From IMG/VR virus record IMGVR_UViG_3300013014_000020, positions 1 to 64,000 of that record: 64,000 nucleotides of DNA. One strand, 5' to 3'. Position 1 is the first letter of the stretch. Each line of letters opens with the position of its first letter. Under the pieces are notes generated by a model, which did not search any database, had not been told where the DNA came from, and saw nothing but the letters and a program-made list of their open reading frames with translations. Positions 1 through 64,000 of the stretch are shown in pieces. The position numbers and the translations under genes were made by a program. The stretch comes from a virus.

Positions 1-31
1 ATAATCTTGGTGGATTAAATAAATCCATTTT

Positions 32-310
32 TTATTTTTCTAATTCTGAAATTTGGCCTTCAGCTTGTGGTTCAAACATTTGTCCATTTTGTTCCTTGAA
101 CTCAACAATAGAATTTAATTCTGCTTCATCCACAACACTAAACGGAACTTCCTGTTCGCCAACTGTAACATTCAGTTTTTCAACTTCTTGTTGTTCGGCC
201 ATTTGTTTCATTAATTTGTTTAAAGCATTTTGCATTGCGTATTTTTCGTTTGAAACTTTTTTGTTTCTTTTTTCAATTTTTGCTCTATGAGCTTTTGCTG
301 TTTTTCCCAT
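32..310 (-). CDS. small charged hypothetical protein
   Basis: A 92-residue protein I do not recognise. The N-terminal third is strongly basic (Lys/Arg-rich, residues about 1-20). The rest is acidic and glutamine/glutamate-rich, with helix-favouring composition and no cysteine. It starts at an ATG preceded by an AT-rich leader and follows the DUF1360-like gene by 11 bases, so it is probably the last visible gene of the replication operon that begins at 5016. The split basic-acidic pattern could suit a nucleic-acid or protein-binding accessory factor, but no domain supports a specific role. The coding call rests on length, context and clean spacing. Confidence 0.7.
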   Translation of the reverse strand: MGKTAKAHRAKIEKRNKKVSNEKYAMQNALNKLMKQMAEQQEVEKLNVTVGEQEVPFSVVDEAELNSIVEFKEQNGQMFEPQAEGQISELEK

Positions 311-321
311 TTTTATTTATA

Positions 322-732
322 TTAATCGTTTAAAATTTCTTGTTCATCATCCTGTGGAATAATATATGTTGTCTCAACTTTTTGTTTTGATAATCTATTT
401 TCTTCAAACCATTCAACTATTGCATTAATTGCCCATACTGAACCGGCGGATAACATACCATCAAAGAATACTGAAAAATATTCGTTAAGTCCAATAATAG
501 TGTGAACTGGTGAGAACATTGTTAATGATAAAAAGAATCCAACCCAGGTACTAGTACAAAGTGGGCAGACAATAAGTTCTGATAGAAAACTAAAAATTGG
601 TCTTAATAATTTAAAACCTTCTTCTGAACTTTGTTTATGAATAAAATTTCTTACACCATTAAATATGGATCCATAAACTAATATGGTTGTCATGCCGTAA
701 GCTGCTAACATAAAAATCACTAAACTTGTCAT
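322..732 (-). CDS. DUF1360-like small membrane protein
   Basis: A 136-residue protein with a hydrophobic N-terminal segment (residues 1-24), a further hydrophobic stretch at about 45-75, and another around 80-105. Residues 56-65 carry CPLC followed by TSTWVG. A CxxC closely followed by W and G in a membrane segment is the hallmark of the DUF1360 family, whose function is unknown. The C-terminal 35 residues are charged and probably cytoplasmic. Its start overlaps the stop of the coiled-coil gene upstream by 4 bases (ATGA), indicating translational coupling. A phage inner-membrane protein inside a replication operon might modify the host envelope or anchor replication complexes, but that is inference only. 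Confidence 0.75.
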   Translation of the reverse strand: MTSLVIFMLAAYGMTTILVYGSIFNGVRNFIHKQSSEEGFKLLRPIFSFLSELIVCPLCTSTWVGFFLSLTMFSPVHTIIGLNEYFSVFFDGMLSAGSVWAINAIVEWFEENRLSKQKVETTYIIPQDDEQEILND

Positions 733-1340
733 ACTGTATCATTTAAATTTGACCCCCTCATAAAAATAGCTTTTAAAGGATTTTTCGTATTTTGGAGGTC
801 TTGGTTTATTTTTTCTAAATTTTTTATTTTTTCATTTTTTTCTGTGAGTTCTTTTCTCAACTTTTGTAGGGTCTCTTGAAGCATTTTTTCGTTTGTTTTG
901 TCTAAACTTATGTCTAAATTACGGCTAACTTCGTCTAATTCTTTATCCTTTTTAGAAATTTCATTTTCAAAGTATTTGATTTTTTCAAGTAGTTCAGTTT
1001 CACCCGTCTTGTCACTAATATATTCTACTTTTGTGACAACTTTTTCTACTGGAACTTCTTTTATAATCACCTTCTCAACAATGACTTCCTTAATAACCTC
1101 AACTGGTACTTCCACCCGTATTTCACGGATTACCTCAATTTCTACCTGTTTTTCACCAACAATACCCGTTTTTAAGTCTTTTTCACCATCATTAAGTGTT
1201 TTCCCCAAAAGACCATACTTCTCAATGTTAAACCCACTGTCAAAACATTTCTTAATGAAACCATCAACATCTTCAATGTTATTTAGGTTACAATAACTTT
1301 CAACACTTTTACTAAAAATTTTTGAGTACTTCGGTTCCAT
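729..1340 (-). CDS. coiled-coil protein with Val/Glu/Lys repeat stalk
   Basis: About 203 residues when started at the ATG at 1340; an upstream TTG at 1355 is possible but less likely. A globular N-terminal part of about 65 residues is followed by a stalk-like stretch (about residues 70-110) dominated by alternating Val/Ile and Glu/Lys with repeated EVPVE-type units. A long, highly charged coiled coil then runs to about residue 195. Nothing catalytic is visible. The gene overlaps the 3' end of the gp47-like gene by 29 bases in another frame and the next gene by 4 bases. In T4-like phages gp46 (Rad50/SbcC) partners gp47 and has a coiled coil, but this protein is far too short and has no Walker motifs, so it is not gp46. 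Confidence 0.75.
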   Translation of the reverse strand: MEPKYSKIFSKSVESYCNLNNIEDVDGFIKKCFDSGFNIEKYGLLGKTLNDGEKDLKTGIVGEKQVEIEVIREIRVEVPVEVIKEVIVEKVIIKEVPVEKVVTKVEYISDKTGETELLEKIKYFENEISKKDKELDEVSRNLDISLDKTNEKMLQETLQKLRKELTEKNEKIKNLEKINQDLQNTKNPLKAIFMRGSNLNDTV

Positions 1341-2091
1341 TTTCAATATCTTCAAAAGATTTTATTGCGAACTTCAAAAACGGTTTTGGGTTTTCAAGGT
1401 CTGTATAGGTATATTCTTTAGTTCCGAAATCATAAGTTCCGAAACCGTGGTTTCTGATGCTCTCTCCAATGTTCTGTTGAATTGGTGATCCAATCATATA
1501 TCCTTTACCAGTTTTAAACTTAAATTCCTGTCTTTTATGGATATCTCCACATAATACAATATCAAGTCCGTTAAACTTTTCAACATCATATGCTTCTTCA
1601 CCAAAGTCAAAACCAAGATCTGTTTTCATCCCTTGGATTGGTCCGTGAAATAAACCAACTTTAATTCCGGTTGCAACATTCAAATCTGGTGGTATGTTTC
1701 CTTGGTATTGTGAGTAAACACACCAACTAACATTATCATCCTCATAAACACCACGGTCCTTGTAATAAACAATGTTTTTGTTATTTAATGAATCAATAAT
1801 CGGAGATAAAGCGTCTAACCTATCAGTATTATTCACAAGGAAATCGTGGTTACCAGGAATAATAATTGTTTTTGCAATATATGAACATTCAGTTAATAAC
1901 CATCTGACCATTTCTATCAATTCCGGTGTTAGTTGATTTTTTGAATGGACAAGGTCGCCAGTAAAAACGATTCTATCCGGTTTAATTTCTTTCCATTGGT
2001 TAATGGCATTTTCCATTATAGATCTATATAGATCGTGGTCTTTAAATAATCTGATGTGTAAATCAGAAAAGTGTACAAGTTTTTTTATCAT
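1312..2091 (-). CDS. gp47/SbcD/Mre11-like recombination nuclease subunit
   Basis: A 259-residue calcineurin-type metallophosphoesterase. The metal-binding motifs appear in order: D10-x-H12, G45-D46, G80-N81-H82-D83, H149 and G182-D183-x-H185. This is the pattern of the Mre11/SbcD/T4 gp47 nuclease subunit, which processes DNA ends with an ATPase partner (Rad50/SbcC/gp46) during recombination-dependent replication. It is shorter than T4 gp47 (about 340 residues), so the C-terminal capping and partner-binding region may be reduced. Its ATG overlaps the stop of the preceding 79-residue gene (TAATG), so translation is coupled. No gp46-like ATPase is visible in this window; the partner may be encoded elsewhere. 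Confidence 0.92.
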   Translation of the reverse strand: MIKKLVHFSDLHIRLFKDHDLYRSIMENAINQWKEIKPDRIVFTGDLVHSKNQLTPELIEMVRWLLTECSYIAKTIIIPGNHDFLVNNTDRLDALSPIIDSLNNKNIVYYKDRGVYEDDNVSWCVYSQYQGNIPPDLNVATGIKVGLFHGPIQGMKTDLGFDFGEEAYDVEKFNGLDIVLCGDIHKRQEFKFKTGKGYMIGSPIQQNIGESIRNHGFGTYDFGTKEYTYTDLENPKPFLKFAIKSFEDIENGTEVLKNF

Positions 2092-2330
2092 TACATTACA
2101 ATTTTTGGGGGTGTTCCTAAATCATCATACCCATCATCTTTGAATGGGTTCGATGGTACGGGTACTGGTTCGAATCTATGTGGTACTATTGTTGATGGAT
2201 TGGGAAAAAATGGGTCAACATCTTTAACTTCATTCATTTTTTCAACAATTGGTGTTATTGGGATGTGTTTATCCTCTAACCTACCATATAGGTATCCTTC
2301 TAACCAAATATAAAATTCTTTGTGTGTCAT
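2091..2330 (-). CDS. small conserved-looking hypothetical protein
   Basis: A 79-residue protein, unrecognised. The N-terminal segment (MTHKEFYIWLEGYL) is aromatic and helix-like. It is followed by a Pro-rich tail (VPVPSNPF) that is probably disordered. The start ATG overlaps the stop of the 48-residue gene by 4 bases (ATGA), and its stop overlaps the start of the gp47-like gene by 1 base. Such tight coupling within a replication operon suggests a real gene whose product is needed with the nuclease, but no function can be assigned. Confidence 0.7.
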   Translation of the reverse strand: MTHKEFYIWLEGYLYGRLEDKHIPITPIVEKMNEVKDVDPFFPNPSTIVPHRFEPVPVPSNPFKDDGYDDLGTPPKIVM

Positions 2331-2473
2331 ACTAATTCTCGATTATATAAATTTGCTAATATTATTCTTGCAAACTTAAATTCTTTTGCCTTATTTAATT
2401 TTAACCCATATGCGTTTGCAATAACTTTGAGGTGTGGGTAAGCCTCACTGATTGTCATTTTACCAATTTCCAT
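2327..2473 (-). CDS. 48-residue small protein
   Basis: A short gene with an ATG at 2473 and a TGA at 2327. The product begins MEIGKMTISEAYPHLK and ends LANLYNRELV: a compact, helix-rich basic peptide with well-spaced hydrophobics and no low complexity. It starts 2 bases after the stop of the zinc-ribbon gene, and its stop overlaps the next start in an ATGA junction. It thus fills exactly the only gap in this stretch of the operon. That perfect fit, plus protein-like composition, is the evidence for coding. The function is unknown; the TISEAYPHLKVIANAYG segment could be a small DNA-binding helical unit, but this is speculative. Confidence 0.65.
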   Translation of the reverse strand: MEIGKMTISEAYPHLKVIANAYGLKLNKAKEFKFARIILANLYNRELV

Positions 2474-2475
2474 AA

Positions 2476-2691
2476 TTAATCAATAAAAAGTTCAAAATCT
2501 TTATTTACGTGTCCACAATCATTACACATATAAGTTGGGAATGGTACAATTGTATCTTCAGAGCTGCCAGTCAAAAGTTTTGGAACTTTTTTAATCATTG
2601 TGACTTCTTTAAAGAATTTTGATTCACACTTTTCACATTTAACAGTTTCCTGTTGTTTTAAATCGATTCTAGGTTTAATAATGTCTTCCAT
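2476..2691 (-). CDS. zinc-ribbon protein
   Basis: A 71-residue protein with two CxxC knuckles: CEKC at about residues 19-22 and CNDC at about 56-59, the latter followed by GH. This spacing fits a zinc ribbon. Small phage zinc ribbons usually bind nucleic acid or act as adaptors to RNA polymerase or nucleases; which applies here cannot be told. It lies 6 bases downstream of the PD-(D/E)XK nuclease gene and directly upstream of the 48-residue gene, in the replication operon. Confidence 0.78.
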   Translation of the reverse strand: MEDIIKPRIDLKQQETVKCEKCESKFFKEVTMIKKVPKLLTGSSEDTIVPFPTYMCNDCGHVNKDFELFID

Positions 2692-2697
2692 TTTATA

Positions 2698-3561
2698 TTA
2701 TTTTTTAAGTTTATTCAACATTGGTTTTATATTCATATCAAGTATAGTATTTATTGTGGATTTATCAACTCTGTATTCCACATATTCACGGTTTTCTGTG
2801 AGTCTTACAATGATACAACCTAACAATTTTATATCTTCGTACTTGGATCCTTCGAGCATTTTAAGAAGTAGTTTACCATATAATGGTAATTGAGTATTGT
2901 AATGGCCTAATGCGTTATTAGGTAGATATTGAAATGGGTATCTCATTGGTTTTGTATACCACTGTTTAATAAAATTTTTCTCTTGGTTACTTTTCCAATC
3001 TGTTATTAAAATACCGATTTCATTATTTTTACTTAAGACCAACCACGCTTTATCTGGTTGGCCTACATAGCCAAATTCTGGATGACCTAAAACAATCTCC
3101 GTATCAATTAAAACACATCCCCGTTCTTTTAATAATTCAATATAATTTTTACCACCTACAATCATTGAATCGCTCACAACAATTTGTTTCGCATCACATT
3201 CAAATATTGGTTTTCTAACTTCTTTATCTATATTAAATTCTTTTAAGGTGTGTTCTTCCAAATAATAATGAACTCTTGATCCCATATTTGTGGATTTTGT
3301 TCCTTTTTCAGCCCATTCCGCTAATAATCTTTCGGTTTCATCTGGATTTCCCCCAGACATTTCATACGCTTTTTTTTCTGTCGGAAATTCATCATAAAAT
3401 AATTTCATTACTTTTGATACAGATGGAAAATCTGATCTTAATGTTCCGTCTACATCCAACATTGTGTATTTATGCTCATCTTCTTCAAAGGTTAATTGAA
3501 ACTCTTTTTGTCTTTCAGATAAGATATTTCTTATTTCCTCCGCTACTTTATTTAAATCCAT
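2698..3561 (-). CDS. PD-(D/E)XK nuclease, RecB/Cas4-like
   Basis: A 287-residue protein with the ordered motifs of the RecB-like branch of the PD-(D/E)XK superfamily. These are an upstream GSRVH histidine (H98), an acidic residue in DTEIVL (E155), GQPD (D170), the catalytic D188-W-K190, and a downstream Q-x3-Y motif in TQLPLYGKLL. Such enzymes are metal-dependent DNA exo- or endonucleases. In phages they process replication or recombination intermediates or degrade host DNA. The gene overlaps the primase stop by 1 base and precedes the zinc-ribbon gene, so it is co-expressed with replication functions. The exact polarity and substrate cannot be read from the sequence. Confidence 0.85.
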   Translation of the reverse strand: MDLNKVAEEIRNILSERQKEFQLTFEEDEHKYTMLDVDGTLRSDFPSVSKVMKLFYDEFPTEKKAYEMSGGNPDETERLLAEWAEKGTKSTNMGSRVHYYLEEHTLKEFNIDKEVRKPIFECDAKQIVVSDSMIVGGKNYIELLKERGCVLIDTEIVLGHPEFGYVGQPDKAWLVLSKNNEIGILITDWKSNQEKNFIKQWYTKPMRYPFQYLPNNALGHYNTQLPLYGKLLLKMLEGSKYEDIKLLGCIIVRLTENREYVEYRVDKSTINTILDMNIKPMLNKLKK

Positions 3562-4463
3562 TAGTCTCTTATTTCAATATAATAATCATTTATTTGTCCT
3601 TTTAAATCACAGACATCTCTATCATCCGGAAGTCTAACAATCTTAACCCTACCCCACAGTTCACCTCCATTTAATTCGTGATATAATTTAACAGCGTTAT
3701 TCCAAGCATCACCATCCAAACAAATTATAACATTTCCTTTTGCATTATTGTAGATTGTTTCAAAAAGGAGTTCCGACATATGTTTTCCAAGCATTACAAC
3801 TGGATTATCTAAAAACATTCCATCAAATGCACCCTCAACTAAGTATATATCTTTGTTCCAATCAATTAAATTTTCCCAAAATATAATTTGGTCTTTTTCT
3901 GCTTCTGGATTTCTATATTTGGCCCTACTATTAACGTCCCAACTTCTACCGACATAATAGTTTAAATCACCTTTTGCGTTGTATGATGGTATAATAATTC
4001 TACCCATATGACTTCCTTTATCGCAAAAACCAATTCCAAACCTTTCGATTATTTCATCATTTATTCCTCTGCTTTTAAGGTAATTGTAAGCTTGTTTTCT
4101 AACCGGATATACTGGGTGTGAGTCTTTGAATAATGTAAAGCTATCAGGAAGTACAACTTTTGATTTTTTTACTTTTACAACTTTTTCGGTTTCATCTGGT
4201 CTTAAAATATTATAAAGTTTTTTTAACTTTCTATTACCAAACTTATCAAAAAGTTTTCCTAAATTACCGTGAGTTCCTTCACTGTCGCCACAAGCCCAAC
4301 ATTTATAAACACCATCAAAGTAATTTACTTCAAGGTTGTGTTTGTTTCTTTCATCATCACACACTGGACAGTTAAATGAGATTTGACCACGATTAGCATA
4401 GTGTAATCCGTGGTCACCCAAAACTTCTTCTAATAATTCTACGATTGCTTCTTGTTCATCCAT
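3561..4463 (-). CDS. DNA primase, DnaG/gp61-like
   Basis: A 300-residue primase. An N-terminal zinc-binding domain shows CPVC (C32, C35), H42 and CWAC (C55, C58). The TOPRIM catalytic core follows with its glutamate in YLVEGAFDG (E210) and the D-x-D in LDGDA (D250, D252). It would make RNA primers on single-stranded template for the DnaB-like helicase (36893-38281), as T4 gp61 does with gp41. The length resembles compact phage primases lacking the DnaG C-terminal helicase-binding domain. A sigma70-like promoter and a 7-bp inverted repeat lie immediately upstream of the ATG, so the gene may have its own control besides read-through from the 4492-5016 gene. Confidence 0.93.
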   Translation of the reverse strand: MDEQEAIVELLEEVLGDHGLHYANRGQISFNCPVCDDERNKHNLEVNYFDGVYKCWACGDSEGTHGNLGKLFDKFGNRKLKKLYNILRPDETEKVVKVKKSKVVLPDSFTLFKDSHPVYPVRKQAYNYLKSRGINDEIIERFGIGFCDKGSHMGRIIIPSYNAKGDLNYYVGRSWDVNSRAKYRNPEAEKDQIIFWENLIDWNKDIYLVEGAFDGMFLDNPVVMLGKHMSELLFETIYNNAKGNVIICLDGDAWNNAVKLYHELNGGELWGRVKIVRLPDDRDVCDLKGQINDYYIEIRD

Positions 4464-4483
4464 TCACTATAATATAAGTGAAT
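4462..4483. promoter_or_regulatory. inverted repeat overlapping primase start and -10 box
   Basis: A perfect 7-bp inverted repeat (ATTCACT / AGTGAAT) with an 8-base AT spacer. It overlaps the first bases of the primase start codon and brackets the proposed -10 box. This is the geometry of a small repressor operator or of an RNA hairpin that blocks translation initiation. Function is inferred from position only. Confidence 0.4.
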
Positions 4484-4499
4484 TTTTTAACTTAATCAA
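4471..4499 (-). promoter_or_regulatory. candidate sigma70-like promoter before primase
   Basis: On the minus strand, TTGATT (4499-4494), a 17-base spacer and TATATT (4476-4471) lie just ahead of the primase ATG at 4463. The spacer ends in CACT, like the matching position of two other candidate promoters here (ending AACT before SSB and TACT before the 5016 gene). The leader would be extremely short. It overlaps the 3' end of the upstream gene. Confidence 0.45.
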
Positions 4500-5016
4500 A
4501 TATTAATTTTTTTCCATTTCTTTTTGATTCATATAAATCAGAAACATTGATATAGTGTTTTAGAAATCTTTTTTCGTCAATTGAATTTGCATCAATTTTA
4601 ATATTTTCGTCTTTGTGCTCGCACTTTGAGACCTGGATTGTAGACCAAACCCATAAATTTTCATATAACCAGGTATTAACCATATAATCATAATCCCAAT
4701 TATTTTTTTCACACTCTTTATGGATATGTCTTCCAATTTCTACGGTACCAATTACATGATCACCAAGTTTTTCTCTTTTTTCAATTGATTTTTCAGTTCT
4801 TATCGCAAGACTTAAACCGCCTTGTGTTCCAATACCCATATAACCTAAACCACGGTATGAATCAAGTTTCAAATCAGCTTCTGGTGTATTTAAATTTATT
4901 GCATTTTTTAAATCTATTAGTTTTCTGTAGAAATACCTTTGGTACTTTTCTTTGTTTTCATTCCAATAATGGTCTCTTCTATACTCATTAAAATATTTTT
5001 TTACGTCTATGCCCAT
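4492..5016 (-). CDS. unrecognised leader gene of the replication operon
   Basis: A 174-residue soluble protein, not recognised. It is rich in aromatic and charged residues, starts with a basic Tyr/Arg-rich segment (residues 5-35), contains a Gly-rich stretch (RGLGYMGIGTQGGL, about 54-67) and a histidine-containing helix-like segment (GRHIHKECEKNNWDYDYM). No signal peptide or membrane segment is apparent. It is the promoter-proximal gene of the leftward operon leading into the primase, so it is probably expressed early. Alternatives such as an inhibitor of a host function are possible for a first early gene, but there is no motif to support one. Confidence 0.75.
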   Translation of the reverse strand: MGIDVKKYFNEYRRDHYWNENKEKYQRYFYRKLIDLKNAINLNTPEADLKLDSYRGLGYMGIGTQGGLSLAIRTEKSIEKREKLGDHVIGTVEIGRHIHKECEKNNWDYDYMVNTWLYENLWVWSTIQVSKCEHKDENIKIDANSIDEKRFLKHYINVSDLYESKRNGKKLIFD

Positions 5017-5036
5017 ACTGAAATTATATTATTCTA

Positions 5037-5067
5037 CAAAGATAAGTAAAATATTTTAATTAAACAA
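5037..5067 (-). promoter_or_regulatory. candidate early promoter for the leftward replication operon
   Basis: The minus strand reads TTGTTT (5067-5062), 17 bases, then TATCTTTG (5044-5037), about 20 bases before the ATG at 5016. The second element matches both a sigma70 -10 (TATCTT) and the Bacteroidota -7 consensus TAnnTTTG; with TTG at 20 bases upstream it fits the published TTG-N17-23-TAnnTTTG form for Flavobacterium. It lies in the divergent gap between the minus-strand operon and the plus-strand cassette. Confidence 0.6.
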
Positions 5068-5092
5068 CTTCAAAAGATTTTTTTATTTTCTA

Positions 5093-5099
5093 TATTTAT
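5093..5099 (+). promoter_or_regulatory. TATTTAT element before the plus-strand cassette
   Basis: A copy of the TATTTAT element found before many structural genes here lies 6 bases upstream of the ATG at 5106, in the plus orientation. It is the only clear plus-strand copy next to a plus-strand gene, which supports a promoter role and joint expression with the minus-strand structural genes. Confidence 0.4.
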
Positions 5100-5105
5100 A
5101 TCTAT

Positions 5106-5327
5106 ATGCCTATAGACATAACAATTAACGATATTTCTGGTCAAACACCATTTGATGTTTACGTATGTAACACCGGACAGACATATTGTGTTTATTCGGC
5201 GACAATAACATCTGGTAACTTACCTTACACTTTTGAAGTTCCAATTTCTTTTCTAAACTCTGAAAGTGTTAATTTAAGAATTATTGATGATAATGACTGT
5301 CAAATAAATCAAATACTCATAATATAA
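5106..5327 (+). CDS. small beta-rich virion-type protein, paralogue of 14703-14999
   Basis: A 73-residue protein encoded on the plus strand, against the direction of almost all other genes. It aligns by eye along its length with the minus-strand protein at 14703-14999: shared features are an N-terminal IN.I(S/T)G segment, a paired-cysteine motif around QTYCVY / NQCVYIG, alternating beta-strand hydrophobics, and a C-terminal L(R/K)(I/L)ID..(D/N)C element. Both sit next to large Cys-rich adhesin genes, so this is probably a small structural or adhesin-associated subunit. Its stop overlaps the start of the next gene (TAATG), implying coupled translation. Function is unknown. Confidence 0.75.
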   Translation: MPIDITINDISGQTPFDVYVCNTGQTYCVYSATITSGNLPYTFEVPISFLNSESVNLRIIDDNDCQINQILII

Positions 5328-6403
5328 TGGCTTGTACTGAAATAAATTTTTGTGTAGATTCTGGTGGTAACCTTTATGATGGTGAATACTCAACAGATAC
5401 CAGTACATATAATGGGTTTACTTCTTATACTGGTGATAGTGTACCATTTTTTATTTACTATTCATTAACTGAAGATAGATGGTGTTTATCTACAAGTTTG
5501 GGTGGTTCTTGTTTACAATTTGGTCCGGTTGGTATTGTTAGTGATTGTCCTGATTTTGATGAAAGTTTTTTTATAACTGGAATTTGCATTACAACCACAA
5601 CAACAACTTCTCCTTGTGATGTTTTTGATTTTGAGGCGATTTTTGATTGTTTGGTCCCAACGACTACCACAACAACCACGGTAGTTCCAACAACAACTAC
5701 AACAACTACAATCCCTTTTGATCCTTGTACTGGAGTGTCGGTAAATGCCTCAATAACTGCTTATACAACGACAACAACAACAATACCTGTTACAACCACA
5801 ACAACAACAGAAATTATAAGACCTTGTAATTTTGATGGTATTGTAACATTTAATACATTTGATGAATATATGAGATGTGGTAATAGTAAGAAATTTAGAG
5901 ATTGTTTAACGGGTCTTGAATATTTTTCAAATGAATTAGTATTTAACGAATCTGGTGATACTTTAATTCAAAATTGGGTTTATAAATCAACAATAAATGG
6001 TGTGTCGACTTGTGTTACGTTTATGGGTCTGGTTGATAACATTAGTGGTTCAGATTTGGTTGTAATAAATGAAACTTTAGGTTCCGAATTACAAGGTGCT
6101 TGCTTAGAGTGTGTTCCGGATCAAACAACTACAACAACCACAACGGTCGCACCAACAACAACCACCACAACAACTGCTGGTTGTCAAATAATTCAATATA
6201 TTGTGCAAAATAATGGAATTACTATTCAAGAGCTTAAATATTTTGATTGTGATGGTAATACAATAAATTGTATAATTGGTACTGGTATTAATTCAACTAG
6301 AAAAATATGTTCAAGTAATCTTCCGATTGTATTACCTAATTCCAATGTTTTGGTATATCCAGTTGTTCCACAAACATTTTGTAGTTCTGTAACAATTTGT
6401 TAA
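5327..6403 (+). CDS. modular Cys-rich adhesin-like protein with poly-Thr linkers
   Basis: A 358-residue protein organised as Cys-containing globular modules of about 60-110 residues separated by runs of 5-7 threonines (about residues 88-95, 111-128, 146-162 and 265-283). The last module contains a YFDCDGNTI segment resembling IDCSGNTV near the N-terminus of the 9869-11947 protein, suggesting a shared domain family. Thr runs use all four Thr codons, so they look selected at protein level. No signal peptide or transmembrane segment is seen, so it is likely incorporated into virions, probably as a fibre or decoration protein. It forms a two-gene plus-strand cassette with 5106-5327. Sequence alone does not show the ligand. 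Confidence 0.8.
   Translation: MACTEINFCVDSGGNLYDGEYSTDTSTYNGFTSYTGDSVPFFIYYSLTEDRWCLSTSLGGSCLQFGPVGIVSDCPDFDESFFITGICITTTTTTSPCDVFDFEAIFDCLVPTTTTTTTVVPTTTTTTTIPFDPCTGVSVNASITAYTTTTTTIPVTTTTTTEIIRPCNFDGIVTFNTFDEYMRCGNSKKFRDCLTGLEYFSNELVFNESGDTLIQNWVYKSTINGVSTCVTFMGLVDNISGSDLVVINETLGSELQGACLECVPDQTTTTTTTVAPTTTTTTTAGCQIIQYIVQNNGITIQELKYFDCDGNTINCIIGTGINSTRKICSSNLPIVLPNSNVLVYPVVPQTFCSSVTIC
5591..5811 (+). repeat. threonine-tract coding repeats
   Basis: Three clusters of consecutive Thr codons (about 5591-5608, 5659-5709 and 5766-5811), each broken by short Pro/Val/Ile interruptions. ACA, ACT, ACC and ACG are mixed within single tracts, so these are not simple trinucleotide expansions. They encode extended hydroxyl-rich linkers between Cys-rich modules. 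Confidence 0.8.
6127..6177 (+). repeat. threonine-tract coding repeat
   Basis: A fourth Thr-rich linker in the same gene: two runs of Thr codons separated by a short Val-Ala-Pro segment, again with mixed synonymous codons. It joins the third and last Cys-rich modules. Confidence 0.8.
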
Positions 6404-6409
6404 AAAAAA

Positions 6410-6431
6410 ATATCGTCTAAAAAGACGATAT
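6410..6431. terminator. bidirectional intrinsic terminator
   Basis: A perfect 9-bp stem (ATATCGTCT / AGACGATAT) with an AAAA loop, between the convergent plus-strand cassette and the minus-strand RuvC-like gene. For minus-strand transcription it is followed by nine T residues, a strong terminator for the resolvase transcript. For plus-strand transcription the following sequence is only moderately T-rich, so it may work less well there. Further weak AT hairpins lie at about 6437-6485. Confidence 0.8.
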
Positions 6432-6486
6432 CTAATTTTATATGTGTTTTAACATATAATTTTAATTATATGTGATTTATCATATA

Positions 6487-7095
6487 TTACTTCCAAATTT
6501 CTTTTAACCTCATAAACCCTAAAACACAAGTATAGGCATCTGTTTGGTCAAAATTTTCTTTTTTAAGTGTATTGTTTTTTGTATAACCCCAAGTTATTTG
6601 TGGTTCACGTTTTGCAACCCTTTCCCAAATTAACATTTTTTTATCAATATCTTTTGGTAAACCACCAAATAAAACATATTTACCCTTATCATTTTCTTTA
6701 ACAAATTCTGGCCAAGCGTATTTTCTTGAGTTATAAGTTGATATAAATTCCGGAACAATACCTAAAATATTATATATTTCTTTACAAACAAAACTATTAA
6801 ATCTTAATAGGGTTTGGATTGTATATACATTATTTGAATTTAACAATGGTTCTTCGATAATTACCTTAACAATTCCCAAATTAACATATTGTTTTAGTTT
6901 TTCGGCAAAAATCTCCGATTTTAAAATTAATTCTTTTAATTTATCATCATCACCCTTAACAATTTTTGGTCTTGGTGAAATATGTGTTAATTCCAATAAT
7001 TCTTGGTTTTGTACGTCAAATAAAGCCCAACCAATTGTACGGGTTGAGATATCTAATCCCAATACTTTTGGTGAATTTTTAATTTGTTTTCCCAT
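6487..7095 (-). CDS. RuvC-like Holliday junction resolvase
   Basis: A 202-residue RNase H-fold nuclease of the RuvC type. The first catalytic Asp is in GLDIST (D15), the acidic pair follows strand four in IIEEP (E81, E82), and the C-terminal acidic residues are in DQTDAY (D183, D186). This order and spacing match RuvC resolvases, which cut four-way junctions. In phages these resolve branched replication products before packaging and substitute for T4 endonuclease VII. The gene is downstream of the adhesin cluster, not with other replication genes, and ends at a strong terminator. A short AT hairpin sits directly before its start codon. Confidence 0.88.
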   Translation of the reverse strand: MGKQIKNSPKVLGLDISTRTIGWALFDVQNQELLELTHISPRPKIVKGDDDKLKELILKSEIFAEKLKQYVNLGIVKVIIEEPLLNSNNVYTIQTLLRFNSFVCKEIYNILGIVPEFISTYNSRKYAWPEFVKENDKGKYVLFGGLPKDIDKKMLIWERVAKREPQITWGYTKNNTLKKENFDQTDAYTCVLGFMRLKEIWK

Positions 7096-7144
7096 AATAA
7101 TCTTTTTATTAAGATTATAACTTAAAAGGTATAAAACTAAATAA

Positions 7145-9850
7145 TTAGATATCTATCTTAACTACGTATTGTTGGATGCCTTGTCTTAATGTTGGTGATT
7201 GTAACTTTGACATTACAAGAATATCCTTATTATCATCAAGTAATGCAATTTCAGTTACATATGATTTCGTACCTGGAGTCCAAGATGGATTTGTTGATAC
7301 CTGGAACTCACTAGAACTTAAATTTATTTTATATTTCATTTCATAAATTGTTGCCATTATGTCTGTTTCAAATGAACCATAGAAATAATATTCATCACCA
7401 AAATTTAATGATTGTCCTGTATATCCAACTGGTGTTAAGTTAACATAATCATTTAAATTGTAGAATGGTGCCGAATTGTAGTTGTCTGGAGAAATAATAA
7501 ACGTTGTTCCAGTTAATGAGCTTTGGGTTATAAAACCATCTATAAAACTATTTTGAATTTGTGTTGTAAAATCTATTTTTTTCCACATTGCAGGATTTGG
7601 TCTTTGTCCTGTTGGTACTTTTTGTACTAAAATTTCAAATTCGTCACCAAAAAAACCATTTGGTGTAATACAAGGTGAACAATTTGGTAAATAATTTGTT
7701 GTTGTAGTTGTTGTTATTGGAAATATGGTTGTTGTTGTCGTAGTACATCCACTACAACCATCAACCAAATCAATAATTAAATCACCTTTTGATTGGATAC
7801 CAGAACTTGAACAGACTACAGTTCCAGTATTTCCTGGTAATGTAAGCGGTGATGTTTTTGTTTCATCACAACAAGGTGTAAATATAATATTTGTACTTCC
7901 AGTAAGTTCTGTATTTGTAATTTGATATCTACCACAGAACGGATTAGTTGTTGTTGTCGTAGTAATAGGTTGCAAACTATATGGTTGTATTAAACAATTA
8001 AAATCACCACCAAATCTTACTGCAACATTTTTTGAAACGTCTGGGCTACACTCATTATTATTACCTTTAATCGACGAATAATAATTACAATGTAATGAAT
8101 TTGTAAAACAATAAGTGTTATTAATTCTATATGTCACAAATAAAGTTTGTGAATCACCAGTTAATATACCTTGTGATGATGTTGTTGTATCGCAAGTATT
8201 TGGTGTTATTAGAGAAACTTGTGGTGCCGGTAATGTCCAGTTTCTATTTGACTTATACGACATAGCCGCAATAATTTCTTCATCATCAATAATAACTAAC
8301 TTACTATCTGGAAAAACCTTACCAATCCTATTTGGTAATCCATCTGAATTAGGGTTTGTGTCCCACAAATGATAATATCTAATACCAGGTTGATTCATTC
8401 CTTCATTTTTTGTGGATTGAATGTAATATGGTGTAAACAACTCTTTACCATCAAATCCTGGAGGATCTACCCAGAAAGTTTGACCATTACAACAATTTGG
8501 GTTTTTATGCCACATTAACCAAGGAATATGTAGCTTAAAGTTTCTTGCTTGTCCAGTTGTATCATCTGGATTGGTTGGGTCATATGGTTCTAACGCAAAT
8601 TTTTCACCATAGAAGAAATCAATTGTTTGGTTTGTATAATGAATTATTGCGATTGCTTTTTGTTCTTCTGGTTTTACTGGAACAATTTCACCAAAAGAAT
8701 TATAATAAAAAGTATAACTTGTATCTGTTTGTCCTAAACTAGAATTATACCCAAAATATTCTTTACTACCAATATAATCTATTGATCCAAATTGTGTGTA
8801 GTCTTTAAATTGACTTGGGATCAAGCCTGCTGGGTTTTCGGTCCAAGGAATATTCATATTCCATACTTTAACATCAAATTGATCTGTATCACAAATAGAT
8901 TCAAAATCAATAACTTGTTCACTCCAATGTGGCATAGGTGTTATACTATCGTATAATTGTGTCATACTAGAAGGGTATATAATTACCCTAGAATAACAAT
9001 TTACAGGATAACAAGTATAATTTGGTATATTTCTATCAACAGTTATTGTGTCCAAACAAACATCAACAATTTTATATGTTAACATAATTGTGCAGCTCTG
9101 TACTGGCATAAAACATTCCGGTGCTGGAGGTAATGGGCATTGTGGACTAGGTGTTGGTGTTAAACACGGAGTCTTTGACGGTGTTGGGGTTGGTGTTGGT
9201 GATAAACAAGGTAGAATAGTTGTTGTTGTCGTTGTAGATGTTGTTGTCGTTGTTCCAGTAGGTGTTGGGGTTGGTGTTGGTAAATTTATACACAAACAAT
9301 TACAATCCGCTTGTCCATCATAAAAAATTGTTATAATATCACCAATTTGTGGTTTTACGGTGTTTGGTGTGTTACATCCAGAATAAATAAGTGTGATTTG
9401 GTTTGACCCGTCTAATGTTGACATATCAACAACATAATTACCGGTTAAAGCATATTGATTACCCGTCAAAACTTCCCAATTTACTGTAGATGCTGTTGTG
9501 ATTCCACCAAAAAATCCTCTTAATGGGGCTCGATTAAAAACTGGATCAATAATAGAATCCATAAATGGAATACCATAAGTGTTACTTTGGTTGGTATCGG
9601 CATAATAAGGATATTTAACATATTGTCTATTTGATTGTGGAACACCAACAGTATTTTGACTATTGAATCCAGGTTCTAACACAAAACTATTAGATTGGTT
9701 GTAGGTTTGGGGTAATTTATCATATGATACTTCACTATCTCCAACTTGGAAATAAGATATTTTGAAATTACCTTGTGATAATTTTTGTCGTCCTGCGTCT
9801 GTAATTCTTGTGTTTACTAGACCTGCGGTATTTTTAATTATGTATGCCAT
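7145..9850 (-). CDS. large tail-fibre/adhesin-like protein with Thr and Pro-Thr linkers
   Basis: A 901-residue protein. The N-terminal 50 residues (MAYIIKNTAGLVNTRITDAG...) look like a compact virion-attachment domain. Beyond about residue 190 it has a long Pro-Thr/poly-Thr linker with repeated PTPTP units, a Cys-containing stretch (about 230-250), and large beta-rich modules containing many cysteines. Further Thr runs occur at about 628-637 and 702-718. Tryptophan- and asparagine-rich beta segments are typical of carbohydrate-binding fibre modules, but none can be named with confidence. Lack of a signal peptide and position beside other fibre genes indicate a virion protein, probably part of the receptor-binding apparatus. 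It is the last gene of the adhesin run. Confidence 0.8.
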   Translation of the reverse strand: MAYIIKNTAGLVNTRITDAGRQKLSQGNFKISYFQVGDSEVSYDKLPQTYNQSNSFVLEPGFNSQNTVGVPQSNRQYVKYPYYADTNQSNTYGIPFMDSIIDPVFNRAPLRGFFGGITTASTVNWEVLTGNQYALTGNYVVDMSTLDGSNQITLIYSGCNTPNTVKPQIGDIITIFYDGQADCNCLCINLPTPTPTPTGTTTTTSTTTTTTILPCLSPTPTPTPSKTPCLTPTPSPQCPLPPAPECFMPVQSCTIMLTYKIVDVCLDTITVDRNIPNYTCYPVNCYSRVIIYPSSMTQLYDSITPMPHWSEQVIDFESICDTDQFDVKVWNMNIPWTENPAGLIPSQFKDYTQFGSIDYIGSKEYFGYNSSLGQTDTSYTFYYNSFGEIVPVKPEEQKAIAIIHYTNQTIDFFYGEKFALEPYDPTNPDDTTGQARNFKLHIPWLMWHKNPNCCNGQTFWVDPPGFDGKELFTPYYIQSTKNEGMNQPGIRYYHLWDTNPNSDGLPNRIGKVFPDSKLVIIDDEEIIAAMSYKSNRNWTLPAPQVSLITPNTCDTTTSSQGILTGDSQTLFVTYRINNTYCFTNSLHCNYYSSIKGNNNECSPDVSKNVAVRFGGDFNCLIQPYSLQPITTTTTTNPFCGRYQITNTELTGSTNIIFTPCCDETKTSPLTLPGNTGTVVCSSSGIQSKGDLIIDLVDGCSGCTTTTTTIFPITTTTTTNYLPNCSPCITPNGFFGDEFEILVQKVPTGQRPNPAMWKKIDFTTQIQNSFIDGFITQSSLTGTTFIISPDNYNSAPFYNLNDYVNLTPVGYTGQSLNFGDEYYFYGSFETDIMATIYEMKYKINLSSSEFQVSTNPSWTPGTKSYVTEIALLDDNKDILVMSKLQSPTLRQGIQQYVVKIDI
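7694..7746 (-). repeat. threonine-tract coding repeats
   Basis: Two Thr runs separated by a short hydrophobic Ile-Phe-Pro spacer near the C-terminal third of the 901-residue adhesin. A similar run lies at about 7945-7967. Codons are mixed, as in the plus-strand gene. Confidence 0.75.
9217..9281 (-). repeat. Thr tract fused to Pro-Thr repeat linker
   Basis: Encodes four Pro-Thr dipeptides followed by about a dozen mostly Thr residues in the 901-residue adhesin; further Pro-Thr repeats lie just downstream in the protein (DNA about 9145-9205). Such segments form extended, stiff, mucin-like linkers. Confidence 0.8.
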
Positions 9851-9856
9851 TATCCA

Positions 9857-9863
9857 ATAAATA
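9857..9863 (-). promoter_or_regulatory. TATTTAT element before the 901-residue adhesin gene
   Basis: Minus-strand TATTTAT in the 18-base gap before the ATG at 9850. It is one of the recurring upstream elements proposed as a late promoter core. Its close distance to the start makes a leaderless or near-leaderless transcript necessary. Confidence 0.3.
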
Positions 9864-9868
9864 TGCTT

Positions 9869-11947
9869 TTATATTTTTTGTGCTGCAATTTCAGCAGGTG
9901 GGTTTACAACTTGTACATCACAACATATACAATTATTGACTGTTGGGTTTCCAACAAGATATAAACTAAATGTTCTATTTGCGCCACGACATAAACCTAG
10001 TGGTAAATTATTTATAATATCAGTATACGAACCGGTTATTGTTTGTCCACCACTTATTGTTAATTGTTTTGTATAATTCTTTATTTGTTGATTCTGCGTT
10101 ATTGGAAGAACAGAGCAATTAAGACTCAAAACACTTTGACTATTATTTATAGACGGAATACCCATATCACCTAAACCACCGTCAAATGTAACAACATTAT
10201 CTAATGTTGGGGCTGGTGTAATGCTTGCTGGATAGTAATTAAGTTGAGAATATTGTTCGATAGAAAAAGTAATTGTCTGATTTGGTGTAAGATTATTAGA
10301 TGGTTGTATCTGGAATGTATTTAAATTATCGTCAATTGTTAATGTTAAAACAAAAGTTTGTGGATTTGTTTGTGTTAATGTAACAAAATTAGGTGTTGAT
10401 TGATTACCTAAACTATCTTTTACTACAACAATGTAGTTTCCAGCGTTTAAATTAGAGAATGTTGATAATGTACTAAAAGTTGTTCCGTTGTTTATTGAAT
10501 ATTGATACGGCGGAACGCCTCCATACCCCTGTATTGTTATACTACCTTTTGTTTCACAAATTAAATCGTTTTGTGTTATGTTTGCAGTAACTTCTTTATA
10601 ACTTACACAAGTGCCTGTTGTTACGGTAATGTCTATAATATTAGGGTTACCAAGTCCTTGCCAACCAATTAAAGGTGGTGTTGCTGGATTGTTATTTATA
10701 ATACTACCAAAAATTGAGCTTCCAGATACAACCCACTGATTTGTCGTTCCGGTATTAAAATACATAAACGATATGTTATCATCTGATAACCAACTTTGAT
10801 TACCGTTAGTTATACCATAGGGTTCAAACTGAATTTGATCTAAAATTACATATTCTACTCTTGTTCCACTTCTTCTTCTAATTGTCATACACAAATCACC
10901 ATATACTGGTAGTGGTTTTATTGTTGTGGTTGTTGTGGTTGTTGGTGTTTCAGCGGTTAAAACACAAGTTGTGTTGGTGGTAAAATCACCATAGAAATCA
11001 ATAACAGTTGCATTGTAATTTCCAGCGTTAAGATTATAAATTAATGGTGTAATACTTCCGGTACTCCAAATTATTGTATAGGGTGATGTTCCACCAGTTA
11101 TTATTAATGTTGCTGCACCATCAAATGAATTATAAGTTGATGGATGTGTTACTAAACACTCAACTTCCATCGGGAATATTGTTAAGACATCACATTCATT
11201 TCTTGGTTGTATTGTAATTGGTACAGAACAAGAACATCCTTCTTCTTGGTTAATTTCAAATCCATAAGTTTCAACACAGCTTTGTACTCCAATGTATTTT
11301 ACTTCGTAACATTTTTCTGGTATTGGTATAGGGTCTGTTATAGTGATTAATAATGAATTATTTACATATCCAGAAAAAATTGGATTTGCACTAGTGAATG
11401 TTGGCACAGTTCCATCACAAGAAGATATTTCATAACAATCTGTATCGCAAGGGTGGTTTTCAACGCAGCTTGGGCAACCTAAGTCACCAAAAACTTCTGG
11501 GTTTTTAAATATTGGATAATAATTTGGTTGTAAACCAAATTTTATTGTTTTTTTATCGTAAACATAAAAACATCCATCATATGTTTCACCGCTAGGTGAT
11601 GAAGGAACATAATTATCGCAGTACACAGAATCGTCAAGATTCAAATAATCATCATTTGCAAGAATTGTTATATATTGATTATCAATACAACAAGAACTTA
11701 AAAAATAAATTGAATTTGGTGTTACAAATGGGTCACGTTCAAAATTACTTGTGTTACCGGTTATTGGGAATAAAGAACAAAAATTTATTATAGCACTTTC
11801 TTGTGGTTCAAAACTATCAGAAACTGTATTTCCAGAACAATCAATAAACGTTAATGTTTCAGTTGTTGTTCCGGTATTAACAATACTAGTGACTTTACAA
11901 GTTGTAAAACAATTTAGAACTAATGGTGGGAATTGGATTTTAGCCAT
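9869..11947 (-). CDS. adhesin with SprB-like repeats and poly-Thr linker
   Basis: A 692-residue Cys-rich protein. The N-terminal module includes IDCSGNTV, resembling the last module of the plus-strand adhesin. At about residues 262-335 there is a SprB-type repeat (FDGAATLIITGGTSPYTIIW, then NLNAGNYNATVID), followed by a Thr tract (about 334-342). A second SprB-type repeat lies at about 465-530 (GSITIQGYGGVPPYQYS, then NLNAGNYIVVVKD). SprB repeats are characteristic of the mobile gliding adhesin of Flavobacterium and of other Bacteroidota surface proteins. Here they most likely build a fibre that recognises the host surface. No signal peptide is visible, consistent with a virion protein. It is followed immediately by the 901-residue adhesin gene. 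Confidence 0.8.
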   Translation of the reverse strand: MAKIQFPPLVLNCFTTCKVTSIVNTGTTTETLTFIDCSGNTVSDSFEPQESAIINFCSLFPITGNTSNFERDPFVTPNSIYFLSSCCIDNQYITILANDDYLNLDDSVYCDNYVPSSPSGETYDGCFYVYDKKTIKFGLQPNYYPIFKNPEVFGDLGCPSCVENHPCDTDCYEISSCDGTVPTFTSANPIFSGYVNNSLLITITDPIPIPEKCYEVKYIGVQSCVETYGFEINQEEGCSCSVPITIQPRNECDVLTIFPMEVECLVTHPSTYNSFDGAATLIITGGTSPYTIIWSTGSITPLIYNLNAGNYNATVIDFYGDFTTNTTCVLTAETPTTTTTTTIKPLPVYGDLCMTIRRRSGTRVEYVILDQIQFEPYGITNGNQSWLSDDNISFMYFNTGTTNQWVVSGSSIFGSIINNNPATPPLIGWQGLGNPNIIDITVTTGTCVSYKEVTANITQNDLICETKGSITIQGYGGVPPYQYSINNGTTFSTLSTFSNLNAGNYIVVVKDSLGNQSTPNFVTLTQTNPQTFVLTLTIDDNLNTFQIQPSNNLTPNQTITFSIEQYSQLNYYPASITPAPTLDNVVTFDGGLGDMGIPSINNSQSVLSLNCSVLPITQNQQIKNYTKQLTISGGQTITGSYTDIINNLPLGLCRGANRTFSLYLVGNPTVNNCICCDVQVVNPPAEIAAQKI
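10921..10947 (-). repeat. threonine-tract coding repeat
   Basis: A run of about seven Thr codons plus a preceding Thr-Pro, linking the first SprB-like repeat to the next module of the 692-residue protein. Confidence 0.75.
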
Positions 11948-11959
11948 ACTAATAAATAA

Positions 11960-12940
11960 TTAGTTTTTTGTTTTTTCAATATAAGATTTCATAACCTCAA
12001 TATATTTTATTGTTGTGCTATTAGAATCTATATAATCGAAATGATTTTCATTTTCACGAAGTTTTTCTATTGGGTCAACATTTATGTAATCACCTTTATA
12101 AAATTTTGTAGATTTAAGGGTGTCGGTTACACCTGCCATATGAAGAATAGGCATTTTTTCATATTTTTCTACGTTATCTGTGGCCCAAGAAAAATCAAGT
12201 TCATTTGTAATTTCAGTTTTATAGTCAGATAACCATAAATTCCAAAGTAATGACCACATTTCTGCGGTCCAAAATTGTATTTGACCAGGATTGATTGGGA
12301 ATCTTCTTTGGTAGTCTAACATTTGATTATATAATGGTGTGCAGTCATCATAAACTTTTTTCCAAAACTCTGAATTTGTATTTTTTATAAGATATTGACC
12401 ACCACCAGAATTTTTTTGATTTTCTTTTATTATTTCCACATCAATACCAACAACACTTACCATTTCTTTTATTAATTGCCCTTTTTCTGAATTTGGGTGT
12501 CTAGTTTCGTAGTTATTACAACAATACATAATATAATCATAACCAATATATCCAATTGTGTCGGACAAGTAATTAATACCACCTTTAGCTAGTTTTTTGA
12601 AATCCGGTAGTGTTCTAAAAATTATATCTGCATCGTGTAGAAATATTTTTTTACCTAATTTTGGAAATTCCTTTAAAAATTGTGAAACAAGATATGGTTT
12701 TATGCTAGGGATATAGGATTTTACATCTCTATTATCTTCATAAAAATGAATATTTACACCTAGTTCTTTTAACTCTAAAGCACCTTTACTCGGTTCTTTA
12801 ATTCCGTGAACTAACGCTAATATTACGTGAATTTGATTTGGGTCAATTCCTTTTTCTATAAAATTGTGAACATAAAGTTTAATTTGCCAATGAAAATATG
12901 GAACATCAGGTTGTGCTGTAACAAATACAATATCTTTCAT
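11960..12940 (-). CDS. glycosyltransferase (GT-A-like) within the adhesin cluster
   Basis: A 326-residue protein with the look of a GT-A fold nucleotide-sugar transferase. It has an N-terminal Rossmann-like strand (KDIVFVTAQPD), a core HDADIIF motif with the metal-binding D103-x-D105, and a downstream Gly-rich loop (NSGGGQYLI). A tryptophan-rich segment (TAEMWSLLWNLWL) and a late histidine (ILHMAG) complete a layout often seen in hexosyltransferases. It has no membrane segment. It lies between the YadA-repeat fibre gene and the SprB-repeat adhesin gene, so its substrate could be a virion protein, with the Thr-rich linkers as possible acceptors, or a host surface glycan. Donor and acceptor are unknown. 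Confidence 0.75.
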   Translation of the reverse strand: MKDIVFVTAQPDVPYFHWQIKLYVHNFIEKGIDPNQIHVILALVHGIKEPSKGALELKELGVNIHFYEDNRDVKSYIPSIKPYLVSQFLKEFPKLGKKIFLHDADIIFRTLPDFKKLAKGGINYLSDTIGYIGYDYIMYCCNNYETRHPNSEKGQLIKEMVSVVGIDVEIIKENQKNSGGGQYLIKNTNSEFWKKVYDDCTPLYNQMLDYQRRFPINPGQIQFWTAEMWSLLWNLWLSDYKTEITNELDFSWATDNVEKYEKMPILHMAGVTDTLKSTKFYKGDYINVDPIEKLRENENHFDYIDSNSTTIKYIEVMKSYIEKTKN

Positions 12941-12974
12941 ATTGAAAATATATTGTTAAATTTTTTAAAGTGAA

Positions 12975-14669
12975 CTAATTTACTTGGTTGATAGTAACAA
13001 TAAGAGATGGGATTGCGGGTACACTTCCAGTGGCTGGTTGGTGTTTTAATAACAATTGGTTATCTACATTACTATTTATTTCCCATTTTAATTCAACATA
13101 TTCATTTGGTGTTGTAGTACTAAAAAAGAAATTCCAAGCAGGAACAATATATATACTATTTGAAGGAAATCCAATCTGACTAGCACTATATAATACATCA
13201 AGACCGTTTTGATAAAGCCATATGTGTGCGTGTGTAGAACTATTACCACCAGTTTTTACCATTTGAGCACTAAATGCTAAATTATAAACACCAGGATTTT
13301 GTATTACAAATATTGTATTTGCACTTAAAATAATTCCAGTATTCCAAGAATCTGATGTGTTTGCCGACATAGTTAATACTGTATTAGCAAGACCTGTTTG
13401 GTCTCCAGTGTCATAAAAAGATGCGTAATTTTTATTTAAAGTACTTGTAATATCTCTTTGTTTAATAACACCAGTTGATACGTCTCTCACTAACATATTA
13501 TCATTTGTACTATCTGTCTCTGGTACATTTTGTAATGCCAAATAATTTACGTGGAAAGTACAAGCTGATACTGATATTACATCTTTACCATATGTTGCCG
13601 ACATTTCGTGATTAACGGTGTTTCCAGATCCACCTAAAATTGTTCCGTAATTAGAAATTGATGTATTATTTATACCACCTAATATTGATGAGATGTCTCC
13701 ACAAGCAGCATTAAATCTACCTCCACCAATGACAGATGTTGCACATATTGCCTTATTACCCCATCCACCACCTATTATACTATATGTTGAGCTTGTTGTG
13801 TTTGATCTACCTCCCGCAATTGTTGTTCTGAAACCTAATGCTGTGTTTTGACCACCACCACCAACAAAACTACAAAAAGATGTTGCTTTATTTTGTTCTC
13901 CACCCACAACAACAGAGTGTATTCCAGATGCTGTATTACACTGGCCACCACCAACAAAAGAATATAAATTAGACGCTGTATTTCCAGAACCGCCAATTAC
14001 CGTTGAGTAATTACAAATTGATTTGTTTATAGAGCCACCACCAACAAATGAATAATTACAACTTGCAGTATTTTGTAGTCCGCCGTTTACTGTTGATGAA
14101 CATCCGATTGACCTATTTTGACCACCACCAACTACTGTTGAATAGCTATTTGAGGCTGTATTACAAAAACCACCACCAACAAATGAATAATTTCCAGACG
14201 ATGTGTTTCCGGTTCCACCACCAACAAGTGAATAATCACCACTTGCATCAGCACTAACACCAATTCTTTGTGTTGAACCAACCCCAGAACCAACTTCATA
14301 TAATTGTGTAGAACCAGTCGTAAATCCAGTTATTGTTACTGAACCATTTTGTCTATCTAACACTAGTGTGCCACCAGAATATGTTCCTCCGGTAACATAA
14401 TAATCTGTAGAACCAGTCGTAAATCCAGTTATTGTTACTGAACCATTTTGTCTATCTAACACTAGTGTGCCACCAGAATATGTTCCTCCGGTAACATAAT
14501 AATCTGTAGAACCGGTAAATCCGAATAATATTGCATCAGATACTTGCTGTATTGTTGTTTTATATGATGAACCGGCTGGATTTTGTGATGTATCACCAGT
14601 TATTACAATATGAATTAAATCTTGTAATGTTACTCCGGTTGCTAATGTTCTGTCGGTAAGAAATGCCAT
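12975..14669 (-). CDS. tail fibre with YadA-like head repeats and C1q-like tip
   Basis: A 564-residue protein. Residues about 1-50 form a likely attachment segment. Two identical 33-residue repeats (about residues 55-120) follow. Then comes a long array of about 14-16-residue repeats (about 140-370) with the pattern S-x-V-x-G-G-G-x-x-N-x-A-S, which is the left-handed beta-roll of trimeric autotransporter heads (YadA/Hep_Hag). The C-terminal 135 residues (from NYASFYDTGDQTG) are beta-rich with aromatic spacing like C1q/TNF jelly-roll receptor-binding tips. A trimeric fibre is therefore likely. Unlike bacterial YadA proteins it lacks a signal peptide and membrane anchor, as expected for a phage fibre. 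A TATTTAT element lies upstream. Confidence 0.83.
   Translation of the reverse strand: MAFLTDRTLATGVTLQDLIHIVITGDTSQNPAGSSYKTTIQQVSDAILFGFTGSTDYYVTGGTYSGGTLVLDRQNGSVTITGFTTGSTDYYVTGGTYSGGTLVLDRQNGSVTITGFTTGSTQLYEVGSGVGSTQRIGVSADASGDYSLVGGGTGNTSSGNYSFVGGGFCNTASNSYSTVVGGGQNRSIGCSSTVNGGLQNTASCNYSFVGGGSINKSICNYSTVIGGSGNTASNLYSFVGGGQCNTASGIHSVVVGGEQNKATSFCSFVGGGGQNTALGFRTTIAGGRSNTTSSTYSIIGGGWGNKAICATSVIGGGRFNAACGDISSILGGINNTSISNYGTILGGSGNTVNHEMSATYGKDVISVSACTFHVNYLALQNVPETDSTNDNMLVRDVSTGVIKQRDITSTLNKNYASFYDTGDQTGLANTVLTMSANTSDSWNTGIILSANTIFVIQNPGVYNLAFSAQMVKTGGNSSTHAHIWLYQNGLDVLYSASQIGFPSNSIYIVPAWNFFFSTTTPNEYVELKWEINSNVDNQLLLKHQPATGSVPAIPSLIVTINQVN
14308..14505 (-). repeat. perfect 99-bp tandem duplication
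   Basis: Two adjacent 99-base units (14308-14406 and 14407-14505) that I find identical at every base, with the start of a third degenerating copy after 14506. Each encodes 33 residues of the fibre's N-terminal shaft. Complete identity, including synonymous sites, indicates a recent duplication or ongoing homogenisation. Confidence 0.9.
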
Positions 14670-14678
14670 CTATAGTTT

Positions 14679-14690
14679 TATTTATAAATA
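14679..14690 (-). promoter_or_regulatory. candidate late promoter (TATTTATAAATA)
   Basis: A 12-base palindromic TATTTATAAATA, which contains the T4 late -10 sequence TATAAATA, 9 bases before the fibre ATG at 14669. The element recurs identically upstream of 43738 and 56294. Confidence 0.5.
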
Positions 14691-14702
14691 CATTAAGTTT
14701 TA

Positions 14703-14999
14703 TTATTGGAACTGATAAATTTGATAATCCATAAAGAAGAAGTCGTCACCATCTTGATATTGTTTTTCAACTGGTTCCGTTTCAATACAAATAAGTGTTA
14801 TTAATCTTTCACAATTAGTAGAATCAATTAGTTTTAACCCAATTGCTGGTGCTGTATTAAATTGTGGTGGTAATGTTATTGTAACTGGTGTTGTTGTTAT
14901 TTCACCAATATAAACACATTGATTTCCATAAACATCACAAGCATAACCACTAAATGGTGGTAATAAACCAGTTATTGAATTTATTATTAAATTTGTCAT
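14703..14999 (-). CDS. small beta-rich virion-type protein, paralogue of 5106-5327
   Basis: About 98 residues from the ATG at 14999; an upstream TTG at 15005 is possible but overlaps the preceding stop codon. It aligns by eye with the 73-residue plus-strand protein (conserved Cys pair, N-terminal IN.ITG segment and C-terminal LIDSTNC element) but carries an extra 25-residue aromatic and acidic tail. It lies between the SprB-repeat adhesin and the YadA-repeat fibre. It may be a connector, chaperone or small decoration subunit of these fibres. No family is recognised. Confidence 0.78.
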   Translation of the reverse strand: MTNLIINSITGLLPPFSGYACDVYGNQCVYIGEITTTPVTITLPPQFNTAPAIGLKLIDSTNCERLITLICIETEPVEKQYQDGDDFFFMDYQIYQFQ

Positions 15000-15001
15000 A
15001 A

Positions 15002-17200
15002 TCAATCACAAGAAACACAAGATATATTATATTCTATTACCAAATTTGAAATTATTTTTGTATCATTTAATAAATTATACGTTTCCTTTCTACAATTTTT
15101 TTCAATTTCACTACAATCATTTGTTATAGTAATTTTATTATTTGTATAATCTATTATCACTTCACCAATACCAACAAATGTTTCTAAAATGTTTTTTAAT
15201 GCAAGTCCCCAGTCTTGGTCGTTTGGAAAATCATTAAGTCCACTTGAAATATAAAATATGTCTTGTTTTGTTTCTGTACCAACTGTAACCTGGACACTAA
15301 ATTTTGCGTCATTTACAATACAATTTGTATCGCCAGAAGTTAAATCATAGAACCCCTCGTTAAACATTTGTTTGATTCCTCTTTTTCCAATTATCTCAGA
15401 ATTTTGAAAATTACCTTCACAGATTTCAAAAGTTGTATATGTTCCTAAAATTTCAGTACCTTTTAATTTTGTAGTTCTTGTAAATGAACATCCGTTAAAA
15501 TCAATTACGGTACAAGAATAAACCCCAGATGTTAGACCAGTAATAGTAAGACCAGTTTGTGGTCCAACATTTCCAACCCAATTAAATGTAAATGGTGGTG
15601 TTCCACTTGTAATTAAAACATCAATTTCACCATCATTTCCAAATACCGGATTAAATGTAACAAAATCAAAATAAACACTACTTGATGGTGTAATAAATAT
15701 TGGTTTGTTTTGAACACATCCAGTATTATCTGTAACAGATAATGTATAGTTTCCAGATGGAAGGCCATTGAAATTACCGTTAAATTGAAAAGGTATATTT
15801 GTAGGTCCAGATAATGAATAAACTATTGGGAATGTGGCGCCACTAGAAACAGAGACACTAAACCCACCATTTGAAAGTCCGCAAGTAGTTCCAGTTGTTG
15901 TTGCGGAAATTACAAATTTATCAACAGATGAAATACTTGTTGTTCCGGTATAAACACAACCTAAATTATTATCAATAAATAATGTATATGAACCATTACC
16001 TAAAGATGCAAATTGTTTGTAAACACCCCCAACTATGTTTGATATATATGTTCCATTTGCACCAGATAATGTGAATGTATAGTTTCCACTTCCAAAACCA
16101 TTATTAATATAAACATCTAAAATACCATTATTTGCGTTACAATTTGAGTTTGTTGTTATTAAATCAACTGAAGCAAATGAGTTTGGTGGTGAAAGTGTGT
16201 ACTGACCAGTTACGGTACATAATGCTGAATCTGTAACGGAGAATGAAAATTGACCAGAAGATAAACCAGTAAATGTGTAATTTGTATCAAAAGTTACTGA
16301 AACATCGTTGTTTGATCCACTATAATAATATGGTGCCGTTCCACCATCTATTACAACACTTAATTCACCATCTGGTTGTAAACAAGTTGGTTGTTGTGTT
16401 ATAACACTTATAATTTGAATTGGTTGTACCTCATCTATTTGTATATACTCAACATTTGTACATCCTTCAGAATTTGTAATTTCAACAGGGTACAGACCTT
16501 GAGTTAAACCAGTTACGGTAGTACCGGTTTGTCCATTAACATTAGCCAACCAGTTTATTGTGTAAGCACTTGTTGGGTTTGTAAGACCAGTAATGTATAT
16601 TTTTCCATTATTAATTCCTGGTACACACCCAGCAGAATTTACCTTATAATACCCAAATGTAAAATTTGTAGAAGGTTTTATTACACAGGATTCTGAAGTA
16701 CCAGAACAACCACCATAATCAAAAGCGTCAACGTAATATGAATCTGGTGAAAGGTTACTAAAAACAACATAATTTTGTAATGTCGATGTAGTACCACTAT
16801 CAATGTAATTATTTAAAATATCATATAAGTATATCTCGGTTCCATTAACATATGTTTCAGTGGTTGCAGTTATAGAACCATTATTAAGATTACAAGTTGT
16901 TCCTTCACAATTAACAGAAACTGTAACACCAGATGAAATTGTAAATGATAGGTATTGACTTGTTGGTGGTAAATCCGAGTCTTGAATTGTTAAGTTATAA
17001 TTACCAACTGGTAAGTTGTCAACATAATAAAAAGGATCAGAAGAAGTGACTGCAGAAGTTGGTAAGAGACCGCTAATACTAGGCCCTTCGTAGACAATCC
17101 AATCAGGACTACCTCCAACTATTTCAAATTGTAAAATACCAGAAGAAGTGTTGGTACAATCACCAGTAATTAATATTGATGGAAATGTTATAAAACTCAT
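15002..17200 (-). CDS. multi-SprB-repeat adhesin
   Basis: A 732-residue protein made largely of tandem beta-sandwich repeats of about 75-95 residues. Each shows the SprB-type signature: an (N/D)G-x(0-2)-(I/L)-x-(V/I) strand, a GG(T/S)xPY-like turn, and a closing G-x-Y-x(2)-(V/I)-x-D segment followed by a Cys. I count about seven such units from residue 1 to about 580. A different C-terminal domain of about 150 residues (from EICEGNFQNSEI) carries five cysteines and may attach to the virion or bind the receptor. SprB repeats are known from Flavobacterium gliding adhesins. The start overlaps the upstream baseplate gene by 4 bases, so it is expressed with the tail genes. Confidence 0.85.
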   Translation of the reverse strand: MSFITFPSILITGDCTNTSSGILQFEIVGGSPDWIVYEGPSISGLLPTSAVTSSDPFYYVDNLPVGNYNLTIQDSDLPPTSQYLSFTISSGVTVSVNCEGTTCNLNNGSITATTETYVNGTEIYLYDILNNYIDSGTTSTLQNYVVFSNLSPDSYYVDAFDYGGCSGTSESCVIKPSTNFTFGYYKVNSAGCVPGINNGKIYITGLTNPTSAYTINWLANVNGQTGTTVTGLTQGLYPVEITNSEGCTNVEYIQIDEVQPIQIISVITQQPTCLQPDGELSVVIDGGTAPYYYSGSNNDVSVTFDTNYTFTGLSSGQFSFSVTDSALCTVTGQYTLSPPNSFASVDLITTNSNCNANNGILDVYINNGFGSGNYTFTLSGANGTYISNIVGGVYKQFASLGNGSYTLFIDNNLGCVYTGTTSISSVDKFVISATTTGTTCGLSNGGFSVSVSSGATFPIVYSLSGPTNIPFQFNGNFNGLPSGNYTLSVTDNTGCVQNKPIFITPSSSVYFDFVTFNPVFGNDGEIDVLITSGTPPFTFNWVGNVGPQTGLTITGLTSGVYSCTVIDFNGCSFTRTTKLKGTEILGTYTTFEICEGNFQNSEIIGKRGIKQMFNEGFYDLTSGDTNCIVNDAKFSVQVTVGTETKQDIFYISSGLNDFPNDQDWGLALKNILETFVGIGEVIIDYTNNKITITNDCSEIEKNCRKETYNLLNDTKIISNLVIEYNISCVSCD

Positions 17201-20200
17201 TGTTCAGTACAAAGTATAGTAAAGTTTATACCTAGCTCAAGGGTAAATATGTCTTCATCGTCAAAAGGTGTGCAATTAACATTATAAATAGTTAACAACT
17301 CTTTATCCGTATTAATATCGTATGTGTACCCATCGTTTTCAAGTTCTGACAACATTGTCTCAACACCATTAACCCATTCTGTGTTAGTAGGGTAATTTTG
17401 ATACCCATATGTCTCACTAAATAAATCGCTTGATAATGTTACACCATTTAATTTTGATATTGCGTACCATTGAACATATAAAGTATCAAGTTGGCACTGA
17501 TCTAAATTAGATAGTCCTTGACTTATTAAGTAGGTATTTAAAGCTGTGGTTAATAAAACACCAAACCTACCACCGATTGGGTTGTATGTCCAAGGATATA
17601 GACCACATCTAAGGAATTGTATTGGACAATCGTATGCAAATAATTGTGTTACTAACGAACAAGGCTTACAAGGAATTGGTACAATCCTACAACCAAATTG
17701 TCTTCTCCATACAAATTTTTGTCTATGGAATATTGAATTTTCTAATCTAACTCCTGTATTCCAAATTGTTGTTGCTGGAACCATTTGTTCTACTAATCTA
17801 ATCCAGTAATCACCAATACCATTAATATAGTCCAACATTGTTTGATAATTAAAATTATCATTTTTTATTCCAGCTAATTGTTGTGATTCTAAATACTTCC
17901 AATATATTGACGATAGTGTTGGGTATCCACCAGTCTTACCGTCTGTAATAAATTGTCTATTTCTAACGTTAATCATATTTCGCCAGAAGGTTTGTGCGAA
18001 CTCAAAGAAAGTTTTTTCTTTTGGTTTTGGTATAATTTCAGTCCAGTCTATACCACCTCTTTTTGGGTAAGGTGTATTTGGGTTTGGATTACAATAAGTT
18101 GGTTGTACGTAATTTAATCCTTGATTTGGAATTGGGAAATTATATTGTCTTGACATACTCCAAACATCGTATACTAAACCAAAACTTGGGTTCAACATAA
18201 CGTCAACATTTTTAACATTCAAAACAAGACAATCATCGGAAGCGTAATAGTATGAATTAAAATTGCCGTCAGAACTTTTTCTTAAATCACTTTCATTATC
18301 ATACCAACTTTTTTTATTATCAATAACTCTTCTAAGTCTAAACCCTAAATCCATATATGGAAACTTCCTATACCTTTGTAGGTATTCTTCACCATAATTA
18401 AATGGTAACAGTTGGGTTTGGTAACTAGGATTTGAACCAGTAAAAACAGATGTTGTTAAGTCTATTTTTTCTGGCATTCTGTGTTGTGGTGTTGATTCAA
18501 ACCAACCACCACCTATTTGGAAATAATAATTTTCACTATCTACTGGTGTGCTTGGACAACCAAAACTATCTATTGGGTAATCTTCTCTAGTTAAAGAAAT
18601 GTCGATTATTTTACTTGATGTTGTAACTCCTGTATATTGCACCCCCATAATAGAATAAACATCTGTTAGGTCTAAAACTGGTATTGATTCAACATATGTT
18701 CCTGTTGCAACAATACTAAACTTAGAATCAAATTCATTTATATTAATTCTTTGATCCGCGATATAAATATATTCATTAAAGTCAACCAAAAAATCTGGTG
18801 CACCAACCAACCTTAAAAGTATTTCTATTGATTTTCTAGTTCCTTTTGATTTGAATAGGAACGCGGAATTTAATATTAAATTTCTAAAGTATTGGTAATT
18901 TATTTCATCTGGTGTTTTACCTACTGGCACGCCACTAAAATTACTTTCACTTGTACTAAAAACAGAATTTAAGAAATTCTCTTCAGTGATTGGTGACATA
19001 TTTATTTTCCAACCCAATGTTTCTGCTAAATTCTTAAGTAATTGTGATGGTATATCATTTTTAACGTTATACCTAACTGAGTTCATTGTTGATAAAGCGT
19101 CAATAAATGTTTTAGTTTCGTCAAAACTTCTTCCGTAAATTTGTAATACTTTTTCAACTTTCTTATCAACAGTGTCAAATTCTTTTATCGATGCCGTTGT
19201 TAAAAATCTAGAAATTAAATTTGTTTTATATAAATCAAGATTTGTTGCAAAACTGTTAAGTTCGGACAAATAATTATCAAATGACCTAGTTTGTAAATCT
19301 AAATTCCAAGGACCGTTTTTTGGAAATCTTAATGCTTTATAACTGAACGTAAAAGTACCATCCTCATTTTCAATTGGAACTGAAAAATAGGACGTATAAA
19401 TTGGTGTGTTATTTCTATTTAATAAGAAGTTTTCTACCTCATCAAAATCTTCGTTAAAAACTTTATTAACATAAAAGTCACTAGGTCTAATTATTATATT
19501 GTCGTAACTCACAGAATTACCAGAAAATGCGTTTCCTTCAATATAAATTGTTAAGACTTGATCTGTATTTGTTACTGGTATTATTTCATTTATTGGGTAA
19601 TGTTTGTCATTTACAATAACCACGTATTTTGAATAATTAGTTTTTAAATTCCTTAAGTTTGAAACAGATAATTCGGTTGCTTGGAAATTTTTTTCAGCAT
19701 TAGTCGTAAAATCAATACCAAATGGATTATTAATGTTTTCTAACTCTAATTCAAGTTTTGTTTCATTTTCAACAGTATTGTAAACAATATTTATTGCTGT
19801 TGTTCCTGTTAGATAGTTTATTCTTGGATTTGTAACCTCAAGGGCTGCTGGAAAAAAATTAATTATTTTTTTAATCGAGGTCGAAATCCTTAATACCAAA
19901 GAACCATATAGTGTAAAGTTTGTAACTTGAGATAAATCGTAATTTGGGTATACCTGGAAATTATTTGCGATAATCATTTTTGACTCTTCGACATTAGAAA
20001 TATTCATAGTGTCGAGTGAGATTGGGTCTGAAAACGAACCAATTTCAAAATTCCTATCTTGTTTTTCTGTAATATTAGTTGTAAAGGCAAAATTTGCTTG
20101 GGTAAGTCCACCACCATCAACTAATTGTAAACCAACTAGATTGTCAGAAAAAGATCCTTGACCGGATGCTTGTGGTGGGCATGTAAACTTATTTATTGCC

Positions 20201-20202
20201 AT
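17197..20202 (-). CDS. large baseplate/tail-periphery protein, P2 gpI-like core
   Basis: A 1001-residue virion protein. The middle (about residues 360-490) contains LLKNLAETLGW and a segment NSAFLFKSKGTRKSIEILL followed by GAPDFLV. This resembles the region of P2 gpI-type tail proteins (TIGR02242-like) in which a short helical element joins baseplate wedge to fibre. The flanks are beta-rich; the C-terminal 250 residues have several cysteines. It overlaps neighbours by 1-4 bases on both sides and lies between adhesin and wedge genes, so it may attach fibres to the baseplate. T4 gp7 is a comparable size, but I cannot show homology. Confidence 0.72.
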   Translation of the reverse strand: MAINKFTCPPQASGQGSFSDNLVGLQLVDGGGLTQANFAFTTNITEKQDRNFEIGSFSDPISLDTMNISNVEESKMIIANNFQVYPNYDLSQVTNFTLYGSLVLRISTSIKKIINFFPAALEVTNPRINYLTGTTAINIVYNTVENETKLELELENINNPFGIDFTTNAEKNFQATELSVSNLRNLKTNYSKYVVIVNDKHYPINEIIPVTNTDQVLTIYIEGNAFSGNSVSYDNIIIRPSDFYVNKVFNEDFDEVENFLLNRNNTPIYTSYFSVPIENEDGTFTFSYKALRFPKNGPWNLDLQTRSFDNYLSELNSFATNLDLYKTNLISRFLTTASIKEFDTVDKKVEKVLQIYGRSFDETKTFIDALSTMNSVRYNVKNDIPSQLLKNLAETLGWKINMSPITEENFLNSVFSTSESNFSGVPVGKTPDEINYQYFRNLILNSAFLFKSKGTRKSIEILLRLVGAPDFLVDFNEYIYIADQRININEFDSKFSIVATGTYVESIPVLDLTDVYSIMGVQYTGVTTSSKIIDISLTREDYPIDSFGCPSTPVDSENYYFQIGGGWFESTPQHRMPEKIDLTTSVFTGSNPSYQTQLLPFNYGEEYLQRYRKFPYMDLGFRLRRVIDNKKSWYDNESDLRKSSDGNFNSYYYASDDCLVLNVKNVDVMLNPSFGLVYDVWSMSRQYNFPIPNQGLNYVQPTYCNPNPNTPYPKRGGIDWTEIIPKPKEKTFFEFAQTFWRNMINVRNRQFITDGKTGGYPTLSSIYWKYLESQQLAGIKNDNFNYQTMLDYINGIGDYWIRLVEQMVPATTIWNTGVRLENSIFHRQKFVWRRQFGCRIVPIPCKPCSLVTQLFAYDCPIQFLRCGLYPWTYNPIGGRFGVLLTTALNTYLISQGLSNLDQCQLDTLYVQWYAISKLNGVTLSSDLFSETYGYQNYPTNTEWVNGVETMLSELENDGYTYDINTDKELLTIYNVNCTPFDDEDIFTLELGINFTILCTEQ

Positions 20203-21110
20203 TATCCAGTTATGTTATTGAATGCTTTACTAAAGTCTATATTCGTTCCTCTATCTTGTCTTACCTCAAATAATAATTCATTAAATTGATCACGAATTTC
20301 ATATAGATTGTATTGTTTATAAATGTTATTTTGACTATCGTAAATCGTATAAACACCATCGTCAATGGATTTGGTTTGATTACCATAAAGAGCAATTGCA
20401 AGTGTTGAAATGTCGTGTTCAACAATTTCAATTTCAGTTGTTATTGGATTAAAAAATGTATTTGTTATTAATATATTTTGATTTGGTTGACCAATAAACG
20501 GAATAGCGTTTGGTTTGTTTGTTGGTGAAGATGATGGTGAAAGAGTACAAAAAAGTAAATTTGTAACACCCTCAACGTATCTATATCTTACAGCTTTTTG
20601 TGATGTGTTTGTTAAATTAACATAAACTGGTTCACAATAAAACGAAGATGTTATAAGTCTAAAAAAGTTAGGAATTTTAGTTCCGTTATCATTCAAATAT
20701 TCAACTCTAAAACCAATTAAACCTTGATTAACAAATTTATTTCTAAAAGTACTTGATACGTTATTAATGTCAATTACAATTCCCTGAACATTCGGTAGCG
20801 ATGATAATACACCACAATCTGTTATTTTTGTTCTAATTTCTGCTGGTCTAATATAAAGAGTATATATACCCAATTTATTAAATTGGTCAGCAGGTAATTT
20901 AAGATTGTAAAGTCCACCTAAAATTTCTACATTAGCGTTTCCACCAGTATTAATATTATGAAAATATGGTTTTAGAACAGCCCTAGCGTCTAATTTTGTA
21001 AGTAAAAAATTATCCGTGTCGTCTCTTGACGGTGTGTAATTTAATATAATTTCGACATCTTCTGGACTAACATCTGCTGGTCTTATGGTTCCGTAATTTC
21101 CTGTTGCCAC
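20202..21110 (-). CDS. baseplate-associated structural protein, GTG start
   Basis: A 302-residue beta-rich protein, unrecognised. The start is GTG: no in-frame ATG is near, and the first residues after it (ATGNYGTIRPADVS) look like a genuine N-terminus. It has no membrane segment and few cysteines. It overlaps the 1001-residue gene by 1 base and follows the PKD-containing gene by 43 bases, a gap holding a TATTTAT element. Its place among wedge and fibre genes points to a baseplate or fibre-connector role. Confidence 0.7.
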   Translation of the reverse strand: MATGNYGTIRPADVSPEDVEIILNYTPSRDDTDNFLLTKLDARAVLKPYFHNINTGGNANVEILGGLYNLKLPADQFNKLGIYTLYIRPAEIRTKITDCGVLSSLPNVQGIVIDINNVSSTFRNKFVNQGLIGFRVEYLNDNGTKIPNFFRLITSSFYCEPVYVNLTNTSQKAVRYRYVEGVTNLLFCTLSPSSSPTNKPNAIPFIGQPNQNILITNTFFNPITTEIEIVEHDISTLAIALYGNQTKSIDDGVYTIYDSQNNIYKQYNLYEIRDQFNELLFEVRQDRGTNIDFSKAFNNITG

Positions 21111-21139
21111 TTTTAATTATTTATAATGTTTATCTTTTA

Positions 21140-21146
21140 ATAAATA
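21140..21146 (-). promoter_or_regulatory. TATTTAT element in the 21111-21153 gap
   Basis: Minus-strand GTATTTAT lies 29 bases before the GTG at 21110; a second related AT element (TATAAATA) lies at 21118-21125. It is a candidate late promoter core in one of the few real gaps of the baseplate block. Confidence 0.4.
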
Positions 21147-21153
21147 CGACCTT

Positions 21154-22326
21154 TTAGAATTTTTTGACTCTAAAAAATCCATAACCATACTTAGTTATGT
21201 CTCCCAAGTTATCTATTTCACCAAGTCTCTGCATTGTTTCTAACCCCGAAACCTTACCACGTTCTATAAATAACTCCGATTCAATCGCTGGTTCATCAAT
21301 AACATTGAGCAATGCCTCGTTTTTTGTTATTGCCGATAGTGTGAATAAATCTACATCTATACCATAAGAAGAAATAAAATAAATTGTAGTACCGTCGGAC
21401 AAATCCCAATATAAAATATTGTCTATTGTATATGCGGTATAACTATTTGTTGGGTCTGGACCTAAATAAACACCCTGTGTTCCAGAGTTTCCAGTTATTG
21501 GTATATTAAGTTTAAACTTTCCACCAAATAAATTAAATTTTGGTCCGTAAACAACAAGATCATTCACACTACTTTGTGTAAATCCCGTGATTAAAAAAGG
21601 AACCGTAGTGTAATTACTACTGTCATAGTCAAGAATATTTGTGTTTGAGTCACCGGTAAATATATAATCGTAACTAACTGGTGTTCCAGTCCAGGTACAA
21701 CCTGCTGGTGTAAAATATGCTGTGCCTTGTGGATTATCAATTGTTAAACCAGTATATGGTAATTTAATTGGTTTTTCTACGTTAGATATACCCCAAGGTG
21801 ATTCAGACTTCAATTTAATAACATAATCTTGTGGTGAATTAACATAAGTATGTGTTATTGGTGAACTACTTGTTAAAATCGTTAAAGGTGAGTTATCACC
21901 CCAATCTAATGTGTACTTACTTAGTGCTAAGAATTTTTTAAGTTCTTTTTCTGAAGTATTAAAAAAAGTTACAGTATAAGGCGAACTTGTATCTGCAGAC
22001 CATAAAAAATTAACAATAACATCTTTTTGTAATACGGCACCGTCGAATGGTGTATAATACCCAATATCTATTGCTGTTTGTGTAAAAAGAAGTGGTACTG
22101 TTAAACAAGTAAGTAGTGATTGACCATTTGTTCCGCCAGATAATAAATAATTCATTGGTAAATAATAACCAGTTGTTCCGGTTAGGGTATTTACTGTTGT
22201 TGATGTTATAGGACAACAAGGATCAACTGAAACCGTAATGTCAGTTTCACCAGTGTAGGGTACTTGTACGATATCACCCAATATGTTTTCCCTAGAGATT
22301 TTAAAATAATACTTTTGTTCTTCCAT
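21154..22326 (-). CDS. structural protein with PKD-like domain
   Basis: A 390-residue virion-type protein. Residues about 137-175 contain LDWGDNSPL followed by ITHTYVNSPQDYVIKL, the WGD...HTY pattern of PKD (polycystic kidney disease) Ig-like domains. These are common in surface proteins and carbohydrate-active enzymes of Bacteroidota and in some phage decoration proteins. Two adjacent cysteines occur near residue 38. The rest is beta-rich with no further recognisable domain. It follows the 272-residue gene by 1 base in the tail operon. The PKD module probably spaces or projects binding surfaces. Confidence 0.72.
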   Translation of the reverse strand: MEEQKYYFKISRENILGDIVQVPYTGETDITVSVDPCCPITSTTVNTLTGTTGYYLPMNYLLSGGTNGQSLLTCLTVPLLFTQTAIDIGYYTPFDGAVLQKDVIVNFLWSADTSSPYTVTFFNTSEKELKKFLALSKYTLDWGDNSPLTILTSSSPITHTYVNSPQDYVIKLKSESPWGISNVEKPIKLPYTGLTIDNPQGTAYFTPAGCTWTGTPVSYDYIFTGDSNTNILDYDSSNYTTVPFLITGFTQSSVNDLVVYGPKFNLFGGKFKLNIPITGNSGTQGVYLGPDPTNSYTAYTIDNILYWDLSDGTTIYFISSYGIDVDLFTLSAITKNEALLNVIDEPAIESELFIERGKVSGLETMQRLGEIDNLGDITKYGYGFFRVKKF

Positions 22327-22327
22327 A

Positions 22328-23146
22328 TTATGGGTTTAAATATTCATACCAGTTTATCGATGAAACATCGGTTCCAACTCTAAGTCCAGTTATTGTATCA
22401 TAAACCTCATATGTTTTTGATGGGTAATTTAAACTAACTTTATAGTAAAAGTAATTTGCTTTATTAAATGTATAGTAATTACCTGATGCCGAAAATATTG
22501 ATTGTGGTCTATTCATCATATTAACAAAAATTCCTCGTCTTGCATTAAAAAATTTAGCGGACATATAAAATTCATTTATGTTTATATAAAAATTCTCACG
22601 TAACCAATAAATGAAAAATCCTTCTTTATCACCAACAAAATCTAATCCCATTTTTGGTTTTCTAATTTGTACGTTCTGTAAAAAAGTTGAAATTGTTACT
22701 GTTTCAAAATCTCCTTGTTGTACCGGTAGTATTATAGAAAAATAATTTTTTTGGTTGGCTTCGTTTGGTGTATCATAAAAATCTAATTTGAAGAATGACT
22801 TTGTAAAAGGTTTTGAAAAATAATAAACGTCTTGTTTTGTAAAATCTTCATACAAATAACTATTGTACCAGGATGTTGAGTTACTTATCGTGTCCCCAGT
22901 ATCAAAAAAATAAAATTCATAGTTTATCTTAGTTAGTATGTCTACATTATTTGTTGCAACATACTGACTATGTGAAAATCTTGAAAGTTCAAAGTCATTT
23001 GGTAATCCAATAAGTTCATCAAGTACTTCACCTTGGTAAGTATCAATAGCTTGATCTCTTTCTGAAAAATCCCATTTCATTTCAATTGGTAAATCGATTT
23101 GTTTACCAATTACTGATTTTACTATTTTATATTTATTCACACTCAT
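22328..23146 (-). CDS. unrecognised tail-periphery structural protein
   Basis: A 272-residue protein with a strikingly aromatic composition (many Phe and Tyr) and alternating beta-strand hydrophobics. It has no cysteine and no membrane segment. It overlaps the upstream 582-residue gene by 14 bases and is separated from the PKD gene by 1 base, so it belongs to the continuous baseplate/tail operon. No family is recognised. Aromatic-rich beta structure suits a baseplate wedge or fibre-base protein. Confidence 0.68.
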   Translation of the reverse strand: MSVNKYKIVKSVIGKQIDLPIEMKWDFSERDQAIDTYQGEVLDELIGLPNDFELSRFSHSQYVATNNVDILTKINYEFYFFDTGDTISNSTSWYNSYLYEDFTKQDVYYFSKPFTKSFFKLDFYDTPNEANQKNYFSIILPVQQGDFETVTISTFLQNVQIRKPKMGLDFVGDKEGFFIYWLRENFYININEFYMSAKFFNARRGIFVNMMNRPQSIFSASGNYYTFNKANYFYYKVSLNYPSKTYEVYDTITGLRVGTDVSSINWYEYLNP

Positions 23147-24881
23147 CTTCTGTTGGTTGTTGTATTTGTGTTATATCCGGTTGATTTATACCCTCATAGA
23201 ATAACCTAAAAATTGTTGTATTAAAAGGATAGTGTTTTCCGTTTGTAAATGGATAATCAACACCTAATCCAGAAGAATCTACATAACCATAAGGATATAT
23301 ATCTCTCCATCTAAAACCATTTGAACTATTTGAATAAAATGCCCAATTTGGTATTCCTGTAACAACATTCGCGTCGCCTTCTTCAACGTATTCAGAAAAA
23401 ACTCTAATTGTTACTGGATTGTGTGGGTAATAGTAATAACCAAGTTGATTAGTTAATGAAAATAAATCATACTGTGTAAACCAATTTTGGTTAAATGTAA
23501 ATTTGTGAACTTTACGTGAGACAATCCTTTCTTCTTGTGTAAAGTCATTCCACTCGCAAAAATCCCCATATAATAAATCATTTTTTTGTAAATCACTATT
23601 GTAATAAAAAAGACCAGAACCTAAATTTGATGTGTAAGAAATATTTGCTATGTTTGTATCTGATAGACCATTATTTAAATCCCAATAAATAGATGGGGTG
23701 TTATTCTGTAAAGGCATATTAAATTCATAACCTTCTCTTAATTTATTTGTCCAACCCCAATATCCTTTCCAAACACTTGTAAAGTATAACTCACTTATTG
23801 GTCTATTTTGATTATCCTTTAATGTTGCAATATTGATATCTCGATTAAATGATAACGTATAACATTGTGAACCTTCAACTATTGATGTTCTTGGGCAAGT
23901 TGGTGGTGTTAGGATTTGAAGTGGCGTTCCTCCGGACAAAACTTTTTCAAATTGCGTTTTTAAGTTAAATATATTTTCTTCAAAACCAGATTTTGTTAAA
24001 ATAGCATCGCTAACTTCTGTTAAAATTTTGTTAACTTTAACATAATATTTTGACATTGTTTCAGCTGAATTTACCGGGTCTAAAACTTTCTTTAAATTAC
24101 CAGTATTTCCTGGATTAAAATTTGTTGTTAAATAACCAATGTCAAATACGTTAAATATATATTCTCCACTACCAGAACCACCATCACCAAGGGAGTCAAC
24201 CTCAAATAAATCTGTGCCATTATACGTGAATGGTAACTGGACGTATTGACCAGAACTTAATCCGTGTTTCATTGGACATCTAAATGTAATTAAATTATTA
24301 ACTCTTGATGTGATTAAATATGGTATTCCGTCTTGGGCTTGAAAAGTCCAAGTTGCAATTGTTTGTGGGTCATGAACATATAATGTTTTTGTGTAGTCGT
24401 TTGAATATGGATATGACATATAATGCGTCCAATTGTATGTTGATGCGCTTTTGTTTATAAAAATTTGATGGTTATTAACACCAGAAGTGTAACCAACTTG
24501 GTTATTATCAGTTCTTATAAAATCAAATTCAGAATATTGTGGAAAACCATACCATTCAATAGGTGTAAACCCACAAGCAATTTTTTCAGTTGTTTGAGTA
24601 ATATTTGTATATGCTAGGTAATCAACATATGGTTGATAAGTGGTACTTCCAGAATATTTGTTTTTTATTATTAGATTATATTTTGTACTTGGTCTAAAAA
24701 TATTAGACGATTCTCTTTCATTAACAAAAGTTTCTTCGAGATTAACATCTATATATCTTTCATACTCAACTTGTTCGTGTGATGTTTGTTCAAGAACAAT
24801 TTTTTGTTGACCATCAAGTACTGGTGCACCCTGATATCTTTTGTTACTTTGTACTATTAAAGTTGGATTATCTATTGGCAT
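23133..24881 (-). CDS. unrecognised tail-periphery structural protein
   Basis: A 582-residue beta-rich protein, with many Tyr, Trp and Asn residues and a Gly/Ser-rich loop (GDGGSGSGEY, about residues 229-238). The N-terminal 50 residues contain a possible attachment helix (KIVLEQTSHEQVEYERYIDVN). No signal peptide or membrane segment is seen. It overlaps the 1873-residue gene by 1 base and the next gene by 14 bases. It is a probable baseplate or fibre-connector component; I do not recognise the family. Confidence 0.68.
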   Translation of the reverse strand: MPIDNPTLIVQSNKRYQGAPVLDGQQKIVLEQTSHEQVEYERYIDVNLEETFVNERESSNIFRPSTKYNLIIKNKYSGSTTYQPYVDYLAYTNITQTTEKIACGFTPIEWYGFPQYSEFDFIRTDNNQVGYTSGVNNHQIFINKSASTYNWTHYMSYPYSNDYTKTLYVHDPQTIATWTFQAQDGIPYLITSRVNNLITFRCPMKHGLSSGQYVQLPFTYNGTDLFEVDSLGDGGSGSGEYIFNVFDIGYLTTNFNPGNTGNLKKVLDPVNSAETMSKYYVKVNKILTEVSDAILTKSGFEENIFNLKTQFEKVLSGGTPLQILTPPTCPRTSIVEGSQCYTLSFNRDINIATLKDNQNRPISELYFTSVWKGYWGWTNKLREGYEFNMPLQNNTPSIYWDLNNGLSDTNIANISYTSNLGSGLFYYNSDLQKNDLLYGDFCEWNDFTQEERIVSRKVHKFTFNQNWFTQYDLFSLTNQLGYYYYPHNPVTIRVFSEYVEEGDANVVTGIPNWAFYSNSSNGFRWRDIYPYGYVDSSGLGVDYPFTNGKHYPFNTTIFRLFYEGINQPDITQIQQPTEDECE

Positions 24882-27800
24882 TATCCTTCGGTGTTAATGT
24901 AAACTTTTATAAACTTATCAATAGCCGTATTTCCATTTGAAAGTCCGAAATAGAAATGGTATGGTGCTCCAACTAAAACACTTTGGTTTGGTAATCCGTT
25001 TACAACACCGTTAGGTAGTATTTCTGGATTGTCAGTAGAATCAAAGTTTGTTATGAATCCAAAATTTTCAAGGTTATTTGATTTTCTAAAATATGGATCT
25101 GTGTTAAAATCTAAATCTTGATAGTTTTTACTAAAAAATCCACCGTTTGATAAAACTTGAGTGTCCCAGTTGTTGTCTTCGGTACCAAAAATACTATTTG
25201 TTGGTCCTGTAATTCTCCACAAATAATGTGGTACATTCTGGTCAGATGGATAGCCATAATAACTAAATACACCACCACACTTATAACTTAAAGCTTCAAT
25301 ACCCGGTGATAATTTTCTTCTATAACTATAGTCTTCGGTAGATGATGAAAAGAAAATACCAAATACAGGTTTTGCGTCTGGTGTTGCATCTGAACCAATG
25401 TATAAGAAATTATTAGGGTAATTTTCTTCAATATATGGACTAACTCTCCATTCAGAATTTATCGATAACGCTTGTGCGATATCACCATCAATTCTTTCAG
25501 CTTTTCTTGAGCTATTAAAAAATTGTACAATTCCTTTACCTTCTGATGAACCACCACTTGGGCTTCCAATTGGTATGATTTGATCCCAAACTGACGCGTT
25601 AAGTAGTCTTGAAATAAAACTCATTTGTAGTAAATCTGAATTATCTTGGTAGGATGTTGACTTTATTTGGTCAACAAGATATCCATTAAAATCTGGGTCA
25701 TTACATATTTGACTAATAAACTTATCTCTAGGTCCCATATCCATTACTGTTGTTGGGAATTGGATTCGTTTTGTGTTATACCCTAAACCAGGAAAATCAT
25801 TTATTAAGTCTGATGGCCAAGACTGACTTGGTGTTGGTGATTCAACACCAATAAAACTATTGCCATTCCAGGGTGAAGACCTATAATAAAAACCATTAGT
25901 TAATTCGTTATAAACTATAGTGTCTTGACAGTACTTATATTGTGGTTCGTCTGGTTGTGCTAAATTAAATTTGGTTGTTTTATTAAATGTAAACATATAT
26001 AAAACGCCATTAATCCAGTTGTTTTGGAATGTTTGAGAAAACACACCTCTACAGGCTGCGAAATTTAATGTAAATCTTGTTTTCCATTCAAGAAGTAATC
26101 TGCCATCGGCTGGAAACTGAAGTAAAAAAGTTTTATTTAATAAACAATAACAACCTCTAACCATTCTATCATCTGGTATATCGCAATTAGGATTTATGCT
26201 AATATTTGTACCACTACCTTGGTAACATTCAAGTGGTCTCATATTTTCACAACTTAATGTTGATGTTAGACCTTGTACCAAGTCTGACTCATCATAAACC
26301 GTTTGACCGGCTGAAGGATCTGGAGCAAAAGATATTGTTGGTGAAGATTGTCCTTGTGCTCCAAAATATTGGAAATTACTATTTTGATGTAACGCATAAC
26401 TTGTTTCTCCGTAATTTTCTTCAGTTCTTGTTGATGTTGGTAATCTATCGCTTCTCATAACAAGATATTGTGGTTGTCCAGGTGTTTGATCAACTGTAAA
26501 CACTATCGGTGTTGGGTTGTACTTGTAATAAGCCGGAGAATAAACAGCGTATTTAGTAAGTCCTACAGAATATTGGTCATTATTATTACCAAAAACTTGA
26601 GTCATAGTTTGAGGATTATATAGTTGTCCTGCTGGTGAATTTGATGCGGTAAATGAACCTCCAGCAAAATAATAATTTAAAGTAGATTGTGATAAAGTTA
26701 CGTGATATGGTGTATTTGTTGCGTCAAATATTGTTGGTAAAACTGATGCTCTTCCGTTTGAATTACTTAGTATTATATCTTGGTTTGGACTTAACAAAGA
26801 TATTGTTTGGAAAGTCAGTAGTGGTGATGGTTTGTATCCACTTGCAATTGATTCATCTGGACATAAATAATAAAAAGGTAATGTTGATGTGAAACCAGTA
26901 AATTCGTTACAAGTGACACCACTTACTGTGTATGTTTCACCAATTCTAAAATTATATGGTTCAAAAAATAAATCTGGCGCTGAATCGTTTTGTGAAATAA
27001 TATGTGTTGTTGGTTTTACACCTGTTGCTTGTATTGGTATATTCAAATAATATTCACCCTCAACAATTGGTCCTTGACCAAAAGACTTACCAAAAATTCT
27101 AGATAAATCGTATTTATTTTTTTGTTTTGGTGAATGTGGGTCAACACCTCTAGTAATGATTAAAACTTCTAAATTACCAAATTGGGAAATATCTTCAACA
27201 ATGTTGTTAAATGTTGAATACTGGTAATTATTTGCTGGTGGTGGTCCTTGTGTTAAATTACAATCACCATCTTGATAAACAAAAACAGCATCGTGTTTTA
27301 GATATTTGTAAGGAAAATAATTTACGTTTGTAAAACTTGCAAGACCATTAAATTGATTGTATGTATATCCGGAAATTAATTGGAAGTATTCTAAATCTAT
27401 ATTGTACTGTAAATAATTTTCACTTTCACCAGAATAGAATAGTTCATATTGTACTGATTGGGAGTTGGTTGGTGTTGTTGCATAACTTAAATTTGTAATA
27501 CTAATACCTGTTGTTGTTAAACCGGTAACGGCATTATTCCCAAATTGATTTTCACCAAAATTATTACCATCGTGAAAAGTTGCACCACTTAAATTTGGGT
27601 TACATAATGAAATTACCCCGTCTTGGAATGTAAATAATTTACCACTACCGATTTGACTTGCGGTTCCAGCTTTTGCTAATATTACTAATACTTGGTCATT
27701 ATGTTTTGTATTTTGATTATTTGTACTTGTCGTGTTAAAAGTAGCTTCAATTTGATTCACACCATCAAAATATTTTTGTCTTAAATTAAATTCGTTTAAT

Positions 27801-30502
27801 TTTTGTGAATATGTTTCTGTATATGGTTTTGCAAAAAATCTCCAGGCTTGACCACTATATTCTTGTGCTGATAATAAGAAATGATTTGGTGCGTGTAGGA
27901 ATGTTTTATCTGGAACACCATAATAATCATTTCCAACATCAAGTGATTCACTACCACTTAATAGTCTTTGATACCCAAGAGTTGCGGCAATAATAACATT
28001 TGTGTCTATCCATTGTTCTCCGATTGAATAACTTAAGGATTTATGTCCACAGTAAGGTATATTCCAAACTAACGATGAATTACAATTAAATGGTGGGACT
28101 GTACAACTAAGTCCATTATAATAATAAAACCCACCAGTTGGTTCGTTTTGTGGGCTATTTTGACTAACATTTGGATGTGATAGTGTTGGGTATGAAGATG
28201 GTAGATTAATTGGGGCGATAAAAGAATTATCCGTTATTGCTGTTGTTGGTATACCTTGTGGTAAATTAGCACCATTAACTTGTGATTGGGCGTCTGATAT
28301 TCCTTGATTAACACTTGATTCTGTTATATTATTTGCCTCTGAAAAATCAGCATTACCACATTCACAATCACACGCAGTACAATCAGGGTATGATAACATT
28401 GGTAACCCAAGTCTTGGGAAGTTATCGATATTTATTAAATATTTCAATGTAAAAGCGGTAAAAGCAATACCTGCTCCAACCATAAATAACACTTTTGCAC
28501 CTTGTTTTATAATTTGTAAAATTGTTGCAACAGAAATTACTGGGCCACCTAAGTTTGCATCACCAATTGATGCTATGTAGTAATATAAATCAATACCGGC
28601 ATCAACACCAAGATATGTTATGTAAAAGCCTAAAAAGATCAACAAGTATTTAAGTACTGGCCAAATAAATGCAATTAAATGTGCAACAAATAATAAAGGA
28701 ATAAAAACAAGAGGTGCAAGTATTGATAAAAATAAATTAAAAACAAAAAATAAAAAATCAAAATTTCTTACAACATCATTTACTGGAAATGTATTTGTCT
28801 CCGATTTACAAGTTCTATTATCAATTTCTTTTATACCTAAATGTTTTCCTCTCCCAAGACCTTTTTTATAACGGTCAAGGAACATTGCTGTTGTATATAC
28901 TTTATTGTAATGAAATTCATAAAAACTATCTTCACAATTTATTGCAGCTTGAGGGTCAGTATAATCGTCCCAATCTAAACTAAATGAATATGATTTTAAT
29001 AAATCAAAATAGTCTTGATTAAAGAACTTATAAACAATGTCTGATGGTTGGTTTGGGTCTTCTGGAACCAAAGTTACATTTATAAAATCATTTGGTGTTT
29101 GTGTTGAAATTACTTGGGGATCACCATAATATGGTGTCCAGGGTCCTCCAACACTTGGTCCTACCTCAACAGAATAACTTGATACGTTTACAATTTCTTT
29201 AAAAACTAAACCACTATTTCCAAGTGGACCAAATATAACACTTGTACCTTGTCCAGGTTGTATTGTCCCAGTAAGTAGTTGTACTGTACCAGTTTTAAGT
29301 GGATCATTACTATATGTTGATGTTGTCCATCCGTGTTCTTTTATATTTGGAACAAAGAAATTTGCCCTTTGAAATTCATTTTGTAATCCACCTTCGTTTT
29401 CCCACTTAAATTTAAATCTATATCTTGCCTTTGTTGGAATACCAATTTTTGGGTCGTTTGAAATTGCTTGTTCACCAAATTCATTCGTGTAAACGTATTC
29501 TAGGTTCATTGGTAGATTAACCAAATACGAACCATCTGCATCTATTACTTTTCCATCATTTGGTAGTTTAAACTCTTCAAGTATTGGTAGACCTAAAGCA
29601 TCAACATTAATTGTTTGTCTAATAGATAGTATTTGTCCTGGACCCGCAATTAACTCACAAAGATTTCCAGTATTGTTTTTTGGTTTACAACTTACTCTTA
29701 ACGCATCGTCATCAGTTGTTGATATTATAGAACCAAGAAATACTGATTTTGGTTCAATACTTATATTCGCTTCACTTAAATCAAAATCAACCCTTGTAAT
29801 TCCTAATTGACAAACATCTGTATCACCCCATAATGGTGAGATATCAATAATTTTATTTAATGTTTTTATCTGTGGAAGTTCATTTAGGTTTGTCGATGAC
29901 TTAAAAGTATTTCCATCAACTTGATTTTCTGTTGCAATTCCATTCTGAATTAAATCTTGTGGTGTTAATGAAAAACAACCAATATCCGACAAATCAACAT
30001 CCAAGAACACAGTCTGGGTTCCTAAAGGAATCCCAAAAATCATATAATCACCACTTTCATTTGTTTTGGTTGTAAACTTATAGTATTTGTCATATACTTC
30101 AATATAGGATTGATCTAATAAAACTTCTTCTTTTGTTGGAAAAGTACCTGTTGCTGCGTGACCTACATATGATGGTAGTTTAGGTAACAGATTATATCTA
30201 TAACCATCTTCACTTACATCAGATAAACTTTGATAAGGATATAATTCAGTTATTACTGGGTTATTTTCATCTTCTGGTTGTAACGGTATGAAAATAGAAA
30301 CCCTTGCGTTTGGTAATCCAAAACCACCATTAACAAATACACGACCAACAATAACGCCATAGTCAGAACACTGTCTACTGTAAACCTCACTCTGTAATAT
30401 TTTAAGAGAAAGTATGTTGATTTGGTCAAAATCTTGATCCAGATTAATTTTAATTGATTTGTCAACCCCAACCTGGGTTCTTATTCTATGTGACTTAGGC
30501 AT
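24881..30502 (-). CDS. giant virion protein with central membrane segments
   Basis: A 1873-residue protein. Near the N-terminus are two carboxypeptidase-regulatory-like beta modules (GLPNARVSIFIP, about residues 54-65, and TNESGDYMIFGIPLG, about 146-160). At about residues 573-690 there are four or five long hydrophobic segments predicted to span membranes (for example FLFFVFNLFLSILAPLVFI and YLLIFLGFYITYLGV). They are followed by a Cys cluster, CTACDCECG, at about 707. The remaining 1100 residues are beta-rich and Asn/Tyr-rich like other tail proteins here. Membrane spans in the middle of a baseplate-operon protein are unusual. They could insert into the host envelope at infection or be buried until then; this is inference. 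Confidence 0.72.
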   Translation of the reverse strand: MPKSHRIRTQVGVDKSIKINLDQDFDQINILSLKILQSEVYSRQCSDYGVIVGRVFVNGGFGLPNARVSIFIPLQPEDENNPVITELYPYQSLSDVSEDGYRYNLLPKLPSYVGHAATGTFPTKEEVLLDQSYIEVYDKYYKFTTKTNESGDYMIFGIPLGTQTVFLDVDLSDIGCFSLTPQDLIQNGIATENQVDGNTFKSSTNLNELPQIKTLNKIIDISPLWGDTDVCQLGITRVDFDLSEANISIEPKSVFLGSIISTTDDDALRVSCKPKNNTGNLCELIAGPGQILSIRQTINVDALGLPILEEFKLPNDGKVIDADGSYLVNLPMNLEYVYTNEFGEQAISNDPKIGIPTKARYRFKFKWENEGGLQNEFQRANFFVPNIKEHGWTTSTYSNDPLKTGTVQLLTGTIQPGQGTSVIFGPLGNSGLVFKEIVNVSSYSVEVGPSVGGPWTPYYGDPQVISTQTPNDFINVTLVPEDPNQPSDIVYKFFNQDYFDLLKSYSFSLDWDDYTDPQAAINCEDSFYEFHYNKVYTTAMFLDRYKKGLGRGKHLGIKEIDNRTCKSETNTFPVNDVVRNFDFLFFVFNLFLSILAPLVFIPLLFVAHLIAFIWPVLKYLLIFLGFYITYLGVDAGIDLYYYIASIGDANLGGPVISVATILQIIKQGAKVLFMVGAGIAFTAFTLKYLINIDNFPRLGLPMLSYPDCTACDCECGNADFSEANNITESSVNQGISDAQSQVNGANLPQGIPTTAITDNSFIAPINLPSSYPTLSHPNVSQNSPQNEPTGGFYYYNGLSCTVPPFNCNSSLVWNIPYCGHKSLSYSIGEQWIDTNVIIAATLGYQRLLSGSESLDVGNDYYGVPDKTFLHAPNHFLLSAQEYSGQAWRFFAKPYTETYSQKLNEFNLRQKYFDGVNQIEATFNTTSTNNQNTKHNDQVLVILAKAGTASQIGSGKLFTFQDGVISLCNPNLSGATFHDGNNFGENQFGNNAVTGLTTTGISITNLSYATTPTNSQSVQYELFYSGESENYLQYNIDLEYFQLISGYTYNQFNGLASFTNVNYFPYKYLKHDAVFVYQDGDCNLTQGPPPANNYQYSTFNNIVEDISQFGNLEVLIITRGVDPHSPKQKNKYDLSRIFGKSFGQGPIVEGEYYLNIPIQATGVKPTTHIISQNDSAPDLFFEPYNFRIGETYTVSGVTCNEFTGFTSTLPFYYLCPDESIASGYKPSPLLTFQTISLLSPNQDIILSNSNGRASVLPTIFDATNTPYHVTLSQSTLNYYFAGGSFTASNSPAGQLYNPQTMTQVFGNNNDQYSVGLTKYAVYSPAYYKYNPTPIVFTVDQTPGQPQYLVMRSDRLPTSTRTEENYGETSYALHQNSNFQYFGAQGQSSPTISFAPDPSAGQTVYDESDLVQGLTSTLSCENMRPLECYQGSGTNISINPNCDIPDDRMVRGCYCLLNKTFLLQFPADGRLLLEWKTRFTLNFAACRGVFSQTFQNNWINGVLYMFTFNKTTKFNLAQPDEPQYKYCQDTIVYNELTNGFYYRSSPWNGNSFIGVESPTPSQSWPSDLINDFPGLGYNTKRIQFPTTVMDMGPRDKFISQICNDPDFNGYLVDQIKSTSYQDNSDLLQMSFISRLLNASVWDQIIPIGSPSGGSSEGKGIVQFFNSSRKAERIDGDIAQALSINSEWRVSPYIEENYPNNFLYIGSDATPDAKPVFGIFFSSSTEDYSYRRKLSPGIEALSYKCGGVFSYYGYPSDQNVPHYLWRITGPTNSIFGTEDNNWDTQVLSNGGFFSKNYQDLDFNTDPYFRKSNNLENFGFITNFDSTDNPEILPNGVVNGLPNQSVLVGAPYHFYFGLSNGNTAIDKFIKVYINTEG

Positions 30503-30519
30503 TAAATTGTCGTTTTTTC

Positions 30520-30526
30520 ATAAATA
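30520..30526 (-). promoter_or_regulatory. TATTTAT element before the 1873-residue gene
   Basis: Minus-strand CTATTTATGA, 17 bases before the ATG at 30502, within the gap between the small 37-residue gene and the giant protein gene. It is a candidate late promoter core. Confidence 0.35.
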
Positions 30527-30554
30527 GTTTATTTCCTATTTTAGAAAAATAATC

Positions 30555-30668
30555 TTAATTATAAAAAAGTAAAAGAAACAAAAATTCTTCTTCAGATGTT
30601 AGTTTACCATTAAGTGTTTTAAGATAATCAATTAATCTATTTATCGGTCTTCTTTTTCTTTTGACCAT
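30555..30668 (-). CDS. 37-residue basic small protein
   Basis: ATG at 30668, TAA at 30555. The product starts MVKRKRRPINRLIDYLK and ends in a hydrophobic FLFLLLFYN. It overlaps the last 28 bases of the 79-residue gene in another frame. The basic amphipathic N-terminus and leucine-rich C-terminus look like a structured peptide, not chance translation. Evidence is composition and position only. Confidence 0.5.
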   Translation of the reverse strand: MVKRKRRPINRLIDYLKTLNGKLTSEEEFLFLLLFYN

Positions 30669-30880
30669 CTTTTTGAAACGTCGTTTCTTAATTTCATACC
30701 ACTTTCTAATTCGTCAGCAATTTGTCTTAACATAAAAACTTTAGATTCTTGTGATTCATATGAATCCCGTAAAAGGTCTTTTATATTGTTATAAAGTAGA
30801 TTTTTATCTTTGTCTTCTTTTAATGTTTTTCTAACAATTCTTAACAAATCTGATTCACTAAGTCTTATAACCTTTTTCAT
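30641..30880 (-). CDS. small protein with MKK-x-IRL-x-ESDL N-terminus
   Basis: A 79-residue, highly charged helical protein. Its N-terminus (MKKVIRLSESDLLRIVRKTL) is a basic amphipathic helix ending at an LKE site. The starts of the 33262-34029 and 60042-60875 proteins are similar. In T4, short N-terminal sequences ending in (L/I)-x-E target internal proteins to the prohead and are cut by the gp21 protease, so a capsid-targeting role is possible. It follows the gp6-like gene by 26 bases; a TATTTAT element is in that gap. Confidence 0.7.
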   Translation of the reverse strand: MKKVIRLSESDLLRIVRKTLKEDKDKNLLYNNIKDLLRDSYESQESKVFMLRQIADELESGMKLRNDVSKRWSKEKEDR

Positions 30881-30891
30881 ATTTTTTTATT

Positions 30892-30898
30892 ATAAATA
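30892..30898 (-). promoter_or_regulatory. TATTTAT element before the 79-residue gene
   Basis: Minus-strand GTATTTATAATA, 11 bases before the ATG at 30880, in a 26-base gap. It matches the proposed late promoter core well. Confidence 0.4.
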
Positions 30899-30906
30899 CT
30901 TTGTTA

Positions 30907-32745
30907 TTAAGAAAAGTTAATTCCTTTAAAGTTTAAAACTCTAACATTAATATCTTTATTTGGAAATCTAATTTGATACATTTGAGTTGGTTCTGCAAAT
31001 ATTGTATCAGCAATTAATTCTATTTGTCTTGTTGATGGGTCAATATATCTTTGTGATGTTTGTGATGACGAGTACTGACCACCAACTTTATTAAAGAATT
31101 GTACGTCAGATATACTTATAACACCATCTAAATTTTGAATCCGTTTTCTAATTTCAGAAATATATATATTTTCACCCATTTGTCTATTAGCTGGTGAAAA
31201 ATATTGGGTTATTATATCTATAATTTGTGTAACAATTGTTCCTTGATTTTGACTTGCATCTAAAACAACATCAACATTTGTACTTAAATCAATAACATTA
31301 GCACTTTCAACAGAAATATAATCGTTAATCATTCTGTAATTTGATAGGTAATTAGCAATATTCTGTTTTAGTGTATTGGATGTTATTTCTGTCAGTTTTC
31401 CATCACTATCATAAGATAATAATTTAATCTTAATTTTATTATTTTCTTCTGTGATTGTAACTTTAGCTGGTGCACCAAATTGTGAAGGCATTGTTCTAAT
31501 AATTGATTCATAATCATTAATTGTAACGGCTCTATTTTGTGCTGAAAAGTTAAACGATACCATTTGTCTTACTTCTTCAGTCGATGGATTGTTTGCACCA
31601 CCAATTGCCGCTGTAACGTTATTACATCTTAAAGAATTGATAACACTTCTATTAACGTTATCTGAAGGGCCATTAACCGCAAAATTAACAGTTCCAATTT
31701 GACTAATCACATTTATACCTAAATTTGTATTACTACCCCCTCCAACCCTATATTGTATAAACATTGTTGTGTTAGGTTTTAAAGCACTACCTAATGTTAG
31801 ATTATTTGTGTATTTTGATAAATCAAATGAAAGACCGTCTCTTGCAAATTCTCTTAATTGATCCTCAGCTGAAGTATTACCACCACCAAATGTCATTTTA
31901 AAGAATCCTTCTGGTGTATATTCGGTTATAAATTTATCTGTTGTTGTAACATATTTTCCAACCTTAATGCCTGGGCTATCAGATGTTTTTGTTGGGTCTT
32001 CGATAAAAACTCTATCCTCCATTAAAGCTTGAACTTCATACCACCTATTATTTTGTCCAAGAAATTCTTGAGTTGGTGGTATTGTTACATATTGTGTTCC
32101 TTCTTTTATTAGTACACTTGTTATACCTAATACATTTTTTTCCGGTAAAAATAATTCATAAAAAGGTCTAACGTCATTAGGTGTTACAACTTTTTTAAAT
32201 ACCTTTGTTACACCATTAACAACAACTTCACGTTTAATAATTGTGTAGTTTATTATTTTTCCGTTTGAATCAAAATTAGGTATTTTTAATCGATTTGGTG
32301 AGCCCTCGGCATTTACAGCGGATGAAAAATCAATATCATAAACAGTTTCAAATGGTTGTCCGGCGCCAAGAACTTGCGCTCCTCTTCTTAATACACCACA
32401 GTAACTTAAATTTTCTTTATCACCAAAGGCTGGTACTGTGATTGAAAAATCAACAAGTGCGACGGAAGGTCTTTGTCCCGGAATTTTTAAACCGTAAGTC
32501 CTTGCGATATTAAAAACTGAAGATCTTTGTTGTGCATACTGAAGGACAGTCTCTTGGATACTTCTATCAATGTGAAATTGTAGGTTGTCTGTAACGGCGG
32601 CGTTTAAGTCTAAAAACACCGAAAAAATACCGGCGTCGTTAAAGTTTTGTACAAGGTCTGGATAATACTGTCTTGTAAAATTAATAAGTTCGGTTCTTAT
32701 TCCTTGAAAGTCCCTTGTTGTGTACGATATTTTCTTTTCTGCCAT
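30907..32745 (-). CDS. baseplate wedge protein, T4 gp6/baseplate J-like
   Basis: A 612-residue protein with the features of T4 gp6 / baseplate J family wedge subunits. It opens with YTTRDFQGIRTELINF, continues with DLVQNFNDAG and a helix including DNLQFHIDR, and contains the later GGGNTSAEDQLREFARDG and ITINDYESIIR-type segments of the J domain. Gp6 dimers make the continuous ring around the baseplate hub and bind gp25 and gp53. Here the gp25-like gene lies 4 bases upstream, the same pairing as in many contractile systems. Length matches T4 gp6 (660 residues). Confidence 0.92.
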   Translation of the reverse strand: MAEKKISYTTRDFQGIRTELINFTRQYYPDLVQNFNDAGIFSVFLDLNAAVTDNLQFHIDRSIQETVLQYAQQRSSVFNIARTYGLKIPGQRPSVALVDFSITVPAFGDKENLSYCGVLRRGAQVLGAGQPFETVYDIDFSSAVNAEGSPNRLKIPNFDSNGKIINYTIIKREVVVNGVTKVFKKVVTPNDVRPFYELFLPEKNVLGITSVLIKEGTQYVTIPPTQEFLGQNNRWYEVQALMEDRVFIEDPTKTSDSPGIKVGKYVTTTDKFITEYTPEGFFKMTFGGGNTSAEDQLREFARDGLSFDLSKYTNNLTLGSALKPNTTMFIQYRVGGGSNTNLGINVISQIGTVNFAVNGPSDNVNRSVINSLRCNNVTAAIGGANNPSTEEVRQMVSFNFSAQNRAVTINDYESIIRTMPSQFGAPAKVTITEENNKIKIKLLSYDSDGKLTEITSNTLKQNIANYLSNYRMINDYISVESANVIDLSTNVDVVLDASQNQGTIVTQIIDIITQYFSPANRQMGENIYISEIRKRIQNLDGVISISDVQFFNKVGGQYSSSQTSQRYIDPSTRQIELIADTIFAEPTQMYQIRFPNKDINVRVLNFKGINFS

Positions 32746-32749
32746 TTTT

Positions 32750-33211
32750 TTAAATATTAAGTATTACAAAATCACTTGATTCAAAGGCACTATTTGTAAC
32801 CTTATAATCAATTTTTACTCTTGCTGTATATTCTTTTTGTGATAACCCAGGTACACGAAACTCTCTTTGACCTTCTGAATTAATATATGTTGCTCCTGGG
32901 TCTTCTAAATCAGCAGTAGCTTCTTTTATTTCAACATTTGTTACTAAAACACCGGGCATATATCTTCCAACACTATCTCTAATTTCAGATTCAACATCAG
33001 AAAATGTTGGTCCATCTAATGGTTCAAAAATAAATTCATATAATCTTGTTCCAAAATCTGGTAAAAAATACCTAGTTCCTTTCCTTGTTAAAAGTAAGTG
33101 TATTAAATTACTTCTAATTTCATCATCAGCAGTTGGTGTAACACCAAGATACTTACCAAGTGATGATTGTTCAAAGGGAAATGCTAAACCATATGTTGTA
33201 CCGTATGCCAT
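32750..33211 (-). CDS. baseplate wedge protein, T4 gp25-like
   Basis: A 153-residue protein of the gp25/GPW family: TRKGTRYFLPDFGTRLYEFIFEP contains the conserved RxG-x(3,4)-P-x-F-G-x3 core with the EP(L) turn, followed by SEIRDSVGRYMPGV. Gp25 is the most conserved wedge subunit and joins gp6 to gp53 at the baseplate inner ring. It is slightly longer than T4 gp25 (132 residues). It heads the gp25-gp6 pair and is preceded by a TATTTAT element. Confidence 0.93.
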   Translation of the reverse strand: MAYGTTYGLAFPFEQSSLGKYLGVTPTADDEIRSNLIHLLLTRKGTRYFLPDFGTRLYEFIFEPLDGPTFSDVESEIRDSVGRYMPGVLVTNVEIKEATADLEDPGATYINSEGQREFRVPGLSQKEYTARVKIDYKVTNSAFESSDFVILNI

Positions 33212-33216
33212 ATAAC

Positions 33217-33223
33217 ATAAATA
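33217..33223 (-). promoter_or_regulatory. TATTTAT element before the gp25-like gene
   Basis: Minus-strand ATATTTATG, 5 bases before the ATG at 33211. It is consistent with the recurring element, but the distance to the start is very short. Confidence 0.35.
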
Positions 33224-33261
33224 TACATTATAGTGATTTTGAATAAATAATTAAAATCTAT

Positions 33262-34029
33262 TTATAATTGTCTGGCAACTTGATCAATCGCACACCAATG
33301 TGGTTTGTCACACCCTGTTTTTTTTGTACTTGTTGGATTGCTTACAATCCCCAATCCTGCCGCCGCATATGAACCAACCCATACATTACTTTCTGGTAAA
33401 CCTAGTTTTACTGCGGAAGTAACACTTTGTTTTGCTGAAGAATGTGGTTCAATAACATATAAATTATTTAGACTTTTATTAAGTAATTTTAACTTTCTTG
33501 CAAATTTTTCAGAATATGCACAACCAGCACTAAAAAGTAAAACATAACTATTTGGTTCTGACTCTAAAGCTCTTAATGCGTTTTCATTATCTGTATGTGA
33601 ATATCCTTCAACATCAGCATTAATTTTTAAATTGTCACTAACTCTTTTTGTTTGTTTTTTTACTGGTTCGTCACTACTTCTATTATGTAATCCAGAAACA
33701 AATATTACGTTTTTTATTTTACCGTCTTTTTTTTCTTCAGTATCTTTTTCTTCTTTATCTTTAGTGATTTTTACGTCTTTTTTAATATCTTCAATTTTAT
33801 TTTTAATTTCTTTATTTGTTGGTACTTCATCAATTTTAATATCGTCTTTCTTGTCGAAATCAATCCCGGTCAAACCTTTAAACACCTCTTTAGTTTTGTC
33901 TTTAGCTGTTTTATATGAAGACTTTACAAAATCTAAAGCATCATCATACCAAGCTTCGTTTAACACATCATTTTCTGTATATTTTTCAATAATTCTTTTT
34001 AATTGACTTTCTGTGATTTTTATTTTCAT
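33262..34029 (-). CDS. hypothetical protein with targeting-like N-terminus
   Basis: A 255-residue protein in three parts. Residues 1-30 are a basic amphipathic helix followed by VLNEAWYD, which resembles a T4-type prohead protease site (L-x-E). Residues about 45-105 form a very Lys/Asp/Glu-rich, probably disordered stretch. From residue 108 a compact alpha/beta domain follows, including VIFVSGLHNRSSD, LLFSAGCAYS and YVIEPHSS. The FSAGC elbow and late histidine recall alpha/beta hydrolase-like folds, but the evidence is too thin to name an enzyme. It lies directly upstream of gp25, preceded by a TATTTAT element. Confidence 0.72.
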   Translation of the reverse strand: MKIKITESQLKRIIEKYTENDVLNEAWYDDALDFVKSSYKTAKDKTKEVFKGLTGIDFDKKDDIKIDEVPTNKEIKNKIEDIKKDVKITKDKEEKDTEEKKDGKIKNVIFVSGLHNRSSDEPVKKQTKRVSDNLKINADVEGYSHTDNENALRALESEPNSYVLLFSAGCAYSEKFARKLKLLNKSLNNLYVIEPHSSAKQSVTSAVKLGLPESNVWVGSYAAAGLGIVSNPTSTKKTGCDKPHWCAIDQVARQL

Positions 34030-34043
34030 AACACTTTTATTTA

Positions 34044-34050
34044 ATAAATA
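34044..34050 (-). promoter_or_regulatory. TATTTAT element before the 255-residue gene
   Basis: Minus-strand ATATTTATTAAATA, 14 bases before the ATG at 34029. It is a good match to the TATTTATnAATA pattern. Confidence 0.4.
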
Positions 34051-34069
34051 TAGTGATAAAAAAAAATCC

Positions 34070-34297
34070 CTACTTTCGTAAGGATTCTTTTAAATTTGTA
34101 TTACCCCTTTCATATAAGGGTTCGTAGGGACAATGTCTACAATTATTTCCACAGCATTTGCCTCGTTTCATATGAAAAGATTCTGTCATAACAATATTTC
34201 CAGAATCATCTTTATAAAAGTCTTGTTCTGGAGTTTTTTTTGTTGTCTCTTGAACGTATAACTGTTGTACCCAGTCTTTTGATGCGTTTACTGTCAT
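34070..34297 (-). CDS. DUF5522-like Cys-rich small protein
   Basis: A 75-residue protein whose C-terminal half reads MTESFHMKRGKCCGNNCRHC followed by PYEP. The H-x-x-R-G-x-CC-G-x-x-C-R-H-C-P-Y pattern is that of DUF5522, found mostly in Bacteroidota. The four cysteines and two histidines would suit metal binding. The function of the family is unknown. Carrying a host-type domain supports the host assignment. It lies between the HNH endonuclease and the 255-residue gene. Confidence 0.8.
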   Translation of the reverse strand: MTVNASKDWVQQLYVQETTKKTPEQDFYKDDSGNIVMTESFHMKRGKCCGNNCRHCPYEPLYERGNTNLKESLRK

Positions 34298-34323
34298 TTT
34301 AGTTTTGTTTTCTTTGGTTATAG

Positions 34324-34353
34324 AACGCTAACAATACTTGATATGTTAGCGTT
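34324..34353. other. 10-bp hairpin downstream of the HNH gene
   Basis: A perfect 10-bp inverted repeat (AACGCTAACA / TGTTAGCGTT) with a 10-base loop in the 86-base gap after the endonuclease gene. There is no T-run on the minus-strand side, so it is not a classic intrinsic terminator; RNA processing or stabilisation is possible. Confidence 0.5.
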
Positions 34354-34383
34354 ACATTGTTTCCCCAGGTTATTTTCATAATA

Positions 34384-34944
34384 TTAAATATTTTCTTTTT
34401 TATTTTCAACAACTAATTTACATACATTATAAAATTCTTCGTAAGATAAGTCTCTCTTCATAATGTTAACGTTTTTATGAACCCAAACAACATTAGATTT
34501 TTCATAACCAATTTTACTGTCTATTCTTTCTAAAGATGCTGTTTTATCTTTAAATGTTATTGGTAATCCGGTGTAAAAACATTTACCATTTTGTCTATTG
34601 TAAAGTTCGGATATAAACTCAATTGTGAGATTAAAATTTATGTTTCTTAATCTAGCCCCTCTTTCAATTTTTGAAAGTTTCTCTCCTGGAACTTTACCAT
34701 ATCCTTTCCAAGCAGGGTTTTTTTCTTCTTTCAAAGAATTACCACAAACAGAACATTTTTTTGAAGTGCCACTAATCAAATTGTATGCTGGAACATATTT
34801 TTCGGTTTTATCGCACTCTAAACAACGACACAAAACTTTGGCTTCTCTGTCTATTTGTAGTTTTTCCCCAATAACCAACCATTTTCCATATTTTTGTCCT
34901 AACTGAAAAAAATTGTCATATTTACTAATACCTTTACGTCCCAT
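34384..34944 (-). CDS. HNH endonuclease, free-standing homing type
   Basis: A 186-residue protein with an N-terminal zinc finger (C-x-C-x2-C near residues 38-43 and CSVC near 63-66). A basic linker follows, then an HNH-type nuclease core: GKCFYTGLPI, then SLERIDSKIGYEKSNVVWV and HKNVNIMKRDLS. The RIDS...GY...NVVWVHK arrangement is typical of phage HNH homing endonucleases. It sits beside the ribonucleotide reductase gene, a common site for such elements, and is not within an intron as far as I can see. A large RNA hairpin precedes its start codon, a feature that in T4 represses early translation of homing endonucleases. Confidence 0.88.
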   Translation of the reverse strand: MGRKGISKYDNFFQLGQKYGKWLVIGEKLQIDREAKVLCRCLECDKTEKYVPAYNLISGTSKKCSVCGNSLKEEKNPAWKGYGKVPGEKLSKIERGARLRNINFNLTIEFISELYNRQNGKCFYTGLPITFKDKTASLERIDSKIGYEKSNVVWVHKNVNIMKRDLSYEEFYNVCKLVVENKKENI

Positions 34945-34949
34945 ATATA

Positions 34950-34956
34950 ATAAATA
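34950..34956 (-). promoter_or_regulatory. TATTTAT element directly before the HNH gene
   Basis: Minus-strand ATATTTAT, 5 bases before the ATG at 34944, partly inside the base of the large hairpin. If a late promoter here started transcription past the left hairpin arm, the late mRNA would lack the hairpin and escape repression. Confidence 0.35.
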
Positions 34957-34999
34957 TTAGAATGGTGAGTAAAGTTTAATTTATCACCATTCTAATATT
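34953..34999 (-). terminator. 16-bp perfect inverted repeat between nrdJ and HNH genes
   Basis: A perfect 16-bp stem with a 15-base loop (arms 34953-34968 and 34984-34999). It begins 9 bases after the ribonucleotide reductase stop and ends 8 bases before the HNH start codon. It may terminate the nrdJ transcript, protect its 3' end, or hold the HNH start region in structure in read-through mRNA. No strong T-run follows, so a mixed role is likely. Confidence 0.65.
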
Positions 35000-35008
35000 A
35001 AAATTTAA

Positions 35009-36868
35009 TTATATAATCTCACATCCTGACGCTCCACAAGCGATTTCACCGCTTAGGTTGGTATTATCCTGTAATTCAATTACTTTAGTTAAGTCAATAT
35101 TGGTTAATGATCTAACTAATTTTTCATACTCTTCTTTAGAACAATCGGTAAAAGGTGCCTGTTTGTAAGTATGGTTTGAATAGGGTAATACTGATAAGCC
35201 GTTGTAAAATTTTCTTGATTTCCACATCCAGTCTCCAACTAAATCCCATTCGTCTTCTTTAATTGAGATTGTCGCTGATACATTGTGTGTGTTTTGTCCT
35301 GTTCTATGTCCATTTCTAATCCACTCTTGAGATACTTTTTTCACTCTTTCTAGTATTTGAAATACTGATTCATATCTCAAAATTGATCCTTCCGGTGACA
35401 TCTGTGGTATTGTAATTACCGCGGTATCGTGTGGTCTAAAAAACTCATCTTCCACAAGTTCTGGGTGATTTATTGCAAGATATGTATAAATTGCCTCATT
35501 TTTTCCAACACGGATTCTTCTTAAATAATAATCATTATGCCAAGCGTGAATACCAGATGCCGTACCTAAAACCAATGATGATGTGCCAGATGGTTTTACA
35601 GTCGTTGTACGGGCAGCTTTGTTAATGCCAATTAAATTTGCAACTCTTTCGTTTTCTTCTTTAACGGCTTGAGCTGCTGCTTTCATATCATAACCCAACA
35701 CAACACCTGATCCAATTCCAGTCATTCCAATACCAATAAGTGCATCTTTTTCTGTTGTTCTTTTCCAAACATCTCTCAAGTAATGGAAGTCTGTATAACC
35801 CGCTTGTAGTGTTCCGATGAATGCCGCACCTTTAACTCTATTTTCAAAATCTTCTTGAGATTCCAAATCTGAAGCGTTCACTTCACATAGATTACAGAAT
35901 TGGTATGGACGTAAACCGATTTCACAACAAGGATTTGTTCCCCAATCTTTATCGTTTGATAAATAAATCCCTGGTTCACCAGCACCTGATAATTCAATTC
36001 TTTTCCAAAGACCCATAAAGTATTCTTGTGTTACTTTATGTCTTAATAGAACAGCAGAATTGTTTGCTCTACCTCTTTGTGGGTTTGATTCCCACCAATT
36101 TCCAGATTTACAAGAAATCATTTCATCATCATCAGCTGAAAATAATGAGATAAGTGCTGCACGTCTGATTCCTCCTGCTAATACCGCATCAGCAATATGA
36201 CATACGATGTCGTGAGTTTCAATTGGTGTTAATTTATCACCATCGTTTTTGTTTTCCAGCACCTTTGTAATGTGGTGGATACAATCTTTTAATGGTTGAG
36301 GTCCCGGCGCTTTTCCTCCTGATGTTACAAGCATAGCTCCCTTTTGTCTAATATCTGAAAAGTCAAATATTGGTGTTGATGCTTTGTATCCGAAATAAGA
36401 CTCCATTAATACTTTAATAGCATCTGCCCATCCTTCAATAGAATCTCCAATTAAGTATCTTCTTGTTCTTGTTGAGTTTGGTTTTTTAATTTCAGGTAGT
36501 TTATCAACGTGATGTTTTTGAACTGAAAACCCTACTCCTGTTCCACCTAGTAACAAAAACATTGTTTCTGAAAATGCGTCAGTGTGGTCTATCGGCAAAT
36601 AAGCACAGTTATAAACTCTGTTTGGTGAGATTTCAATTGGCTTACCACCAAATTGTAATGATCTCATTGATGGTAAGATTTTCTTATCATATACCATTTT
36701 ATAGACGTTTTCAATTTCGTCTTTAATTTTTGGGTATTTTTTTTGGTGCATTTCCTTATTTCTTGTCACCAATTCTTCCCATGTCTCCCTTCTATTTAAT
36801 TCAGGGACAAATTTAGCGTATTTCATATACACCGTAATATCGCTCAATATTTTTTGTGAAATATCCAT
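35009..36868 (-). CDS. nrdJ: class II (B12-dependent) ribonucleoside-triphosphate reductase
   Basis: A 619-residue monomeric ribonucleotide reductase of the Lactobacillus leichmannii RTPR type. Conserved elements are LPSMRSLQFGG and RVYNCAY (C88, first redox cysteine), NPCCEIGL carrying N312, the thiyl-radical C314 and E316, the following FCNLCEVN cysteines, and TTTVKPSGTSSLV. A C-terminal C611-x4-C616 pair is the type that re-reduces the active site via thioredoxin. It makes dNTPs from ribonucleotides using adenosylcobalamin, so it needs no small subunit or oxygen but depends on host or salvaged B12. It is shorter than RTPR (739 residues). It is transcribed just after the helicase gene. Confidence 0.93.
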   Translation of the reverse strand: MDISQKILSDITVYMKYAKFVPELNRRETWEELVTRNKEMHQKKYPKIKDEIENVYKMVYDKKILPSMRSLQFGGKPIEISPNRVYNCAYLPIDHTDAFSETMFLLLGGTGVGFSVQKHHVDKLPEIKKPNSTRTRRYLIGDSIEGWADAIKVLMESYFGYKASTPIFDFSDIRQKGAMLVTSGGKAPGPQPLKDCIHHITKVLENKNDGDKLTPIETHDIVCHIADAVLAGGIRRAALISLFSADDDEMISCKSGNWWESNPQRGRANNSAVLLRHKVTQEYFMGLWKRIELSGAGEPGIYLSNDKDWGTNPCCEIGLRPYQFCNLCEVNASDLESQEDFENRVKGAAFIGTLQAGYTDFHYLRDVWKRTTEKDALIGIGMTGIGSGVVLGYDMKAAAQAVKEENERVANLIGINKAARTTTVKPSGTSSLVLGTASGIHAWHNDYYLRRIRVGKNEAIYTYLAINHPELVEDEFFRPHDTAVITIPQMSPEGSILRYESVFQILERVKKVSQEWIRNGHRTGQNTHNVSATISIKEDEWDLVGDWMWKSRKFYNGLSVLPYSNHTYKQAPFTDCSKEEYEKLVRSLTNIDLTKVIELQDNTNLSGEIACGASGCEII

Positions 36869-36892
36869 TTTTTACAAATTTAATTATTTTAT

Positions 36893-38281
36893 TTAAGATT
36901 TTTGTTTTTCTTGTTCTCTTTGTTGTCTTTTTTCCAACAATTCTTTAACTCTTTGTCTTTGTCGTTCTTCTTTTTGTTCTTCTAAACCTAAGAATGTAGT
37001 TGTTGATTCAGTATCAATTTCAATCATCGCATTATCAAATTTACAATTTTCAAACACCACACCGTCATCTCCAATACGAGATTTGGTAATTGCTATTGTG
37101 GCTAATTTCATTTCTTTTTGTTGTAATGTCTTTGCTACTGAAATAATAACGTGTCCAACTTGTGCTTTCTTGATAGAACCACCCATTTGGTCTGTTGTAA
37201 CAACTTCTGACGAAATAGAAGCTCTATTTCCCTGTGTTGCCGTCCAACCAACAAGGTTTAATTCGTGACACATAGCTTCAAAACCTCTCATTACAGATCC
37301 TTCACTTTTCCACTCATCACCTAGGTTTTTATCTGGAACAACACAATCAATGTAGTCTAAAACAACCATATCTATTTTAACACCGTCTGCAATCATTTTT
37401 CTTATTTCATTTTTAATTTGCAACATAGTTTTTGTATCAGATGGTAGTTTCTTTAAGATTAACTCATTTGGCATCGTCTCCTTGATTTCGTTTACTTTTT
37501 TCATCACCTCTTCCTTTTTTTCTGACAATTCGTCAGGGTGAATCTTTGTCCAGAGAATAAAATGTTTTCTCTGTATCACTTTTGGGTTGTCTTCAAAAAA
37601 TACTTGAAGAACGTTAAATCCTAGGTTAAATGCGTGGTTTGAAATCTTTGTAAGAATGGTTGATTTACCTACACCGGTAGGTGCTAATATTACACCAATT
37701 TCCCCTTTTGCTAGTCCTCCTTTCAACAATCTATCAATACCTGGTATTCCCATTGGTATTGGGTGTCTATAGTCTTCGTCTAGTACTTGATCTAGGTTTG
37801 AAAAAACATCTAACATTGATGTGTCTTTTGACCCAACAAGTAATGCATCTCTTACTAATTCTTCTAGTGTGTCGTAGTTTTCAAACTCACCTCCGTCTAT
37901 AATCTTTTGAGCCTTTTTCATTACTTTCTGTAACTCTTGTTGTTTACAGAATTTAAGTGCCTTTTCTTGTACGAAATCCACTCCGTCGATAGGTGCAGAC
38001 TTGATTTTCTTAACTGTATCAAGTACAACCTTAACAGCGGTTTCTTGTTGTAATTCGGATTTTGCGACTTGTTCTAAAGTATCAAATGATGGTGTGTGAT
38101 CATACTTTTTATAGTATTCTTTTATCATTTGAATAATAATTTTGAAATACTTGTTTTCAAAATAATTGTTTTCAATTACGTCAATAATCGAATGTGAAAA
38201 GTCTTTGTCTACAATGATTTGATTAAGTAATTGTATTTGAAAATTGTTGCCAAGATATTCAAAGTTTTTGTTTGTCGCCAT
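36893..38281 (-). CDS. replicative DNA helicase, DnaB/gp41-like
   Basis: A 462-residue RecA-fold hexameric helicase. The N-terminal 150 residues form a DnaB-type helical domain. The catalytic core has Walker A APTGVGKST (residues 200-208) and Walker B VVLDYIDCV (D309), with a later Gln-containing ATQGNRAS (H3-like) segment and QMGGSIKKAQ. It would unwind DNA 5'-3' at the fork and work with the primase at 3561-4463, as T4 gp41 with gp61. A Gln/Arg/Glu-rich C-terminal coil (about 435-462) is extra. It is preceded by a TATTTAT element and the short gene 38315-38764. Confidence 0.93.
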   Translation of the reverse strand: MATNKNFEYLGNNFQIQLLNQIIVDKDFSHSIIDVIENNYFENKYFKIIIQMIKEYYKKYDHTPSFDTLEQVAKSELQQETAVKVVLDTVKKIKSAPIDGVDFVQEKALKFCKQQELQKVMKKAQKIIDGGEFENYDTLEELVRDALLVGSKDTSMLDVFSNLDQVLDEDYRHPIPMGIPGIDRLLKGGLAKGEIGVILAPTGVGKSTILTKISNHAFNLGFNVLQVFFEDNPKVIQRKHFILWTKIHPDELSEKKEEVMKKVNEIKETMPNELILKKLPSDTKTMLQIKNEIRKMIADGVKIDMVVLDYIDCVVPDKNLGDEWKSEGSVMRGFEAMCHELNLVGWTATQGNRASISSEVVTTDQMGGSIKKAQVGHVIISVAKTLQQKEMKLATIAITKSRIGDDGVVFENCKFDNAMIEIDTESTTTFLGLEEQKEERQRQRVKELLEKRQQREQEKQKS

Positions 38282-38304
38282 AATTTTTCCTTTTATCAGT
38301 AAAG

Positions 38305-38311
38305 ATAAATA
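38305..38311 (-). promoter_or_regulatory. TATTTAT element before the helicase gene
   Basis: Minus-strand GTATTTATC, 23 bases before the ATG at 38281, in the 33-base gap. An AAAGGAAAA stretch nearer the start could act as a weak ribosome binding site. Confidence 0.35.
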
Positions 38312-38314
38312 CTA

Positions 38315-38764
38315 TTAGTTTTGAATAAATTGTGGATAAAAATAATTAAATTTTCTACCTGAAAAAATGTCAGTAAGTTCAGATAATATACTTTTCAGCT
38401 TTGGGCGTAGGTCTACGGTATATCTGACCTTTGGGGGGTATACTTTTGCGTCAAATGTTCTCTGACAAATTGTCATATTTTCAACCTTAATGTAAAGGTT
38501 AAAATTTTCTTGTCCTTCTGTAATTGAAGTGTTTAATACGTCAGGATTTTCCATAATCTCATACTGGTTTTCCATCATATAAACAACTGACCTCATTTTT
38601 AAATCATACTGAAGTTCATTACAAAATGTTCTAATGTAATCATAGAATTGTTCTGACTTGTGTGCATTTTTGTTAAATCCTTTTACATTAAAGAATCTTT
38701 GTACCACAATGTTGTCGTTACACATCAGAATAAACTCTACTTTTGTTACGTCTTGTTCTTTCAT
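38315..38764 (-). CDS. unrecognised replication-operon protein
   Basis: A 149-residue protein, no family recognised. It has mixed alpha/beta composition with regular hydrophobic strands (VEFILMCNDNIVVQRFFNV, then TVDLRPKLKSILSEL), three cysteines and no signal or membrane segments. It lies 4 bases after the FEN-like nuclease gene and 33 bases before the helicase gene. A helicase loader or accessory (a role T4 gp59 plays) would fit this position, but there is no motif to show it. Confidence 0.75.
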   Translation of the reverse strand: MKEQDVTKVEFILMCNDNIVVQRFFNVKGFNKNAHKSEQFYDYIRTFCNELQYDLKMRSVVYMMENQYEIMENPDVLNTSITEGQENFNLYIKVENMTICQRTFDAKVYPPKVRYTVDLRPKLKSILSELTDIFSGRKFNYFYPQFIQN

Positions 38765-38768
38765 TTTT

Positions 38769-39785
38769 TTACTTTTTTGTTTTGTTTCTAAAATTTGTTT
38801 TTTCTTTTCTTGATAGTTTTAAAAATGGTTTTAAAAAATTTACCCAAGCGTCATCACCTTTTGGGAGAAATTTGAAGAATCCGTCGTCCATCATCATTCT
38901 AATTAGATTTCTATGTCCTCGTCCGTCAGGATCCAATGACTCTGAATAGTATAGTCTAACCAGTTCTTTTCCATCATCTGATATTAATGGATTAGCTAAA
39001 TCCACTAATTTTTCATTGATTGTGAAAAACTCCTCTCCAAATATTCCCTCTTTGGTTTTTCCGCTTAGGAGATTTTGTAAGGCAACATTTCCTTTTTGTT
39101 CTGAAAGTAAACTTTCTGCCTTTGTTAAAATATCGGTATATTTTAATTCAGTATCAAGTATTTCAGGAAACAATTTAAGAAATGTTTTTTCACCCAAATA
39201 AAAAATTCCGTCAATATTATCCGAACTATCACCGGTTAATATTTTGTAAGTCATAACATTATAATGTGGTATTTCTGACGCATCCATTTTAATACCATCA
39301 CCATTCTTATAATATCGTTTTTGTTGGGGTGAATATATAGTTACCTTCTCGGAAATTAATTGTGTTAAATCTCTATCAGAAGAAAAAATGGTCTTATCTT
39401 CATCCTGGGATATTTGACAATAGTAAGCTATCAAGTCGTCGGCCTCCGACTGTTCAACTTCTAATTGTCTAACAAACATTTCTTCTAGGTATTGTTTTAC
39501 TCTATTCTTTTGAGTAATAAAAGATTGTTCTTTAAAATCTTCGTCGTTTTTTTGTTTTCGATTAAGCTTGTACTTGGGGTAGATAAGTCTTCTTTGTGAA
39601 GATCCAGTTTCACTATCCCAAAATACAACAACTTTATTATAATTACTTTCCTCTAAAAATCGTCTTAAAGTATTTAAAAAATGCCAAGTACCACCAACGT
39701 GTTCTCCTTTGTTAAAAAAGTCTCTAACACCGTGAAATCCAATTTTTAATAGATTATTTCCGTCAACTAATAAAGTTTTAGTCAT
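38769..39785 (-). CDS. FEN/T4 RNase H-like 5'-3' nuclease
   Basis: A 338-residue structure-specific nuclease with the FEN-1 acidic residues in order: LLVDGNN (D8), FWDSETG (D56), QSEADDL (E113, D115, D116), SSDRDL (D136, D138) and TGDSSDNI (D185, D188) before a helix-hairpin-helix-like GIFYLGEKT. The family removes RNA primers and 5' flaps during lagging-strand synthesis, as T4 RNase H does. Its start overlaps the methyltransferase stop by 8 bases. Length matches T4 RNase H (305 residues) with a slightly longer Lys-rich tail. Confidence 0.92.
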   Translation of the reverse strand: MTKTLLVDGNNLLKIGFHGVRDFFNKGEHVGGTWHFLNTLRRFLEESNYNKVVVFWDSETGSSQRRLIYPKYKLNRKQKNDEDFKEQSFITQKNRVKQYLEEMFVRQLEVEQSEADDLIAYYCQISQDEDKTIFSSDRDLTQLISEKVTIYSPQQKRYYKNGDGIKMDASEIPHYNVMTYKILTGDSSDNIDGIFYLGEKTFLKLFPEILDTELKYTDILTKAESLLSEQKGNVALQNLLSGKTKEGIFGEEFFTINEKLVDLANPLISDDGKELVRLYYSESLDPDGRGHRNLIRMMMDDGFFKFLPKGDDAWVNFLKPFLKLSRKEKTNFRNKTKK

Positions 39786-40800
39786 TAGTTGTTTCGTTTA
39801 TTGGGTTTGACAACACCGATTCTTTTTCTACAATGTAATCACCAAGAAATTCACTAAAGATAGCTTCCATTACAGGCACACAAATTGAGTTACCAGCTAA
39901 AGATACGTGTCCCTTTGTTGATAACGATGTTGTAAGTAACAAATCTATGTCTTCATCACGAACACCCATAAATCTATAACCCTCTCTTGCTGTGATATTT
40001 CTTACTCTACCGTCTTCAGTCATAATTTGTGGTGACCCACTTGTTGTAAGACAAGGTGAACAACCGTCAACAGAGTAAATTCTTCTTGCCTGATCATAAC
40101 TTACATCATCTCTTCTTGCAATTAATCGACAAACAGAGTTACCTTTTGGTTGATGGTTGGTATATTGACAATCAATAAATAATTCTGGGTCCTGTGTGTC
40201 TTCAATAAAAGGTCTCATCGGAACTCTTGTTTTTTTGTGATTGTCAACATTTTCCATTCTTTGTTTTACATCTTCTTTTTCACCATCTAAAACTGAAATC
40301 ATAAACACCCTTTCTCTATTTTGTGGACAACCAAAGTCGGCTCCATTTAAGATTTTCCAATACGATGTATAACCTAGTCCACGAAGAAAATAAATGTGTT
40401 TTTTAAAATTTTCATAGTGATTTTTAGATACAAGATTTTTAACATTTTCCATTAACAAATACTTTGGTCTATTTGTTGATAAAATTCTTTCAACATCAAA
40501 TAATAATCCACTTCTTGTTCCTTCTTTAATCCCTCTTTGAACGCCTGAAATTGAAATGTCTTGACAAGGAAAAGAATATGTTAATAGATCACACTGTGGA
40601 AAATTATTGTGGTTGATTTTTGTAATATCACCTAAATTACCCATTTGTGTCTCGTGTAATACATCATAGCACTCATTCGCTTGTTTGAAATTGTCACAGT
40701 TTGCAACATTCTCATAATTAACTCCAATGTATTTAAGTGCTAATTCTTGTGTTCCGTATCCAGAGAACAAAGAAATTAATTTTAATTTATTCTTGCTCAT
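39778..40800 (-). CDS. DNA C5-cytosine methyltransferase
   Basis: A 340-residue m5C methyltransferase. Motif I is LFSGYGTQE (residues 11-19), motif IV carries the catalytic PCQ (C79), motif VI is ENV (118-120), and motif VIII is QNRER (160-164). Motif X-like LAGNSICVPVM lies near the C-terminus, with a target-recognition region at about 190-280. It transfers methyl groups from S-adenosylmethionine to cytosine C5 in a specific sequence. No partner restriction enzyme is seen, so self-protection against host restriction is the likely role. It overlaps uvsX by 14 bases and the nuclease gene by 8, so it is firmly part of the replication operon. Confidence 0.93.
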   Translation of the reverse strand: MSKNKLKLISLFSGYGTQELALKYIGVNYENVANCDNFKQANECYDVLHETQMGNLGDITKINHNNFPQCDLLTYSFPCQDISISGVQRGIKEGTRSGLLFDVERILSTNRPKYLLMENVKNLVSKNHYENFKKHIYFLRGLGYTSYWKILNGADFGCPQNRERVFMISVLDGEKEDVKQRMENVDNHKKTRVPMRPFIEDTQDPELFIDCQYTNHQPKGNSVCRLIARRDDVSYDQARRIYSVDGCSPCLTTSGSPQIMTEDGRVRNITAREGYRFMGVRDEDIDLLLTTSLSTKGHVSLAGNSICVPVMEAIFSEFLGDYIVEKESVLSNPINETTND

Positions 40801-41797
40801 ATACTTTTTCTTCTTTTAAATCAAATTCACCATCTACACCTATAATTGTTTTCCAATATTCGGCATATTCACTTTTGTAAGTTTCAATAGACTTCTTTTC
40901 TTCTGTTGCGTCTTTTCCAGGTAAAAACCCGTGAGGCGTTACAATAATTTTACCATCTTCAAATCCAAGTCCGTTAATATGGTTTTTCATAACCGATACT
41001 TTTGTTCTTGATGCAAATTTAACAGTTCTTTTATCTTTGGTTGCCGTAATTTTTGTTGTTCCAGCACCTTTTTGATTTCCATATAAAAATACCAAAGATG
41101 AGTTTAACCAAATTGCTTCACCGCCTTTTGCTTTGATTTTTGGTTGTCCAAATGGATTATCTGGTAATTCAACCCAAGGTTGGTTTACGATAATTAAAGT
41201 GTTTTCAAATTTTGAATCCGCTTTTCTTGATCCAGAAATACGTTGGTTAATTCCCATACCAATCTTATCCGCTAAAACACTTGCGTTGTGTTGTTTGCCA
41301 CCCTTTCCTTCGTATGTCATTTTACAAGGAACAGATCCAACTGAATCCCACATAATACATAAAGAATAGTCTAACTCACCTTTTTCTTGAGCATCTAATA
41401 ATTCATTAATGTATTCTGTGATTTGTTCAATATAACTAAAATTGTTGTTAAACAAGAAGAAACCATCCCAAGTTAGTTCACCAGTTTCCTCATCAACAAC
41501 TTCTTCACACTCAAAACCCATAAGTCTGGAGTGTTCAAAAGACCATTTTTGTTCTGTAATAATAAAAACAGGTAGTATTTCTTTTTTCTGTGCATCAACT
41601 GCGGTTTTAACAAGTGCTGTTGTTTTACCGGTATCTGAATGTCCCAAAAACATATTAATATGTCCCATAGCTGGACCTGGAAGTCCTACCGCATCCAAAA
41701 ATGCCGGTCCTAAATCAAAGTATCTTTGTGGTTTGTATTTTGCGTCCGACGAGAATTTTTTCTTAATCGAACTAAAGTCATTTTTCTTGATTGCCAT
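40787..41797 (-). CDS. uvsX: UvsX/RecA-like recombinase
   Basis: A 336-residue strand-exchange ATPase. Walker A is GHSDTGKTT (residues 52-60), and Walker B follows at CIMWDSVGS (D151). Between them sits FIITEQKWSF with the catalytic glutamate. VNQPW (about 200) fits the allosteric Gln region after which the DNA-binding loop GGEAIWLNSS follows. It would form filaments on single-stranded DNA to drive recombination-dependent replication, loading on DNA coated by the adjacent SSB. It lies downstream of the SSB gene after a strong terminator, so it may be expressed by partial read-through or from a weak promoter at that hairpin. Confidence 0.9.
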   Translation of the reverse strand: MAIKKNDFSSIKKKFSSDAKYKPQRYFDLGPAFLDAVGLPGPAMGHINMFLGHSDTGKTTALVKTAVDAQKKEILPVFIITEQKWSFEHSRLMGFECEEVVDEETGELTWDGFFLFNNNFSYIEQITEYINELLDAQEKGELDYSLCIMWDSVGSVPCKMTYEGKGGKQHNASVLADKIGMGINQRISGSRKADSKFENTLIIVNQPWVELPDNPFGQPKIKAKGGEAIWLNSSLVFLYGNQKGAGTTKITATKDKRTVKFASRTKVSVMKNHINGLGFEDGKIIVTPHGFLPGKDATEEKKSIETYKSEYAEYWKTIIGVDGEFDLKEEKVYEQE

Positions 41798-41824
41798 ATA
41801 ATTTTCTTTTTAAAAAGATAAGAA

Positions 41825-41859
41825 AAAATGGGTATATAGTCCACCTATATACCCATTTT
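41825..41859. terminator. strong intrinsic terminator after the SSB gene
   Basis: An 11-bp stem (TGGGTATATAG / CTATATACCCA) with a 5-base loop, extended by flanking A4/T4 pairs and followed on the minus strand by TTTTTTCTTAT. It starts 16 bases after the SSB stop. It should limit read-through from the highly expressed SSB gene into uvsX. Confidence 0.85.
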
Positions 41860-41874
41860 TATTTAGAATTTTTT

Positions 41875-42741
41875 TTAGAATGGTAACTCTTCATCAACAT
41901 CGTCACCGGTTTGTGGATCCTCAACCTTTGTTTCAGTTTTTGTTTTTCCACCACCCATTGAAATTTCTTCTTCAGAAGTATTGCTGTAGATGTATTTTCC
42001 AGCATCGGAGTCCCAACGTGGTGTTTCTCCTCGTGCGATTGCTTCAAGGTATTCAGTTGCTTTTTTAGAATAAACATCTTCCCAAGTAAGTTCATCTTCA
42101 ATCCAAGAAGTCATTGTTTCTTCATTTTCGTGAACAGATCCCGCGTCTTCGTACATAACAGTTTGGATAACTGTGTAGAATGCACCTTTTGGTGTTTTTG
42201 CTTTGGTTAATTCAAGGATAATGTCACGACCCGTTGTCGCATCTGTAATATCACCTTTAGCTCTCCAAATAGGAATAATTTTGTCAAGGATTCCTTCGTT
42301 TTTGTAATTGTGTTTAAAACGCCAGAATTTAACTCCGTCCGACTCATTATCACGGTCAATTACTTTAACAATATAAAACTTACGTGGTTTGTATTGTTTA
42401 GCAAGTTCCTTGTCAGAATCTCTACCCGTAGACATAAGAACATCATAAACTTCACTTAAAGGTGAACGCTCATTGTCATTTTTTCCTGGATCATAAAATT
42501 TCTGCCATTTTCCATCTACTTGAATCTCGTGAAACCATACTTCTTTAAAAGGTGAAGAACCATCAGGTGTTGGTAAGATTCTTAATCTTTTTTGACCTTG
42601 TTTTTCGTTATCCTTAAGTATTGCAGCAAAATACTTTTTCATTCTTTCTTCTTGTGTGAATTTTGCAGTGGAAGAAGAGCCACCTTGTTTTGCATTCTCA
42701 TACTGAGCCAAAACCGCATCTAAAACATTGTTTGTCGCCAT
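41875..42741 (-). CDS. single-stranded DNA-binding protein, gp32-like
   Basis: A 288-residue SSB of the T4 gp32 type. The core begins at RLRILPTPDG and continues through EVWFHEIQ and KPRKFYIVKVIDRDN to an OB-fold region with many exposed aromatics. The C-terminus is acidic and ends DDVDEELPF, the typical partner-recruiting tail. Unlike T4 gp32, no cysteines are visible, so the structural zinc of T4 gp32 is absent. It coats single-stranded DNA and coordinates helicase, recombinase and nuclease. A near-consensus sigma70-like promoter precedes it and a strong terminator follows, so it is a separately expressed, abundant product. Confidence 0.9.
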   Translation of the reverse strand: MATNNVLDAVLAQYENAKQGGSSSTAKFTQEERMKKYFAAILKDNEKQGQKRLRILPTPDGSSPFKEVWFHEIQVDGKWQKFYDPGKNDNERSPLSEVYDVLMSTGRDSDKELAKQYKPRKFYIVKVIDRDNESDGVKFWRFKHNYKNEGILDKIIPIWRAKGDITDATTGRDIILELTKAKTPKGAFYTVIQTVMYEDAGSVHENEETMTSWIEDELTWEDVYSKKATEYLEAIARGETPRWDSDAGKYIYSNTSEEEISMGGGKTKTETKVEDPQTGDDVDEELPF

Positions 42742-42772
42742 ATATATTATTTATTAAAAGTTTACAATAGAA

Positions 42773-42801
42773 AGTATAGTTAAATTTTGTGTCGCAGTCA
42801 A
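42773..42801 (-). promoter_or_regulatory. candidate strong sigma70-like promoter for SSB
   Basis: The minus strand shows TTGACT (42801-42796), exactly 17 bases, then TATACT (42778-42773), about 31 bases before the SSB ATG at 42741. It is the closest match to the classical -35/-10 consensus in the window. Confidence 0.6.
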
Positions 42802-42806
42802 CAAGA

Positions 42807-42839
42807 AATTTTAAAGTCGTCTTGTACGACCTTAAAATT
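42807..42839. terminator. hairpin at the end of the 224-residue gene
   Basis: An imperfect stem: 8 bp (AATTTTAA / TTAAAATT), one mismatch, then 5 bp (GTCGT / ACGAC) around a 5-base loop. It overlaps the stop codon at 42838 and lies just before the SSB promoter. It is a likely terminator or insulator between the tail operon and SSB, though no T-run follows. Confidence 0.6.
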
Positions 42840-43512
42840 ATCTCATCATATTGTTTTCGTCTTCGTCTTCATAATCATTAAAAGAAGTTTTTACTTCTTC
42901 TGGTGAGTATTCTTCCACATCATCAGATGTTAAAACATATTCATTTTTACCTGATTGTCTCATTTCTTCTTGTTTGTCAACAAAGAAATCTGATAACTTT
43001 TGTTTAAATGGTCCCGAATCTAAACTTCTTAATTCAAGTTTTTCTTCTGGTGTTTTTGGTCTAAACTGATCAAATTTAGTTTCAAGACTATTAATCTTTT
43101 GTACCAATTGATCCATTTCACCTAATTTTGATTCTAAATTTGATAATTGTGTAAATAAATTATTAAAATATTCTTCTTGTTTATCTGACATAGTTTTTTG
43201 TGTGTCGACAAGGTCTGTAATATCAATTTCTTCTTCGCCACCTTCTTCGTCGGCACCAATTTCTTCCACATCAGCGTCAGCTTCAACATCGATTGGTTCA
43301 CCTTCTGTTGGTGGTGCTGGTGTCGCGGGTGCACCTGCTGCCGGTGCCCCTGCTGCTGGTGGTGGGACTTCACCACCTATTGGTGCTTCACCTCCTGGGG
43401 GTGGTGGTGCTCCTAATTCGTCTCCTGGGGGAGGGGGAACTTGTTCCATAATGTATTTGTTAATACTATTGTATCTTGCAATTTCTTCTAAAATTTTTTG
43501 ATCTACACTCAT
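42838..43512 (-). CDS. Pro/Gly/Ala-rich and acidic low-complexity protein
   Basis: A 224-residue protein. The N-terminal 24 residues form a helix ending in YIMEQ. A Pro/Gly/Ala-rich disordered stretch follows (about 25-75), then a strongly acidic stretch (about 76-100), a coiled coil (about 105-150), and a charged C-terminus ending in ENNMMR. The N-terminal helix ending in I-x-E resembles a T4 prohead-targeting sequence with protease site, so an internal head or scaffold-like role is possible. GC content is locally high in the Pro/Ala part, unlike neighbours. It follows the 74-residue gene by 1 base. Confidence 0.75.
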   Translation of the reverse strand: MSVDQKILEEIARYNSINKYIMEQVPPPPGDELGAPPPPGGEAPIGGEVPPPAAGAPAAGAPATPAPPTEGEPIDVEADADVEEIGADEEGGEEEIDITDLVDTQKTMSDKQEEYFNNLFTQLSNLESKLGEMDQLVQKINSLETKFDQFRPKTPEEKLELRSLDSGPFKQKLSDFFVDKQEEMRQSGKNEYVLTSDDVEEYSPEEVKTSFNDYEDEDENNMMR

Positions 43513-43513
43513 C

Positions 43514-43738
43514 TTATCCGTTCAATAATGTTTTTATTCCAGATTTTGTTTCAACCTGAATTTTTTTAAATTGTTTCATTGTATTATCAACTCTTTCAAT
43601 TAGACCATCTTTCATTCTAACTGTGTAGCAATCACCAGTATCTAAATCACATACTTCTTTAAATCCATTACCAGCGTCTTTTTCTGACATTCTTGTGTTC
43701 TTACCTAAGTAATTGTCCAATATTAGTTTTGTGTTCAT
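43514..43738 (-). CDS. small hypothetical protein
   Basis: A 74-residue protein. A central VCDLDTGDCYTVRMKDGLIER segment looks like two short beta hairpins with a Cys pair (CDLDTGDC). The N-terminus is a basic helix (MNTKLILDNYLGK) and the C-terminus is basic. It is unrecognised, and lies between the giant hub gene and the Pro/Ala-rich gene. A good TATTTAT promoter candidate precedes it. Confidence 0.68.
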   Translation of the reverse strand: MNTKLILDNYLGKNTRMSEKDAGNGFKEVCDLDTGDCYTVRMKDGLIERVDNTMKQFKKIQVETKSGIKTLLNG

Positions 43739-43749
43739 ATTTTTTTATT

Positions 43750-43761
43750 TATTTATAAATA
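43750..43761 (-). promoter_or_regulatory. candidate late promoter (TATTTATAAATA)
   Basis: The 12-base palindrome, 11 bases before the ATG at 43738, in the 47-base gap after the hub gene. It is identical to the copies at 14679 and 56307. Confidence 0.5.
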
Positions 43762-43785
43762 TCTATTAAAGATAAAAAATTTACT

Positions 43786-46700
43786 TTATATTAAAATTGG
43801 GGTACCACTTTGGTTATATTCAAAATTTAAGTTAAATATTCTATAATAATCAGTTCTTGTTGGGTCTGGACTACCGTCACTTTTAATTGGGGTTGATTTC
43901 ACATCAAATTTTAAATAATACTTACCAACTTGATCATTAATTGGTTCTCCAAGACATGTTAATTGATCAAAAATTTCATTAAAAGTCATATTAAATGTTT
44001 GTCCATCACTTGATACATATTGTGTTCCAAGAGGAATAATTCCACTTCCAGCACAAATAGATGTTGATGCGTTCAAAATAAGTATATCAACATAAAATAT
44101 TTTTCTTTTGTCTGCTTTAGGGTTTAAACTAATTATTAAACCGTTTACAATGTTTCCAACACTAGCTGAAAGTAATTTTGGTTCAAATAAGAATATCGGA
44201 ATTTCTGGTTCTTGTGGTGGTTGTACAACTGGTTTTGGTTGATTACTCAAAACAAAACTAACAGCTTCTGAAACTTTTTGGATGTATTCTTTCTTAACTT
44301 GTTCAGTTAATGATACCCAAACATTTTTTTCAAACGGAAAATTATTAACAATAAATTCGGAAATAGCAACAATATATGATTGTATATTTGTTACAGAATC
44401 TGTTGGTATATTCACAATTTGTGAAACTAAAATTTTTTCTTTATACTTTTCACCCAAAAATCTTATATGTGAGTCAAAATCAGTAAACACAGCATGTGGT
44501 TTTTGACCGCTAGAATAATTTACACAAACATAACTATTATTGAAATAACTTTTTGATATTTCACCATAATTAAAATTCAAAGGTACTGAAGCAAAATTAT
44601 TATTGTAGCTTGATAAACTTTCACCATTTTTACTATTAAGATAAACTAATGAAAATAATGTATTAATAAACGCACTTATTTGTTGTGGTGGTGTTCCTTG
44701 TATTGCTGTTTGATTAATAATTTGTGTAATTTTATTATAAGCATCACCAATAGTTATTACTGTTTGAGTTGGTGTCGTTGCCGTATAACTTGTATAAGAA
44801 GGATTTAAACCAGTCGAGCAGTTTTGTACTTCACTTGCTTTTGGTTTACTATCTTCCTGTACTTTATTAGTTGCCGCAGAAGTTTCTTTTATTACGTTAT
44901 TTGTTTCTGTTGTTTTTTTAACTTCTTCTTCTTCTTTAATCCTCTCTTTAATTGTTGTAAGGATATTTGTACTTAATGATTGTAATAGTGAATCAATTGC
45001 TGGAATACTATAAAATGGTTGTCTTTGACCTTCTATTGAAGTATCGAAACCATTTTCACTAATTCTATGACTTACATTTGTAATCATATAAGGACCGCTA
45101 AACATTGGAATATTTCTAAGGTTAAAATACATTGTTGGTTGTATTAGGGCGCAACCCAACATATCAATAGAACATTTATAACTTCTATTTCTATATATGT
45201 TGTATAGCGAAACACTTTGTGAGGCACTTGTTCTATTTCTTGATTGGTTCGCCATTTGGTTTAACATCTCAAGAGATTCTGCTGTTGGTTTTCCGACATC
45301 TTGACCGATATCCAATTGTTTAAATATTTGTTGGTTTTGTGGTCCAAAGTCTACATTGAAACCAACTACTTTATTTGATTTATCCCAATTGGTTTTACCT
45401 TCTTGGTTTTCAATCAACGGATTGTCACTTGCTCTTCTCATGTCAAAAGCATCGTCTCTAAATCTATAATCAGCATTTTCATTCATTGCTAAATGTTGAC
45501 TAGTAGCATGCGCATACATTGCAACTATTTTTGATCCAGTTTCACGATAGTCAACAGTTGTGTGTGTCCCAAATAAAGTTTTGGCAAATTCTAAAGTGCC
45601 TTCCGGTCTTGGGTTTGGGTTTTTAGACACGTCTTGTACATTGTAGAAATTAGCATAAGCCGGTAAAATCCAATACGTAAATCTATTATCAGAAAAAATA
45701 GTATTAACAATCCCCAACATATTATTTGTGTGCTGCCATTGACTTATCCTATCTTTTAATAAAAATATATCAACAAATATTTTCTGTCCAACATCTCTAC
45801 TTGCTCTATCAACAATTAAAACATCTTCAAATAATGTTTTACTTCGTAGGTCCGCTCCGGCAATCCAAGAATCGTTCATACCTTTAAAGGCGTCCCACAT
45901 TTCATATCTTGATATTTCACCAAGATATTCTTTAAATTTAACCCCAGTTTGGTTTTGTTTAATGGATATGCTACCTAGTTTGTTTCTAACTGATGTTAAA
46001 GTATTATCTAAAATTAAATTCAAATATGTTTCACCATCCCTTATGTAACTATTCATAAGACCAAAAAACTTATTCATTGTTAAAGTTGGGTCTTTTAATT
46101 TTTGTGTTGCATACAATTTAATCATTGGAGCATAAAATTTCACATTATTTTCTGTGAACTCCATATCCATATCAATAAAGAAATCTGTAATATATGAACC
46201 ATTATTTGTATATTCTAATTCTGGTATTTCAGAAAAACCAACATAGGTTTCTAATGCTTTCCAAGTTTCTGGACTTTGTGTTTTAGATTGTGCTAATGTA
46301 ATTGTGCCTCCTTGTGTTGGTAATAAACCAGGTGAATTTTGTACATAACCGGCCCAGGTGTAAGGATCTTGTATAAAATCTGTTGAAAACGTGTAAAACA
46401 TTTTTTTATCAAAATTAGATGGATTACCGTATTTGAATACAACTTGGTAGTCCATAAATGTTTCAATTGTTTTTTGAAAAGACTTTTTTTGGTTTTCTGT
46501 TATTTCATTTATTAATGCACTTCCGGTTAAACCTTCTGGATTAATCGTCTTAAACATTGTTTTCATCAAGCCTTGGAAATTTTCATATGTTTCTTCAACA
46601 GTGATTTCATCTTCCCTTGGTTGTAAATTACTCTCAAAGTCATAAACAGACGTACTAAACAATAAAAATTGTTTTTCAAATTGATCTAATATTTCTGGTG

Positions 46701-49700
46701 TAAATGTTGTAAATAATTCACTTATTTTTGAATATTTTGTTGGGTCTCCGAAAATTCCAAAGTTTTGTTGCTCTTCTTCGTTTGTAAAAATTTCTCTTAT
46801 GTATTCGTCTGGTTGTGGTTTTGCTAATTTTGAATTATCAAAATAACCGTAGTTTGGCGCTTTCCAGAATAATCTTACAGCTCCATTGTGGAGTGCAGGA
46901 TTATTACTTATATTAATTTTCATACTACCATTATTATTAAAACATTCTTGTTTTGCTTGGTTAACATTTGAACCAAAAGATGGTAGAGCGTAAATGGATT
47001 TTTTATCTGGTGTAAGGGTATAACAACTCCAAGGAAGACAAATTAATGAACTGTTAGGTGAAAGAATCCCAGGTCCTTCATTAATTAAGGCACTAGTTGT
47101 TGGGATCATTCTAAAGTTTTCACTTAATGCGTTTTGTATACTTGAATTTTGGTAGCCGGGTATTGGTTTATTTGTAACAATAAATGGTTGTGCCACGGTT
47201 GGTGGTGAAACAACAACACCTTGTACTGGACTTATTATGTATGTTCCGGTACTTCCGGTTGCGCCAGCTAATTGTTGTATTATTGTTGTTCCTGGAGCTA
47301 AAGTTGACCCAGACAAAACTAATCCAGGTTCTAAAGCGATAAAGTTTAACGAAACAACCTCCAAAGTATTACCTGTAACATAATACGTTCCTTCAATGTT
47401 TGTGGTTTGACTAAATAATTTTGTCCCTTTAAAGAAGACGTGAAAATCATCAAGTAATTTAGGATAAAATCCAGTATTAATAATTGTTTTTTGATTTAAT
47501 CCTAATGTGTTAACACCATCTAATACGATATCATAATTGGTGCCATCAACTTGTAAATTATATTGTGTTGTTGTCGATGAAAATGCCGGATCATAATTAC
47601 CAATATAATCTGTGTTATCCCAAATTCCGTCTAAAATATCAACACCATCCAGTTTGAATTTCTTATATCTATGCCAAATTCCACCATACTTTAAAACCCA
47701 AGCATATGGTACTTCGTGAATTGCTCCGAATTTTTTTAATGAAGGAAGTATATAACTATTTGTTATTACAGAACCATCTGAATTATATGTCTTATATTTA
47801 TCTCTTAATGTTGCCAGCGGTAAACTATTTAAAAATAAATAAGCCGCTGCCTTATACGGTGATTTTTCAATTAAACTATATCTAAATTCATATAAACCTT
47901 TTTGGATTGCGTTTGTAAAATATGGTGTATTAAATAATGATGTTGTTTGTCTTGCAACAAGTTTACCGTCATAATTTTCATAAACAACATCTCCTTCGGT
48001 TGTATATTGTTCTTTAATTTTTCTTTCTTTGTAGAAAGTTTCTAAATTTTGTAAATTAAGTGTTTGATCAAAAACACTAGTTTTATAGTTAAAGTTAACA
48101 ATAGGTAAAAGGTTGTCTTTGTTTTTTACAAGTTTAATAGATTTGTTATACTCTAACGTATCGCTTGTTTTAAACACATCTACCTTTGATTGGATTGCTT
48201 TGCCATTTGCTAAGTGGTCTTTACACCAATCTAAATCAGTTAGTGGGTATAAATCAGTAAAATCATAATCATCATTTATAACAGACCCACCAAAATAATT
48301 TATTACTGGTTGTTCATTTGTTAAACCAACATTTGGTAGTGCTTTGTCTTCATCTAATATTGATCCTTTATACATAAAAAATGAAACGTCCGTATCGTTT
48401 TTCAAATATGGTGTATTAATAATTCCACGAATAAAGTTTTGCCAACTTTGTCCCTCACCTTGATTTGATATATGTCTTAAAAATCCAGGATAAATTGATG
48501 CGTTTATATTATATTGTTTTAATTTTTGAGTTATAAATGGATTGTCATCACTTATTGCTTTAAGTATGTCTGTTGTTTCTGACTCACCAACATATTGTTG
48601 TACATTATTATCCTTAATACTTTTTCGATTAAATTTGGAATAAAATGAATTTACAAACATTCTTTCATAAATTTCATAGAAGAATTTTACCTCTTCGGTA
48701 TTTTGATAAACGTCATTTCCAATTGTAAATTCGGTAGCATTAAAACTAAACCTATTTGGTCTTTCTAAAAAATTACCAGTTGGTCCATTATCAAATTTTG
48801 GTGGGCTAACTTGTGTATAACCTCTTAAAAATTCTTCAACAAATTGTACTTCTGGCCAAATTTCTGGATTATACGCGTTAAACTGTAACGCTAAGTCATC
48901 ATCACCGGGATATGCTAATTCGTATTTTTCTTTACCTTCTTCAAGTGAAGACTTTATAATTTGTGGCCAAGGATAAATCGGTGAATCTAATTCGGCATTT
49001 TTATAATCAACACTTTGTACTGTAAGACTTGTGTTAAAAACTGCCTTTTTTCTGTTTGCGTCGTCTCTTAAATCCCAAGCTTTTGTGTGAACATCATCCA
49101 TCATTCTTAAAAAAGCTTCACCTTGCGCAAAAAATACCGCTAAAACATTTCTAATTGTTGGTTGAAAACCTAATCCATTTGTTGGACTGGAAAACTCGGC
49201 TTGAATTTCTTTAGTTATATTTTCTTCAATTTCTTTTTTCTTTATTTCATATTTTTCTTGGATTTTTTTAATCAAATCTTTATATGATTTTGGTCCTTCA
49301 AAATATGTTAAACCAGGATATTCCCCAACATTTGAGTAATCGGTAATTTCTTTGTTTAGATCATTTCTATATTTAATATATTCTTCACTGGTACTTAAAC
49401 CAGAAAATGTTTGTCCAATTCTTTTTTTGTATGTTTCAGATATATTAATATCACCAATATTTACGTTTTGGAAAAACGTACCTATAGTAATTGGTATTGG
49501 TATGTCTTTACCGATAGCAGAATTTGATAATAATATATTATTATATTTTTTTATAATTCCATCTAAATCTGTGATTGCTTTTGATTTTTGTTGAGCATCA
49601 TTAAATTCTGGTTTGTATTTATAAAGAACTGTTTTTTCTTTGTTGTTTTTTATAAAAACATTTTCATCGTCAAACCATCTTCCTTTCCAAGAATTAACAC

Positions 49701-50766
49701 CAGAATACAAATATATTTCACTGGTGTATTCACCTAGCTTAATCAAATAATCCTCAAGTTTATTTAAAACATCTAAATTTTTTTTCTTAAACTTTTCTTC
49801 AATTGCTGTTATTAATTTTTCTAATTTTTCCTTTAATTGTAATATTGTTATTTCTGGAAAATTATCATCGATTAACCCTTTTGATTTATATTCAGAATAA
49901 AGTTCTTTCATTTTCTGAAGACCTAAACTACTTGTAACTGTTTCAGTTTTTGAGTTGCCTCCACTTGAATTTGTTGTTACTGTTGTTGGTTTTGTTATTG
50001 AAAGTTGGTACATAGAAGGAACAGCATACATTGCGGCCCAACTTACCTGACTCATAATTGTATATTTGTAAGTATAAAACTGACAGTTGATTCTAAAGTT
50101 ATGTGATGAAGGATCAAAAGAGCTTGTAAACGAATGTAACATCAATGGAAGTCTTATTGCTTTACCTAAATAACCTTTTATTGTTAAATAGAAAACAGGA
50201 TAAGGTAACTGAAAAAATGCGGCATAAGGTGAATTGTTTCCGGCTTCAAATAATGCTCTACCTTTAATGTCTTCAAATGTTATACTAATTACTGGTAAAA
50301 AATCTAAACCATAGTCAATATTTATTTGAGTTATACCAAGTAGTCCATTATCGATAGCACCTTCAACGCCGTTTGAATATAAACTTTGATTAATATAATA
50401 ATCATCAGATAAGTTTGGGTTTTGAGTTACCGTAATTTTTGGTTGGTTCACACCCTTACCTTCTATTGTTCCTTTACCGGTTAATTCGTCAGACCAATTA
50501 GTATCTAAAAATTGTTTAAATCCTGGGTTCAAAAAATTAATCTTTCCAACAGATACTGTTTTTACAGCTTCATTTGCTGGAACACCAACGGCTAATTTAG
50601 TTCTTGGTATTACCGAACATTCAAGGTTGGCATACATTACCAAATCTTCCTGTCTAATTAACCTATCTTTAACATTCCCATCGTTATCTATTACTTTGTT
50701 TGGGTCTATTACTGATATATTTTGGTAATCAAATTCAACTAATATGTTTTCTGAGTTATCTTCCAT
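43786..50766 (-). CDS. giant baseplate hub protein (gp27/gpD-like elements)
   Basis: A 2326-residue structural protein. Near the N-terminus (about residues 160-245) ITFEDIKGRALFEAG and YLTIKGYLGKAIRLPLML fit a first hub beta-domain. At about 1870-1925 a run of YKCSIDMLGCALIQPTMYF, FSGPYMITNVSHRIS and GFDTSIEGQRQ matches the second hub barrel of gp27/gpD/VgrG-type proteins. T4 gp27 has about 390 residues, so more than 1500 residues are inserted or appended, including a coiled coil (about 275-350). A Lys/Glu/Asn-rich linker leads to a C-terminal 350-residue part. It forms the centre of the baseplate under the tail tube. The start overlaps the LysM gene by 11 bases. Confidence 0.72.
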   Translation of the reverse strand: MEDNSENILVEFDYQNISVIDPNKVIDNDGNVKDRLIRQEDLVMYANLECSVIPRTKLAVGVPANEAVKTVSVGKINFLNPGFKQFLDTNWSDELTGKGTIEGKGVNQPKITVTQNPNLSDDYYINQSLYSNGVEGAIDNGLLGITQINIDYGLDFLPVISITFEDIKGRALFEAGNNSPYAAFFQLPYPVFYLTIKGYLGKAIRLPLMLHSFTSSFDPSSHNFRINCQFYTYKYTIMSQVSWAAMYAVPSMYQLSITKPTTVTTNSSGGNSKTETVTSSLGLQKMKELYSEYKSKGLIDDNFPEITILQLKEKLEKLITAIEEKFKKKNLDVLNKLEDYLIKLGEYTSEIYLYSGVNSWKGRWFDDENVFIKNNKEKTVLYKYKPEFNDAQQKSKAITDLDGIIKKYNNILLSNSAIGKDIPIPITIGTFFQNVNIGDINISETYKKRIGQTFSGLSTSEEYIKYRNDLNKEITDYSNVGEYPGLTYFEGPKSYKDLIKKIQEKYEIKKKEIEENITKEIQAEFSSPTNGLGFQPTIRNVLAVFFAQGEAFLRMMDDVHTKAWDLRDDANRKKAVFNTSLTVQSVDYKNAELDSPIYPWPQIIKSSLEEGKEKYELAYPGDDDLALQFNAYNPEIWPEVQFVEEFLRGYTQVSPPKFDNGPTGNFLERPNRFSFNATEFTIGNDVYQNTEEVKFFYEIYERMFVNSFYSKFNRKSIKDNNVQQYVGESETTDILKAISDDNPFITQKLKQYNINASIYPGFLRHISNQGEGQSWQNFIRGIINTPYLKNDTDVSFFMYKGSILDEDKALPNVGLTNEQPVINYFGGSVINDDYDFTDLYPLTDLDWCKDHLANGKAIQSKVDVFKTSDTLEYNKSIKLVKNKDNLLPIVNFNYKTSVFDQTLNLQNLETFYKERKIKEQYTTEGDVVYENYDGKLVARQTTSLFNTPYFTNAIQKGLYEFRYSLIEKSPYKAAAYLFLNSLPLATLRDKYKTYNSDGSVITNSYILPSLKKFGAIHEVPYAWVLKYGGIWHRYKKFKLDGVDILDGIWDNTDYIGNYDPAFSSTTTQYNLQVDGTNYDIVLDGVNTLGLNQKTIINTGFYPKLLDDFHVFFKGTKLFSQTTNIEGTYYVTGNTLEVVSLNFIALEPGLVLSGSTLAPGTTIIQQLAGATGSTGTYIISPVQGVVVSPPTVAQPFIVTNKPIPGYQNSSIQNALSENFRMIPTTSALINEGPGILSPNSSLICLPWSCYTLTPDKKSIYALPSFGSNVNQAKQECFNNNGSMKINISNNPALHNGAVRLFWKAPNYGYFDNSKLAKPQPDEYIREIFTNEEEQQNFGIFGDPTKYSKISELFTTFTPEILDQFEKQFLLFSTSVYDFESNLQPREDEITVEETYENFQGLMKTMFKTINPEGLTGSALINEITENQKKSFQKTIETFMDYQVVFKYGNPSNFDKKMFYTFSTDFIQDPYTWAGYVQNSPGLLPTQGGTITLAQSKTQSPETWKALETYVGFSEIPELEYTNNGSYITDFFIDMDMEFTENNVKFYAPMIKLYATQKLKDPTLTMNKFFGLMNSYIRDGETYLNLILDNTLTSVRNKLGSISIKQNQTGVKFKEYLGEISRYEMWDAFKGMNDSWIAGADLRSKTLFEDVLIVDRASRDVGQKIFVDIFLLKDRISQWQHTNNMLGIVNTIFSDNRFTYWILPAYANFYNVQDVSKNPNPRPEGTLEFAKTLFGTHTTVDYRETGSKIVAMYAHATSQHLAMNENADYRFRDDAFDMRRASDNPLIENQEGKTNWDKSNKVVGFNVDFGPQNQQIFKQLDIGQDVGKPTAESLEMLNQMANQSRNRTSASQSVSLYNIYRNRSYKCSIDMLGCALIQPTMYFNLRNIPMFSGPYMITNVSHRISENGFDTSIEGQRQPFYSIPAIDSLLQSLSTNILTTIKERIKEEEEVKKTTETNNVIKETSAATNKVQEDSKPKASEVQNCSTGLNPSYTSYTATTPTQTVITIGDAYNKITQIINQTAIQGTPPQQISAFINTLFSLVYLNSKNGESLSSYNNNFASVPLNFNYGEISKSYFNNSYVCVNYSSGQKPHAVFTDFDSHIRFLGEKYKEKILVSQIVNIPTDSVTNIQSYIVAISEFIVNNFPFEKNVWVSLTEQVKKEYIQKVSEAVSFVLSNQPKPVVQPPQEPEIPIFLFEPKLLSASVGNIVNGLIISLNPKADKRKIFYVDILILNASTSICAGSGIIPLGTQYVSSDGQTFNMTFNEIFDQLTCLGEPINDQVGKYYLKFDVKSTPIKSDGSPDPTRTDYYRIFNLNFEYNQSGTPILI

Positions 50767-51079
50767 AGTATAGGAAATGGTTATCTATTGCACTTTTATA
50801 TTCCTGTACAGAAGTTAGTAGCGGATATGGAATTGTCAATACAGCACCATCTGGTATATTAGTTTCCATACCGGTATATCTTGGGTTTGCTTGCATAATT
50901 AACCAACCAAATAGCGGACTATTATAATATTGTTGTGAAATTTTATCTAATCTTGATTGGCCAAATCTATATATATGTTTCTTATCAGATGATTTACTGG
51001 CCACATTTACGTATGGTACAACAGTCTGTTGACCATTTTGCAAAAACATTGCATACCTATTATAATATTGTTGTGTCAT
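50756..51079 (-). CDS. LysM-domain baseplate protein, gpX/gp53-like
   Basis: A 107-residue protein. Residues about 42-85 form a LysM-like fold: RLDKISQQYYNSPLFGWLIMQAN, then TNIPDGAVLTIP, with the typical 'D-x-I-A/S-x-x-YY ... W ... AN ... L x I P' pattern. Small LysM proteins (P2 gpX, Pvc7) or LysM-bearing gp53 sit beside the hub in contractile systems and bind hub or cell wall. It lies between the giant hub and the OmpA-domain gene, with an 11-base overlap to the hub gene. Confidence 0.85.
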   Translation of the reverse strand: MTQQYYNRYAMFLQNGQQTVVPYVNVASKSSDKKHIYRFGQSRLDKISQQYYNSPLFGWLIMQANPRYTGMETNIPDGAVLTIPYPLLTSVQEYKSAIDNHFLYYGR

Positions 51080-51080
51080 A

Positions 51081-54000
51081 TTAATTAAATGTTATTTTAT
51101 CATTAAAGTTATTATCATTATTTATATTATTATCAGAATATGTTTTTTTCAATAATTTTTCATTATCTTTATAGTTATTATCTTTTTCAGTTGAGTATTT
51201 CATTTTAGTTTCAAATGGTTCAATTTTGTAATTTTTAAAAGTTTGATATGTCGGACTAGTTTCAAAATCGGTTAAAATTTTTGTTTCAGCATTTTTTTCT
51301 TTAATAAAAAGAGTTTTAAGTTCTTCACAAACATTACGAATATCTTCTTCCATTAATGTGTTTTTCTTAACAAGTTCTGTCATTAAACTTTCAACAAATG
51401 GTTGGTATTTTGCATCATCAGTGAAAATATTTGACATACATAGATAGAATCTTTCGTCTTCTACGGTGTCAAATTCTAGTCTTAATATTGGTACAAAACT
51501 ATAATCTTCTGTTACTACCTCTTCATCTAAAACCTTATTTAATGTAAGTCCACTAAGATATTCATCTAATCTATAACCTATATTAGTTTGATAGTTTTCT
51601 GCAACTAACTCAAATGGTGTTGGATTTGGTGATGGTGTTGGTGGTTGTAAATTATAAACAACATATTTACCGGTATCTAACTTAAAACCATCAACTTTAT
51701 GATTAACTAAATCTAATTTTCTAAAGGTTTGTACATAATTTTCTTGGTATTTTGTAATTTCATTTTGTGGTCCTATAAGTGCCTCATTTAATTCATCTAA
51801 TCTTTCTGTTATTATATCAATTAATTTATTTTTAAGTTGTCTAATTGCTGAATCTGGATATCCATTTGTACTCTTTTTAACTTTTAAAATAATTGGGTTT
51901 TTATCGTCTTTTACATCATTTCTAGCTTGTCTAATAATGTTTTCAACGTCATCTTCAACTTTTGTTGGTTTTCCAAAAATTTCAGTTAATACTTTATCAG
52001 GATCATATTGTGCTAAAGTTCCTGAAAAATATTTTACATTTTTATATAGGTATTGTATAAAGCCATAGTTTGTAACATTGTTTACAGTTTTTAACTGATC
52101 AAAAATTGTTATAAAATAATTTTTAGTGTTATCTGATAATTCTTTAAAGATGTCGGTGTATTCTATTTCACCTTCCTCATACTCACCATTATCAAATGAT
52201 ATTGTACTCAAAATTTTACCAATAGTTGAACCGCCATTGTTATTAATAATGTCTGGTACATCAGCACTAGTTGTTTGAATTGGTGGTGGTGGTGTTTCCT
52301 TAACCGAAAGTAGTTTCTTTGCAAAGTCTTCGTCGTTCTTTTTTCCACTTTGATCTGTCGCAACAGCTCTATCATCATATATTTCAGTATTAGCATAAAA
52401 ATTAAATGATAATGCATTTTGTAATTGTGCGACAGGTTCCGCTAACCCGTGTCCACCAATAAAATCAAAACTCAATGAAACTTTAGCAATCATTGGTTGC
52501 ACCCCAATTCCTTCTGGGTTAATATCATATATTAATGGGTCATAAGTTATTTGTAGTTGTGTTGGTACTATTTTAGTGTGATAAAAATCACCAACTCTCA
52601 ATACTAATATTGGTGGTGTTCCAAATGATGTATTCCTTGCGTCGTTATATTTTGGTTTACCGTCTGGACCAATTACCGGTATTGTTTCACCCGGTCTAAC
52701 ACATTGATTAAGAAATGTTAATCTAGAATTTAAACCTTCTGGTGTTGTTGAGTGGAACGCCGGATGGAAATACTTTATCTTGTCTTGGATGCTTGCAAGA
52801 ACCATTGGTTGATCTTCTTTTATTAAATCAAAATAATCGCATTCAGAAAATAAAAATCTTAATACTTTTTTAGAAATACCTTCTTTTAATTTTTTTGCAG
52901 GATCAATTGGTCTTGTCGTCACGGGTGTTACAACAACATCTTCGATTGGTGGGTCACCACAATTATTTTCACAATCCGTTAAGCCGCTAAACGGTGCTGT
53001 TGGGTCATCAGTTTCAATACAAATACCATTTACACACTTATATCTTTTATTTACCTGTGGTGTTATTGGTATCGGTGACGGTGACGGTGTTGGGGGTATC
53101 GGTGAAGGTGCTGGTGTTGGGGGTGGTTTTGGTTTTGTAACCGAAATTTTATTAATACCGACTCTACGACAAACCATAGCTGGAACACTATACCATTGAG
53201 AATTGTTTGTAACAGCATTTAAATTAACATCTTTAATATTGTTAGTACAATTAACACCTTTTCCGGCACCATTATTTGTTTGTGGTATTATATACTGTTC
53301 ACCACTTGCAGTATATTTAAATTTAACTTTACCTTGACTTTGTAATGTAGCCATTGTGTCATTACCAAGTTTTTGTTTTAAAAACCATTTTTTTACAGAA
53401 TCATTTCTTCTTTGTGATAAATTATTATTATACCCAACTGAAGCTGGGGCTGACGCTGATCCTTGTAATTCTAAAACTACGGTACCACCTTGATCTATAA
53501 TTATTTCTTTAAGTTTTGGTAAAAGTTCATCTTTAATTTTTTTAAAGTTGCCAATAATTACTTGGTCAAAAAATGGTATTACTTCTGCTCTTGTGAATAC
53601 ATCACCACCACTACTTACTTTTAAAGGTGCTGAACTTGTATTATAGACAGTTTTTCTTCCTAAATAAACATCGTACCAATATTGATAATCTTGACTATTA
53701 GGTACTGTTGTTTCCCAGCTTCCAGATCCAAATGGATAATCATTGTCAAAATAAAAGGCATATCCTTCCCATTCTGTTAATTCGGTATTGGTGATTTCTT
53801 GTTCTTTATTCGGTACAGCATTTGTGTTTGATGTGCTATTACTATTGTTTTCTGAAACGTTAACAGCATTACCTGTATTGGCAATAATAGGATTGTCACC
53901 ACCACCAGAAGACGCATCAATTTGTGGTTCTGGATTTACTGGTATTTCATCTAACACACCATATTTTTCTTCGTCTGTAAGTCTTGGGTCTGCTAATAAT

Positions 54001-56294
54001 TTTTGATATTCATAAAGTTGATTAACAGGAATTGTATTAAATTTAGCGGCTAAATCATATAAATCATATTTCACACAACCAGCAAAAAATGAATCCATAA
54101 TAGAGTCAACTTGTTCTGGTGAAAACTTATCTAATTGTTTTCTAATAATTGTGTTCATCATAGACGGATGATCAACAACAATTTTCCAAGCTATTGAACC
54201 GGTTCTTGTCGTGTTTTTATATGTATGTATTGGTTCTGGTCTACCAAGGAACGATGTTGGGTTCCAGTTAGCTGTTGATGAATCACTAAAAGTTAAATCG
54301 TATGGTGGGAACCACATAATTCTTCCTCCGTTTGGTCCTCTTTCACACACTGGTAAATCATCATATGTAAAACCTGGTTGACTTGATGTCCTCCAAGCAA
54401 GATTTTCCAAAGAAAACATATATTTTTTAACTTTTTGATCAAATATATTTGTTGATCCAGGATTTCTTAATGGCGCAATGTTTAAATTATATGTGTTATC
54501 TAACACTGAATAGTCAAATTTTCTACCGGCAATTGTAATACCATCTGTTTTTTGTAAATCACCATAAGTAAAATACGGTGTATCCTTTTGGAAAACTCTA
54601 CAATATTCTCTTCCAACTTCCGAACCTTCAATTCCTATTGTTTCTGAATCGGTTACACTATCATAATAAGCAATTACTTGTGAACCTTTCGTCATTTCTT
54701 TGTATCCATCATTAAAGACTTTGGATACTTGATTAATTGCATTTCCTACGTGTTGTAATCTTTTTGCACCAGTAACATTATCGGCAGCATTAATTAATCT
54801 TTGTGTATTATCTAAAATGGAACCACCTTTAAATTCAAAACCGGTTGATTCTGTATCTGCGTTAAATTCTCCTTTAACTGCGTCAAATTGTTTATCTTGT
54901 GGTTGTACTGGGTCACCGCCAGGTGCAACCTTGAATCCTAAGTTATCTTTATATTTTGGTGAAACCCAAGTAAATTGTCCTGTTATTCCACCTTGGTTTG
55001 AATATGATTTTCCGGCTAAACCAAATTTAATTTTATCTTCATTTCCTTCGTAAAGTTTACCTAAACTATCAGGACCATAAACTAGACTTGGTTGTTGATT
55101 TCCAAATCTATCAGTAGGAATTTCATTTGCGGGTGAATTTATTGTTGATGGATCGGCTTGACTACTACCAACGTAATACCCACTACCACCGTCCTCTGTG
55201 TTTCCACCTAAAAGATTATTAATAGCATCTGTAACGCCAAGTATTAATCCTTTATCATAATTTGGTCTATAGATGTTATACTGAATACTTCTAAATAATA
55301 CAGATTTTTGTCCGTAACCGGTATTCTCTAAAAATAAAACCGAAGGGTTTTTGTAATTTGGTAATAACGAACCTAATGCACCACCAGTTAAATTATTTAC
55401 AACGTTAAGAGCTCCTTGTGTTTGATCATTTTGACCTTGTAATGGTTTTGTAAAATAATCACCAGGAATCAATGATACTGGAAAATAAGTACCGCTTAGT
55501 CTGTTTGCAAAAGAAACGGCGGCTAATAACGGATTTTGCGGAATTGTAATTTTCCAATTTTTATTAATTAGTGGTTGTTGACCGCTTGCAACAAGTGACG
55601 CTTCAAATGGATCTTGTAATGAATCTAAATTTACAATACTATTAATTGTATTGTTAACCTCATCTGCAATTCTTTTTTCAAAAGCTTCTTTTAATTTTTT
55701 CGCACCAATTTGTGCTAGTAATGAATCTTGTGATAGTGGTCCTGGTGTTCCCGTTGGATTTGAAGATGATAATATTTCAAAAGGACTATATATTGAATAT
55801 AAAAAATTAATTGGTACTGATTGAAATACACTACCATTAGATGTTGCATATGGTGAAAAGTATTGTAAGTTATTAAAATTATCAGTAATAATTACTAAAT
55901 CTTTATAACCACTTTCTGGTCCATAAACATTTTTTATGTATGCCGAATCAATATAAAATTCATTAACTAAATCTATTTCTGCGTTGTCTTGTCCGTATTC
56001 ACCTTGATTTGGTGTTACTGGTAATGGCTCACCATCAGTTGATATAATATTGTTATAACCACCTTCTGGTCCATATTCATTTAATGTATAAAGTTGGTTT
56101 GCTTGTACTGTAGTCCCAATTAAATCATTCGGCGAATTAATGACTGAACTATCATTCATTGGTGATACTTCGTAATTTACATTTCCAGATGGTGGGCTAT
56201 AAGCCCCTGGGACATTATAGGGTGTTAAATTCCTGCCCATTAGGATATTCCTAAATGTAGCTGTTGAATTAAACGATAATGAACTTTCAGACAT
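51081..56294 (-). CDS. giant tail/baseplate protein with OmpA-like and small Cys-knot-like modules
   Basis: A 1737-residue protein. The N-terminal 850 residues are Asn/Ser-rich and beta-rich. Residues about 900-975 resemble an OmpA-type peptidoglycan-binding domain, with TVVLELQGSASAP followed by YNNNLSQRRNDSVKKWF. A Pro-rich linker (about 1050-1080) leads to a four-Cys module (YKCVNGICIE, then DCENNCG). The remainder is alpha/beta with a charged coiled C-terminus ending in Asn/Asp repeats. In gene order it lies between tape measure and LysM protein, where T4 has gp48/gp54-type tube-baseplate junction genes. The OmpA-like part could bind the cell wall during infection. Confidence 0.7.
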   Translation of the reverse strand: MSESSLSFNSTATFRNILMGRNLTPYNVPGAYSPPSGNVNYEVSPMNDSSVINSPNDLIGTTVQANQLYTLNEYGPEGGYNNIISTDGEPLPVTPNQGEYGQDNAEIDLVNEFYIDSAYIKNVYGPESGYKDLVIITDNFNNLQYFSPYATSNGSVFQSVPINFLYSIYSPFEILSSSNPTGTPGPLSQDSLLAQIGAKKLKEAFEKRIADEVNNTINSIVNLDSLQDPFEASLVASGQQPLINKNWKITIPQNPLLAAVSFANRLSGTYFPVSLIPGDYFTKPLQGQNDQTQGALNVVNNLTGGALGSLLPNYKNPSVLFLENTGYGQKSVLFRSIQYNIYRPNYDKGLILGVTDAINNLLGGNTEDGGSGYYVGSSQADPSTINSPANEIPTDRFGNQQPSLVYGPDSLGKLYEGNEDKIKFGLAGKSYSNQGGITGQFTWVSPKYKDNLGFKVAPGGDPVQPQDKQFDAVKGEFNADTESTGFEFKGGSILDNTQRLINAADNVTGAKRLQHVGNAINQVSKVFNDGYKEMTKGSQVIAYYDSVTDSETIGIEGSEVGREYCRVFQKDTPYFTYGDLQKTDGITIAGRKFDYSVLDNTYNLNIAPLRNPGSTNIFDQKVKKYMFSLENLAWRTSSQPGFTYDDLPVCERGPNGGRIMWFPPYDLTFSDSSTANWNPTSFLGRPEPIHTYKNTTRTGSIAWKIVVDHPSMMNTIIRKQLDKFSPEQVDSIMDSFFAGCVKYDLYDLAAKFNTIPVNQLYEYQKLLADPRLTDEEKYGVLDEIPVNPEPQIDASSGGGDNPIIANTGNAVNVSENNSNSTSNTNAVPNKEQEITNTELTEWEGYAFYFDNDYPFGSGSWETTVPNSQDYQYWYDVYLGRKTVYNTSSAPLKVSSGGDVFTRAEVIPFFDQVIIGNFKKIKDELLPKLKEIIIDQGGTVVLELQGSASAPASVGYNNNLSQRRNDSVKKWFLKQKLGNDTMATLQSQGKVKFKYTASGEQYIIPQTNNGAGKGVNCTNNIKDVNLNAVTNNSQWYSVPAMVCRRVGINKISVTKPKPPPTPAPSPIPPTPSPSPIPITPQVNKRYKCVNGICIETDDPTAPFSGLTDCENNCGDPPIEDVVVTPVTTRPIDPAKKLKEGISKKVLRFLFSECDYFDLIKEDQPMVLASIQDKIKYFHPAFHSTTPEGLNSRLTFLNQCVRPGETIPVIGPDGKPKYNDARNTSFGTPPILVLRVGDFYHTKIVPTQLQITYDPLIYDINPEGIGVQPMIAKVSLSFDFIGGHGLAEPVAQLQNALSFNFYANTEIYDDRAVATDQSGKKNDEDFAKKLLSVKETPPPPIQTTSADVPDIINNNGGSTIGKILSTISFDNGEYEEGEIEYTDIFKELSDNTKNYFITIFDQLKTVNNVTNYGFIQYLYKNVKYFSGTLAQYDPDKVLTEIFGKPTKVEDDVENIIRQARNDVKDDKNPIILKVKKSTNGYPDSAIRQLKNKLIDIITERLDELNEALIGPQNEITKYQENYVQTFRKLDLVNHKVDGFKLDTGKYVVYNLQPPTPSPNPTPFELVAENYQTNIGYRLDEYLSGLTLNKVLDEEVVTEDYSFVPILRLEFDTVEDERFYLCMSNIFTDDAKYQPFVESLMTELVKKNTLMEEDIRNVCEELKTLFIKEKNAETKILTDFETSPTYQTFKNYKIEPFETKMKYSTEKDNNYKDNEKLLKKTYSDNNINNDNNFNDKITFN

Positions 56295-56306
56295 TAATTT
56301 TAATTT

Positions 56307-56318
56307 TATTTATAAATA
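56307..56318 (-). promoter_or_regulatory. candidate late promoter (TATTTATAAATA)
   Basis: The palindromic element, 12 bases before the ATG at 56294, in the 60-base gap after the tape-measure gene. A second partial copy (TTATTTATAA) lies a few bases further upstream. Confidence 0.5.
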
Positions 56319-56354
56319 GATTATAAATAATTTTTTTGAAATGTAATTAAGAGT

Positions 56355-58385
56355 TTATTGTGGTTTGTACCAGGCTGGTATTAAATTATTATTGGTTTGG
56401 ATGTCATTAATCTTTTTAATAAACTCAGCCATTTTACTTGGGTCTTTGTAATATTCAGTGATAGCATTACTCATTAAAGTTGTTAATGCGTCATTTCTTA
56501 TTGCAGGATCCATTGTAACATTAATATCAATCTTATTTGTTAAATCAATTTTAGACTCTGCTGGTTTGTTTTGAGTGCTTGATGGTGTTGTGTTGTTCAC
56601 AACGCTATTTGAACTAACCGCATTATTCGAATTGTTTATTGCGGTATTGCTTACACTACTTGTAGATTTTGTATTTTCTTTTCTGAATAATGTTTCTAAT
56701 TCTGGTGAATTAGTTTTAAAATCTGTACCCATTTGTTCAAAAAATTGGTCACTTGTAATTGTACTATAAGCTTTACCTAATGTTTCAAGTGTTGATGATG
56801 CCAAATCTTTTAAGTCTTCGACACTACTCACATTTTTTATTTTCTTATACAGAGTTTCAACTTCAGTTGTTACTCCAGCAACTCTATCACCAATAACACC
56901 TAATCCAACTCTTATGTTTTCAGATTCCCTATATTCATCTTTTACGATTCCTTTTGGTGATTCTGGAGCTTCAAATCCAGCTTTTCTAACACCAGTTGTT
57001 ATTGCCTCATATCCAGTTTGCATTAATGAAGTTGTTGCAGCTCCAAAACCCATAGCAGTCAATGTTGCTGATATTTTAGCGTCAATTGATTGTAAAGAAG
57101 AAAGTTGGTCAATTGCAAGTTCCTCCATAGATTTTCCTTGTAATTCTTGAGATTCTTTTAAAGATTGTATTTCGTTAACTTGTAAATCTGTAACTTCTTT
57201 CATTACATATTCTCCAGTCCATTTATCTTTTTTACCAGTTTTTTCGTCTACCACAAATTGTTTAACCTTAACTTCAGCAATACCTTGTTTATTAATTTGA
57301 GCCATAGTTGCAATCATTTCCCTATCTTCTTTTGATGTTCCAGGTGAAAATTTGATTTGTTTCATTTTATAATCTAAATTTGCGGCATTTAAAGACATTT
57401 TTGCTAGTTCACCACTCGTCATACCTAAAGCTTCTGCAACTTCTCTTAATCTTCTTTTTTCTCCGGGCATAATTTGAAACTCACCCAGATTTTTATTAAA
57501 ACTTACAAAATCTTTTGACATTTTTACAATTTGATTTTGTAGTTCAGTTGGGTCATTTGCCGATAAATCCATTAACTTTAGTGGGTCTGTTAAAGCACTT
57601 GTTTGAACACCTAATCTTTGTAGAGAGGCTGCCATTTCTATTGCACTTTCTGGGTTAAAGGCTTTTTCTGTAATTTCAAACATTTTACCCATATCTATTC
57701 CGAGTTTAGATGCTTGAACTGACATTTTAGCAAGTCCTTTAACACCACCATCAAAATTATATAAATTCATTACGCCGATATTTTTTGTTACTTTGTCGGC
57801 AACATCCCTCACAATAGCACCAGATTCTTTTGCTACTTTTGTTACATCCATCATTTTGTCGGCAACACCACTTAAATTAACACCAACACCTCTAAATGAT
57901 GATGCTAAGTCTTTCGCACTAACACCGGTTACTTTAGCGGTTGCTGCTAGTTCTGCCATTCGTTCGTCACTAATTGATATGTTAGTACCAAACACAGAAG
58001 ATAAATCAATATATTGTTTTTGAACTTCACCAATTGATAAACCTAGTTCAGCAAACTTTGGGGCACTGTCTGCAATTAATTTTCTAAACTCATCTGCTTT
58101 TTTTGAACCGGTACCTAAGGCTTCATTAATTTTTGCACTTTCTTGATCCAAAAATTTTAATCTAGCTAGATTGCCTTCTAATGATAATAAATCAGTAATA
58201 CTACCCTTAATTGTTTGCATTACGGAACCTACTGTATCTGCAACACCTAAAACACCATTTTTAGCGGCTGTTGTTAATAAGTCTGAATATTTGGTAGCAT
58301 TTTGTAAAGTTGCGGTATTGTTAGCTTCGACTTGGGCTAATTCCAAATCGGCTTTACTTGTTTTGGCGCTTTCATCAAACATCAT
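56355..58385 (-). CDS. tail tape measure protein
   Basis: A 676-residue, largely alpha-helical protein rich in Ala, Lys and Gly, with regions typical of tape measures: LLTTAAKNGVLGVADTVGSV and a TP901-like core (LAATAKVTGVSAKDLASSFR, later LGIDMGKMFEI). The C-terminal 100 residues are Ser/Asn-rich, then basic. The tape measure sets tail length. At roughly 1.5 angstrom per residue it would give a tail of about 100 nm, close to T4 (gp29 is 590 residues). It follows the gp26-like gene and an overlapping out-of-frame ORF, the position of tail assembly chaperones in many phages. Confidence 0.85.
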   Translation of the reverse strand: MMFDESAKTSKADLELAQVEANNTATLQNATKYSDLLTTAAKNGVLGVADTVGSVMQTIKGSITDLLSLEGNLARLKFLDQESAKINEALGTGSKKADEFRKLIADSAPKFAELGLSIGEVQKQYIDLSSVFGTNISISDERMAELAATAKVTGVSAKDLASSFRGVGVNLSGVADKMMDVTKVAKESGAIVRDVADKVTKNIGVMNLYNFDGGVKGLAKMSVQASKLGIDMGKMFEITEKAFNPESAIEMAASLQRLGVQTSALTDPLKLMDLSANDPTELQNQIVKMSKDFVSFNKNLGEFQIMPGEKRRLREVAEALGMTSGELAKMSLNAANLDYKMKQIKFSPGTSKEDREMIATMAQINKQGIAEVKVKQFVVDEKTGKKDKWTGEYVMKEVTDLQVNEIQSLKESQELQGKSMEELAIDQLSSLQSIDAKISATLTAMGFGAATTSLMQTGYEAITTGVRKAGFEAPESPKGIVKDEYRESENIRVGLGVIGDRVAGVTTEVETLYKKIKNVSSVEDLKDLASSTLETLGKAYSTITSDQFFEQMGTDFKTNSPELETLFRKENTKSTSSVSNTAINNSNNAVSSNSVVNNTTPSSTQNKPAESKIDLTNKIDINVTMDPAIRNDALTTLMSNAITEYYKDPSKMAEFIKKINDIQTNNNLIPAWYKPQ

Positions 58386-58402
58386 TGGATTCTAGTTTAT
58401 TG

Positions 58403-58409
58403 ATAAATA
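58403..58409 (-). promoter_or_regulatory. TATTTAT element before the tape measure
   Basis: Minus-strand GTATTTATCAATAAA, 17 bases before the ATG at 58385 and immediately after the stop of the overlapping ORF (58412). It matches the late promoter pattern. Confidence 0.4.
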
Positions 58410-58411
58410 CT

Positions 58412-58591
58412 TTATTGTTGATTTTGTTCTGAAATTTTATCAATAACATACCTTCTGAAATATGTTGGCATAATCAGATAGTCACTATAAGAAAGTTTTA
58501 ACATTCTAGCTAAATAAATGTATTCGTCAATAAGTCTTAACTTATATTGAGAAGAAAGGCCGAAAAAACTCCACCCCAAAAGCAATAGATA
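58412..58591 (-). CDS. out-of-frame overlapping ORF, candidate frameshift extension of the gp26-like protein
   Basis: An open frame in +1 relative to the upstream gp26-like gene, open from 58591 to the TAA at 58412. Its last 44 codons (QYKLRLIDEYIYLARMLKL, then SYSDYLIMPTYFRRYVIDKI) look clearly protein-coding: a helical segment with regular hydrophobics and a MP-x(3)-R(R) element. It has no ATG until residue M of MLKLSY (58504), which would discard half of the conserved-looking segment. The sequence just before it in this frame (GWSFFGLSS) overlaps the 3' end of the gp26-like gene. The likely reading is a fusion made by +1 or -2 frameshifting at TTTTTTC; the alternative is a non-ATG start such as TTG. 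Confidence 0.6.
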   Translation of the reverse strand, partial: YLLLLGWSFFGLSSQYKLRLIDEYIYLARMLKLSYSDYLIMPTYFRRYVIDKISEQNQQ

Positions 58592-59312
58592 CTACTGCTC
58601 TTTCTCCAGACGGGGCTATAACTTCTTTTGATAGATCAAGTCTAGGTTCGTTTTCAAACATAAAGTTTCTAATATACTTGGAATCAGAAATAGGCATTGA
58701 TTCAACAAATTTTGCAATATCACCTTTGTTTGCTTTTCCGTCCAATTCAACAATAAGTTTATTAAGTCTTAATGTAACTGTTGGTTGGATTCTTCCTTGT
58801 GGGTATGACTCTAATGTTCTTTCTATTTCTAGATAATCCCTCATATTTAAAGGTTTTAATTTGACCGTTGATTTACTCCTTGGTAAGGTAACAGTAAATG
58901 TACCGTCACTATCTGGGTTTACTGGATTTTTTTTAATATTTAATTCATCAAGAACAATTGTAGCATCAAATAATTTTCCGGTTTGTGGATCTGGAACTGA
59001 AACGACATATTCTGGTCCAAAAGATGTATTTCTTAAAAAAAGTAATATTGCCTCCAAATCACCGTCTAATAATTCTTCTGGTCTTAAATCTGGTTCATAT
59101 AATTTATTTCTTAATAAAGGTAATATTAATGTTTCTTTAATGGATTTATTGCCGTCCATATTAACCAATATGTTTTCATCAGCAGCCGTTAGATATCCAA
59201 CCTTAACACTTTTCTTTTTATTTGGATAGAAGATTCCTCCAGACGGTAGCGGTACTACATCGTGTGGTAAATTAAAATTCATTTGTCCATAATCATTAAC
59301 ATTAGTTTCCAT
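58542..59312 (-). CDS. T4 gp26-like baseplate/tail assembly protein
   Basis: A 256-residue protein resembling the T4 baseplate family typified by gp26 (Pfam PF12322). It shows LPSGGIFYPN, then VGYLTAADENIL, LLRNKLYEPDLRPEELLDGDLEAILLFLR and a SFGPEYVV segment. The family is needed for baseplate hub or tail assembly and may act as a chaperone. It is located between tail tube and tape measure, the position of lambda G/GT-type chaperones. The last codons include TTT TTT CGG, a possible shift site into the overlapping ORF; CGG is a codon expected to be rare in such an AT-rich genome. The final protein in frame ends FFRPFFSI. Confidence 0.8.
   Translation of the reverse strand: METNVNDYGQMNFNLPHDVVPLPSGGIFYPNKKKSVKVGYLTAADENILVNMDGNKSIKETLILPLLRNKLYEPDLRPEELLDGDLEAILLFLRNTSFGPEYVVSVPDPQTGKLFDATIVLDELNIKKNPVNPDSDGTFTVTLPRSKSTVKLKPLNMRDYLEIERTLESYPQGRIQPTVTLRLNKLIVELDGKANKGDIAKFVESMPISDSKYIRNFMFENEPRLDLSKEVIAPSGERAVVSIAFGVEFFRPFFSI
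58562..58568 (-). promoter_or_regulatory. candidate ribosomal frameshift site (TTTTTTC)
   Basis: The minus strand reads TTT TTT CGG in the gp26-like frame. A +1 slip lets tRNA-Phe re-pair from TTT to TTC before the Arg codon CGG, entering the frame of the 58412-58591 ORF. A -2 slip on the T-run reaches the same frame. No experimental support. Confidence 0.45.
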
Positions 59313-59359
59313 ATTCTTTTTTATTATAAAAATATCTTACTTATGTTTTTTGTAAATAA

Positions 59360-59392
59360 AAAACCCACATAACAAAAAATTATGCGGGTTTT
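59360..59392. terminator. terminator after the tail tube gene
   Basis: A stem of AAAACCC / GGGTTTT, one A-C mismatch, then CATAA / TTATG around a 7-base loop, followed on the minus strand by TTTTATTTAC. It lies 19 bases after the tube stop. It probably gives the tube gene its own abundant transcript. Confidence 0.75.
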
Positions 59393-59411
59393 AAATATCA
59401 TTTGGAGTAAA

Positions 59412-59900
59412 TTAGTATACTAAAATACAACGGTCCATACGAAGTGTTGCCGAAATATCAGCAATTGCATCCTGTGAATAAGATAAAGAACCAAAGTTCA
59501 AGTCTGTCATAAATGTACCTTCTAAAATCCATTTTTCAACAACTACCCCAGTTGGGTCTAACATTTCTAAATCAACATTCTTTTTGTATCCAGCGGCATA
59601 ACCCATACGACCGGTAACTGATTCAGCACATAGACGCATCCATTCCATTAATGCTTGTGATGCAGACGGTCCGATTGGGTCTCTAAATTTAACAGTAATT
59701 GGATCCCAGTTAAATCTACCAGCAACATAAGTTGATGTGTTTAAAAATTGAATTTCAGTTGAACCTACTTTAATTGATGGTCTTGATGCGCTTTCAACGA
59801 ACCACTCGTTAATTCCTAAACTTGAAGGAAACCTAACGATAAACCTGTTCTGCCTTTTTGGTTCATACGGAACTGGCATTTTCATTAATAAATCAGCCAT
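59412..59900 (-). CDS. tail tube protein, T4 gp19-like
   Basis: A 162-residue protein with the gp19/T4-like tube pattern: QNRFIVRFPSSLGI near residues 17-30, SASRPSIKVGSTEIQFLNT, DPITVKFRDPIGPSA (about 66-80) and SQALMEWMRLCAESVTGRMGY, then DLEMLDPTGVVVEKWILEGTF. Gp19 stacks hexameric rings inside the sheath to form the DNA channel. It has the usual length. Two TATTTAT elements are in the 141-base gap upstream and a terminator follows, consistent with high expression. It is separated from the sheath gene by the HAD-like gene. Confidence 0.93.
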   Translation of the reverse strand: MADLLMKMPVPYEPKRQNRFIVRFPSSLGINEWFVESASRPSIKVGSTEIQFLNTSTYVAGRFNWDPITVKFRDPIGPSASQALMEWMRLCAESVTGRMGYAAGYKKNVDLEMLDPTGVVVEKWILEGTFMTDLNFGSLSYSQDAIADISATLRMDRCILVY

Positions 59901-59940
59901 AATTATTTAATTTTTTTTAATTGTTTATTTTCTTTATTTG

Positions 59941-59947
59941 ATAAATA
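59941..59947 (-). promoter_or_regulatory. TATTTAT element upstream of the tail tube gene
   Basis: Minus-strand ATATTTATCAAATAAA, 40 bases before the tube ATG. It leaves room for a normal leader, unlike many other copies. Confidence 0.45.
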
Positions 59948-60006
59948 TATCTTTATGAAAAATTTTTCTATTTACTTTGACTTTTTTTCAAATTATATAT
60001 TCTATT

Positions 60007-60013
60007 ATAAATA
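60007..60013 (-). promoter_or_regulatory. second TATTTAT element upstream of the tail tube gene
   Basis: Minus-strand AGTATTTATAATAG, about 106 bases before the tube ATG, in the longest gene-free gap of the window (59901-60041). Apart from these two elements the gap shows only AT-rich sequence and no ORF. Confidence 0.4.
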
Positions 60014-60041
60014 CTACTTTAATAATTAATATATTAGTTTA

Positions 60042-60875
60042 TTAATATTCTTTCTTTTCTCCTCCTGCTGTTAAATAAGTCTTTAATATATTATCTTTTT
60101 TTTTATCAAAATGTTTTTTCATAGATTCTACATTTCTTACATCATCATCTGAAAATCCAATAAATGGTGTGAAGTAATTACTAATCTTATTTTTCATCAT
60201 AGCTTTTGTTTGCAAATTCCTTGAAGTTAGTTTTACATAATCAACAAACTCTTCCATAGCATTTATTTTTGCTTGCTCAGGATTAGTTGCCGAACCTTCA
60301 CCAAATGAAACTGGGTAAAATCTACACATATCAAGATAAGACTTTATTAATTGATCTTTTGTTAATTTATCTTCATCCGCCAAATTTCTATATTTTAAGA
60401 GGTTTTTTGCTAATAGATTAGAATTAAGACCATGCATATTTTTCTTTATTAAATTATATACCCCTTGTTTTAATATACTTGGTGTATGACCTCTTGCTGT
60501 TACAATTGAAAATATTGAACCGTTATTAACTGCTTCTATAAAATCAGACCAAGCGGGCCCAGTAGGTGCTTTCATTGCGTCTTCCAAGAATTTTTTGTCC
60601 CCAGTAACTCTAAAATCTCTAAAAGGGTCTTCATCAAAGCCCACAATAGTATGTCCCTCATATCCAAAATCTTCATTTCCAATTAAAGTTCTATATTCAG
60701 CAAAATCTTCGGTCGACATACCAACAGATTTGTTGTTATTATCTTTCAAATAAATTTTTGTTGGCATATACATTAGGTTATCATCCCAGTCAAAAGCATA
60801 GTATTTCATAACTGGTGTATGAGCATCATCAATAATTTCATTGATTATTTGTCTAACTAAATTTTTGTAATTCAT
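60042..60875 (-). CDS. HAD-superfamily phosphatase-like protein
   Basis: About 277 residues from the ATG at 60875. A longer start at 60923 would run through the upstream terminator hairpin and is unlikely. HAD motifs are visible: motif I FDWDDNLMYMPT (D29, D31), motif II SIVTARGH (T126), motif III lysine in NPEQAKINAM (K203), and motif IV FSDDDVRNV (D243-D245). The enzyme would remove phosphate from an unknown substrate; polynucleotide 3'-phosphatase is one possibility in T4-like phages. Its N-terminus (MNYKNLVRQIINEIIDD) resembles the targeting-like helices of two other small proteins here, so it may be packaged in the virion. It separates sheath and tube genes. Confidence 0.82.
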   Translation of the reverse strand: MNYKNLVRQIINEIIDDAHTPVMKYYAFDWDDNLMYMPTKIYLKDNNNKSVGMSTEDFAEYRTLIGNEDFGYEGHTIVGFDEDPFRDFRVTGDKKFLEDAMKAPTGPAWSDFIEAVNNGSIFSIVTARGHTPSILKQGVYNLIKKNMHGLNSNLLAKNLLKYRNLADEDKLTKDQLIKSYLDMCRFYPVSFGEGSATNPEQAKINAMEEFVDYVKLTSRNLQTKAMMKNKISNYFTPFIGFSDDDVRNVESMKKHFDKKKDNILKTYLTAGGEKKEY

Positions 60876-60879
60876 ATTA

Positions 60880-60886
60880 ATAAATA
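60880..60886 (-). promoter_or_regulatory. TATTTAT element before the HAD gene
   Basis: Minus-strand AATATTTATTAAT, 4 bases before the ATG at 60875 and just after the sheath terminator. Confidence 0.35.
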
Positions 60887-60896
60887 TTACATAAAA

Positions 60897-60922
60897 TAAA
60901 AAATGGGGATCAATGACCCCCA
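60897..60922 (-). terminator. terminator after the tail sheath gene
   Basis: A TGGGG / CCCCA stem (60904-60908 and 60918-60922) with a 9-base loop, followed on the minus strand by TTTTTTATTTTAT. It begins 23 bases after the sheath stop, ends the sheath transcript, and rules out the longer start of the HAD gene. Confidence 0.7.
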
Positions 60923-60944
60923 CTTTATAATAATCTTTAATTGA

Positions 60945-63900
60945 TTATACATCATCAAACGACGCACCAGTTGGTGTAATGTAGAATGTAATATCAATAA
61001 ATTCTAAAGATTTTGTAGGTTTAATATAGATTTTACCAACCATTTGGTTTTTATCTAAGTCTTCGGTATCATTTGATACTGTTACTCGGAAATCATATAA
61101 ACCTCTATCTCTTCTTATTGAATCTAAAATTGGGTTAACCGCATTCAAGAAGTCTTGTCTTACTTGTTGGTCATTTTGGTCAAACAACAATCTTACAGAA
61201 ACAGCAGAAATTAATTTTCTTGCTTGTAATAACAATCTTCTTACGTTGATTCTATCAAGGGCTGATTCTCTTACTTGAAGTGTTTTATTACCCCAAATTA
61301 CAGTACCTACGTCAGCAAATGTTGCGATTGGGTTAATTCTACCAAGATAAAGAACGTCTCTATCTTCTTGTGTTAACTTCTTACGAGCTTTAATTGAATT
61401 TACAATACCACGAGTATAACCCGCTGCCGCAAACCAAGGGAATGCAATATTATCAGTAAGTGCCAAGTTTCTTGTAACTTCAGCAGTTGCTGGAATATAG
61501 ATTTGTGTATTGTTTACACTATCTCTTGTTAACACCCAAGGATAATATGTTGCAGTATAGTTAGAGTCAATACCTGTTTCTTCTAACAAATCAACAGCTT
61601 CTTGTGGGTAGATAAAGTTATCACCTTCAGTTGTTGTTGCAACAAACATATTGTAATCCGGCATTGTTGTAATATAAAGTGAATCCGCTCTTTCATTTTC
61701 AACCATATCGATTGTTGTTTCAACAAGATTACTATTGTTATACAAATCAATACCTGGTGTTGTTAATATATTGATATTTACAGCTTCTGGGTTGGCAAAT
61801 GTTCTAATACCTAATAAGTAAGCGTAGTAATCTGTATTACCATATTCAACACTTCCATCACCGATTGCAATTTGTTTAAACAATCCATTTCCTTTACCTT
61901 TAGGGTATCTTAAAGATGAACAAGCACCATTTAAGAATCCTGTTCTACCTAAAGTATATTTATCAGCATTTGTTCTGTATTCTCTATAGATATCCCAACC
62001 ATCAAATCCACCATAAACCATTACTGTGAATTTTCTAGCGTTTAATCTGTAGTAAGGATCAGTTGGGTCCGTAGGTTCCGAAGAAAACGTAGCGTCACCA
62101 ACTTCAAAAGCTGAAGTACCACTTGAAGCAAAAGCTCCGGAAATTGTAATACCACTTGCAAGTTCGTCCATATGGAAACCTTTAGTTTTGAAATCCCACT
62201 CAAATGGTTCACCAGAACATAAGTTAAATGGTTTTCTTTTTCCTTTATATTGGAAGAAATCTGTATCGACACCCCAGTAAGAACCTAAACCTAAGTATGT
62301 TCTTCTAACGTTGTCTCCACCACTTGTGAACGCATCATCACCACCATTGGATAAACCAAAAGGAGGGTTAAATACTAATTCACCTGGTAAGAAATATTTA
62401 GTTTTATAAACTGGGAATGGTGATCTTCCACCTGGATATTCTCTGAATGTATAACCTTCAAAACCACAAGGGATTGAATCTATTGGTGCGTCTTCATTAA
62501 TTTCAACAAGGACGTATCTAGACTTTAATTCATATTCACCATCTAATGTACCAATTTTTTTAGCAATAAAGTTATTTTCTTGTGGGTTCATTGAACAGTT
62601 AGTGAATTTTTCCAATACAACTGGGTTAGAATCACTATCAAAATAATCTCTAATTAAAACTGTAAACGTTTCATTGTTAAATGATAAGTCAGCTAATGAA
62701 ATTTTCACTTCGGTGTTTGCACTATTACCGTCCGAAATTGTATAGAATTTAAATAAGTTATAAACCTTTGTACCTCTTAATTCTGATACAACCCAAGGTG
62801 TGCTTGGTGATTGGAATTTTTCTAAAAAGTAACCAATACTATTTAAGTCATTACTTTGAGCACCTTCACTAGTAACTAATTCAGCACTTAAACCTCTTAT
62901 ATAACCTTTGCTCCACGCATAATTAAGTAAATTTAAATACGATTCTTCGACCATTAATGGAACTTGAGTTCTTGGTTTTTCAAAATTACCACGACCAAAT
63001 ACTTTATTAATGTTTTTAGCATCACTATTAGATAATGAAACTTCAAAATCAAATTCTTTACCGTCGTAGTTAGTAATACCAACACTAAATGGTAAAAATG
63101 GATTTTTAAGTACACCACTATACTGACCAGTCATATCTATTGTAACATCTGTAATACCAGTAACTTCATAGATTGGATTTGTTCCATCTGAATAAGGTGA
63201 ATTACCTCTTGATCTCAATGTTGTTACAACTAAATCATCGTATTCAGTAAATGAACTTCCAGTGTAATAATAAATCACACCCACAACAGAACCTGTAAAA
63301 CACACATTTGGTATTGGTGGTACTGTTGTTGTAGTTGTTACTGGTAAAATTGGGTCGCAAATAAATTGTATAGTAATTGTAACATCATTAGGATCTAATT
63401 CGATAGGATCACTAGATACTAAATTACTTACTGAACCAGTACCAGCTAATCTTTGATAATCGTCGTTAGGGAAACTAACAATAGTACAACCACTAACCTC
63501 ACCGGCTTCAATTGTTACAGAATCACTAATTAATATTGGTAACCCACTTGTAACGTTTATTGTTGTATCAAATGATAATGTTACATCATTTGTAACTGGT
63601 AGTGTTGAAGATAAACAAAATTGAACGACAATTGAACCTGGTGCAACACTTACAACTAAATTATAAGGACCAAAATTTCCAGTCGTTGTTGTCGTTGTTA
63701 TCATATACGGAATGAATGGATTTTGTAAACTTGTATATGTGTTTGTTTGAACAAGGTTATCAACCGATGAAAAGAATGAAAACCCTGAATATAAACTATT
63801 TCCAGCATTTTGAAACAATGCATAATACCAAGAATCGTTTTGTGGTGAAGTTGGGTCTGAATTTTCAAAAACAACATTATCAACCGCAAATACATTTGTT

Positions 63901-64000
63901 TCCGCAGTGTAACCACCACCATATAAAGTATTATAATCTGCTTGTGGTATTGAACCAAAATATCTTATAAAATTATTTTGTGCGGCAGTTGGATTACTAC
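60945..64000 (-). CDS. tail sheath protein, 5'-truncated by the window edge
   Basis: The frame is open from the stop at 60945 to the right edge, so the N-terminus lies outside; a TTG at 63818 (MFQNAGN...) is internal, since SWYYALFQNAG reads through it. The C-terminal 400 residues match contractile sheath proteins: DNIAFPWFAAAGYTRGIV, GTVIWGNKTLQ, ALDRINVRRLLLQARK, then FDQNDQQVRQDFLNAV and IRRDRGLYDFRVTVS. The visible N-terminal half carries inserted beta modules flanked by Thr runs (DNA about 63681-63704 and 63320-63341), including a Calx-beta/Ig-like Val-rich domain. The core sheath is ordinary; the Thr-linked insert is unusual and would project from the tail surface. More than 1018 residues in total. 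Confidence 0.9.
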   Translation of the reverse strand, partial: SNPTAAQNNFIRYFGSIPQADYNTLYGGGYTAETNVFAVDNVVFENSDPTSPQNDSWYYALFQNAGNSLYSGFSFFSSVDNLVQTNTYTSLQNPFIPYMITTTTTTGNFGPYNLVVSVAPGSIVVQFCLSSTLPVTNDVTLSFDTTINVTSGLPILISDSVTIEAGEVSGCTIVSFPNDDYQRLAGTGSVSNLVSSDPIELDPNDVTITIQFICDPILPVTTTTTVPPIPNVCFTGSVVGVIYYYTGSSFTEYDDLVVTTLRSRGNSPYSDGTNPIYEVTGITDVTIDMTGQYSGVLKNPFLPFSVGITNYDGKEFDFEVSLSNSDAKNINKVFGRGNFEKPRTQVPLMVEESYLNLLNYAWSKGYIRGLSAELVTSEGAQSNDLNSIGYFLEKFQSPSTPWVVSELRGTKVYNLFKFYTISDGNSANTEVKISLADLSFNNETFTVLIRDYFDSDSNPVVLEKFTNCSMNPQENNFIAKKIGTLDGEYELKSRYVLVEINEDAPIDSIPCGFEGYTFREYPGGRSPFPVYKTKYFLPGELVFNPPFGLSNGGDDAFTSGGDNVRRTYLGLGSYWGVDTDFFQYKGKRKPFNLCSGEPFEWDFKTKGFHMDELASGITISGAFASSGTSAFEVGDATFSSEPTDPTDPYYRLNARKFTVMVYGGFDGWDIYREYRTNADKYTLGRTGFLNGACSSLRYPKGKGNGLFKQIAIGDGSVEYGNTDYYAYLLGIRTFANPEAVNINILTTPGIDLYNNSNLVETTIDMVENERADSLYITTMPDYNMFVATTTEGDNFIYPQEAVDLLEETGIDSNYTATYYPWVLTRDSVNNTQIYIPATAEVTRNLALTDNIAFPWFAAAGYTRGIVNSIKARKKLTQEDRDVLYLGRINPIATFADVGTVIWGNKTLQVRESALDRINVRRLLLQARKLISAVSVRLLFDQNDQQVRQDFLNAVNPILDSIRRDRGLYDFRVTVSNDTEDLDKNQMVGKIYIKPTKSLEFIDITFYITPTGASFDDV
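63320..63341 (-). repeat. threonine tract in the tail sheath gene
   Basis: Encodes a run of five or more Thr residues followed by Val-Pro-Pro, ending the inserted beta module of the sheath. A similar tract at 63681-63704 begins it. Confidence 0.7.

Follow-up and report, generated by a model that had tools for sequence, protein, structure and literature searches.

Genes of the tail region

The DNA analysed here, 64,000 nucleotides at positions 1 to 64,000 of IMG/VR record IMGVR_UViG_3300013014_000020 and referred to below as the window, encodes, as judged from its recognisable genes, a T4-like contractile tail. A sheath (60945-63818; PHROG 23), a tail tube (59412-59900; PHROG 4542) and a T4_baseplate/hub protein (58542-59312; PHROG 150) can be assigned, and a likely tape measure of 676 aa (56355-58385) adjoins the tube and hub. 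Two wedge genes are found on the minus strand, encoding gp25 (32750-33211; PF04965, E 1.8e-11; PHROG 261) and the gp6/Baseplate_J wedge protein (30907-32745; PHROG 219, E 9.8e-25; PF04865, E 4.1e-07). Directly upstream of the gene considered here lies gp6; that gene, an ATG-start ORF at 24881-30502 on the minus strand (stop codon included), encodes a protein of 1873 aa, P0001. The first-pass annotation had placed the ORF at these positions, to which the strand is now added, and its description of a 1873-residue product in a baseplate operon agrees with the ORF and with the adjoining gp25 and gp6 genes.

The arrangement is widely kept among relatives. Of 239 loci, 232 have gp6 upstream of the family gene, less than 1 kb away in 220, and 186 encode directly downstream a 582-aa protein of uncharacterized function (23133-24881, minus strand, in the window). 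The order gp25-gp6-MAIN-582-272-390-302-1001, in which MAIN is the family gene, is kept in 25 of the 28 loci long enough for a gene-order test. This place next to gp6, together with the conserved cores described below, suggests a wedge-associated baseplate protein; P0001 is probably such a protein, its presence in the virion being taken from synteny only. A quite different reading, that P0001 is a non-virion membrane protein of host takeover or assembly which lies in the tail operon by chance, would fit with the finding that no isolate in INPHARED carries a member of the family, but we consider it very improbable given the fixed place between gp6 and five co-conserved genes, and given a size, a strand-rich composition and a strong core conservation that suit a structural tail protein.

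We took as a tape measure a long helical or coiled protein whose gene lies between those of the tail tube and of the hub or baseplate. P0001 was ruled out for this function by its strand-rich model and its position after gp6, and a separate candidate of 676 aa exists next to the tube and hub. Searches of the 115-kb record with PF07068 and PF07230 (T4-type capsid and portal) gave no match, the controls being equally silent, and membership of this phage in the Far-T4 group (PMC4360716, PMC7198788) is a lead.

Several other genes of these phages deserve mention in their own right. The 1001-aa protein (17197-20202, minus strand) is akin to proteins of Flavobacterium phage immuto_161 and a Microcystis phage (hhalign 92-96%), and its KGTRKSIEILLRLVG stretch resembles tail protein I by eye, with no match in Pfam. 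A 1737-aa tail-region protein (51081-56294, minus strand) has a weak OmpA-like domain at residues 941-998 (E 9.4e-4, below the Pfam cut-off), which is possibly peptidoglycan-binding. SprB repeats occur in surface adhesins of Bacteroidota, and two proteins encoded downstream (9869-11947 and 15002-17200, minus strand) match the Pfam SprB repeats (PF13573), one match being above the cut-off, thus hinting at a Bacteroidota host. Beside the wedge genes, two unrelated-looking ORFs (30641-30880 and 33262-34029, minus strand) start with a common motif (MKKVIRLSESDLLRIV, MKIKITESQLKRII), a pattern with 19 occurrences in L001-L080 and none in shuffled sequence; our guess is that it is an N-terminal targeting or capsid-packaging tag. 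Finally, a helicase-like ORF in a relative (L083:1849-4386) is 845 aa long, its counterpart in the window having 462 aa, and by eye looks to contain an intein, the segment ending ...EHLYITDDFIVTHNT.

Extent and architecture of the family

The family has at least 564 relatives in IMG/VR, ranging from close ones through forms of 2000-3000 residues, and some of them lie on contigs of 200-412 kb. P0001 shares 47-95% identity with its full-length relatives. No model in Pfam, PHROGs or NCBIfam names the family, and BFVD holds one relative, the uncharacterized A0A8S5LA66 of the metagenomic Myoviridae sp. ctPuP5 (44% identity over the aligned part). Sequence comparison establishes, in our view, a large and previously undescribed family in the baseplate operon, nearly all of whose members carry a removable hydrophobic module.

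Two core segments frame the protein; the coordinates of these and all other features within P0001 are likewise on the minus strand. The N-terminal core (residues 1-400; 29303-30502) is the most conserved part, with about 0.7 identity in 40-residue windows. It bears a faint resemblance to carboxypeptidase-regulatory/transthyretin-like domains, seen in a weak match to PF13620 in L083 (E 0.0047, below cut-off) and in a Foldseek match to PA1324 (E 1.2e-3) obtained from a low-confidence model. The C-terminal core (residues 1440-1873; 24884-26185) contains the motif NWINGVLY at 1495-1502. About 900 residues separate the N-terminal core from this NGxLY-type motif in P0001, and are made up of a hydrophobic block, a Cys cluster and a large inserted domain (residues 720-1440; 26183-28345) that is strand-rich in the AlphaFold model, has an identity of 0.15-0.58 and is missing from compact relatives. 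In L082 (745 aa), L112 (1177 aa) and L087 (811 aa) the NGxLY-type motif follows the N-terminal core after a short bridge; L082 and L112, like L084 (728 aa), lack the block, and L087 has one hydrophobic helix only. In another relative, L015, the family gene is in two pieces (L015:4694-6631 and L015:6635-10120) broken in frame near residue 545, immediately ahead of the hydrophobic block; this is either an assembly error or a real break.

The sequence CTACDCECG, reported in the first-pass annotation as following the hydrophobic stretches, is indeed present at residues 708-716, and the Cys cluster C708-C711-C713-C715 (28358-28381) is invariant in 36 aligned relatives. Across the family, 93 of 191 full-length members have C..C.C after the block; they come mainly from aquatic samples, and the usual form is [LIV]P-x3-YP[DE]CxxC[DE]C. 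The pattern occurs anywhere in only 3 of 522 control ORFs, which are other ORFs, 500 aa or longer, taken from contigs of family members. The cluster is thus, by its distribution, not universal and belongs mainly to aquatic clades. We set aside the idea that it forms part of a membrane function, the block being nearly universal and the motif being found in those 93 members. A second invariant Cys set (C1418, C1426, C1440, C1451 and C1453; 26144-26251), identified in the alignment of relatives, lies at the C-terminal boundary of the inserted domain.

The hydrophobic block

Hydropathy was measured by the Kyte-Doolittle scale in a 19-residue window (KD19). Of the 'four or five' hydrophobic stretches claimed initially at about residues 573-690, the block itself stands, at residues 577-690 (28433-28774) from KD19 and the alignment of relatives, but the count comes to three clear segments, perhaps four: peaks lie at 583-601 (2.58), 604-622 (2.06) and 672-690 (1.73), with a weak fourth at 643-661 (1.24), and outside these P0001 never exceeds 1.12. 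The values, up to 2.58 in P0001 and up to 3.2 in relatives, are those of membrane-spanning segments. A single peak in P0001 is not decisive, because 500 shuffles of the protein gave maximum KD19 values averaging 1.83 and reaching 2.92. The block is more than chance because it recurs at one position across family members when these are compared with controls. Among 139 dereplicated full-length members, 97% reach a KD19 of at least 1.6 and 59% one of at least 2.4, the figures for the 522 control ORFs being 3% and 0%; the first-pass view that such blocks are uncommon therefore holds for the large proteins that these phages encode outside the family. The peak is at a shared position in 101 of 104 tree representatives, following an N-x-[FM]-P-x-N-like motif and preceding [ND]W[IVL]NGxLY where this is recognisable. 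Within the window, the likely tape measure reaches a maximum KD19 of 0.96 and has no such segment, and no other ORF checked reaches 1.6 barring 43786-50766 and the sheath, with marginal peaks of 1.63 and 1.62, respectively, and a small ORF at 322-732.

Over the tree, the block measures anything from 0 (in some natural members) to about 150 residues, while the conserved core segments on either side persist; as read from the alignments, it is thus a removable module of variable length, nearly universal in the family, and not a part that the core fold requires. Hydrophobicity is kept even though the block varies more in sequence than either the N- or the C-terminal core. The charged fraction at residues 583-636 is 0.02-0.08 in 28 relatives, compared with 0.17 elsewhere, and the helical moment is low in four of five segments tested. 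In a test of column conservation the block again varied more than the cores, but inside it hydrophobic (1.59 bits) and polar (1.55 bits) positions do not differ; the test favours lipid exposure, short of proof. Taken together, the low charge, low moment, variability, and loss or lengthening appear to suit lipid contact over packing in a rigid core.

We rejected the possibility that the segments are alike in all clades, since among gut and rumen members a lone, charge-containing helix is common, which seems less like a spanning segment. Analysis of flank charges by the positive-inside rule gave no orientation signal, in part because the automatic block limits took in the flanks.

Structure prediction

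Structure prediction had been proposed with the first-pass annotation as a check on its membrane reading. AlphaFold, run with 36 relatives, gave two models (mean pLDDT 50.6 and 54.3); two long helices were predicted in the block (pLDDT mostly 61-89 per 10-residue block) and the remainder was poor. The first helix spans residues 583-647 (28562-28756) and includes both the 583-601 and 604-622 segments; the second, at 658-689 (28436-28531), overlaps the segment at 672-690. Since the models are otherwise poor, we claim no fold for P0001 as a whole, and for the same reason a Foldseek search of both models against the PDB yielded nothing usable. In a PDB profile search the block matched the KimA transporter once (E 3.8), which we dismissed as chance.

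Discussion

What was first proposed for this protein, a baseplate protein that engages a membrane, is borne out in part, as regards the baseplate operon and a conserved, membrane-like helical block; membrane insertion, at infection or at assembly, is possible. That the block is removable and varies in length, and that the Cys cluster is not family-wide, is added here. For a membrane role speak the two long predicted helices, adjacency to gp6 (232/239 loci) and the presence of the block in 97% of the 139 members; against it stand the precedent of T4 gp7, the charged helices of gut and rumen members, the poor models and the lack of a flank-charge signal.

T4 gp7, the wedge initiator, is instructive in that it too is large and encoded directly after gp6, and has a membrane-type helix (residues 886-904, KD 2.07), its C-terminus being described in GenBank as a 'predicted integral membrane domain'; yet it has been solved full-length as a chain of baseplate structures, and so illustrates that wedge proteins can carry hydrophobic helices within a soluble assembly. 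By this example, the helices of P0001 might never touch lipid and might form a buried helical bundle packed on gp6 or neighbouring wedges in the baseplate. The invariant residues H608, W614, P615 and K618 of the block suggest specific contacts of this kind, and for the one-helix gut and rumen members with internal charges packing is at least an equal fit. The gp7 helix is, however, a single one near the C-terminus, not a central block, and the family has no detectable relation to gp7 (hhalign probability 0.1%); homology was looked for also with T4 gp5-gp11 and gp53, and with wedge-region proteins of Flavobacterium phage immuto and Microcystis phage Mel-JY01, and none was found. Moreover, the core persists whether the block is absent or extends to about 150 residues, and sequence variation is greater in the block than in the cores, where hydrophobic columns are more strongly conserved. 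We think a buried bundle, the main rival reading, unlikely, while giving it serious weight.

The 745-aa L082, which has both core segments and no block, leads us to expect that the cores lie on one side of any membrane and that the block forms hairpins. Such a topology would also serve an assembly anchor, in which the block tethers the baseplate, as it grows, to the inner membrane of the host on the cytoplasmic side, and lysis frees the finished particle. A parallel is offered by the type VI secretion system of Bacteroidota, in which TssN, with five spans and a soluble domain, docks the baseplate on the membrane and is encoded among baseplate genes (PMC10781749). TssN links the baseplate of a contractile machine to a membrane, but it is a separate cellular membrane protein outside the wedge, and is likened to P0001 by description, not by sequence. 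As a virion with integral membrane segments must shield or extract them, and no positive-inside signal was seen, we judge an assembly anchor distinctly improbable.

The explanation that we favour, and hold at somewhat less than even confidence, is that P0001 is a wedge-associated protein of a T4-like contractile tail whose block enters the host membrane when the baseplate opens. The core segments (about 1-576 and 1440-1873) would probably join the wedge beside gp6, and between them would lie the removable helical hairpin block, joined in P0001 to the Cys cluster and the inserted domain of about 700 residues. Shielded inside the intact virion, the block of each wedge would be released on baseplate opening at the cell surface and would insert into a membrane of the host, with the outer membrane as the likeliest target; there it may anchor the opened baseplate and perhaps loosen the bilayer around the tube. 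The data show the ORF, the block with its conservation and place, the gene order and the gain and loss of the module; virion presence, copy number, membrane insertion, its timing and the target membrane are matters that we infer. A comparable precedent for a block that is shielded and then inserts is found in the tape measure pb2 of T5 (PMC10038345), although pb2 serves a non-contractile tail and P0001 is not a tape measure. In the phi29 tail knob, hydrophobic helical loops (the L-loop of gp9) are stored in the virion, exposed at infection and penetrate the membrane (PMC6542822); this is a knob protein of a short-tailed phage, and the likeness is again one of description rather than sequence.

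The profile libraries searched hold no model for this family, which provides a conserved marker gene of uncultured phages. To our knowledge, little is known of how a contractile baseplate, once contracted, holds on to a Gram-negative membrane and perhaps opens it. That the block is kept at one position in almost all relatives suggests an undescribed form of membrane engagement by a contractile tail. It is plausible, at somewhat short of even confidence, that the family provides aquatic T4-like phages and gut and rumen jumbo-phage contigs with an exchangeable module for membrane insertion, carried by the wedge and not by the tape measure or hub; the part that enters the host membrane would then be the baseplate itself. 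The several hundred wedge-operon proteins, with blocks of 0 to about 150 residues and including members with none, form a natural series in which a possible role of the baseplate at the membrane can be examined directly.
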